DNA of 41,177 nt from a virus, in IMG/VR virus record IMGVR_UViG_3300027793_002186, positions 1-41,177 of that record. One strand, written 5' to 3'. How positions within the stretch are numbered: position 1 is the first letter of the stretch; each line of letters starts with the position of its first letter. This document shows, piece after piece, positions 1-41,177 of this stretch. A model generated the notes under the pieces. The model did no database searches. It was not told where the DNA came from and saw nothing but the letters and a program-made list of their open reading frames with translations. A program made the translations under genes and the position numbers.

Positions 1-1
1 T

Positions 2-484
2 TTTTCAGGAAAAAGTGTGCCCATTCAATTCACCGACAGCGGTGGACAAAACATCAACTTAGTAGTGAACATACCCGCAGGCATTGATAGTGGTTATAGA
101 CTCAGGTACGCTGGAAATGGCTCTCGCACACACGCTAATTTAGCTCCTGGCGATTTATACATCACAGTTGTAGTCAGTCCACACACTAGTTTTGAACGCA
201 GTGGGCCTCATTTGATTTCAACAGTGAAGTTGTCAATTTGGGAAACGTTAGTGGGTTGTGAAAAACTTGTGCCTGTAATTGAAGGCGGAACAGTAGCCCT
301 AAAAGTGCCTATGTTGACCAAAGATCAAACACTCTTGCGAGTAAAAGGTAAAGGTATGCCTCTCAGTAACAATAGTTCAGTACGTGGTGACCTTATGGTC
401 AGAGTTCAAGTTGAGCTGCCGCAATCCCTTGATCAACAGCAAGTGGATGCTATCTCAGCATGGGCCAAACCCACTGCATCATAA
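2..484 (+). CDS. DnaJ-type co-chaperone, C-terminal substrate-binding domain (5' end cut by window)
   Basis: The frame is open to the left window edge, so the beginning of the gene is missing; a GTG at 17 is an internal possibility, not a convincing start. The visible part matches the second beta-sandwich (CTD II) of DnaJ/CbpA: VNIPAGIDSGYRLRYAGNG, then GDLYITVVV, the hydrophobic FERSGPHL strand, a VPVIEGGTVALKVP hairpin and RVKGKGMP. In DnaJ proteins this domain holds unfolded clients for Hsp70. The J domain with its HPD motif cannot be seen, so Hsp70 stimulation is unproven. The gene ends 22 bp before a Clp/Hsp100 ATPase, so two protein-quality-control genes appear to be co-transcribed. Confidence 0.85.
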   Translation, partial: FSGKSVPIQFTDSGGQNINLVVNIPAGIDSGYRLRYAGNGSRTHANLAPGDLYITVVVSPHTSFERSGPHLISTVKLSIWETLVGCEKLVPVIEGGTVALKVPMLTKDQTLLRVKGKGMPLSNNSSVRGDLMVRVQVELPQSLDQQQVDAISAWAKPTAS

Positions 485-506
485 ATCTTTCACTAGGACA
501 AAACAC

Positions 507-2804
507 ATGAAAGAGCCCACTAATTCAAAAAATGATTTTGAGCAAGTAATAAACCGAAGTTACGACATTGCAATAAAACATCATCACGAATATGTGGTGG
601 TAGAGCATGTTTTGATGGCATTGCTGGAATTTAAGGATATTGACACCATGTTGGCAGCCTTAGGCTGTTCGCCAAAAAAGCTCAAAGCTGACGTGAATAC
701 ATATCTCCGAGACAGCAAATATCACAGTGTTGTTCCTGACGGGATATATCAACCCAAATACACTACAACACTCATGAGTGTAATCAAACAAGCCAAAGCT
801 CAAAGCATGTTCATGGGCAAAAGTGTTATGAACAGTGTTGACATGCTTCTGTCTTTATATAATGCTGAGCACAGTTGGGCAGTGTATTTCTTACAAAAGC
901 ACAACATCAACAAAAGCAGTATTACTTCTTATCTCACACAGAACAGCCAGGACACAGATGAAATGGGCATGAGTGAAGATGACGCACGCATGGTATTATT
1001 TCAGTTTGCCATCAATTTGAATCAGAGAGCCAAACAAGGCAAAATCAGCAGTTTGATTGGCCGAGACACTGATGTTGATCAATTGGTTGAAACTTTGGCT
1101 CGAAAACTCAAGAACAATATTATTCTTGTGGGCCATCCCGGTGTTGGCAAGACACAACTTGTGGAAGGACTGGCAAAAAGGATTGTGGAACAAGCTGTGC
1201 CCAAAGTTCTTTTGAATCAAGAAATCTGGAGTTTAGACATCAACAGCATTGTTGCTGGTACCAAATACCGTGGTGATTTTGAAGAGAGGATGAAAAACAT
1301 CATTGCAGCTTTAAAGAGCTTGCCAAATGTTGTGGTTTTCATAGATGAAATTCACATGATCATGGGTGCAGGTGGCAACAGCAGCAATGCTATGGACGCA
1401 GCAAACATCCTAAAACCAGCACTGGGTAGAGGAGAAATTCGCACAATTGGATCAACTACGTATGATGAATATAGAAAATATTTTGAAAAAGATCGTGCGT
1501 TATTGCGCCGTTTTGAAAAACAAGATGTAGTTGAACCCAGCGTCGCTGACGCTAAAAAAGTAATACAAGGGTTAATCAAAAGTTTTGAGAAGTTTCACAA
1601 TGTGTCATATGCACCAGGCTGTGCTGACGCAGCAGTGGACTTAAGTGTCAAATACATTTTCAACAAATATTTGCCAGATAAGGCTATTGATCTAATTGAT
1701 GCAGCTGGTGCCACAATAAAAATAAAAGGCAAAAACAAAAAAGTTGTTCAAATAGAACACATTGAGCAGCAAATTGCTCGTATTGCCAAAGTTAGCATAG
1801 AAAATGTAGAAAACAACGAAAACCTGAGAATTTCAAACTTAGACCAAGATCTAAAAAAAGTCATTTATGGGCAAGACAAAGCTGTAGAGATTCTTGTAGA
1901 TTCAGTTTATTTGGCATACAGCGGACTTAGAGAACACAACAAAACTGTAGGTAGTTTTTTGTTTACAGGCCCTAGTGGTGTTGGCAAAACAGAGCTTGCT
2001 AAAATGCTAGCAGAGAAGTTAGGTTACAGTTTTGTTAGATTTGACATGAGTGAATTCCAAGAACGGCACACTGTGAGCAGGTTCATAGGTAGTCCTCCTG
2101 GCTATGTGGGTTACAGTGATGGCAGCGCAGGGAATGGCGCTCTCATCAATGCATTAGAGCAAACACCTAGTTGCGTTCTTCTCTGTGATGAAGTGGAAAA
2201 AGCACATCCTGATGTGTTGAATGTTTTTTTGCAAGCCATGGATCATGGCAGCATCACAAGCCAAAACCAAAAAACAGTGAGCTTGAAAAATGCCATATTG
2301 ATTTTTACTAGCAATTTAGGTGCTGTTGAAATGGAAAAACAGGGCATTGGATTTGGGGCAAGCAGTAATGCTGAAGCAGATAAAGAGGCTGTTAAAAGAT
2401 TTTTTGCACCCGAGTTTAGGAACAGACTAGATGCTGTGATTCCTTTTGGCTCTTTGAGCAGTGAAACCATGCTTAAAGTTGTAAGCAAATTTATCCAACA
2501 ACTAAATGTTTCTGCACAAAGCAAAAATGTATGCGTAGTAGTTGATCCAGAAGCTCAAGAATGGCTTGTAAAACATGGATTTGATACAAGCATGGGCGCA
2601 AGGCCTTTGGCTAGACTGATTGATAATACAATTAAGAAGCCCATGAGCAGAGAAATATTATTTGGAAAACTCAAATCAGGAGGTCGAGTCCTAGTGACAC
2701 TAGACAATGAAACAAACAAATTGAAACTTGAGTTTCTGAGCACAGTTACTTGTGTGCCTATGGGGTCCAAAGAAGCATTAGTAGAAAATAGCGAGGTCCT
2801 GTAA
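507..2804 (+). CDS. clpA: ClpA/ClpC-type Hsp100 AAA+ unfoldase
   Basis: A complete two-ATPase Hsp100 protein of 765 aa, close to the length of bacterial ClpA. The N-terminal helical repeat domain (about 1-140, with EHVLMALL) is followed by D1 with Walker A GHPGVGKT (209-216) and Walker B VVVFIDEIH, then D2 with Walker A GPSGVGKT (488-495), Walker B VLLCDEVEKAHPDV and the sensor-2 GARPL region. There is no long ClpB-type middle coiled coil. IGF at 614-616 lies where ClpA carries its ClpP-docking loop, and IGF is the tripeptide ClpX uses. The start is the ATG at 507, which has AGGA at 495-498; earlier in-frame codons overlap the DnaJ gene and lack a ribosome site. Likely role: unfolding proteins for host ClpP or remodelling phage complexes. 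Confidence 0.95.
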   Translation: MKEPTNSKNDFEQVINRSYDIAIKHHHEYVVVEHVLMALLEFKDIDTMLAALGCSPKKLKADVNTYLRDSKYHSVVPDGIYQPKYTTTLMSVIKQAKAQSMFMGKSVMNSVDMLLSLYNAEHSWAVYFLQKHNINKSSITSYLTQNSQDTDEMGMSEDDARMVLFQFAINLNQRAKQGKISSLIGRDTDVDQLVETLARKLKNNIILVGHPGVGKTQLVEGLAKRIVEQAVPKVLLNQEIWSLDINSIVAGTKYRGDFEERMKNIIAALKSLPNVVVFIDEIHMIMGAGGNSSNAMDAANILKPALGRGEIRTIGSTTYDEYRKYFEKDRALLRRFEKQDVVEPSVADAKKVIQGLIKSFEKFHNVSYAPGCADAAVDLSVKYIFNKYLPDKAIDLIDAAGATIKIKGKNKKVVQIEHIEQQIARIAKVSIENVENNENLRISNLDQDLKKVIYGQDKAVEILVDSVYLAYSGLREHNKTVGSFLFTGPSGVGKTELAKMLAEKLGYSFVRFDMSEFQERHTVSRFIGSPPGYVGYSDGSAGNGALINALEQTPSCVLLCDEVEKAHPDVLNVFLQAMDHGSITSQNQKTVSLKNAILIFTSNLGAVEMEKQGIGFGASSNAEADKEAVKRFFAPEFRNRLDAVIPFGSLSSETMLKVVSKFIQQLNVSAQSKNVCVVVDPEAQEWLVKHGFDTSMGARPLARLIDNTIKKPMSREILFGKLKSGGRVLVTLDNETNKLKLEFLSTVTCVPMGSKEALVENSEVL

Positions 2805-2809
2805 GGCAA

Positions 2810-3127
2810 ATGAGCAAAATAGCAGCAATTCAAACACTTTGTCAAAAAGGGTTGATTGATAAAGGAACAGTTCTTGGAGTGGCCGAAACACCAGGTTCAA
2901 GAGTATATCACAGATTTGTGGTTGCACATACAATTGGTGCTCCAGATGTACAAATTACTGGGGTACATATACAAAATAATACAAGCTTGGTTTTGGACAT
3001 CAACAAGATTGTTGAGGTGGACGGAATGGGGTTGGAACGTTATCTGCAACATGCAGATTTAGATAACAACGGAAGTCAAATCAACAGGGGCAAAAAACGT
3101 GGTAGGCGGCCCAAACACCGCAAGTAA
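2810..3127 (+). CDS. Small protein with basic C-terminal tail, unknown function
   Basis: Not recognised. 105 aa, starting 5 bp after the clpA stop with AAGG just upstream, so it is probably translationally coupled to the unfoldase. The middle is a predicted beta-rich stretch (VYHRFVVAHTIGAPDVQITGVHI). The last 12 residues, GKKRGRRPKHRK, are strongly basic and resemble an AT-hook-like (GRRP) nucleic-acid-binding tail. An adaptor for the Clp protein or a small DNA/RNA-binding protein are both possible; neither is shown by the sequence. Confidence 0.7.
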   Translation: MSKIAAIQTLCQKGLIDKGTVLGVAETPGSRVYHRFVVAHTIGAPDVQITGVHIQNNTSLVLDINKIVEVDGMGLERYLQHADLDNNGSQINRGKKRGRRPKHRK

Positions 3128-3151
3128 ATACTACAAATAGGACATAAATCA

Positions 3152-3328
3152 ATGGCGCAAATAGCTAATCAAACTATATCTATATCTATCAGTAAACTGA
3201 TTAAGGATAATGAACAACTGGACAGTGTGCTAAGTTCAGAACAATTGTTGTCACTATTTGAAAGCCTGCCCAGTGTAGTAGAACAAATTATTGATGACAC
3301 TACACTGGTTATTGAAGTTACTATTTAA
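3152..3328 (+). CDS. 58-residue unknown protein
   Basis: A short frame beginning MAQIANQTISISISKLIKD and ending VIEVTI, with AGGA at 3140-3143 about 8 nt before the ATG. It alternates beta-type residues at both ends with an amphipathic helical middle (LLSLFESLPSVVEQIIDD), reads as coding, and fills an otherwise empty gap. No family recognised. It lies between the basic-tail gene and the first late structural gene. Confidence 0.55.
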   Translation: MAQIANQTISISISKLIKDNEQLDSVLSSEQLLSLFESLPSVVEQIIDDTTLVIEVTI

Positions 3329-3334
3329 AATTTT

Positions 3335-3342
3335 CATAAATA
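3335..3342 (+). promoter_or_regulatory. T4-late-type promoter octamer CATAAATA
   Basis: CATAAATA differs by one base from the T4 late consensus TATAAATA and sits 25 bp before the ATG of the first collagen-like structural gene, a spacing that fits a late start with a short leader. No -35 box is seen, as expected for late promoters read by a gp55-like sigma factor. The assignment rests on motif and position only. Confidence 0.5.
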
Positions 3343-3343
3343 T

Positions 3344-3360
3344 CAACAAATCAATTGTTG
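3344..3360 (+). repeat. Inverted repeat CAACAA-N5-TTGTTG in leader
   Basis: A 6-bp inverted repeat with a 5-bp centre, immediately after the late-type octamer and ending 7 bp before the start codon of the next gene. It could be an operator or a weak leader hairpin over the ribosome-binding region. A similar CAACA/TGTTG element lies next to the octamer at 25234. Confidence 0.4.
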
Positions 3361-3367
3361 AGCAATT

Positions 3368-4075
3368 ATGGAAAGTCTTGTCTTATTACCCACTACTTCA
3401 GGTAAAGTTAACGTAACTGGGGAAAAACAAAAAGGCGCTGGTTACACAAATTTTCTTGGTGGCAGCCACACTGTTGCAATTTCCTTGAATAATTTCAGTG
3501 GTAGAATATATATTCAAGCCTCCCTTGCTGATAATCCCGCTGACGATGATTGGTTCCCTGTGTTTTTGCAGTCGGATATGCCGTTTGTCCAATTTCCAAG
3601 AGATTTATTCAACCCCAGTGGGCTCTATGGAGGTGACACAGGAACCTTTGCATACACCTTTGTTGGCAACTATGTGTGGTTAAGGGCCATTGTAAATCGG
3701 GATTATTTAACGCCAACACCTATAAATGACAGCACTGTAGGCAGTGTAAGTGAGATTTTATTAAATTATGGAGCTCTTAGTCCTGGATTTATTCCCAAGG
3801 GGCCTATCCTAGGACCAACAGGACCAGCAGGACCTCCTGGCTCTTCTGTAGTAAGGAGTTTTCAAACTCCTTTTTCTCAGGTTGATCTTGACGGAGACTT
3901 GTTTACTGTTGTACACGGTCTTGGACAAAAGCTAGTGCTTGTGCAGGTATATGATCTCAACTATCAGCAAATATCGCCCACGGGTATATTATTGCTAGAT
4001 GAAATGAGATGTCAATTGGATTTGGCAGCGCAAACTCCAATTTCAGGAGTTTGGCATGTTTTGGTATCAAGATAA
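3368..4075 (+). CDS. Tail-fibre/virion protein with short collagen-like stretch
   Basis: 235 aa. The N-terminal ~140 residues are beta-rich (IYIQASLADNPADDDWFPV, YVWLRAIVNRDYL), of the kind seen in small-subunit virion adhesins. A short collagen-like Gly-X-Y run follows (GPTGPAGPPGS), then a C-terminal motif FTVVHGLGQKLVLVQVYD...WHVLV. That last domain resembles a recurrent phage fibre-tip module (HxLGxxxVxVQVYD). The architecture predicts a trimer. The gene opens the late structural block behind the octamer at 3335 and is followed 18 bp later by a small gene of the same block. Confidence 0.75.
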   Translation: MESLVLLPTTSGKVNVTGEKQKGAGYTNFLGGSHTVAISLNNFSGRIYIQASLADNPADDDWFPVFLQSDMPFVQFPRDLFNPSGLYGGDTGTFAYTFVGNYVWLRAIVNRDYLTPTPINDSTVGSVSEILLNYGALSPGFIPKGPILGPTGPAGPPGSSVVRSFQTPFSQVDLDGDLFTVVHGLGQKLVLVQVYDLNYQQISPTGILLLDEMRCQLDLAAQTPISGVWHVLVSR

Positions 4076-4093
4076 TAGTATAGGGTGCATGAT

Positions 4094-4423
4094 ATGAGAG
4101 CCAAAGAATTCATAAAAGAATTTACTGTAAACGTGCCTGTAACAATCAATATTCCCTTGGGAGATGTGTTAAAAGCTCAAGCCAGTAATGATGTTATAAA
4201 TCCAGGTGTTCGCTACGGCGAAGATGGAGATGCCAAGTGGAGCCCACCTCTACAACAGCATCTAGACACAGTCAAAGACAGCGTGGGCCCAACAACTGAG
4301 GACCCTACTGAGATAAATCCAGCTGACAGTTTCCATACGCCTCAGCAATCAACTATTGCTAACAATATAAAAGACAAAAACCACATACCTACTGTGAGTA
4401 TTAAACCGTCCATATTGGGTTGA
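4094..4423 (+). CDS. Small phage protein with MRAKEFI start, unknown function
   Basis: 109 aa. AGGG at 4082-4085 is well spaced for the ATG at 4094, which is preferred over an upstream GTG at 4085. The start MRAKEFIKEF resembles the N-terminus of many small T4-like phage proteins. The middle (VTINIPLGDVLKAQ) is followed by a Pro/Asp/Thr-rich, probably disordered tail. Its place between two fibre genes suggests a virion or assembly role. No domain is recognised with certainty. Confidence 0.6.
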   Translation: MRAKEFIKEFTVNVPVTINIPLGDVLKAQASNDVINPGVRYGEDGDAKWSPPLQQHLDTVKDSVGPTTEDPTEINPADSFHTPQQSTIANNIKDKNHIPTVSIKPSILG

Positions 4424-4430
4424 TTTATTT

Positions 4431-6482
4431 GTGACTCAAATTCGGAAAATTTGGACCAGTAAATTTACAAATGATGTAGATGAATATGTTGGTCGCGAAG
4501 GAGAGATCTTTTATACCAGCGGTGCTGTGGAACTCCGTTTTTCAGACGGTGTTACTCCTGGAGGAATACTGTTTAGTCCAGGCAGTGGTGGATCAGGAGG
4601 TGCTGGAGTCAGCGGATATTCTGGCTATAGCGGCTATTCAGGCGCACCTGGCCTTACAGGACAATCTGGACGCAGTGGCTATTCAGGCAGTCCAGGCGTC
4701 CCAGGCGCTAGCGGCTATTCTGGTATGGATGGCACACCTGGTGCAAGTGGCAGCAGTGGCTATTCAGGCAGTCCAGGCGTCCCAGGCGCTAGCGGCTATT
4801 CTGGTATGGATGGCACACCTGGTGCAAGTGGCAGCAGTGGCTATTCAGGCAGTCCAGGCGTCCCAGGCGCTAGCGGCTATTCTGGTATGGATGGCACACC
4901 TGGTGCAAGTGGCAGCAGTGGCTATTCAGGCAGTCCAGGCGTCCCAGGCACTAGCGGCTATTCTGGTATGGATGGCATGTCAGGTTATTCAGGAGCCAGT
5001 GGCCTAACTGGAAACAGTGGCGTAAGTGGGTGGTCAGGTCATAGCGGATTCAGTGGGCTACTAGGCAGCACAGGGCCAACTGGAGCGGTGGGGGCCGCAG
5101 GACAAAATGGAATTTCAAGCGGACTTGTTTTGTACCTAGATGACGTTGGCGGAACAAGCCCAACTAATGGCAGTTTGTTATTGATCCCAAACAATGGACC
5201 TCAAACAAATGTAACTACTAGTGTAAATGCTGGATCAGGAACGTTGATAAGCACTTGGCTAACCGGGGTGGGGATACCAGGGGTTACAGCAGTTGTGGGA
5301 GGCAACTGGAATGTTTGGTTATATGCTAGTAGAAGTGGTGCAGGCGATGTAAGATTTTGGGCCGTAATAGATGAGGTAGGCAGTGATGGGACTACATTAT
5401 TACAAAACTTAGTTACCGGCAACTATGCAAATGGCACACCTATCAATACAAGCTCTTCAACATTATTTGAATTTTCTGCATATGTGCCGGTTACAACATT
5501 GGCAAGTACAGCAAGTCGTATAAGGGTTACCCTTTATGCTCAATCAGCAACTGGTATCCCACTGCTGACTTCTTACTATCGCAATGGCACTATTTCATAC
5601 TTAGTAACGACTATATCAGCGAATGTGAGTGGTCCAACAGGACCTATAGGCCCAACAGGCGAAAACGGATTTAGTGGATACTCTGGTTACAGCGGTGCAG
5701 CGGGAAGTAATGGGGCTAGTGGGATAAGTGGATACTCTGGTTACAGCGGTGCAGCGGGAAGTAATGGGGCTAGTGGGATAAGTGGATACTCTGGTTACAG
5801 CGGTTCAGCGGGAAGTGATGGGGCTAGTGGAGTAAGCGGGTTTTCAGGTTTTATAGGGCCAACTGGACCAACTGGACAACTGGGCAGCAGTGGTACAAGT
5901 GGATATTCTGGATACGGAGGACTTACAGGAGCATCTGGATTAAGCGGATGGTCAGGCAATACAGGAAATAGTGGAGCGAGCGGATACTCAGGAGCAGGAA
6001 CTAGTGGTTTTTCAGGATTTAGCGGTCAAGCAGGGAGTTCTGCGCAAATTACAGCAACAAATACTACTGCTAACTCAGTTTTTTATCCAGTTTTTGTTGA
6101 TGTTGCTGGAAGTAGTACACTACCAAGAATCCGTAGCACCGCCACTGCATTCGCATTTAACCCAGGAACTGGAGAAGTCAGTGCTGTGGACTTCAACAGC
6201 TTGAGCGATATCATATATAAAACTAATATTGAGGAAATTACAAATTGCTGGGACTTGTTAAAAGATTTGAGACCTGTGAGTTTTGACTGGAAGCATGCAA
6301 ATAAACACAGCTTTGGGCTAGTTGCTCAAGAAGTAGAAAAAAATATTCCATCTATCGTAAGTACCAACGAAACAGGAAAAACTGTAGCGTATATACAGTT
6401 GATCCCACTTTTGTTAAAAGCGTTACAAGACCAAGCACAAGCTATTGAAAATATTCAAAAATATTTAGGTTTAAATAAGTAA
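4431..6482 (+). CDS. Collagen-like tail fibre with C-terminal S74 intramolecular chaperone
   Basis: 683 aa from a GTG 8 bp after the previous stop. Residues 1-45 match a common phage fibre head (DEYVGREGEIFYTSGAVELRFSDG). Two Gly-X-Y collagen-like blocks rich in SGYSG follow, separated by a globular beta domain (about 230-400). The C-terminal ~95 residues are a Peptidase_S74 self-cleaving chaperone: SDIIYK places Ser592 and Lys597 with the family's Ser-x4-Lys spacing, followed by LRPVSFDWK and FGLVAQEVEK. In known cases this domain drives trimer folding and is then cut off at that serine. The collagen blocks contain exact tandem DNA repeats (4686-4975 and 5676-5837), so copy number may vary. 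Confidence 0.9.
   Translation: MTQIRKIWTSKFTNDVDEYVGREGEIFYTSGAVELRFSDGVTPGGILFSPGSGGSGGAGVSGYSGYSGYSGAPGLTGQSGRSGYSGSPGVPGASGYSGMDGTPGASGSSGYSGSPGVPGASGYSGMDGTPGASGSSGYSGSPGVPGASGYSGMDGTPGASGSSGYSGSPGVPGTSGYSGMDGMSGYSGASGLTGNSGVSGWSGHSGFSGLLGSTGPTGAVGAAGQNGISSGLVLYLDDVGGTSPTNGSLLLIPNNGPQTNVTTSVNAGSGTLISTWLTGVGIPGVTAVVGGNWNVWLYASRSGAGDVRFWAVIDEVGSDGTTLLQNLVTGNYANGTPINTSSSTLFEFSAYVPVTTLASTASRIRVTLYAQSATGIPLLTSYYRNGTISYLVTTISANVSGPTGPIGPTGENGFSGYSGYSGAAGSNGASGISGYSGYSGAAGSNGASGISGYSGYSGSAGSDGASGVSGFSGFIGPTGPTGQLGSSGTSGYSGYGGLTGASGLSGWSGNTGNSGASGYSGAGTSGFSGFSGQAGSSAQITATNTTANSVFYPVFVDVAGSSTLPRIRSTATAFAFNPGTGEVSAVDFNSLSDIIYKTNIEEITNCWDLLKDLRPVSFDWKHANKHSFGLVAQEVEKNIPSIVSTNETGKTVAYIQLIPLLLKALQDQAQAIENIQKYLGLNK
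4686..4975 (+). repeat. 81-bp tandem repeats (three full, one partial) in collagen block
   Basis: Copies begin at 4686, 4767, 4848 and 4929. The first three are essentially identical 81-bp units coding 27 residues (nine Gly-X-Y triplets). The fourth has one base change (gcgctagc to gcactagc) and diverges after about 47 bp. Such near-identity at DNA level indicates recent duplication or continuing slippage. Confidence 0.95.
5676..5837 (+). repeat. 54-bp tandem repeats (three copies) in second collagen block
   Basis: Units start at 5676, 5730 and 5784, each coding 18 residues (GYSGYSGAAGSNGASGIS and variants). The first two are identical; the third carries a few substitutions (GSAGSDGASGVS). 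The period differs from that of the upstream block, so the two arrays arose independently. Confidence 0.95.
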
Positions 6483-6503
6483 CCGCTGAGCTTTTCGCTT
6501 CCC

Positions 6504-6511
6504 TATAAATA
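6504..6511 (+). promoter_or_regulatory. T4-late-type promoter octamer TATAAATA
   Basis: An exact match to the T4 late consensus, 34 bp before the ATG at 6546 and downstream of the collagen-fibre stop. It would start a transcript with a leader of about 25-30 nt carrying the strong ribosome site AAAAGGAG. It is the only clear promoter ahead of the 9-kb RCC1-type array, so it probably drives that whole set late in infection. Confidence 0.65.
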
Positions 6512-6545
6512 GGTATAACCGAGTACTCAAAAAAGGAGCACGACG

Positions 6546-6803
6546 ATGGCCATAAAAATATCAGGCGTTACTGTTATAGCCGATAACCAAGACTTAACTA
6601 TTACTGGATATGCCAACTTCAGTGGCACTAGTGCTATAAAGTTTCCTGTAGGAACAGATGGACAACGCCCAACAGCAGCCACAGGTCAAGTAAGATTCAA
6701 CTCAACTAGCACGAGTTTTGAGGGGTATAACGGAACCGAATGGGGCAGTTTTGGTGGGCAAGATAATACTGCAAGAACACTTGCACTTTTAGCGTTGACA
6801 TAA
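6546..6803 (+). CDS. Small tail-fibre-associated protein
   Basis: 85 aa with a strong AAAAGGAG ribosome site. The sequence VGTDGQRPTAATGQVRFNSTSTSFEGYNGTEWGSFGG is a recurrent phage fibre motif (short beta strands ending in YNGTEW) found at the ends or linkers of tail-fibre proteins. It is first in the transcription unit from the late octamer and is followed after 3 bp by the first RCC1-type gene, suggesting the products are made, and perhaps assembled, together. Confidence 0.7.
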   Translation: MAIKISGVTVIADNQDLTITGYANFSGTSAIKFPVGTDGQRPTAATGQVRFNSTSTSFEGYNGTEWGSFGGQDNTARTLALLALT

Positions 6804-6806
6804 GAA

Positions 6807-8159
6807 ATGCCAGTCTCTGCTGCAAAACTAGTTATACAAGCAAACAAGTGTATAGTTGCTGCTAATCAATCAATTGAGGCTACGGCTCAGTTGGCTGGTT
6901 TACAAAAAGCTTTGGAAGGTGTGTTTTGTGTTGCGAATTGTGCTGCGTTGCCAGCAGCGGCAGATAATCAAGGTAGATTTATTTGGTTGACTGATGTTTG
7001 TTCCTATCGTTTCAGTGACGGAAAAATATGGACCAATGATTTTCGAACTAATCTTATAGGAGCATGTGGATTTGCTTGGGGCTGGAACTATCAAGGTTCT
7101 TTAGGCAACCTCTCGTCAACACCTGTAAGTTCTCCAGTTAGAGAGGTTACGTCAAGTAACGATTGGATCAGTTTGGACACAAATGGCGCATTTTCAGGAG
7201 GCCTTAAATCTGATCGCTCGTTATGGATGTGGGGGTACAATACGTGTGGTTTCTTAGGTAACAACTCTGTTGCAAATCAAAGTAGTCCCGTAAGAGAAAT
7301 ATCAAGCAGTACAACATGGTGCGCCATAGGTATAAGTGCATTTTCAACCTTTGCTTTGAAATGCGACGGCTCCCTTTGGTCCTGGGGAGATAACTTCTGT
7401 GGCAATTTGGGAGACGGTACTAAAATAGGCAGGAGTAGTCCTGTAAGAGAAATAAGTTCCAGCAGTAATTGGTGCAAAGTCTCCCGAGGGGGTTACAGGC
7501 ATTTTTCTGCAATAAAAACAGATGGCAGTCTTTGGACATGGGGAACAAATTTCTGTGGTACATTAGGAACCGGCAATACAACGTTTTTTAGTTCTCCAGT
7601 AAGAGAAATCAGCAGTAGTACAACATGGTGTAATGTACAAAATGGCTACAGAATTACTGTTGCACAAAAGACCGACGGCACTTTATGGGCTTGGGGGTTT
7701 AACTCATATGGGCAATTGGGCAATCAAACCACAACCAATTTCAGCAGTCCTGTAAGAGAAATCACCAGCTCAGTTAATTGGACAACAATAGGTATCGGAA
7801 CTTTTCATTCATCTGCAATTAAAACCGATGGAACCTTATGGCTTTGGGGACTCGGGACAAGTGGGCAGTTAGGACAGTTTTCTATTACTAATCAAAGTTC
7901 TCCTGTACAGGAAATAACTTCCAGTACCGATTGGTGTCAAGTATCAGGTGGCTGTGTTCACACCGCAGCTCTTAAAACTAACGGCACATTATGGGCTTGG
8001 GGTTCCAATCTTTGCGGAGCATTGGGAAACAACTCAGTCAGTAATGTATCTAGTCCTGTGAGAGAAATTACCTCAGCCACATCTTGGAGCACGTTAAGTG
8101 CTGGAAGCAAACAAACTATAGGAATTCAAGGTAAAATTTCTGGATTTTTTGCGATATGA
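6807..8159 (+). CDS. RCC1-type seven-bladed beta-propeller protein, copy 1
   Basis: 450 aa. A ~70-residue N-terminal module (VANCAALPAAADNQGRFIWL, then RFSDGKIW) precedes seven RCC1-like repeats of about 50 residues. Each repeat has the core LWxWGxNxxGxLG and the linker SSPVREISSSxxWC; all seven linkers can be counted. RCC1 repeats form a seven-bladed propeller used for protein or ligand binding. In a phage structural block the likely job is receptor binding or fibre decoration, which is inference. Most blades carry two cysteines (xxCGxLG and WCxV). No signal peptide is seen. The start codon follows the previous stop by 3 bp. Confidence 0.85.
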   Translation: MPVSAAKLVIQANKCIVAANQSIEATAQLAGLQKALEGVFCVANCAALPAAADNQGRFIWLTDVCSYRFSDGKIWTNDFRTNLIGACGFAWGWNYQGSLGNLSSTPVSSPVREVTSSNDWISLDTNGAFSGGLKSDRSLWMWGYNTCGFLGNNSVANQSSPVREISSSTTWCAIGISAFSTFALKCDGSLWSWGDNFCGNLGDGTKIGRSSPVREISSSSNWCKVSRGGYRHFSAIKTDGSLWTWGTNFCGTLGTGNTTFFSSPVREISSSTTWCNVQNGYRITVAQKTDGTLWAWGFNSYGQLGNQTTTNFSSPVREITSSVNWTTIGIGTFHSSAIKTDGTLWLWGLGTSGQLGQFSITNQSSPVQEITSSTDWCQVSGGCVHTAALKTNGTLWAWGSNLCGALGNNSVSNVSSPVREITSATSWSTLSAGSKQTIGIQGKISGFFAI

Positions 8160-16458: not shown

Positions 16459-18069
16459 ATGGCAAATATTTTAGGGTTGAATTTTTCACATGATGGTGCA
16501 GTTGCTCTAGTTGTTGATGGACGATTGCACTCAGCATTAGCTACAGAAAGGATTACTCGCAAAAAGAAAGCACATGGTATCACCAAACAGCTTGTAGAAA
16601 GTTTATTAAATAACGCTGGATTAGCGGTACAAGACATAAAAGCTATTGCTCTTGCAGATTACATACAACAATATTGTGGTGATGTACTACATTTGTTTGA
16701 CGGTATTGGCCTACCGGTTAGAGAAACCAGTTACACATTGTATAATAACGATGTTAGGCAACTTACAGGCAAGTTTATGGGTAACTGGGAAGTTCCTGTC
16801 TATGTCTTGCCACATCATCTAGCACATGCCAGCAGTAGCTTTTACACAAGTAATTTTGAAAGTGCAGTATGTTTAAGTGTTGATAGCAGTTTTGGAAATT
16901 TACAAGATAACAGCCTTATACTAGAAGGCAACGATGTGCAGTTGCTAACTGTTGATTGTCCTAATCTTATTAGTGGTATAGGTTATGCAACATTTACAGA
17001 GCTATTGGGATATCAGCCAGCGTTTGCTAAGGCTGGTATTACCATGGGTTTAAGCAGTTACGGTGCAGAAATGCTTAGCCTAGAAAAAGATTATTTTTTG
17101 TCTAAAATGTTCTGGCCAAACAACGACACAGGCGTCCAAATTGAATTAGAATATAGAAAATTTTGGAGTGACGTCTGGCAAAAGTTTAGTGCAAAACATC
17201 CCCATGAGCTTACTTTCCAAGAAAGTGCAAATTTAGCAGCCACTATTCAATATTTGCTAGAAAAAAGCCTAATCAAAACAGCTGAAAATATCCGCACACG
17301 TTACCCATATAAAAATTTATGCCTAAGCGGAGGAAGCTTTTTAAATTGTATCAGCAATACTGCAATCAAAAATCTAGGGTTATTTGACAACATACATCAT
17401 TTTCCAGCTTGTGGGGACGATGGAAACGCTGTTGGGGCAGCTTTATGGGTAGCACATACCTTATATCAAGCACCTCGACAACAATATTCAACAGCTGATC
17501 TTGCATACCTAGGCTTGAATCAAATATCCATAACTGATCCTGATTATTCTAGAGTATGCGATATATTGTCACAAGGAGGTATTGTGGCATGGCATATGGG
17601 ACGTAGTGAATATGGGCCAAGAGCCTTAGGAGCTCGCAGTTTGCTAGCAGATCCTAGGAAATATCATATGAGAGAGAAAATTAACTTTGCAGTAAAAAAC
17701 CGCGAATGGTTCAGACCTATTGCACCAGTGGTGTTAGAGCATTTATGTCATGAGTGGTTTGATTTAGAAGGGCCTAGCCCTTATATGCTTTACACTGCAA
17801 ATGTTTTACAACCTGAAAAAATACCAGCAGTAACGCATGTTGATAACAGCAGTCGTCCTCAGACTGTATCTGAGTTGTCCAACCCTTACTTGTGGAAACT
17901 ATTGAACGAATGGAACAATCAAACTGGGGTACCCGTGTTGGTCAACACGAGTTTGAATGGTGGAGGAGAGCCTTTATGCGAAACCGAACAAGACAGTTTG
18001 AAATTTTTCCAAAAACATGATAGTGTTACTGCTTTAGTTTTAAATGGTAAACTTTTGGAGAGAAAATGA
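16459..18069 (+). CDS. Carbamoyltransferase (NodU/CmcH/TobZ family)
   Basis: 536 aa, the usual length for O-carbamoyltransferases. The N-terminal Kae1-like domain starts ILGLNFSHDGAVALVVDG and has the metal-ligand pattern HHLAHA (His119 and His123). CGDDGNAVGAALW lies at about 320. The C-terminal YrdC-like domain has YGPRALGARSLLADPR and REWFRPIAPVV, and ends with VLVNTSLNGGGEPLCET. The family transfers a carbamoyl group from carbamoyl phosphate, through carbamoyl-AMP, to a sugar or antibiotic hydroxyl. Here the acceptor is probably a glycan built by the neighbours. The next gene overlaps it by 4 bp (ATGA). Confidence 0.93.
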   Translation: MANILGLNFSHDGAVALVVDGRLHSALATERITRKKKAHGITKQLVESLLNNAGLAVQDIKAIALADYIQQYCGDVLHLFDGIGLPVRETSYTLYNNDVRQLTGKFMGNWEVPVYVLPHHLAHASSSFYTSNFESAVCLSVDSSFGNLQDNSLILEGNDVQLLTVDCPNLISGIGYATFTELLGYQPAFAKAGITMGLSSYGAEMLSLEKDYFLSKMFWPNNDTGVQIELEYRKFWSDVWQKFSAKHPHELTFQESANLAATIQYLLEKSLIKTAENIRTRYPYKNLCLSGGSFLNCISNTAIKNLGLFDNIHHFPACGDDGNAVGAALWVAHTLYQAPRQQYSTADLAYLGLNQISITDPDYSRVCDILSQGGIVAWHMGRSEYGPRALGARSLLADPRKYHMREKINFAVKNREWFRPIAPVVLEHLCHEWFDLEGPSPYMLYTANVLQPEKIPAVTHVDNSSRPQTVSELSNPYLWKLLNEWNNQTGVPVLVNTSLNGGGEPLCETEQDSLKFFQKHDSVTALVLNGKLLERK

Positions 18070-18611
18070 AAATCTATCTTGGAGCTGGTGAACACCGAAT
18101 ACAAGGTTATATCCATTGCGATTATGATCCTGCTTGTAACCCTGATTATTGTTTTGATTTAGAAAAGGATATGTTTCCCTTTCCAGATAATAGCGTAGAC
18201 ATAATACAAGCAACGCATGTGTTAGAGCACTTAGGTGAGGGTTATTTTCACTGTATGCAAGAAATTTACAGGGTTTGCAAACCAGGCGCAGTGATTCATG
18301 TGCATGTTCCGCACCATCGGAGTGATGATTTTTGGAGTGATCCAACGCATAAGAGAGCAATTACTGTAGCTGGCTTGAAATTGTTTGGGCGCAAATACAA
18401 CGAATTAAGTAGGAAACAAAAAGTGCATGCATCAAAACTTGCAGAATATTACAAGGTGGATTTTGAAGTTATAGAGCATAGTTTACGACCTGTGGAGAAA
18501 TATAGAGAGAGGTTTGTTGGTCAACCAAAAGAGCAAGTAGAAGAATATCTTGAACAACATTGCAATTTGGTGGATGAAGTATATATTAAACTAATAGTTA
18601 TCAAAGAGTAA
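18066..18611 (+). CDS. Class I SAM-dependent methyltransferase
   Basis: 181 aa, starting in an ATGA overlap with the carbamoyltransferase. It begins KIYLGAGEHRIQGYIHCDYD (motif I and the acidic end of strand beta2), followed by FPFPDNSVDIIQATHVLEHL and IYRVCKPGAVIHVHVPHH, a standard class I methyltransferase core of the Methyltransf_11/UbiE type common in polysaccharide clusters. Substrate unknown; probably a sugar or lipid in the pathway of its neighbours. Confidence 0.85.
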   Translation: MKIYLGAGEHRIQGYIHCDYDPACNPDYCFDLEKDMFPFPDNSVDIIQATHVLEHLGEGYFHCMQEIYRVCKPGAVIHVHVPHHRSDDFWSDPTHKRAITVAGLKLFGRKYNELSRKQKVHASKLAEYYKVDFEVIEHSLRPVEKYRERFVGQPKEQVEEYLEQHCNLVDEVYIKLIVIKE

Positions 18612-19973
18612 ATGACTAGCAATTTTGAACACCTGCGCGAAACAGTTTTAGACTTAACAAAACGAGACCAGCAAGAGTTAGCTTTTATGCTACTTGATAA
18701 CTATTGGGAAATTGCGCACCTACCAGATGATTATGAATTATTAGGATGGCTATCCTTAAAGATTGGGCACAGAACTCTTGCAATAAAGTGTGCTGAATCA
18801 ATGCTGGGATTTGCGTCAACAAACAAAGAAAAATACGCAGCTCGAATAAACCTAAACAAAGTATACTATCGCGCAAATTTTCCAGAAAAGGCTTTATTTT
18901 ACAGCCAGCTAAATTTGGATATTGACCCACATGATTTTGACAATGTTGTTGCATATGCAGCAGCACTAAAGTTGAATAATCAAAGAGAAGAAAGTGAAAA
19001 AGTTATAAATGAATTAAAGCAATGTGATTGGATAACTCCTGAACAAAGGTTGCAACTACGTATAACCGATACCCATTCTCTTTTACGTCAAGGGCAAACA
19101 GCACAAGGTATAAAATGGTTCCTTCACTCAGACAAGGATAGAACCACAATTTTTGATATAAAAGGAATGAAACAGTGGAACGGTGTAATTTCCCCAGGCA
19201 CAGTATTATATGTTAATGCAGGTGGCGGAGTGGGTGATGAAATAATAAACATCCGGTTTTTCAACACTCTCAAAAAGTTAGGCATGACTCCTTGTCTGTT
19301 CTCTCTTTTAGAGCGTCCAGATTTAGCCCAGATATTTCAGAGACATGGATTTGATGTAATAACCAATCCAAATGAAATTGATATTAAGTGTCCATGGACA
19401 TATATGATGAGTCTGCCCATTGATTTAAACGTAAATGAAAACCAATTGTGGTATGGACCTTATCTTGCTCCGCTTAACCAACAGAAAAATCAACTTCCAA
19501 AAACTGATAAATTCAGGATTGGTATAAAGTGCAACGGAAATCCTTGGTTCGAACAAGACGTTTACAGAAGCATACCTTTTGAAGAAGTTATGCAAATTAT
19601 GCCAAAGGATGCTGAAATTTATTATTTTGACAAGGATGATTCAAAGGTAGGGTGCATCAATCTAAATTTGCGTATTAACACTTGGGATGATACTTTAGAC
19701 TTCCTTTCTCAGATGGATATTGTAATCAGTAGCTGCACAAGTATAATACATGCAGTTGGAGCAATGGGCATTACTGGAATAGTCTGTGTGCCTATTCTAG
19801 AATATTACATTTGGACAAGTACACATACCAACGAAAGCACTCCTTGGTATGGATCAAATTTAAAAGTCTTAAAGCAAAAAAAAGTTAGATCTTGGAAAGA
19901 GCCTTTGGAACGAGCTCAAGAAATTATTCAGGAACACATGCAGCTAAAAGGATCACAGCAAAATGCTAATTAA
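18612..19973 (+). CDS. TPR-like plus GT9-like glycosyltransferase
   Basis: 453 aa, starting right after the previous stop. Residues 1 to about 180 are helical repeats of TPR type (ALFYSQLNLDIDPHDFDNVVAYAAAL). The rest resembles a GT-B enzyme of the heptosyltransferase (GT9) class: VLYVNAGGGVGDEIINIRFF, FRIGIKCNGNPW, and MDIVISSCTSIIHAVGAMG, which matches the donor-site region. TPR/GT9 fusions are known among polysaccharide enzymes. The donor sugar cannot be told. It overlaps the following sulfotransferase gene by 11 bp. Confidence 0.65.
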   Translation: MTSNFEHLRETVLDLTKRDQQELAFMLLDNYWEIAHLPDDYELLGWLSLKIGHRTLAIKCAESMLGFASTNKEKYAARINLNKVYYRANFPEKALFYSQLNLDIDPHDFDNVVAYAAALKLNNQREESEKVINELKQCDWITPEQRLQLRITDTHSLLRQGQTAQGIKWFLHSDKDRTTIFDIKGMKQWNGVISPGTVLYVNAGGGVGDEIINIRFFNTLKKLGMTPCLFSLLERPDLAQIFQRHGFDVITNPNEIDIKCPWTYMMSLPIDLNVNENQLWYGPYLAPLNQQKNQLPKTDKFRIGIKCNGNPWFEQDVYRSIPFEEVMQIMPKDAEIYYFDKDDSKVGCINLNLRINTWDDTLDFLSQMDIVISSCTSIIHAVGAMGITGIVCVPILEYYIWTSTHTNESTPWYGSNLKVLKQKKVRSWKEPLERAQEIIQEHMQLKGSQQNAN

Positions 19974-20742
19974 CAAAAAGTTTCACATGATCACAGGATT
20001 GCCTAGATCAGGAAGCACCTTATTGAGTAGCATACTCAAACAAAACCCAGATATGCATGCTAGCATTACTGATCCTCTAGCAACAATGGTAAAGGGTGTA
20101 GTAGAATCCAGTAACGATGGTGCTGGAATAAGTTCTGAAGTTCCTATTGAACGCAGAAAGAACCTAGTGCGTTCATTGTTTTATGGTTACTATCAAGATG
20201 TGAATGCGTCAATTATCTTCAATACTAACCGTGCATGGACAAGAATTTTGCCTCTTCTGGATGACGTATTTCCTGACGCTAAGGTGCTACTTTGTGTACG
20301 AGATATCAAATGGATATTAGACAGTTTTGAGTCAGCGCATAGAAGGCACCCATTTAACAAAAATACAATTTTTGGTGGTATGGGCGATAGCGTTTACGAT
20401 CGAATGGATCTTCTTATGGATAAAGGAGGAATAGTTGAATTTGCTTACACAGGACTAAAACAAGCCATTACAAGCGCAGAACGGCACAAGTTGATGTTGA
20501 TCGAATACGAGCAACTCTGCAAGAATCCCAAAGGTATGATGCAAGCCATCTACAATTTTATTGAAGAACCCTATTTCTCTCATGATTTTGATAATGTTGA
20601 GGCCAGTTGGGACGAATATGACGCAGAAATTGGTATTGAGCTGCACAAGGTGAGAACAAAGGTAGAATGGAAAGAACGCCCAACAATTTTACCTCCCGAT
20701 ATTGTAGCCAAATATTCTAATATGGAAGTATGGAGATACTGA
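19963..20742 (+). CDS. Sulfotransferase
   Basis: 259 aa. MITGLPRSGSTLLSSIL (about 8-24) is the 5'-phosphosulfate-binding loop of PAPS-dependent sulfotransferases, and VLLCVRDIKWILDSFES holds the 3'-phosphate-binding strand and helix (RD..W...S). The enzyme would move sulfate from PAPS to a sugar or protein hydroxyl. The same cluster holds a degenerate APS-kinase-like domain (24285-25208), a suggestive link to PAPS supply. The gene overlaps both neighbours or nearly so, within one operon. Confidence 0.88.
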   Translation: MLINKKFHMITGLPRSGSTLLSSILKQNPDMHASITDPLATMVKGVVESSNDGAGISSEVPIERRKNLVRSLFYGYYQDVNASIIFNTNRAWTRILPLLDDVFPDAKVLLCVRDIKWILDSFESAHRRHPFNKNTIFGGMGDSVYDRMDLLMDKGGIVEFAYTGLKQAITSAERHKLMLIEYEQLCKNPKGMMQAIYNFIEEPYFSHDFDNVEASWDEYDAEIGIELHKVRTKVEWKERPTILPPDIVAKYSNMEVWRY

Positions 20743-20744
20743 AA

Positions 20745-21557
20745 ATGCCTGATCCAAGACAGCCTATTACCCTTCATGTTATCTTGCGCACTTGTGACAG
20801 AACCAATGTTCACAATGATTGGCGTGTGCGCTATTGTGATTTGGAAAAAAGTGAAATAATTAGAGGATGTGTTACAAGTTTGATCAGATCAATTACAAAC
20901 GTAACTTGGTTCAAGGTTAAACTTACAATTTTAGACGATCACAGCAGCGAAAATACAGTCTCGTTTTTGAAATCTGCAGGTGCAGCTTTGGAAAATTTTG
21001 AAATAATACAACTAGAAGAACAAGGGTATCAAAATTCTGGACATCAGCAATTTTTGCATGCAAAGAATACTGACGCTGATCTTGTTTATTGTATAGAAGA
21101 TGATTATTTGCATCAACCATCTTCAATAACTGAAATGGTAGACAGTTATTACCTTTTTGTATCTAAGCTGAAGAATCCAAACATTGTGCTGTATCCATTT
21201 GACGCTCCTGAATGTTATGATCCACCAACTGATCCTGTCTGGGTAGTTCATGGAACACAAAGACACTGGCGCACAGGAATATACTCTACATTTGTGTTAT
21301 TCACCATTCCTGATTTAATACGGCAACACTGGAATTTGTTTGAAACCTTGGCACTCAATTACAACGGTATGTATCTACGTAAGGGCAAAGAACATGAGTT
21401 TCGTTACACTGAAGATAACACTATTTGGAACATTTGGAAACATGGGGAAGCTATAAGATTCAACCCTATTCCCAGTTTAGCTCTTCATTTACAATTTGAT
21501 AGGCAACTGGAACCTTTTATTGACTGGAAAGAATGGTGGGCAAAATATGCAGTTTAA
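20745..21557 (+). CDS. GT2-like glycosyltransferase
   Basis: 270 aa from the ATG at 20745, chosen because GGAG at 20732-20735 is well spaced; an in-frame ATG at 20730 lacks a site. The sequence fits a GT-A fold: LHVILRTCDRT, then VKLTILDDHSSENTVSFL (strand with DDxS), and YCIEDDYLHQPSSITEM, whose EDD triad would bind the nucleotide-sugar metal. The C-terminal half ends in a WGxHLQ-like segment (LALHLQFD). Donor and acceptor unknown. Confidence 0.75.
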   Translation: MPDPRQPITLHVILRTCDRTNVHNDWRVRYCDLEKSEIIRGCVTSLIRSITNVTWFKVKLTILDDHSSENTVSFLKSAGAALENFEIIQLEEQGYQNSGHQQFLHAKNTDADLVYCIEDDYLHQPSSITEMVDSYYLFVSKLKNPNIVLYPFDAPECYDPPTDPVWVVHGTQRHWRTGIYSTFVLFTIPDLIRQHWNLFETLALNYNGMYLRKGKEHEFRYTEDNTIWNIWKHGEAIRFNPIPSLALHLQFDRQLEPFIDWKEWWAKYAV

Positions 21558-21927
21558 AAGCTGTGGAGAATGCAATGCCTGTTGTCAAGGTCTTTTATAT
21601 GGAAATGCATATGGAAACGTGCAAAGTATGGGACAACAGTGTAAATTTTTAGTATCTAAACGTTGTAGCATTTATGATACGAGGCCAAAATTTTGTTTTG
21701 ATTACCAATGTGCTTATACACAAGGATTACTTGACGAAGATATGAGGCCAGATAAATGTGGATTACTAGCTACAGTAAAGTATGATGAAACTACTCAAAA
21801 ACAGTATCTCCATGTTACTGAAACCAAACCAGATATTCCTTGGGAAACATATATGAAGCTTGATAAATCTGTCCATAAGTTAGGAACGTATTGGGTATTG
21901 AGGAAATGGCATGATATACAATCCTGA
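21547..21927 (+). CDS. YkgJ-type CxxCxxCC metal-cluster protein
   Basis: 126 aa from the ATG at 21547, preceded by GGTGGG. FKSCGECNACCQGLL carries the CxxCxxCC signature of the YkgJ zinc/iron-chelating family, and further cysteines follow (QCKFLVSKRCSIYDTRPKFCFDYQC) in the family's usual order. Its members bind a metal or Fe-S centre, and most have no known reaction. The 11-bp overlap with the GT2-like gene and 17-bp overlap with the next methyltransferase place it firmly in this pathway, perhaps as a redox or metal-using modifier. Confidence 0.8.
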   Translation: MQFKSCGECNACCQGLLYGNAYGNVQSMGQQCKFLVSKRCSIYDTRPKFCFDYQCAYTQGLLDEDMRPDKCGLLATVKYDETTQKQYLHVTETKPDIPWETYMKLDKSVHKLGTYWVLRKWHDIQS

Positions 21928-22576
21928 TTTCTTTAAACCAAAAGACATGAAACATGCTCGTAGCATAATCTTAACATCAGAAGATTCGACAACTGATGCC
22001 CGTTGGGAATATGAAACGTGTTGGACTTTAAAAATGTGTGAGACTTTTACTGATATAACAAGCAACAGTATTGTATTAGATTGGGGATGCGGGGTAGGAA
22101 GACTTAGCAAGGCATTGATTGATAAATTTGGGTGTCAGGTAGTTGGTGTAGACTTAGAACCAAAAATGCTTGATTTTGCTAAGGATTATGTTAACAATAA
22201 TAGGTTTTCTGCTATTACTCGCACAGAAGCGTATAGCCAACTGCCATCAAAATTTTTTACACACACTTTGAGTGTTTGGGTCTTCCAACACAGTATTGAT
22301 TTGGAAAAGGAAATTTCCTTAGTATACCGGAGCATGCAACCAGGAGCGTGGTTGCTGGTAGTAGAAAACATTACAAAAGCCATTCCAGATGCTGTTGCTT
22401 TTTTTGATGATGGTGTACAAACGTCCAATGTATTGGATAACACAGGTTTTGAAACACAAGCAACTGGTAAAATCCCCCTAGCGTATACTAGTCTTAAAAT
22501 ACACACAAACAGTTGGTGGAAAACCTACACTAAACCAAACAAAAGAGGTCAAATTGAATACAACCTTCATTATTAA
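21911..22576 (+). CDS. Class I SAM-dependent methyltransferase
   Basis: 221 aa. VLDWGCGVGRLSKALIDKFGCQVVGVDLEPKMLDFA holds motif I (DWGCGVGR) and the acidic residue ending strand beta2 (VDLE). SVWVFQHSIDLEKEI and MQPGAWLLVVEN complete the core. It is the second methyltransferase of the cluster and is not especially similar to the one at 18066, so each probably has its own substrate. Confidence 0.85.
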   Translation: MIYNPDFFKPKDMKHARSIILTSEDSTTDARWEYETCWTLKMCETFTDITSNSIVLDWGCGVGRLSKALIDKFGCQVVGVDLEPKMLDFAKDYVNNNRFSAITRTEAYSQLPSKFFTHTLSVWVFQHSIDLEKEISLVYRSMQPGAWLLVVENITKAIPDAVAFFDDGVQTSNVLDNTGFETQATGKIPLAYTSLKIHTNSWWKTYTKPNKRGQIEYNLHY

Positions 22577-23483
22577 CGGCGGTGCAGGCCGAGTTATTTC
22601 TGCAATTCCTGCATTGGAAAAATATGCAAAACTAAATCCGGATGATGATTTCAAAGTTTTGATACATGGTTGGGAGTTACTGTTTTGGAGTCATCCAATT
22701 TTGCAACATAGAAGCTTTAGTATTGGACAAAAAGGAGCTTTTGAACTTTTTATCCGAAATAGCAAAGTGGTATGTCCAGAACCCTATTATATTCATGGCT
22801 ATTACAATCAAAAATTAAGTCTGGCTGAAGCTTTTGACGAAGAAATCAACAAAACAACTGATCATTCAGATTTGGAATCACCACATTTATATATTAGCAA
22901 TTTAGAAAGAGATACTGTTAAAAGAATTATCCAAGAAAAATTGCACGAAATGAATAAAAAACGGCTAGTTGTTGTTCAACCGTATGGAAGCGGCATTGGC
23001 ATAATGAACGGTAGGCCTTATGACACTAGCCATAGAAGTATGGATCCTGATGATTATCTTAAAATAATTCAAAAATTCAACAAAGATATATTAGTTGTTT
23101 ATTTTGGATTACGTGAACTCCGGCATCCTGGAGACAAAACAAGTTTAAATATGGAATCAATGGATCCAGATTTACGTATGTATTTGAGCTTCATTGCTGA
23201 GTGTGACTATTTTGTTGGTTGTGATAGTGTAGGACAACATATGGCAAGGGCTATGAACAAGCCTGGGCTTGTACTTATGGGAAGTACGGATGAAACCAAT
23301 GTCAGCTATCCTAAACATTTCAAAATTTATCGGAACGGCCAAAAACCAATTTATAGTCCAATACGGCTAACAGGAACTGATTGTGAGTTTGCAGATCGAA
23401 TGAACGATGGTATTATGAAATTTTCAACATCACAAATAAATGAAATTGCTAATATTGTAAATTTTGAGGTTTTCAAAGGTTAA
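22554..23483 (+). CDS. GT9-like glycosyltransferase
   Basis: 309 aa from a TTG start, preceded by AGAGGT and overlapping the methyltransferase by 23 bp. INGGAGRVISAIPALEKYAKLNPDDDFKVLIHGW resembles the N-terminal loop of ADP-heptose/LPS heptosyltransferases. VVVQPYGSG and the later CDYFVGCDSVGQHMARAMNKPGLVLMGST match the GT9 donor site (D/S..H.A.A...P...L.G). The acceptor is unknown; with the gene at 18612 it gives two GT-B-type enzymes in the cluster. Confidence 0.75.
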   Translation: MNTTFIINGGAGRVISAIPALEKYAKLNPDDDFKVLIHGWELLFWSHPILQHRSFSIGQKGAFELFIRNSKVVCPEPYYIHGYYNQKLSLAEAFDEEINKTTDHSDLESPHLYISNLERDTVKRIIQEKLHEMNKKRLVVVQPYGSGIGIMNGRPYDTSHRSMDPDDYLKIIQKFNKDILVVYFGLRELRHPGDKTSLNMESMDPDLRMYLSFIAECDYFVGCDSVGQHMARAMNKPGLVLMGSTDETNVSYPKHFKIYRNGQKPIYSPIRLTGTDCEFADRMNDGIMKFSTSQINEIANIVNFEVFKG

Positions 23484-23485
23484 CA

Positions 23486-24277
23486 ATGTATGATCAAAAT
23501 GCAGGTTTGACAAAAGTTAAAAAATTCTTACTTGTCAGCAGCGGCAAAGGTGGCGTTGGTAAGTCCACTATTGCTGCGAATCTAGCAGGTGCATTGAATA
23601 ATTTGGGTTTAAAAGTGGGAATTCTGGACGCTGACATTTCAGGACCTAGTCAAGCAGTGATGTGGGATTTACCTACAAATGTACCTGTTGCTGTAACAGA
23701 AAATAAGGAACTGAGCTTGCCTTTTGTATCTCATGGGGTAAAAATTGCCACATTGGCTACACGCATAGCAGACAACCACGCAGTGCAATGGCGTGGCCCC
23801 ATGGCAAGCATAGCCCTTGTAAATTTGTTGTGTCATACAAATTGGGAAGAACTTGACTGTTTGCTTGTTGACATGCCTCCAGGTACAGGTGATATACAAG
23901 TGAGTATCTGCCAGAAGCTACCAGAGGCTAAGGTAGTTTCTGTAACCACTCCACAACAAGTTGCTGTTGCTGATACGCGAAGAGGGATGCAAATGTATAT
24001 TGCTCAAAACATAACATTGATAGGTGTTATAGAAAACATGAGCACACACATTTGTGAAAATTGCGGTCATAACAATGCTATTTTCGGAACTGATGGCGCA
24101 CAGCAACTTTGTAACGAGTATCAAGTTCCACTACTGGGTCAACTTCCACTAGATCCTTTTGTACGATTTCAAGCAGATTCTGGCAAACCTTTGACTATTT
24201 GTGATCCCCTACATCCAGTAAGTAAAATTTATGTAAAAATAGCAGAACAAATATGGAATTCTTTCAAGGAGAAATAA
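23486..24277 (+). CDS. Mrp/ApbC/NBP35-type P-loop ATPase
   Basis: 263 aa with AAAGG before the ATG. The deviant Walker A SGKGGVGKST (GKGGVGKS at 20-27), DADISGPSQ, LLVDMPPGTGDIQVSI and a CxxC in CENCGHNNAIFG are all hallmarks of Mrp/ApbC iron-sulfur cluster carriers. Such proteins bind and pass on [4Fe-4S] clusters. A phage copy inside a decoration cluster is unusual. Possible clients nearby are the CxxCxxCC protein (21547) and the Cys-motif RfbH-like enzyme (28311). Related ParA/BY-kinase-like roles are less likely given the CxxC and MPPGTGD. Confidence 0.88.
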   Translation: MYDQNAGLTKVKKFLLVSSGKGGVGKSTIAANLAGALNNLGLKVGILDADISGPSQAVMWDLPTNVPVAVTENKELSLPFVSHGVKIATLATRIADNHAVQWRGPMASIALVNLLCHTNWEELDCLLVDMPPGTGDIQVSICQKLPEAKVVSVTTPQQVAVADTRRGMQMYIAQNITLIGVIENMSTHICENCGHNNAIFGTDGAQQLCNEYQVPLLGQLPLDPFVRFQADSGKPLTICDPLHPVSKIYVKIAEQIWNSFKEK

Positions 24278-24284
24278 TACCCCA

Positions 24285-25208
24285 ATGCGATCAATGGTAA
24301 AACTCATTCATGCTGATGGTTTCCTTTCAGCTCATGATGCGCAGAAAGCTGCAAGATTAGTTCAAGGACTTTCATTTTCACCCAAGTCATATGGCTGGGA
24401 ATTGGAAAATTTTAACATGGTTTTTTCAAAACTTGAACCTATAATGAGTCAGGTGTTGGGTGAACGTGTTGTAATTGATCACCACAGATCTGGCATTTTT
24501 CGAAAACCCCTAAACAACGTTATTCATTTCGAAGAGTTTCAGTCCTTAAATGAATGGGCCTTTGTGTGTGCCTTAGAAAAAAACACTTTGAACCTATATC
24601 ACCATATAGACACAGACGGCAACACAGATGCTGAGACAGCGTTGGACAACTACAAGTTCAATTATATGAACCTTTTTGAGTGGAATTTGCATACAAACAT
24701 TTTACTGGAGCCCAGTCAAGGTGTGTTTTTTCGGCCATGGGTCTTTCATAGCCTTGATCAAGGTCTTGTTCAGTACTATCGACTATTGACGGACCGTAAA
24801 TTTAGAGTACTGGTAATGGGACCGCCAGGCAGCGAACGAGCACTCATGAGCCAAAAATTACATGAAAAAATCAATGGCAGTAGCTTGATCAAAAGCATGG
24901 CAGTGAGAAAGAAAGACAAGGACATTGATTTTTCCTCAGATGGTAGGTTAAGACAAACCTATCGAATGCTGACTCTTGCACGAAACGATAGGAGTGATTG
25001 TGTTATATTGGATCATGCATGTGTTTTAGATGAACAACGACAAATCATAAACCCTGATGTGTTAGTGTATATGAAAGGCAAAGAGCTGTGGGATAAAAGT
25101 AACGAATGGGAAGAACCCAAATATTATGACTTTGCCTTCTCAGAAGTATCAGATGAGGCAGTGTCTGCGATCTTGAATCGTATAGAGACTAAGAGAATCA
25201 CCTTATAG
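24285..25208 (+). CDS. Oxygenase/cupin-like domain fused to degenerate APS-kinase-like domain
   Basis: 307 aa. Residues 1 to about 175 look like a double-stranded beta-helix protein: VIHFEEFQSLNEWAF, then GVFFRPWVFHSLDQGLVQYYRLL, a pattern met in phage 2-oxoglutarate-oxygenase or cupin-like proteins. The second half (about 180-300) follows the plan of phage APS-kinase-like P-loop proteins: RVLVMGPPGSERALMSQKL, RQTYRMLTLAR, CVILDHACVLDEQRQIINPDVLVYM and a final KYYDFAF. The Walker A reads GPPGSERA and has lost the GK[S/T], so kinase activity is doubtful. It follows Mrp by 7 bp. With the sulfotransferase it hints at sulfate chemistry, but that is inference. Confidence 0.55.
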   Translation: MRSMVKLIHADGFLSAHDAQKAARLVQGLSFSPKSYGWELENFNMVFSKLEPIMSQVLGERVVIDHHRSGIFRKPLNNVIHFEEFQSLNEWAFVCALEKNTLNLYHHIDTDGNTDAETALDNYKFNYMNLFEWNLHTNILLEPSQGVFFRPWVFHSLDQGLVQYYRLLTDRKFRVLVMGPPGSERALMSQKLHEKINGSSLIKSMAVRKKDKDIDFSSDGRLRQTYRMLTLARNDRSDCVILDHACVLDEQRQIINPDVLVYMKGKELWDKSNEWEEPKYYDFAFSEVSDEAVSAILNRIETKRITL

Positions 25209-25213
25209 GTTAA

Positions 25214-25229
25214 AACAACAACTGTTGTT
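25214..25229 (+). repeat. Inverted repeat AACAACA-AC-TGTTGTT
   Basis: A perfect 7-bp inverted repeat with a 2-bp centre, between the end of the fusion gene and the late-type octamer at 25234. The tight centre suits a protein operator better than an RNA hairpin. It resembles the element at 3344-3360. Confidence 0.45.
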
Positions 25230-25233
25230 ACTT

Positions 25234-25241
25234 CATAAATA
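25234..25241 (+). promoter_or_regulatory. T4-late-type octamer CATAAATA
   Basis: The same octamer as at 3335. It ends only 5 bp before the ATG at 25247, so transcription from it would begin at about the start codon and give a nearly leaderless message. Either that is real or the octamer is fortuitous. Confidence 0.4.
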
Positions 25242-25246
25242 TATCC

Positions 25247-25825
25247 ATGAGCTCTTATGTTTGTTTGATCGTACCAAAAAAATTACATACTGCTGCTGCT
25301 AAACAATGGTTTCAGTGTGTTGCATCATCTGTTCCCAGCGGCTTAATTGGCGAAACATCACTATACAGTGATGCAGACACTAAAACAAGTAATTTTTATG
25401 CCAAAAAAACACGTTCTGGAAAAGTGTCTTATGTTATACCTTTGGTTCGAGACTTGGATGCAAGTGAAGTTCATAGCCTTGTTCAACAATGGTGCAAGAG
25501 TTATCCCACTGGAGACTTTCTTGTTGACTACAGTCAAAACAGCCTGGAACCACTGATTGGTACAAATAGCCTAGAACAATCCAAAATCAAGGAAATTTTG
25601 GATCTTTGGGCCAAAAGTCAACACAACACGTGGATGAAAGATGCAGTTGACAAAGGCTGGAAATTTGGATTGAAGATGAGTAGCAGAGAAAAGACTCATC
25701 CTTTGATTCAACCATGGGAGCAATTGCCCACTTATGCACGAGAGCAAAATCTCGCTGCCGTCGAGGATCTAATCAAAATTTTGGACAGCTTTGGCTACGA
25801 GATAACGCAAAAACCAACTGCTTGA
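25247..25825 (+). CDS. RyR-domain protein
   Basis: 192 aa. The C-terminal third carries the RyR-domain pattern: HNTWMKDAVDKGWKFGLKMS, HPLIQPWEQLPTYAREQN, then VEDLIKILDSFGYEI. RyR domains occur in ryanodine receptors and in bacterial and phage proteins, where they may bind nucleotide-derived ligands. The N-terminal 110 residues (SYVCLIVPKKLHTAAAKQWF, then VSYVIPLVRDLD) are unknown. No ribosome site precedes the ATG; a late-type octamer ends 5 bp before it. It sits alone between the decoration cluster and the VWA unit. Confidence 0.7.
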   Translation: MSSYVCLIVPKKLHTAAAKQWFQCVASSVPSGLIGETSLYSDADTKTSNFYAKKTRSGKVSYVIPLVRDLDASEVHSLVQQWCKSYPTGDFLVDYSQNSLEPLIGTNSLEQSKIKEILDLWAKSQHNTWMKDAVDKGWKFGLKMSSREKTHPLIQPWEQLPTYAREQNLAAVEDLIKILDSFGYEITQKPTA

Positions 25826-25851
25826 TATTGCTTTAACCCAACTCTGCAACT

Positions 25852-25859
25852 TATAAATA
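25852..25859 (+). promoter_or_regulatory. T4-late-type promoter octamer TATAAATA
   Basis: An exact consensus octamer in the 88-bp gap, 54 bp before the GTG at 25914. It would produce a leader of about 45-50 nt that contains two small hairpins. It probably drives the VWA gene and its overlapping partner late in infection. Confidence 0.65.
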
Positions 25860-25863
25860 GAAC

Positions 25864-25912
25864 GCTTGGCACAGTGTCAAGCAGTAGTTTCTCCAGGCAG
25901 TTGAGTCCTGGA
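25864..25912 (+). promoter_or_regulatory. Two leader hairpins before the VWA gene
   Basis: Hairpin 1: GCTTGG (25864-25869) pairs with TCAAGC (25877-25882) around a 7-nt loop, with one G-U pair. Hairpin 2: TCCAGG (25892-25897) pairs with CCTGGA (25907-25912) around a 9-nt loop and ends 1 nt before the GTG start. Hairpin 2 would bury the start region and its only GGA, so it could limit translation. Confidence 0.4.
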
Positions 25913-25913
25913 C

Positions 25914-26678
25914 GTGAAAGAAAAAACAGTGACAACATTTCAAGCCAATTTGGCTAATCCTTTTCCTGCCCAAAATTCCTTCAAATGGACACCCCACGCT
26001 CCGGGCCGCAATGGCACGCTCATTGCAGTTGTGCTGGACGAGAGTGGTAGCATGAGTAGTGTGCGTGATTCCACCATTGCTGGACTAAATGAGTTTGTAC
26101 AAGCACAAGCAGCTTCTGAGGGTGCTGGGGAAGCCTATCTCACGGTTATCAAGTTTGATGCCCCAAGCATCAAACCACTTTGCGAAAATCAGTTGGTTAC
26201 CATCATGAAAGGTTTCACCCGGGCCGACTATCAGCCCAACGGTGGCACCAATCTCATGGATGCCATTGGCTACACCCTTAACCGTGTGAATGGTGTGCTG
26301 GAGTCTGTGCCAGTGGCAGAACGCCCTGGAGTGCTGGTGGTGATCATCACTGATGGTCATGAGAACAGCAGCAGAGAATACAACTCTGCACAGATCAAGG
26401 AGATGGTGAAACTGGCTGAGGCTCAAGACTGGACCTTCACTTTCCTTGGCGCCAACGTTGATGCCTTTACAATGGGCGGCAGCTTTGGTATGGTCACAAG
26501 CAACACAGTGAACTACAGCACAGCTAGCATGGGCGATACAATGGAAGTGCTGAGTAAGATGACCACCACAGTGCGTATGGCCAAATCAGCTGGTGTAAGC
26601 ACGGCAGATCTCTATGCCAGCCAGAGCTTGTATGATGCTACTGATCGTGCTCGCGCAATGGGCAAAAAAGATGCGTGA
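25914..26678 (+). CDS. Von Willebrand factor A domain protein
   Basis: 254 aa from a GTG; a second in-frame GTG lies at 25929. IAVVLDESGSMSSVRDS gives the MIDAS DxSxS, NGGTNLMDAI supplies the MIDAS threonine, and VVIITDGHENSSREY the final aspartate; all metal ligands are present. VWA domains bind a divalent metal and a partner protein. The C-terminal ~60 residues are helical (VRMAKSAGVSTADLYASQ). The gene overlaps the next by 8 bp, so they probably act together. Role in the phage unknown; similar stand-alone VWA proteins occur in bacterial stress operons. Confidence 0.88.
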   Translation: MKEKTVTTFQANLANPFPAQNSFKWTPHAPGRNGTLIAVVLDESGSMSSVRDSTIAGLNEFVQAQAASEGAGEAYLTVIKFDAPSIKPLCENQLVTIMKGFTRADYQPNGGTNLMDAIGYTLNRVNGVLESVPVAERPGVLVVIITDGHENSSREYNSAQIKEMVKLAEAQDWTFTFLGANVDAFTMGGSFGMVTSNTVNYSTASMGDTMEVLSKMTTTVRMAKSAGVSTADLYASQSLYDATDRARAMGKKDA

Positions 26679-27408
26679 TCCGTTAGGATTGGACCTTAAG
26701 ATCCGTCCAAAAGGACGGAGTCTTGCTGACGAATACTACCACAAGGGGCAGACTTGGATTGAGGGTCGCTACAACAGCGACTATGTGATTGAAGTCACCA
26801 ACCACAGCTGGCAGCGCATGTGTGTTATACTCAGTGTGGATGGATTGTGCGTTTGTGATGGCAAATCAGCAAGCTTTGACAGTGATGGCTTTGTGGTTGA
26901 CCCCGGCAGTACCATCACTGTTCCAGGTTGGCTCATGAACAATCAGCAAGCTGCAAAGTTTGTGTTTGGCACAAAAAACAGCAGCTATGCTTCTGAAATG
27001 GGCCAGAACACAGACAATGTGGGCGTGATTGGGGCTGCATGGTTTGATGAAGAAGTCAAGTATCATGCACAGCCGTTTGTTGGAACTAAGCCACTGTTTG
27101 GTGGCTCATCAGCTATACCCAAAGGAATAGTTGGTCAAAGCCTGTCTAGCAACTCCATAGTTGCCTCAGGCAGTATGGGTACAGGTTTTGGTGACTCTAC
27201 CAATTTCAATACCACACAAGTCAGCTTCAAAAAGCGTAGCAAGCAGCCTCTTTTGGTGCAAAGCATTTTTTATGACTCTGCAGATGCATTGCAGCGGATG
27301 GGTATTCGCTTGCGGGATAGGCAAGCCTCTCCCACTCGAGTAGCTTTTCCCGGAAGCGAGCCAAACTATTGTAAGCCACCACCCAGCTGGGTTCAAAAAG
27401 CCCGCTAA
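26671..27408 (+). CDS. VWA-partner protein, unknown function
   Basis: 245 aa from the ATG at 26671, overlapping the VWA stop by 8 bp; an earlier in-frame start at 26614 would overlap far more. Residues about 20-130 form a beta-rich module: EGRYNSDYVIEVTNHSWQRM, VILSVDGLCVCDGKSASFDS, GSTITVPGWLMNNQQAAKFVF and NVGVIGAAWFDEE. I recall the same string of motifs in uncharacterised bacterial and phage proteins, but no function is established. The Ser/Gly-rich stretch after 150 looks like a linker. A small CCGTCC-AAAA-GGACGG hairpin lies within its first codons (26703-26718). Confidence 0.7.
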   Translation: MRDPLGLDLKIRPKGRSLADEYYHKGQTWIEGRYNSDYVIEVTNHSWQRMCVILSVDGLCVCDGKSASFDSDGFVVDPGSTITVPGWLMNNQQAAKFVFGTKNSSYASEMGQNTDNVGVIGAAWFDEEVKYHAQPFVGTKPLFGGSSAIPKGIVGQSLSSNSIVASGSMGTGFGDSTNFNTTQVSFKKRSKQPLLVQSIFYDSADALQRMGIRLRDRQASPTRVAFPGSEPNYCKPPPSWVQKAR

Positions 27409-27446
27409 CAAATTGACATTGCTGTTTCTGTGCACAAATATAATGC

Positions 27447-28292
27447 ATGGAAACAGCAATTTCAGTTTTTGGTGCAACAGGTTTTGTTGGTAAGTCATTT
27501 GTGCAACAAACACACCACAAGTGCATCTGTGTTCCTCGTGAACACCGTGTGCCACCAACTGATAACATATTGTATCTGATTTCCACTACAGACAATTACA
27601 ATGTATTCAGTGATTTACACAAAGACATTGACACCAATCTAAATGTTTTGATGGAAACACTACAACATTGTAAGAAAACAGGTTTGGTTTTCAATTTTGT
27701 ATCTTCTTGGTTTGTGTATGGAAGCCATAGCCAATTGCCTGTTCCTGAAACTGCTTACTGTGATCCCAAAGGTTTTTACAGTATTACCAAAAGAACCGCT
27801 GAACAACTCTTGATGAGTTGGTGCAATACGTTTGATGTAAATTATCGAATCCTTCGCCTGAGTAACATTTATGGTCCAGGAGATGCAGGTGCAAGCACTA
27901 AGAAAAATGCTATACAGCATATGGTTACACAATTGTATCATGACAAGCCTATTCAACTCTATGAGGGTGGTTTAGTTTCTCGCGACTTGTTGTACATTAG
28001 CGACGCGGTAAGAGCTATCAGCTTAGTGTTGGAGAAAGGTGAACTCAATTCCGTCTACAACATTGGTTACGGGAAACCCACTTTATTGCGTGATGTTATT
28101 GATATTGCTACTCTCTTAACAAACAGTCGGTCTCATGTCAGCAACATACCTACACCTGATTTCCACAAAAAGATACAAAGCAGAGATTTTTGGCTTGACA
28201 CAACAAAACTGCAAAAACTTGGATTTGCACCACAAGTGTGCCTGACTGAAGGTTTAACATCCTTGATCAATAGTATTGCCCTACACTCTTAA
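27447..28292 (+). CDS. NAD-dependent sugar epimerase/dehydratase (extended SDR)
   Basis: 281 aa. ISVFGATGFVGKSF is the GxxGxxG dinucleotide-binding loop only a few residues from the ATG, so the start is probably right. YSITKRTAEQLL gives the YxxxK catalytic pair, and LRLSNIYGPGD and DLLYISDAVRAISLVLEKG follow as in NAD(P)-sugar epimerases or dehydratases. The gene ends 18 bp before an RfbH-like 3-dehydrase, fitting a two-step route to a modified sugar nucleotide. TATAAT at 27439-27444 abuts the start and no ribosome site is visible. Confidence 0.9.
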   Translation: METAISVFGATGFVGKSFVQQTHHKCICVPREHRVPPTDNILYLISTTDNYNVFSDLHKDIDTNLNVLMETLQHCKKTGLVFNFVSSWFVYGSHSQLPVPETAYCDPKGFYSITKRTAEQLLMSWCNTFDVNYRILRLSNIYGPGDAGASTKKNAIQHMVTQLYHDKPIQLYEGGLVSRDLLYISDAVRAISLVLEKGELNSVYNIGYGKPTLLRDVIDIATLLTNSRSHVSNIPTPDFHKKIQSRDFWLDTTKLQKLGFAPQVCLTEGLTSLINSIALHS

Positions 28293-28310
28293 ACAAAGGT
28301 TTCTTTTTCC

Positions 28311-29615
28311 ATGAGCATTCGAACTGAAATACAAAATTTTCTTAAACAAGTTGGGGAAAAGGAAAGCAATCTATTTCCTTATATGGCAAACTCAGGCGTT
28401 TTTGAGCCCGGTAAGTCCACAGTTTATTATTCAGGCCCATACTGGGATGAAGATGAGGTGATGGAAATGATGCACAGCTTGTTGAAAGGCAAATGGTTGA
28501 GCAGTGGCGAAAAAGTTGCTCGTTTTGAAAAGCACTTTGGTGAGAAGTTCAATTTAGCACACAATGTAATGGTCAACAGCGGAAGCTCGGCCAATCTGGC
28601 CATGATTGGCGCATTGAAAAAGTATTATGGTTGGCGAGACAACAGTGAAATCCTGGTGTGTGCATGCGGCTTTCCAACTACTATTGCTCCTATTGTTCAA
28701 AACAATCTAAAGCCAGTATTTGTAGACATTGACTTCACTGACCTCAACTGGGATTTGGCTGATCTTGAATCCAAAATCTCACCAAATACAGTTGCGTTGT
28801 TCAGTAGCCCTGTGTTGGGTAACCCTTATGATTTTGATCGTATTCAAGACATTGCTACCACTCATGGATTGAAAATCATCTCAGACAATTGCGACAGTTT
28901 GGGTAGCAAGTGGCGAGGCCAATATCTCACAGACTTCAGTGTTGCTGCCAGTTGCAGTTTTTATCCAGCTCATCATCTGTGCACAATGGAAGGTGGCATG
29001 GTCAGTAGCCAAACAGCTGAAATTGTTGCCCTTGCAAGAAGCATCAGTTGGTGGGGCAGAGATTGCCATTGTGTTGGGGCACAAAACCTAATCCAGTGTG
29101 GTATGTGTGGAGAAAGATTCAAGAAGTGGATTCCTGAATACGACGCAATTTTGGATCACAAATACCTTTTCAGCAACATGGGTTACAATCTCAAGCCACT
29201 GGATCTGCAAGGCGGTGTAGGGCTAGTGCAACTTAAAAAATGGGAAAAGATACACACTCTACGTCGTGAGAACAAGCAGCAGATACAAGCCATTATGGAA
29301 ACCATCCCTGGAGTGCGTGTGATAAATGAACACACAGAGGCCGAAACCAGCTGGTTTGGTGTGCCTGTTGTGTGCGACAACAAAGATCAGAAACAGTGGT
29401 TGGTAAGCTTTTTGGAGGGCAATAGAGTGCAAACCCGCAACTATTTTGCTGGTAATATCTTAGTTCATCCTGGTTATCGCCACTTGGGCGATTGGACGAT
29501 GTTTCCCAACTCCAATCAGGTGCTGGATAGAGTGTTTTTCCTTGGATGCAGTCCTACCATCACTGGTGAGATGATCAGCTACATTGGTGATGTAGTCAAG
29601 CGTTTCAACCGATAA
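28311..29615 (+). CDS. rfbH: RfbH/E1-type CDP-4-keto-6-deoxyglucose 3-dehydrase (DegT family)
   Basis: 434 aa of DegT/DnrJ/EryC1 fold. The PLP lysine position reads SFYPAHHL with His221, not Lys; this swap marks the 3-dehydrases (E1/RfbH, ColD) as opposed to aminotransferases. RDCHC...QCGMCGERF supplies Cys252, 254, 263 and 266, at the place where E1/RfbH holds its [2Fe-2S] cluster and ColD does not. DHKYLFSNMGYNLKPLDLQ and TRNYFAGNILVHPGY are also RfbH-like. The family removes the C3 hydroxyl of a 4-keto-6-deoxy sugar using PMP and a reductase, on the route to 3,6-dideoxyhexoses such as abequose. No reductase or CDP-sugar 4,6-dehydratase is seen here, so the host may supply them. Confidence 0.85.
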   Translation: MSIRTEIQNFLKQVGEKESNLFPYMANSGVFEPGKSTVYYSGPYWDEDEVMEMMHSLLKGKWLSSGEKVARFEKHFGEKFNLAHNVMVNSGSSANLAMIGALKKYYGWRDNSEILVCACGFPTTIAPIVQNNLKPVFVDIDFTDLNWDLADLESKISPNTVALFSSPVLGNPYDFDRIQDIATTHGLKIISDNCDSLGSKWRGQYLTDFSVAASCSFYPAHHLCTMEGGMVSSQTAEIVALARSISWWGRDCHCVGAQNLIQCGMCGERFKKWIPEYDAILDHKYLFSNMGYNLKPLDLQGGVGLVQLKKWEKIHTLRRENKQQIQAIMETIPGVRVINEHTEAETSWFGVPVVCDNKDQKQWLVSFLEGNRVQTRNYFAGNILVHPGYRHLGDWTMFPNSNQVLDRVFFLGCSPTITGEMISYIGDVVKRFNR

Positions 29616-29622
29616 AAACTGT

Positions 29623-29651
29623 TTGACATTTTGAGAAAGCTCTACTATACA
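29623..29651 (+). promoter_or_regulatory. Sigma70-type promoter, TTGACA-17-TATACA
   Basis: TTGACA (29623-29628), a 17-bp spacer and TATACA (29646-29651), with a predicted start near 29658, 21 bp before the ATG of the HD gene. It is the first of a uniform series between 29.6 and 34 kb, consistent with host-polymerase (early) transcription. Confidence 0.8.
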
Positions 29652-29678
29652 ATAGGCCTATCATTGGAGTAGATTCAT

Positions 29679-30218
29679 ATGAGCTTGATTGAGCGGGCAC
29701 GAGTTTTCTGCATTGCAGCCCACGAAGCTGTTGGTCAGCGACGCAAGTATAGTGATGCACCCTATTGGCACCACCCTGAGCACGTGGTAAACCTTCTGCA
29801 GAAGTTTTCTACTCAACCTGTCACGGAGGAGATGATTGCAGCCGCGTGGCTACATGATGTTGTTGAAGACACACAAGTAGGTCTTGAAACCATCCGAGAC
29901 CTCTTTGGAAACAGTGTGTATCACCTGGTGGAAAACCTCACCGACATCTCACGTCCCGAGGATGGGAATCGTCGGGTGCGGAAAGCCAAGGACCTTGAGC
30001 ACACTCAGCAAGCCTCGCAAGAGGCCAAGACTGTGAAATGTGCTGATCTTATCAGCAATGCCTCTTCCATTGTTGACAACGATCCGGGATTTGCTGTTGT
30101 TTGGCTGCGTGAGAAGGAGGCACTGCTGGAAGTGCTGGCAGATGCTGATCCCGGGGTTTACTCTGAGGCTGTTCGCGTGTATCAGGAGTGTGTTCGGAAA
30201 CTGAAGAAACAAGCCTAA
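29679..30218 (+). CDS. HD-domain (p)ppGpp-hydrolase-like protein
   Basis: 179 aa, with GGAG upstream. The pattern fits stand-alone alarmone hydrolases (SpoT/MESH1 HD domain): AHEAVGQRRKYSDAPYWHHPEHVV, AAWLHDVVEDTQVGLETIRDLFG, LVENLTD and KTVKCADLISNASSI. The histidines, HD pair and ED motif needed for Mn-dependent removal of the 3'-pyrophosphate are present, and no synthetase domain follows. It could lower host (p)ppGpp during infection. Other HD phosphohydrolase substrates cannot be excluded. Confidence 0.85.
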   Translation: MSLIERARVFCIAAHEAVGQRRKYSDAPYWHHPEHVVNLLQKFSTQPVTEEMIAAAWLHDVVEDTQVGLETIRDLFGNSVYHLVENLTDISRPEDGNRRVRKAKDLEHTQQASQEAKTVKCADLISNASSIVDNDPGFAVVWLREKEALLEVLADADPGVYSEAVRVYQECVRKLKKQA

Positions 30219-30249
30219 CTCATTGGAAGAAATTGAGTAAAAGTAGCGT

Positions 30250-30278
30250 TGACAAGCGTTGCAGCCTCTACTATATAG
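30250..30278 (+). promoter_or_regulatory. Sigma70-type promoter, TTGACA-17-TATATA
   Basis: TTGACA (30250-30255), 17 bp, TATATA (30273-30278). The stretch CTCTACTATA before and across the -10 is shared with the promoter at 29623. It drives the 67-residue gene starting at 30302. Confidence 0.8.
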
Positions 30279-30301
30279 CGTAGACACACTAGAGAGAAGG
30301 A

Positions 30302-30505
30302 ATGCCAACTATGATCATTTATTCCGCAGAGCCGCGCAAGGGCTTTGTTGCCAACATTGGCGACCGTGTAATCTACGGGGAGGACGAGAACAATCTCCGC
30401 GGTGTGGGCTCTGTTACGGTGAACGAAAAGGGCCGACTTGTGGTGAATGGGCAGCCTCTGGAAACCCTGATGCGCAAGTATGGGTTCCTGCGCAAGACTG
30501 CATGA
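30302..30505 (+). CDS. 67-residue unknown protein
   Basis: It begins MPTMIIYSAEPRKGFVANIGD and ends KYGFLRKTA, with GAGAAGGA just before the ATG. The body is beta-rich (GSVTVNEKGRLVVNGQPLE). It has its own consensus promoter and precedes the DNA ligase promoter, which suggests an early regulatory or host-takeover protein, but nothing in the sequence names a function. Confidence 0.65.
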   Translation: MPTMIIYSAEPRKGFVANIGDRVIYGEDENNLRGVGSVTVNEKGRLVVNGQPLETLMRKYGFLRKTA

Positions 30506-30511
30506 CGGAGC

Positions 30512-30546
30512 TGTGGGCAGGCAATTTTTCAGTTGACCTGCCCACA
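30512..30546 (+). repeat. 10-bp inverted repeat across the ligase promoter -35
   Basis: TGTGGGCAGG (30512-30521) and CCTGCCCACA (30537-30546) are perfect complements separated by 15 bp containing five Ts. The right arm covers the last two bases of the -35 box (30533-30538) and the first bases of the spacer. It may be an operator for a dimeric repressor, or a hairpin that ends the upstream transcript; the T-run lies in the loop, so it is not a standard intrinsic terminator. Confidence 0.6.
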
Positions 30547-30560
30547 AACCTTGCTATACT
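30533..30560 (+). promoter_or_regulatory. Sigma70-type promoter, TTGACC-16-TATACT
   Basis: TTGACC (30533-30538), 16 bp and TATACT (30555-30560) with TTGC just before the -10. The predicted start near 30567 gives an 18-nt leader with AAAGGA before the ligase ATG. Confidence 0.8.
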
Positions 30561-30584
30561 GGGCTCAAGAGAAAGGAACCTCAT

Positions 30585-31958
30585 ATGAGCGACACCAAAC
30601 TGCTGCTTCCTGATCTCAAGCATCCTGCGGACGTGATCGAGGCACTGGCTGCTAACAACAGCAGGCTGGCTAAAGAGGCCATTGTGCAGCACGCATGGGA
30701 CTCGAACATGATGGAGTTTTTTGAGGCACTTCAGTATGCGCTTGACCCCATGCGTGTGTTTTTCGTCAAGAAGGTTCCGGAAGCTCCTCAGACTAATGGG
30801 GTATCTCCTGGGGCTTGGGGCCTCAAGGAATTCCTCAAGCTGGGTGAAGATCTCAGTACCCGGAAGGTAACTGGTCACGCTGCACGCGATGCCATCTCCG
30901 CTGCCATGGCGAAGTGCAATGCCCGGGAATGGAACACGTGGTACCGGCGTCTCCTGCTCAAGGACCTGAAGTGCGGCACCAGCGAAACCACCACCAACAA
31001 GATCCTCAAGAAGGCAGGCCCCAAGGGCAAGAAGCTGATGGTGGCCGAGTATTCCTGCCAGCTGGCCAAGGATGGCGCCGAGATGGTGGATGAGCTCAAG
31101 GGAGTTCGGCTGTGCGACATCAAGCTGGACGGTGTGAGGCTGAATACCTTCCTGGACAAGGAGCTGGGCACTGTGATCCAGCGCACACGGAATGGCGCAC
31201 AGAATGACAACTTCCCTCAGCTCGTAGAGGCCTTGACCAAGATCCTGCCCCATATCCCAGAGAGCCTGGTGCTGGACGGTGAGATTGTCTCTGCCAGTTT
31301 CCAGCAGCTGATGAAGCAGCTGAACCGGAAGAAGGCCAACACCAAGGACGCCAAGCTGGCACTGTTTGATGTGATCCCCTTGAAGGACTTTCTCAAGGGC
31401 GAGTACAAGGTGGGCCAGCGTGATCGGCACAATGCACTCCTGGAGCTTGAGCCCATGCTGCGAAATGCCACAAACGACGCGGTCTACGTGGTGCCCAAGG
31501 TGGAGATTGATTTTGACACCCCAGAGGGGCGTGCCAAGATGCAGGAGTTCAACCGTGAGGCACTGGATGCAAATTTTGAAGGCATCATGATGAAGGACCC
31601 CGAGGCACCTTACCGCACCAAGCGGAGCGAAGCGTGGCTGAAGATGAAGCCCTGGATCACGGTGGACCTCGCTGTCAAGGCTGTGGTGCCCGGTACCAAG
31701 GGCACCAAGTATGAGCACATGATGGGCGCTGTGGAGTTTGAGGGTGAGGACGATGGTCGCCCAATCGAGGTCAGCGTTGGCAGCGGTTGGAGCGACGAAG
31801 ATCGCGAGTGGATCTGGAAGCACCGAAAGAGCATGCCTGGCATCATTGGCGAAATTCGCGCTGATGCCATCACCAAATCTCAGAATGGAACTACCTGGTC
31901 ACTTCGCTTCCCGCGCTTTGGGCGGTGGCGCGGCAAGGTTCCGGGGGAGAAGATTTGA
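30585..31958 (+). CDS. ATP-dependent DNA ligase
   Basis: 457 aa. The adenylation motif CDIKLDGVR places the catalytic Lys at 180. LVLDGEIV, EGIMMKDPEAPY and WLKMKP are motifs III to V in order, and a C-terminal OB-fold region follows (IEVSVGSGWSDEDREWIWK). The N-terminal ~160 residues form a helical domain as in T4-type ligases (487 aa). It seals nicks during replication, repair and recombination. The gene is distinctly G+C-rich compared with the left half of the window. Its stop overlaps the next ATG by 1 bp (TGATG). Confidence 0.93.
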   Translation: MSDTKLLLPDLKHPADVIEALAANNSRLAKEAIVQHAWDSNMMEFFEALQYALDPMRVFFVKKVPEAPQTNGVSPGAWGLKEFLKLGEDLSTRKVTGHAARDAISAAMAKCNAREWNTWYRRLLLKDLKCGTSETTTNKILKKAGPKGKKLMVAEYSCQLAKDGAEMVDELKGVRLCDIKLDGVRLNTFLDKELGTVIQRTRNGAQNDNFPQLVEALTKILPHIPESLVLDGEIVSASFQQLMKQLNRKKANTKDAKLALFDVIPLKDFLKGEYKVGQRDRHNALLELEPMLRNATNDAVYVVPKVEIDFDTPEGRAKMQEFNREALDANFEGIMMKDPEAPYRTKRSEAWLKMKPWITVDLAVKAVVPGTKGTKYEHMMGAVEFEGEDDGRPIEVSVGSGWSDEDREWIWKHRKSMPGIIGEIRADAITKSQNGTTWSLRFPRFGRWRGKVPGEKI

Positions 31959-32221
31959 TGCAGGTTACTACAGCCATCCATCAAGGTCGATACTGCTGGA
32001 TGTTCTCTCCAGGAGAGGGTGCGGACAAGCGTGTTCAACGGCAGGAGTTGGTACAGTTGAAAAGGCTGTGTCGAACCCGGTTGGGGCGCAGTCATGGCAG
32101 TCTTGGGATCAGCATGTGGGCTTCAGGACATCACAGCTTTGGCCGCGGCTTCAAAGCACATAATGTGATTTTTATCAGTGATCAAACAGTTGCCTTTGAA
32201 GCCACTCTAATGTTTTGTTGA
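31958..32221 (+). CDS. Small protein of the FxLxW-tail family
   Basis: 87 aa, starting in a TGATG overlap with the ligase. Unknown function. It begins MQVTTAIHQGRYCWMFSPGE and ends VIFISDQTVAFEATLMFC. The ending recalls the C-terminal strand motif of the four small proteins at 32228, 32486, 35135 and 35405 (aromatic strand, acidic turn, AxFxLxW), so it may be a diverged member. No domain of known role recognised. Confidence 0.55.
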   Translation: MQVTTAIHQGRYCWMFSPGEGADKRVQRQELVQLKRLCRTRLGRSHGSLGISMWASGHHSFGRGFKAHNVIFISDQTVAFEATLMFC

Positions 32222-32227
32222 GCTGGT

Positions 32228-32476
32228 ATGAGCACGCTAGACAGAAACTTGTGGGATAGACTACCAAATGAGAAACCAGCGGTCTTTTGGAGTGATCTAG
32301 AGGATGCTAGATATCCTTTCGTTGACACAGGTCAGTGGGTATGGGATGATAGTTGGGCAAAAATGCTGGCATGGTGCCAAAGTGAGATTGGTGAAGAACG
32401 ATACACCTGGATTGGTGACAGATTTTGGTTTTTAGACACTGACGATGCCACACGTTTCGCGTTGGTATGGACTTGA
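32228..32476 (+). CDS. Small Trp-rich protein, FxLxW-tail family, tandem copy 1
   Basis: 82 aa, 7 bp after the previous gene. Eight tryptophans in 82 residues. RNLWDRLPNEKPAVFW and ARYPFVDTGQWVWDDSWAKMLAWCQSEIGE lead to the tail FWFLDTDDATRFALVWT. Copy 2 (32486) has the same plan: RxLWxRLP, YPFVD, WC..EIGE.xY, and an almost identical tail. Similar small proteins with a yyF.deeDa..F.L.W ending are frequent in T4-like phages, without known function. Confidence 0.7.
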   Translation: MSTLDRNLWDRLPNEKPAVFWSDLEDARYPFVDTGQWVWDDSWAKMLAWCQSEIGEERYTWIGDRFWFLDTDDATRFALVWT

Positions 32477-32729
32477 GTTGACGTTATGCATTATGACCGC
32501 ACATTGTGGAATAGACTACCTTGGCACAAAGATACTCTCTCAGGGGAAGATTTTTTGGCTGCTGGCTACCCATTTGTGGATTTGCCAATTCCCTGGTGGT
32601 GGCCTGAGTGGCACACGGTGCATAATTGGTGCACCACAGAAATAGGTGAAGGGCAATATATGCACAATGGTGAAATATTTTGGTTTCTCAACACCGAAGA
32701 TGCCACACGTTTCGCGTTGGTATGGACTT
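32444..32729 (+). repeat. 31-bp exact direct repeat at the 3' ends of two tandem genes
   Basis: The 31 bases at 32444-32474 recur without mismatch at 32699-32729 and code the shared tail DATRFALVWT. Sequence just upstream also matches with a few changes. The rest of the two genes is much less alike, so this end was either recently copied (gene conversion) or is under constraint at DNA level. Confidence 0.9.
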
Positions 32730-32731
32730 AA
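32486..32731 (+). CDS. Small Trp-rich protein, FxLxW-tail family, tandem copy 2
   Basis: 81 aa, 9 bp after copy 1. MHYDRTLWNRLPWHKDT, AAGYPFVDLPIPWWWPEWHTVHNWCTTEIGEGQY, then FWFLNTEDATRFALVWT. The centre differs from copy 1 (WWWPEW in place of VWDDSW) while both ends are kept. No ribosome site of note, so translation may depend on the upstream gene. Confidence 0.7.
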   Translation: MHYDRTLWNRLPWHKDTLSGEDFLAAGYPFVDLPIPWWWPEWHTVHNWCTTEIGEGQYMHNGEIFWFLNTEDATRFALVWT

Positions 32732-32761
32732 CGAAGTTTCAACCCTTGAAAGGACCTGGCT

Positions 32762-33163
32762 ATGACACTCCTGGCTAATCTTCCTCTGTTCCTGCTCTAC
32801 TACGGCAGCTCGCTGGCCATGATTTCCATCAGCATGTGGATCTACATGCGAGTCACACCCTACAACGAAGTTCGGCTGATTCGAGAGGGCAACACTGCTG
32901 CTGCACTCAGCTTTGCTGGCACGCTCTTGGGCATGTGCATCGCAATGGCATCGGTAATCATCTACTCAACCAGCTGGGCAGACAAGCTGGTATGGTGTGG
33001 GGTGGCACTTGTGATGCAAATCCTGATGTGGGAAATTGTGAACTGGGTTTTTGGCAACCTACAGCGGGGCATTGCTGTGGATCGCTGCATGGCTGACGCT
33101 GTGATGCTGGCTGCAACCAGTGTTGGTGCAGGAATTCTGCAGGCAGCTTGTTTCACTCCTTGA
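32762..33163 (+). CDS. DUF350 (YjfL-type) inner-membrane protein
   Basis: 133 aa, with GAAAGGA upstream. Four hydrophobic segments (about 7-30, 46-68, 74-97 and 112-131) with short polar loops, including RVTPYNEVRLIREGNTAAALSFAGTLLG, the typical DUF350 loop and second helix. DUF350 proteins such as E. coli YjfL are integral membrane proteins of unknown function. As in yjfL-yjfM-yjfC, the next two genes code a DUF1190 lipoprotein and a glutathionylspermidine-synthetase-like enzyme. A TTTCAA-CCC-TTGAAA hairpin (32737-32751) overlaps the ribosome site. Confidence 0.85.
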   Translation: MTLLANLPLFLLYYGSSLAMISISMWIYMRVTPYNEVRLIREGNTAAALSFAGTLLGMCIAMASVIIYSTSWADKLVWCGVALVMQILMWEIVNWVFGNLQRGIAVDRCMADAVMLAATSVGAGILQAACFTP

Positions 33164-33187
33164 CACACCACGTATCTCTGCTATATT
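33160..33187 (+). promoter_or_regulatory. Sigma70-type promoter, TTGACA-16-TATATT
   Basis: TTGACA (33160-33165) overlaps the DUF350 stop codon. After a 16-bp spacer TATATT lies at 33182-33187. The start near 33194 would leave a leader of only about 13 nt carrying TTGGAGG before the lipoprotein ATG. Confidence 0.8.
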
Positions 33188-33206
33188 TTTTCAGTTGGAG
33201 GCAAAC

Positions 33207-33935
33207 ATGAAGCATAGCCGACGAGTAGCTCTGGTTCTGTTGGGTAGTGTATCTGCACTCACGCTCACAGCATGTGATAAAAACCCCAAGGATGGTGACC
33301 CCATCTACGAGAGTGCTGAGCAGTGCCAAACTTTGGGCGGTAGTCAGTGTGATGAGCGCTGGTATCAGGCCGTCACGGACCACGTGAAGACAGCGCCCAA
33401 GTACAATAGCCAGGAAAGCTGCTTGCAACAGGGACACCAAAACTGTACGCCTGTGAGTGCTGGCAGTGGCGGCGGTAACATCTGGCTACCGGCCATGGTA
33501 GGCTTCATGGCAGGACGAATGCTGGCCGACACACGGCCGGTGTATCTGCAGGGCTACAATGACCCCAGGAACGATCGGGAGCGTGAAGATCGGCGTGTGA
33601 TGGCAGGCGGCTATCACGGCGGCATGACCACTCCGGTGATGGTAGGAAACTACTGGGATGGTGGAAGCTCTAGTAGCTCGTCAAGCTCTACAAGCACCTC
33701 ACGCCCCAGTCTCAGCCAAGGCATGAACGCTGGTGCAGCTCGTGCAGGCTGGACAGCCTCTGCCCCAAAGCCCAATGGGGTGGCTGTGAGCCAAGCTGGC
33801 ACAGTGGCCAGCCGGATGCCAGCCAGTGTCTCACGTGGCGCCGCAGTGTCATCTCCTTCTATCGGCACCAGCTCAGCGGCTCGTGGTGGCTTTGGCGGCA
33901 GCGGTGCAAGCATGGGCAGCAGCAGTGGAGGTTGA
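33207..33935 (+). CDS. DUF1190 (YgiB/YjfM-type) lipoprotein
   Basis: 242 aa from the ATG at 33207, behind TTGGAGG. A lipoprotein signal peptide (KHSRRVALVLLGSVSALTLTAC) puts the lipidated Cys at 23. Asp24 at +2 is the enterobacterial inner-membrane retention signal, so if processed by that rule it would stay in the inner membrane. The mature part has the DUF1190 cysteine pairs (EQCQTLGGSQCDERW, ESCLQQGHQNC) and a long Ser/Gly-rich tail. Its E. coli relatives YgiB and YjfM are encoded beside YgiC and YjfC, and the next gene here is of that type. Confidence 0.88.
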   Translation: MKHSRRVALVLLGSVSALTLTACDKNPKDGDPIYESAEQCQTLGGSQCDERWYQAVTDHVKTAPKYNSQESCLQQGHQNCTPVSAGSGGGNIWLPAMVGFMAGRMLADTRPVYLQGYNDPRNDREREDRRVMAGGYHGGMTTPVMVGNYWDGGSSSSSSSSTSTSRPSLSQGMNAGAARAGWTASAPKPNGVAVSQAGTVASRMPASVSRGAAVSSPSIGTSSAARGGFGGSGASMGSSSGG

Positions 33936-33959
33936 CACAGGCTCCAATTGTGCTATAGT
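33932..33959 (+). promoter_or_regulatory. Sigma70-type promoter, TTGACA-16-TATAGT
   Basis: TTGACA (33932-33937) again overlaps the previous stop codon, with a 16-bp spacer to TATAGT (33954-33959). It gives a leader of about 18 nt with AGGAGA before the GTG at 33984. The trio's second and third genes therefore each have their own promoter. Confidence 0.8.
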
Positions 33960-33983
33960 GCCCTTGAACACAGGAGAACAACA

Positions 33984-35135
33984 GTGAAGCGACATGTGAT
34001 TGCCCCTCGCCCCAACTGGCGTGAGCGTGCAGAAGAAGTGGGATTCACCTATCACACCTCAGGGAAGCCCAGTGAGAGCGGAGATGGTACCTACTGGGAC
34101 GAGAGTGTGGCCTACGAGTTCACCAGTGCAGAGATTGACGAGCTGGAGGCTGCAACCGAAGAGGTTCATGCCCGCTGCCTCGATGCTGTGGACCGTGTGT
34201 TCAGTGATCGTCCCCTGATGAAGCGGATGGGCATTCCCGAAGCCTACCACGACTACATCCAGTGGAGTTGGGCACGGAATGATCCCACGCTCTATGGGCG
34301 TTTTGACTTTGCCTATGACGGCAAAACTCCGCCCAAGATGCTGGAATACAACGCCGACACCCCTACCATGATCATCGAAAGTGCGATGATGCAGTGGTTT
34401 TGGCTACAGGACCAGCGTCGTGGTGCGGACCAGTTCAACTCGCTGCACGAAAAGCTGCTGGAGCGTTTTGGTGAGATCCGAACCCAGATGACTCCTGGAG
34501 AGCGGTTCTACTTCGCTGGCTTTCGAGACAACGAAGAGGAAAGCCAAACCTGCCGCTATCTGCAGGACCTGGCCACACAGGCTGGCATGGATGCACACTT
34601 CATCGACCTTGGTGAGATTGGCTGGCTCAACAACCAGTTTGTGGACCTTGAGGATCGTCCAATCAAGTATTGGTTCAAGCTGTATCCCTGGGAGTGGATG
34701 TTCACAGACGAGTTTGGCGAGCACACCCGTCAGGACGTGTCAGGAATTGTGGAGCCCATCTGGAAGTGTGTGCTCAGCAACAAGGGCATCCTGCCTGTAC
34801 TGCATGAGATGTTCCCCAACCACCCCAATATCCTGCCTGCCCACTGGGATGACACCCGGCTCAAGAGCGGCAGCTATGTGAGCAAGCCCATGCTGAGCCG
34901 AGAGGGAGCCAACATCACCGTGTTTGAGCAGGGCAAGGAAGTTGCCCGCACTGACGGCAAGTATCACGGGCACAAGATCTACCAGGAGCGTGCCTCCCTG
35001 TTTCAGCAGGACGGGCACTATGCTGTGATCGGAAGCTGGGTGGTGGGCAACCAGAGTGCAGGCATCATTGTGCGCGACAGTGGCGAAGAGATTGTGCGCG
35101 ATCTCAGCCGAGTGGTGCCTCACTGGTTCCTGTGA
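33984..35135 (+). CDS. Glutathionylspermidine-synthetase-like ATP-grasp enzyme (YgiC/YjfC type)
   Basis: 383 aa, almost the same length as E. coli YgiC (386). The GTG at 33984 has AGGAGA well placed. KRHVIAPRPNWRERAEEVGFTYHT opens as in YgiC. FDFAYDGKTPPKMLEYNADTPT, KYWFKLYPWEWMF, KGILPVLHEMFPNHPNILP, YVSKPMLSREGANI and SWVVGNQSAGIIVRD follow in the synthetase-family order, including ATP-grasp residues. Only the synthetase half is present, with no amidase domain. True GspS joins glutathione to spermidine, while the substrates of YgiC/YjfC remain unproven. It completes the DUF350/DUF1190/synthetase trio. Confidence 0.92.
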   Translation: MKRHVIAPRPNWRERAEEVGFTYHTSGKPSESGDGTYWDESVAYEFTSAEIDELEAATEEVHARCLDAVDRVFSDRPLMKRMGIPEAYHDYIQWSWARNDPTLYGRFDFAYDGKTPPKMLEYNADTPTMIIESAMMQWFWLQDQRRGADQFNSLHEKLLERFGEIRTQMTPGERFYFAGFRDNEEESQTCRYLQDLATQAGMDAHFIDLGEIGWLNNQFVDLEDRPIKYWFKLYPWEWMFTDEFGEHTRQDVSGIVEPIWKCVLSNKGILPVLHEMFPNHPNILPAHWDDTRLKSGSYVSKPMLSREGANITVFEQGKEVARTDGKYHGHKIYQERASLFQQDGHYAVIGSWVVGNQSAGIIVRDSGEEIVRDLSRVVPHWFL

Positions 35136-35404
35136 TGAAAGACCCCACGCTCCTGGATCATGTGCTCAGCACCAGTTTCATTGTGCCGGACTGGGAAGCT
35201 GAGCAGATTGAGGCCGCTTACAGGTGGTGCGAGATTACGTTTGGTGAGGAGCGTGGAGGAGACATCGTGGACGAGGCGCAGGATGGTTGGCTAGACTACT
35301 TTGAAGGTGACTGGTGCATGAGCTGGTATGCGACAAAAGCCACTTGGGTTTTTTGGTTCAGCAGTCGAAGCCGGCTGGCTCAATTCATTCTCTCCTGGAG
35401 TTAG
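35135..35404 (+). CDS. Small Trp-rich protein, FxLxW-tail family
   Basis: 89 aa. The ATG at 35135 uses the last base of the preceding stop (TGATG). IEAAYRWCEITFGEERGGDIVDE and GDWCMSWYATKATWVFWFSSRSRLAQFILSWS. The helix with WC..EFGEE and the aromatic C-terminal strand resemble the tandem pair at 32228 and 32486. Function unknown. Confidence 0.65.
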   Translation: MKDPTLLDHVLSTSFIVPDWEAEQIEAAYRWCEITFGEERGGDIVDEAQDGWLDYFEGDWCMSWYATKATWVFWFSSRSRLAQFILSWS

Positions 35405-35752
35405 ATGATGACCCAATGGCAGCATCTGTATTTGCATGAGCATGCCAACATGCAGAATTTGTTTGAGATGATGCAGTGGTGTTCCCGGCGACACGGTGAT
35501 CCTGCAATCCTTCCCCAGTGGGTTGAGAATCGACTGCAATGCTCAGCACATGCGACAAGTTGGGACCAGACGCTGGGTGGATGGACAAGAGATTGGCGCC
35601 ACTCAGGCTACAGTTTTTACCACCCAAATCCCAGATTCTGGGCACAAGTGAAGCAAGGCTTTTGGGACCCAACGTATCTTGAGATATTCCCGTTGTGTGT
35701 GCTGTTCTACAACCGTGAGGATTTGGCAGAGTTCAAGCTGATTTGGTCGTAG
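35405..35752 (+). CDS. Small Trp-rich protein, FxLxW-tail family
   Basis: 115 aa, starting at the base after the previous stop; two consecutive ATGs, with CTGGAG upstream. The centre contains an insertion-like segment (SWDQTLGGWTRDWRHSGYSFYHPNPRFW). The tail LCVLFYNREDLAEFKLIWS matches the family ending. Function unknown; by position it is co-transcribed with the synthetase-like gene. Confidence 0.65.
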   Translation: MMTQWQHLYLHEHANMQNLFEMMQWCSRRHGDPAILPQWVENRLQCSAHATSWDQTLGGWTRDWRHSGYSFYHPNPRFWAQVKQGFWDPTYLEIFPLCVLFYNREDLAEFKLIWS

Positions 35753-35803
35753 ACTTTGTATTAACATCGTGTAGTGTGTTGAACGTAATGTGGAATGGGA
35801 AAA

Positions 35804-36829
35804 ATGATTGACCAACGGATCGGCTTCGCATGCAAACTGATGACTGAGGAAAGCTTCCCAGATTCGAAGCTGGAAAAACAGTGGTATGCCCAATACAACA
35901 CCAAAAGCACTACTGTTACAAGTCTTGACAAGCTGCCGCGGACTGTGGCCATTGACAAGCTGTGCGGTATAATTCAACACAACATCGATACGATGAAGCG
36001 TCAGTTTCAGTTGGTTGGAAGTTGGCCACAAGCACTACGGATGATGCGGATTGGTAGTGAAATCCTACCAGCTCGTACACATCACAACTGGACACAAGCG
36101 TACCAAGAGCCAGTTGTAATCAAAACGCTACAAGGGTTTGGGGCAGTGGGTGAGTTGGCACGGAAGCATGATATTCGACTCAGCTCGCATCCAGGTCAGT
36201 TCACTATGCTGGTATCTCACACTTCTGAAACAGTAGAGCGTGCCATCGAAGATCTTGAATACCACAGCGAGATTTTTCGACTGATGGGATTTGACAGCAG
36301 CGACCAACGACAAGAAATCAACATACATGGCGGTGCAAAACGATCAGACTTTCTGGATTATTTTCAACACAGTTTCGCACGTCTTGCAAGTGATACAAAA
36401 CAGTGGCTGAGTGTGGAAAATGATGAATACAGCTATTGCTTGGACCATCTATTGCCGCTCCACGATAAGGTGAAAATTTGCCTTGATATCAACCATTACT
36501 GGATTCATCAAGGACAGTATCTTGAGCCTAATGATCCTAGACTTACGTTGGTTATTAACAGCTGGCGTGGCGCCCGTCCTGAAATACATGTTGCATTTCC
36601 ACATGAAGAAGTTTTGCCTGAACACAGCAACACAGTTCGTCCCAACATTGCCTTGCTGGAAGCACAAGGTATCAAGCGGGCCAAACTGCGTGCACATTCC
36701 AACCGTGCATGGAACAAGGCTTTGAACAGCTATTGTCTTGAGTTTTGGGATCGCATGGACCTCATGTGCGAAGCCAAGGAAAAGAATCTCGCATCAAAAG
36801 AGTTGTGGGAATATTCAAAAACACCGTAA
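35804..36829 (+). CDS. uvsE: UV-damage endonuclease (UVDE/UvsE)
   Basis: 341 aa from the ATG at 35804, with GGA/GGGA upstream; an in-frame ATG at 35795 is the alternative. A TIM-barrel UVDE with its metal-binding motifs in order: RIGFACKLMT, LRMMRIGSEILPARTH, IRLSSHPGQFTML, QEINIHGGAK, LSVENDEYSY, KICLDINHYWIH and EIHVAF, then RAHSNRAWN. The enzyme nicks DNA 5' of UV photoproducts and some abasic sites, starting repair without host UvrABC. It fits a phage exposed to sunlight and partners the ligase encoded 4 kb upstream. Confidence 0.92.
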   Translation: MIDQRIGFACKLMTEESFPDSKLEKQWYAQYNTKSTTVTSLDKLPRTVAIDKLCGIIQHNIDTMKRQFQLVGSWPQALRMMRIGSEILPARTHHNWTQAYQEPVVIKTLQGFGAVGELARKHDIRLSSHPGQFTMLVSHTSETVERAIEDLEYHSEIFRLMGFDSSDQRQEINIHGGAKRSDFLDYFQHSFARLASDTKQWLSVENDEYSYCLDHLLPLHDKVKICLDINHYWIHQGQYLEPNDPRLTLVINSWRGARPEIHVAFPHEEVLPEHSNTVRPNIALLEAQGIKRAKLRAHSNRAWNKALNSYCLEFWDRMDLMCEAKEKNLASKELWEYSKTP

Positions 36830-36866
36830 ATAACCGCCGACACCATCTTTATACCAAGGAGCACAT

Positions 36867-36875
36867 ATGAGATGA
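36867..36875 (+). other. Two-codon mini-ORF (ATG AGA TGA) overlapping the speD start
   Basis: AAGGAG at 36856-36861 stands 5 nt before this ATG and 10 nt before the speD ATG at 36872. The TGA of the mini-ORF overlaps the speD start by two bases. Ribosomes could start on the mini-ORF and re-start on speD, or speD could use the site directly. Confidence 0.35.
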
Positions 36876-37231
36876 CTGACCAATTTTGGGGATATCACCT
36901 AACAATCGACGCCAAGGCTTGTAGATTAGAGGCCGCTCAAAACGGTGAACTGATTGCTAAATTTCTCACACACCTGGTTGAGGAGATCGACATGATTGCA
37001 CACGGATCGCCGCAAGTGGTGCACTTTGGTGAAGATAACAAGGCTGGCTGGACCGGAATTCAGTTGATAACTACGTCAAATATTGTAGGACATTGGTGCG
37101 ATGACAGCGGCGATGCTTACTTTGACGTTTTCAGCTGCCGCCCATACGACACTCAAAAGGTAGCTGACCTCTTTCAACAGTATTTTGCGCCAGAGCGCAT
37201 GAGGACTAATTTCCTCACACGCCAGGCATAA
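36872..37231 (+). CDS. speD: S-adenosylmethionine decarboxylase, prokaryotic (SpeD) type
   Basis: 119 aa, the size of the short bacterial class. FWGYHLTIDAKAC opens it, EEIDMIAHGSPQVVHFG follows, and TTSNIVGH supplies Ser69 and His74, with Cys89 in DVFSCRPYD. The spacing Ser-5-His and Ser-20-Cys equals that of the characterised Thermotoga maritima enzyme (Ser63, His68, Cys83), in which the serine becomes the pyruvoyl cofactor after self-cleavage. Thr before Ser, where that enzyme has Glu, is a change at the cleavage bond. The product would be the aminopropyl donor for spermidine, though some phage homologues decarboxylate amino acids instead. Confidence 0.88.
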   Translation: MTDQFWGYHLTIDAKACRLEAAQNGELIAKFLTHLVEEIDMIAHGSPQVVHFGEDNKAGWTGIQLITTSNIVGHWCDDSGDAYFDVFSCRPYDTQKVADLFQQYFAPERMRTNFLTRQA

Positions 37232-37240
37232 AATTGTGAA

Positions 37241-38068
37241 TTATGTGCGTTTGTGCATAATCCTGCCATAGACGTACCCAAGAGGTAGTGAGCTACCTCT
37301 TGGGATTTTGATCGTTTCAATTCCGTTGTTGGCCCATCTTGATCCAGTTTGGGATATAGATTGCTTGTTTCTTGTCTGTTTAGATACGATTTTACCTTTA
37401 TGAGTTCGTGATGCTATATCTCTCAATGCTTGCGTCATAACCCTTTTTCCAGCACTGTTCCTTTTAACTTTCTCAATATTGGCAGGTAACTGACCTTTGG
37501 TGAACCCTGCTGGGATTGGAAGATTAGGGTCATGGAACTTTTGCTTGACACCATTGTTGATAATTGTTTTACCTTCTCTAGCCTTATTAGAATACAGTCT
37601 TGTTTTTTCACTTATTTTCCTATAAGGTCTTGTAGTTTTAGACTGTCCTAGATACCAGCCTTTTGGAATACTTTCATTAGGATTCATCAATCTTTCATGT
37701 CTACCGTCCGTGATCCACCTCATGCCAGTTGTTACAAACTTATTACCACCATTATGTCTGTTTAACCAGTTATTTCTGTTTCTGGCATTTATTCTGTTAA
37801 GATATGTGCATTCAAATTCTACAGCTTCGCGGGCAGTTTTGAATGTTCGATGTATAACAATAATGTCTGGGTCACCATGATGTTTTGTAAATTCATGTAC
37901 AATCGGGGATGATGTGTAGTAGACTGTCCATAAATTGGATGGATTGGCAATTTTCTTGTTACATGATGTTTCGCAGCCATAGTAGTAGACTTTGAGTAAT
38001 CTCCATCCTATGATATAGGTATAGGGAATGTATTCGAGGGATGATAATCCCGGATAAATATTGTTCAT
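37241..38068 (-). CDS. GIY-YIG homing endonuclease of phage type
   Basis: 275 aa on the minus strand; ATG at 38066-38068 with AAGGAG upstream. YTYIIGWRLLKVYYYGCE is the GIY-YIG core, followed by NLWTVYYTSS, GDPDIIVIHRTFKTAREAVEFECTYLNR (the catalytic Glu region) and WLNRHNGG, as in free-standing phage endonucleases. The rest has three copies of a repeated module (WITDGRHERLMNPNESIPKG, then INNGVKQKFHDPNLPIPAG and WANNGIETIKIPRGSSLPLG) and a NUMOD-like helix (RKISEKTRLYSNKAREGK), probably for DNA binding. It is convergent with speD, 9 bp away, and is probably a selfish insertion. Confidence 0.85.
   Translation of the reverse strand: MNNIYPGLSSLEYIPYTYIIGWRLLKVYYYGCETSCNKKIANPSNLWTVYYTSSPIVHEFTKHHGDPDIIVIHRTFKTAREAVEFECTYLNRINARNRNNWLNRHNGGNKFVTTGMRWITDGRHERLMNPNESIPKGWYLGQSKTTRPYRKISEKTRLYSNKAREGKTIINNGVKQKFHDPNLPIPAGFTKGQLPANIEKVKRNSAGKRVMTQALRDIASRTHKGKIVSKQTRNKQSISQTGSRWANNGIETIKIPRGSSLPLGYVYGRIMHKRT
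37277..37309 (+). terminator. Perfect 12-bp hairpin, candidate terminator for the speD transcript
   Basis: CCCAAGAGGTAG (37277-37288) and CTACCTCTTGGG (37293-37304) form a perfect 12-bp stem with a TGAG loop, followed on the plus strand by ATTTT. It lies 45 bp past the speD stop and inside the last codons of the minus-strand endonuclease gene. The T-run is short, so efficiency is uncertain. Confidence 0.6.
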
Positions 38069-38130
38069 GCTGAATGCTCCTTGAAAGCGTTTAGAGAGGA
38101 TGGGTGGTGAGACACCGCGATCCTCAATAA

Positions 38131-38138
38131 TATTTATG
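38131..38138 (-). promoter_or_regulatory. T4-late-type octamer CATAAATA, minus strand
   Basis: It reads CATAAATA on the minus strand, 62 bp before the ATG of the homing endonuclease and within the 208-bp gap 38069-38276. It is the same variant octamer as at 3335 and 25234, so the endonuclease may carry its own late promoter. Confidence 0.5.
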
Positions 38139-38160
38139 TCTGTATGGAACAGATATAGTT

Positions 38161-38280
38161 GTGTTTTCCTGTAAGGATTTTGAAAGCGAGACAGTAATTG
38201 GGTTACTGCGTCACTATTTTGGTATCAAGGCCTGGAATCAAAAGGATTTTCCTCGAGAAGCTCCAGACCTTAACAGCTAA
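38161..38280 (+). CDS. Possible 39-residue reading frame in the 208-bp gap
   Basis: Starting at a GTG, it would read VFSCKDFESETVIGLLRHYF and continue to REAPDLNS. Composition looks protein-like and the frame stays open back to 38131, but no ATG and no good ribosome site are visible. It runs against the minus-strand genes on both sides. It may be a small gene, a remnant disturbed by the endonuclease insertion, or chance. Confidence 0.2.
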   Translation: MFSCKDFESETVIGLLRHYFGIKAWNQKDFPREAPDLNS

Positions 38281-38546
38281 GGTTGTTCCTCAATTATTAG
38301 CAATTTTAAATCCCCTGAGCCCTTCCACAGTCTATGGAAGGTGTCTCGGGGGATTCTTATGACATCGTTAGGTTTCAAAAGATAAGGCATGCTGTTGTCC
38401 ATTTGAAGTTGCCAACCTTCACCCTCTAAGACATGAACCAACCTATGGTTGTGATCTTTGTGCCAAACTAGTTCACTAGCGTCAACCGAGTGAACAAATG
38501 TTCTTTCAAAACCGTCAGCCCGGGATTGGTCTTGGTATGGAGTCAT
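38277..38546 (-). CDS. Cupin-fold protein
   Basis: 89 aa, minus strand, starting directly after the stop of the upstream gene (TAAATG). ELVWHKDHNHRLVHVLEGEGWQLQMDNSMPYLLKPNDVIRIPRDTFHRLWKGSGDLKLLIIEE is a compact single-domain cupin. His/Asp residues near WHKDHNHR and the His of FHRLW sit at the usual metal-ligand positions. Small cupins bind sugars or metals or act as isomerases; no substrate can be told. It is co-transcribed with the basic-domain gene before it. Confidence 0.8.
   Translation of the reverse strand: MTPYQDQSRADGFERTFVHSVDASELVWHKDHNHRLVHVLEGEGWQLQMDNSMPYLLKPNDVIRIPRDTFHRLWKGSGDLKLLIIEEQP

Positions 38547-41177: not shown

Follow-up and report, generated by a model that had tools for sequence, protein, structure and literature searches.

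Described 3-dehydrases

3,6-Dideoxyhexoses define O-antigen serotype in bacteria. E1, RfbH, AscC, and DdhC are C3-deoxygenating enzymes, CDP-4-keto-6-deoxyglucose being the substrate of E1 and RfbH, and the cysteine motif published for E1 is reportedly C-x57-C-x-C-x7-C. ColD, a GDP-4-keto-6-deoxymannose 3-dehydrase, has no Fe-S cluster. The occurrence of four cysteines in E1-type enzymes is supported by a review that gives no residue numbers (PMC8987622). SpnQ combines an Fe-S cluster with PMP, acts on a dTDP-linked substrate, and is reported to accept ferredoxin or flavodoxin systems as reductants (PMC8987622). Auxiliary rfbH/ascC/ddhC genes have been reported in marine viruses (PMC10653327), and surface-glycan genes have been discussed in cyanophages (PMC9602691). 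Phage-borne rfbH-type genes are already annotated, as is the S-H68 protein QBP05885 ('CDP-4-dehydro-6-deoxy-D-glucose 3-dehydratase'). What is new here is the subfamily, its SDR partner, and the likely nucleotide, for which our incomplete coverage of the literature returned no report on this dehydrase subfamily, the SDR, or a dTDP-linked version.

The window analyzed here is a 41,177-nucleotide stretch of viral DNA (IMG/VR record IMGVR_UViG_3300027793_002186). Its gene at 28311-29615 (plus strand) very probably encodes an Fe-S, vitamin-B6 enzyme removing the C3 oxygen of an activated sugar. The protein shares with E1, RfbH, AscC, and DdhC the fold, a histidine in place of the PLP lysine, and four cysteines beginning with C-x57-C-x-C, and C3 deoxygenation is the expected reaction. 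It differs from them by its identity (31-38%), the last cysteine spacer, the lack of CDP-glucose genes nearby, the presence of an SDR partner, and the lack of a detected E3. We consider it probable that this DegT-fold, PMP/[2Fe-2S] E1-type C3-dehydrase acts together with the SDR, likely on dTDP-4-keto-6-deoxyglucose, to provide a 3,6-dideoxyhexose. The likeness to SpnQ would then extend to Fe-S and PMP, the dTDP-linked substrate, and generic ferredoxin or flavodoxin reductants, although SpnQ acts on a 2-deoxy sugar, dTDP-4-keto-2,6-dideoxyglucose, in an antibiotic-sugar (spinosyn) pathway.

A predicted E1-type dehydrase in a clade apart from RfbH

The open reading frame is intact, starts with ATG, and codes for 434 residues; the equivalent frame of the reverse strand contains many stops. 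Comparison with an 83% identical relative gave a dN of 0.12 for a dS of about 2.3, which is saturated, indicating strong purifying selection. The latter result, together with the 83% identical viral relatives and the 60-63% identical cyanophage relatives, indicates that the frame is not due to chance.

The only Pfam match was DegT_DnrJ_EryC1. Searching the PDB by sequence ranked E1 of Yersinia (3bcx) first (1e-68) and ColD second (6e-45), with the K-type aminotransferases, which retain the PLP lysine, far behind. The AlphaFold model, built with 48 sequences, had a pLDDT of 92.5, and E1 was again first with Foldseek (3e-37) and with VIA-align (3bcx, Z of 50.8, rmsd of 2.4 for 403 residues); the Z scores of ColD (46.6) and of the aminotransferases (about 46) were lower by about four units. 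In a maximum-likelihood tree obtained by a quick search, with SH-aLRT support only and without SpnQ, the query clade (34 rows, SH-aLRT of 100, stem of 1.48) was distinct from the 19 rows of canonical RfbH (support of 93), from ColD-like proteins, and from lysine-type proteins. Actinobacterial Cys-type homologues fell inside the canonical RfbH clade. These analyses, including the phylogeny with RfbH, ColD, and aminotransferases suggested in the preliminary description, agree with its proposal of an E1-type 3-dehydrase and place the query outside the K-type aminotransferases. The same description had also likened the enzyme to RfbH, and this part does not hold for RfbH proper. The best NCBIfam match was indeed the RfbH equivalog NF011936, with a score of 347 bits that is below the curated cut-off of 423; clade members scored 354-359 bits against this profile and canonical members 641-683 bits. 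Thus, the score and the tree together place the query outside canonical RfbH. Separation of the clade from RfbH is firm, whereas its position as sister to RfbH is not, since several deep branches had a support below 95.

Relatives with 83% identity were found in six large viral contigs. The single-sequence search gave 17 viral loci; the alignment search gave at least 583 confirmed candidate stretches, of which the best 80 are listed and which may include more distant kin. The subfamily is therefore abundant, and it extends to cultured cyanophages (62.7% identical proteins in Synechococcus phages S-H68, S-B05, S-B43, RN05-S, and RB11-B) and to a 642 kb uncultured huge phage (51%). The latter record also encodes two 3-dehydrases about 6 kb apart, one ColD-like (2452-3621 of locus L021) and one E1-type (10010-11311 of the same locus). 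Cyanophages S-CAM7 and the ACG-2014f group produce proteins with 28-30% identity, that of S-CAM7 grouping with ColD. Bacterial contigs with at least 50% identity were few (Nitrosomonadaceae, Prochlorococcus single cells, Bacteriovoracaceae, Polyangiaceae, and others). In two of them, the gene is located beside genes for SecD/YajC/Tgt/QueA-like and FtsH/RibD-like proteins, respectively, as judged by eye from the translations, and these ordinary chromosomal neighbours indicate that cells own the dehydrase too. As judged from these searches, the clade appears overwhelmingly viral with few bacterial members. At the DNA level, the right half of the window had no match in phage records. Annotations of members usually follow RfbH, or else read aminotransferase or hypothetical protein.

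An SDR gene adjacent to the dehydrase gene

An extended SDR of 281 residues is encoded at 27447-28292 (plus strand), and its gene stops 19 bp upstream from that of the dehydrase. The protein contains GxxGxxG, SSWFVYG, and YxxxK, without the TDE motif. Membership in the SDR subfamily was defined by a score of more than 140 bits to the window SDR, and adjacency by a distance within 60 nt. The subfamily was present in 80 of the 99 related loci and adjacent to the dehydrase gene in 60, the commonest arrangements being overlaps of 13 nt (32 loci) and 10 nt (19 loci). After clustering at 75% identity, it was present in 15 of 20 clusters and adjacent in 14. Canonical RfbH loci contained generic SDR matches only (20-33%). 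The glycine motif and YxxxK are kept in all members, and SSxFVY is mostly found at the site of TDEVYG in 4,6-dehydratases, indicating that the SDR is a reductase or an epimerase rather than another 4,6-dehydratase. The fold search ended in a tie between UDP-sugar 4-epimerases and GDP-4-keto-6-deoxymannose reductase, so that the choice of a reductase follows from pathway logic. Most likely, the SDR is a C4-ketoreductase (or an epimerase) acting after the dehydrase.

Nucleotide carried by the substrate

RmlB is also an enzyme of rhamnose synthesis. Among the 99 related loci, a gene within reach encoded an RmlB-type protein in 40, RmlC in 16, and GMD in 9, and the RmlBs taken as examples exceeded the cut-off for dTDP-glucose 4,6-dehydratase. 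Contiguous or overlapping genes were found in the order RmlB-SDR-dehydrase (L022 and L150), RmlB-RmlC-SDR-dehydrase (L105 and L173), and RmlB-dehydrase (L016), the RmlB of L022 scoring 362 bits, just below the cut-off of 365.1. In the Bacteriovoracaceae locus L027, rmlA (388 bits for a cut-off of 360.65) and rmlB (441 for 365.1) are divergent to the SDR-dehydrase pair. In the cultured cyanophages S-H68, RN05-S, and S-B05, which belong to the same viral clade as the query, the sugar cluster comprises RmlB, RmlC, and an SDR, although the SDR gene is not adjacent to that of the dehydrase. A small family of HldE/TagD-like nucleotidyltransferases was present in 34 of the 99 loci, often before RmlB (e.g. 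L111, 2813-3358).

No CDP-glucose 4,6-dehydratase or glucose-1-phosphate cytidylyltransferase scored over the cut-off in the 20 related virus records. Together with the RmlB genes and the RmlA and RmlB genes of the Bacteriovoracaceae, this suggests that the substrate is dTDP-linked rather than CDP-linked, although RmlB could be a bystander. The preliminary description had named CDP-4-keto-6-deoxyglucose as the compound to test. On this reading, the dehydrase would act on it just like RfbH and E1, forming a CDP-3,6-dideoxyhexose from a CDP pool supplied by the host. The genomic context does not support this substrate, which we regard as improbable: enzymes for dTDP-sugars belong to the same operons, and the clade is separate from that of RfbH. 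It has in its favour that E1 is the nearest characterized enzyme and that a bacterial genome with a viral-type gene, G021, harbors rfbF and rfbG at a distance of about 18 kb but lacks a canonical RfbH, a layout that makes a CDP-linked substrate possible there. The window is a 41 kb fragment, and the host may supply the CDP-glucose enzymes. In the Nitrosomonadaceae genome G018, a canonical RfbH (750 bits) is beside both CDP enzymes and the viral-type gene is elsewhere; canonical RfbH is also near the CDP enzymes in G026 and G027. Neither RmlA nor an RmlB over the cut-off was found in the window or in the closest jumbo-phage contigs; in this lineage, a dTDP-linked substrate would therefore depend on the host pool.

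More broadly, we tentatively consider, as a possibility somewhat short of even, that a virus-dominated E1-type subfamily with a dedicated SDR makes dTDP-3,6-dideoxyhexoses from the RmlB product with generic ferredoxin or flavodoxin, apart from the CDP-linked (RfbH) and GDP-linked (ColD) routes, and is spread by marine and giant phages. If so, a compact module of two genes, carried and spread by phages, would turn the common precursor of rhamnose toward 3,6-dideoxyhexoses, which are rare. These sugars would then have three nucleotide routes, and phages a means of altering surface or virion glycans that is open to testing.

Candidate cluster ligands

The histidine of SFYPAHH (residues 216-222) that the preliminary description had put in place of the PLP lysine was borne out: His221 (codon at 28971-28973) is aligned with H220 of E1. 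The four cysteines that it had assigned to the E1 cluster positions (252, 254, 263, and 266) are all present, and this assignment stands for C252, C254, and C266 only. It omitted C194, and position 263 is occupied by C in 50, N in 46, V in 2, K in 1, and D in 1 of the 100 clade members (99 loci with at least 49% identity and the query). Loss of C263 in half of the clade rules out Cys252/254/263/266 as the ligand set; this position changed at least 7 times on a tree built without the region. In the alignment of the PDB sequence search, C194, C252, C254, and C266 are paired with C193, C251, C253, and C261 of E1. These four cysteines and H221 are invariant in the 100 members and are also common to canonical RfbH, in which H221 is invariant too (n = 32). 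Since the 32 canonical proteins were chosen for carrying the four cysteines, independent support for the latter comes from their invariance in the 51-row alignment. All 100 members have the spacing C194-x57-C252-x-C254, as do 26 of the 32 canonical proteins, whereas the last spacer, from C254 to C266, is x11 in every member and 7 residues long in 31 of the 32. The candidate ligands are accordingly C194, C252, C254, and C266 (C-x57-C-x-C-x11-C), as predicted from these alignments. Within the AlphaFold model, confidence is lowest in the cysteine loop (about 251-280), with blocks at a pLDDT of 60-78.

Positions 251 and 263 pair as D251/C263 (46 members) or G251/N263 (45 members, including the S-H68 and RN05-S proteins, unlike the query), with few mixtures, which looks structural. 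Functional covariation of the two pairs was not retained, the independent pairs being too few (sign test, p of at least 0.5).

It is quite unlikely that the enzyme is a ColD-like 3-dehydrase without a functional cluster, in which PMP-dependent dehydration would be followed by hydrolysis of the enamine and regeneration of PMP from glutamate. ColD has the same fold and the same Lys-to-His change, and C263 is variable. C194 is also present in the cluster-free ColD and is by itself no proof of a cluster; the weight is carried by C252, C254, and C266, which never vary in the 100 clade members or the 32 canonical RfbH proteins and which ColD lacks; ColD also forms a separate clade. A DegT-family aminotransferase that has lost its lysine, as the Pfam match and the name of the matching PHROG 3139 (aminotransferase) might suggest, is made very unlikely by the PLP lysine being replaced by histidine in all 100 members, by the tree, and by the higher ranks of E1 and ColD in sequence and of E1 in fold.

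Electron supply and proposed reaction

The E3 reductase comprises ferredoxin, FAD, and NAD domains. The FNR-type domain of such reductases (PF00970) was found in none of 17 virus records; it was also missing in G026 and G027, which encode canonical RfbH, so that its absence from the viruses is not discriminating. Fer2 (PF00111) was detected in only 4 of 20 virus records, in frames of 98-130 residues, including those of two annotated cyanophages; a phage ferredoxin gene is another difference between the cultured cyanophages and the query.

In the E1-type reaction that we favour, His221 would deprotonate the PMP-sugar adduct at C4', and the C3 hydroxyl would leave. Two electrons would be delivered one at a time via a cluster on C194/C252/C254/C266 by a host ferredoxin or flavodoxin (phage-encoded in some cyanophages) rather than by a dedicated E3. 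The substrate would likely be dTDP-4-keto-6-deoxyglucose, which many relatives would make with an RmlB of their own and the lineage of the query would take from the host pool. The product would be an NDP-4-keto-3,6-dideoxyhexose. The SDR would next reduce C4, leaving a 3,6-dideoxyhexose for transfer by glycosyltransferases of the phage or of the host.

Neighbouring genes

A block of glycan-type genes located upstream from the dehydrase gene (15627-23483, plus strand), considered as context only, encodes DUF5672, a NodU-type carbamoyltransferase, methyltransferases, a sulfotransferase, and GT2-type and weak GT9-type glycosyltransferases; its portion 18612-23483 is syntenic with contigs L002-L007. 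Genes for carbamoyl-, methyl-, sulfo-, and glycosyltransferases thus accompany the dehydrase gene, which is located downstream from the tail-fibre block. With this setting, the sugar may decorate either the phage fibres or the host surface, with no preference between them; the preliminary description had envisaged a changed host surface or decoration of the phage's own proteins. The tail-fibre region (6807-15590) contains six tandem RCC1-like repeat paralogues of about 430-470 residues each, interrupted by a tail-fibre-type gene (9484-10125).

An iron-sulphur carrier ATPase of the Mrp/ApbC type is encoded at 23486-24277 (plus strand; PF10609, 277 bits; CENCGH motif), with 273 bits against NCBIfam ApbC, under the cut-off of 348. 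Its predicted product is a possible accessory for cluster loading. The gene is present with 62% identity and in the same order in L002-L007. It was rejected as a conserved partner: among related loci it occurs only in the lineage of the phage and in L002-L007, a viral scan with Mrp/ApbC found nothing, and its matches in phage records were below 60% identity and in unrelated phages.

Other genes of the window encode an HD/SpoT-like hydrolase directly 3' of the dehydrase gene (29679-30218), a RyR domain protein (25247-25825; PF02026, 55.6 bits), a SIR2-family protein (39158-39973, minus strand), and a glutathionylspermidine-synthase-type ATP-grasp protein (33948-35135; PF03738, 465 bits), which is 83% identical in L002-L007.

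Follow-up and report, generated by a model that had tools for sequence, protein, structure and literature searches.

A yjfLMC-like gene trio in a jumbo phage lineage, a candidate peptide–polyamine conjugation module with a tailed lipoprotein

A viral sequence of 41,177 nucleotides (IMG/VR record IMGVR_UViG_3300027793_002186, positions 1 to 41,177; hereafter called the window) is a fragment of a jumbo (large tailed) phage and carries three adjacent genes, here designated L, M, and C, which encode a DUF350 membrane protein, a DUF1190 lipoprotein, and an ATP-grasp ligase of the YgiC/YjfC type (Table 1). It is quite possible, though we stop short of calling it probable, that the trio represents a phage-borne yjfLMC/ygiBC peptide–polyamine conjugation module, situated at the inner membrane, in which C modifies the C-terminal tail of M. 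The protein families, the bacterial operons (PMC11237479), and the occurrence of the ligase in phages (passages of PMC9992855) were already known. New within the literature searched are the complete trio fixed in a jumbo-phage lineage, its links to SpeD and to a family of small proteins, and a protein tail that follows the ligase from genome to genome.

Table 1. Features of the trio and its surroundings, in window coordinates
Feature	Coordinates	Strand	Evidence
X paralogue, upstream of L	32228..32476	+	family HMM
X paralogue, upstream of L	32486..32731	+	family HMM
L, DUF350 (YjfL family) inner-membrane protein, 133 aa	32762..33163	+	PF03994 2e-31, 109 bits, cut-off 26
Promoter-like site TTGACA-N16-TATATT, -35 box over L stop (33161-33163)	33160..33187	+	site scan
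M, DUF1190 lipoprotein precursor, 242 aa	33207..33935	+	PF06693 1e-19, 72 bits
M lipobox LTAC (L-T-A-C), residues 20-23, Asp at +2	33264..33275	+	sequence, alignment
M C-terminal tail RGGFGGSGASMGSSSGG, proposed substrate or docking tag of C	33882..33932	+	22-protein alignment, enrichment beside C
Promoter-like site TTGACA-N16-TATAGT, -35 box over M stop (33933-33935)	33932..33959	+	site scan
C, YgiC/YjfC-type ATP-grasp ligase, probable peptide–polyamine ligase, 383 aa, GTG start	33984..35135	+	GSP_synth PF03738 2e-139
X, ATG overlapping C stop (TGATG)	35135..35404	+	family HMM
X paralogue, downstream	35405..35752	+	family HMM
SpeD-family pyruvoyl decarboxylase (AdoMet, ornithine or arginine)	36872..37231	+	PF02675 1.2e-17; phrog_3125 4e-21

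Gene organization and phage setting

The E. coli genes yjfL-yjfM-yjfC (4411979-4414191) agree with L-M-C in family, order, and strand. The original prediction, made from the sequence of the window, of a yjfLMC-like trio in the E. coli order is thereby borne out, the DUF350, DUF1190, and GSP_synth genes being adjacent and all on the plus strand; its suggestion of a link to the membrane also holds, as L is a DUF350 membrane protein and M a lipoprotein. The AlphaFold2 model of L (pLDDT 93) contains four long helices (residues 4-31, 45-68, 72-96, and 110-130), from which L is predicted to be a four-helix membrane bundle; a fold search of the PDB with this model returned nothing below E 1.

The phage setting is supported by the tail-fiber gene and other phage families of the window and by relatives found through their ligase; these reach 452 kb, and a terminase gene is present in the longest. 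The closest counterparts of this terminase are those of Sinorhizobium phage Phosso and Agrobacterium phage Atu_ph07. The order L-M-C is kept in ten of ten close relatives (five lineages), and in the lineages with both flanks present the trio has a DNA ligase gene on one side and a UvdE-like gene on the other. Among these relatives the identity of C is 74-82%, while that of the flanking DNA ligase drops to 48% and that of the UvdE-like protein to 38%. L, M, and C are under purifying selection, with dN/dS (where estimable, and with dS near saturation) of about 0.07-0.19 for most pairs and a maximum of 0.29 for one pair of L genes. The constant order and these low ratios, about 0.07-0.29 overall, argue that the trio is not a product of chance. 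A mobile cassette moving within the clade of the window was considered and rejected, the locus being syntenic wherever its flanks are present.

Promoter-like sites and flanking small proteins

Promoters overlapping the first two stop codons of the trio had been predicted, and promoter-like sites with their -35 boxes over these codons were indeed found. Both are sigma-70-like, with 11 of 12 matches and a TG preceding the -10 box; the scan gave five sites, against 2.5 (sd 1.4) in shuffles. Similar intergenic sites are present in relatives, at both positions in locus L002, before M in L007, L009, and L010 (in these three none was found before C), and before C in L008. The overlap of promoter and stop codon as a conserved device was rejected, since the sites recur among the relatives and the overlap varies. 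The motif TTGACA-N16-TATANT is recurrent in this phage clade (L002, L008, and the window), often with TGC preceding the -10 box, and L008 possesses one perfect 12/12 copy at position 5922.

The trio is flanked by members of a family of small proteins, X (81-115 residues). The window has four copies, and in every close relative C is immediately followed by one to four. No Pfam or PHROG match was obtained for the family, and its HMM found no member in the rest of the window or at other C loci.

The ATP-grasp ligase

The best PDB relatives of C are YgiC (7uk8, 2e-94) and YjfC (7uk6, 1e-91), with GspSA (E. coli Gss; 2e-29) and trypanothione synthetase far behind. GspSA belongs to the same ATP-grasp family, and its residues R316, D318, E330, N332, K498, K533, and R598, which we take from the 2IO7-2IOB work to be the ATP, Mg, and substrate ligands, align with R106, D108, E121, N123, K267, K301, and R364 of C. 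All seven ATP/Mg ligand positions compared are kept and are invariant in alignment A1, which removes the earlier reservation that the synthetase might lack ATP-grasp ligands. The amidase domain of GspSA is absent from C, which at 383 residues against 619 aligns with the synthetase half only.

YgiC and YjfC of E. coli are named peptide–spermidine ligases in RefSeq and, in a passage citing Pederick 2023, in PMC12568646. The statement that the function of these genes is unknown is consequently outdated in the case of C, which, to judge from its sequence, probably joins polyamines to peptides. No natural substrate of YgiC or YjfC was found stated in the literature searched, a body of papers outside which the primary reports (Pederick 2023 and Sui 2012) lie.

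The lipoprotein and its C-terminal tail

M proteins are very variable in length and in their middle sequence, and have in common the lipobox region and a C-terminal tail in which RGGFG is followed by about 10-14 small residues up to the C-terminus. Alignment of 22 DUF1190 proteins reveals that cysteines 40 and 48 are invariant and cysteines 23, 72, and 80 nearly so; in the tail, R226 is nearly invariant and G228-F229-G230 invariant. The model of M (pLDDT 57 overall) is ordered only at about residues 31-150, and a fold search with it gave no meaningful match. Its tail region is of low confidence, which would fit a flexible substrate or binding tail but alone proves nothing.

Of 137 phage and bacterial C loci, 124 have a tail-bearing ORF within 3 kb of C and on its strand, whereas among other ORFs the tail is found in 15 of 6004; these counts are inflated by the homology of the M proteins to each other. 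Thirteen loci apparently lack such an ORF; in several of them the contig ends, C is truncated, or M overlaps the open frame of C or lies on the opposite strand. In the shuffle test, which used unique tails alone, the strict motif [RK]GGFG was present in 88 of 112, compared with 0.25 in shuffled tails. Each of the 112 unique tails ends in S, G, E, A, or T (about 35% for other ORFs), with S and G roughly equal, and the distance from the start of the motif to the end of the protein is mostly 13-18 residues. When only ORFs with G/S/A-rich ends are compared, the motif occurs in 96 of 436 near C versus 5 of 825 elsewhere, and three of these five (L127, L151, and L154) are probably displaced M genes.

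Loci without L still have the tail together with C. Methylomonas-type loci have lost the lipobox and have a multi-TM domain fused in place of the lipid anchor, and they keep the tail. E. coli YgiB and YjfM likewise possess an RGGFG-like tail (RGGYG in YjfM) with a Gly-Gly end. A search of the literature for RGGFG, C-terminal, and lipoprotein together found nothing, Sui 2012 and the 2009 amidoligase survey (Iyer) being outside the set searched.

Proposed mechanism

Because this enzyme family joins amines to the C-terminal carboxylates of peptides, the tail is most simply read as labeling M as the substrate. C, as a cytoplasmic ATP-grasp ligase, would phosphorylate the C-terminal carboxylate of a peptide and couple to it an amine such as spermidine; it would recognize M through the RGGFG tail, so that the polyamine becomes joined to the C-terminus of M. 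The ligase should be cytoplasmic and M periplasmic, from which we surmise that modification must precede export. The modified M would then leave the cytoplasm, receive its lipid, and be held in the membrane next to L, with its polycationic end facing the periplasm, where it might alter the charge or stability of the envelope, or the access of other phages, during infection. The SpeD-family enzymes of the same phages may help to supply the polyamine. According to its title, a preprint (PMC12636315) describes a peptide whose biosynthesis goes through the lipoprotein pathway.

The main rival to the tail as substrate is that it serves as a docking or sorting signal, by which M would recruit C or be positioned in the envelope, with C placing the polyamine on another peptide, for example a glutathione-like or a peptidoglycan peptide. 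The RGGFG block is internal and is followed by a variable stretch of small residues and a variable last residue, as would suit a binding motif; this last residue is looser than expected if it alone were the reaction site, and in the M proteins of four loci (L035, L036, L038, and L042) a second RGGFG copy is found upstream. The narrow distance between motif and end, and a last residue that is always small or Glu, suggest, however, that the end itself matters, and we regard a docking role as unlikely, though a serious contender.

If M is indeed the substrate, its C-terminal polyamination could be an undescribed RGGFG-guided modification which is spread over several bacterial phyla and has repeatedly been captured by large phages, some of them supplying the tailed lipoprotein alone and borrowing the ligase of the host; we advance this wider proposal as possible but on the doubtful side. 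An RGGFG tail beside the ligase in phages and in several bacterial phyla provides YgiC and YjfC with a concrete candidate substrate. Were this true, one more protein modification would be added to those known, there would be a reason for ygiBC and yjfLMC being clusters, and large phages would be seen to remodel the host envelope via polyamine chemistry.

SpeD and polyamine metabolism

The SpeD gene lies 1.7 kb downstream of the trio. Its product possesses the motif ITTSNIVGHW...DVFSC, with the pyruvoyl Ser, the His, and the Cys corresponding to S63, H68, and C83 of T. maritima SpeD (residues as given in PMC10407285). The ESH..H.WPE-like block of canonical copies is absent, and Gln, Thr, and Tyr are of the SpeDC type at positions judged from text. 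A phage relative of it, phiN3 (33%), has been proven to be an AdoMetDC; the NCBIfam score of the window protein is under the cut-off, and phmmer found no match to it in the PDB. With AdoMet, ornithine, or arginine as its candidate substrate, the window SpeD probably supplies polyamine synthesis.

Relatives possess one to three SpeD genes each, including canonical AdoMetDC-like copies elsewhere in the genome. SpeD is found in 14 of 17 C-bearing IMG/VR relatives versus none of eight C-less phages (Fisher p 0.00015, with contigs treated as if independent and the C-less phages few and phylogenetically unmatched). It is absent from Phosso, vB_OspM_OC, and three large C-bearing contigs. The 452-kb contig also carries an arginase-family gene. 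Spermidine synthase was not found in any of 20 records, and the phage would thus depend on the host for the last step.

The proximity of SpeD to the trio would also suit a metabolic role, in which C makes a soluble peptidyl- or glutathionyl-polyamine that stores or sequesters spermidine in the course of infection, with M and L as accessories. Phages have many polyamine enzymes, sequestering ones among them, and passages on Achromobacter phage Motura name hss and gss, which are clustered there (PMC9992855). Against this, C has no GspSA amidase half and is closest to YgiC and YjfC; YgiC is stated not to share Gsp activity (a passage of PMC12506659, citing Sui 2012); and the presence of a tail-bearing ORF next to C at 124 of 137 loci would be left unexplained. 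We consider such a role improbable, and retain M as the preferred substrate.

Distribution in phages and bacteria

Among 52 wider phage records with C, the three genes are clustered in about a dozen, and the order L-M-C is limited to the clade of the window. One group of phage contigs of up to 465 kb has the order M-(x)-C-L. Phosso, vB_OspM_OC, and T4-like phages of Aeromonas have M+C, and the more distant phages commonly carry M+C, C+L, or C alone. L was not found in the sister lineage of the window (L031, L032, and L034). In bacterial loci, M-C-L and L-M-C are each common. Phages and bacteria are intermixed in the tree of C, where well-supported branches force at least eight label changes. 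These mixed arrangements and the intermixed tree indicate that the trio is one of several arrangements and was gained more than once, and the distant phages with M-C-L, M+C, C+L, or C alone show that it is not obligatory. The original prediction that the three genes work as a unit finds support in the close relatives, all of which keep the trio while its neighbors diverge, but does not extend to the wider phages with incomplete sets. The pair that travels together in the latter is C and the tail-bearing lipoprotein.

Repeated movement of C between phages and bacteria, as the label changes attest, is what would be expected if the three genes were hitch-hikers of bacterial origin that serve no common purpose in the phage. 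We find this highly improbable, as the order is the same in ten contigs with syntenic flanks, purifying selection, and intergenic promoter-like sites; the selection data already largely refute it.

M without C occurs in several large phages of Enterobacterales, jumbo phages among them. In six C-less phages which infect Enterobacterales (RaK2, SNUABM_37, POP15, SA002, BF, and Special G), the M tail is RGGFG-like (RSGFG in RaK2) with a Gly-Gly end; E. coli, at least, encodes C. Phage lipoproteins that serve superinfection exclusion exist, for example T5 Llp, and an M protein without C would be in keeping with such a function, where the main task of M would be to keep rival phages from a receptor or from the inner membrane, with C and L tuning it. 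The same system is, however, present in many bacterial genomes, and none of the proteins compared with the PADLOC families (the trio, SpeD, and three X proteins) had a match, which leads us to view exclusion as very unlikely.

In three loci (L073-L075) C is shortened to about 240 residues and no tail ORF was found near it, and in L076 TGA and TAG codons interrupt the reading frame of C, the tail ORF still being there. Two records of the phage collection that match C, AFYI01000007.1 (501 kb) and AGRM01000002.1 (691 kb), are named as Salmonella enterica strains.

Comparison with known systems

The E. coli cluster yjfIJKLMC includes the PspA-like gene yjfJ as well as yjfI and yjfK, whereas none of these was found beside the phage copies in a search with E. 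coli-seeded models of viral loci, including the close relatives, with 5 kb flanks (window span 32517-36626). The window differs from E. coli yjfLMC also in its promoter-like sites before M and C and in having SpeD and X nearby. E. coli ygiB-ygiC likewise consists of a DUF1190 lipoprotein gene followed by that of the ligase, with the same kind of tail and its Gly-Gly end, but, unlike the window trio, has no adjoining DUF350 gene.

Group 3 of the CesT/Tir-PspA operons combines a bacterial ATP-grasp ligase, DUF350, and DUF1190 with a link to polyamine metabolism (PMC11237479). These operons possess a PspA-like gene, whereas none was found beside the phage copies. Motura resembles the window in having C, a short tail-bearing lipoprotein, DUF350, and a polyamine enzyme alongside; it differs in its order, M-C-L with C and L separated by one gene, and in having homospermidine synthase in place of SpeD.

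Other genes of the window

The tail fiber gene is followed by five near-tandem genes that match "regulator of chromosome condensation" (RCC1-like repeat) families (6807-15590). A run of sugar- or glycan-modification genes (15627-29615) encodes a Nol-like carbamoyltransferase, a sulfotransferase, glycosyltransferases, methyltransferases, an NAD-dependent epimerase, and a DegT aminotransferase. A Sir2-family protein and an Mrp/NUBPL-type P-loop NTPase are encoded at 39158-39973 (minus strand) and 23486-24277 (plus strand).
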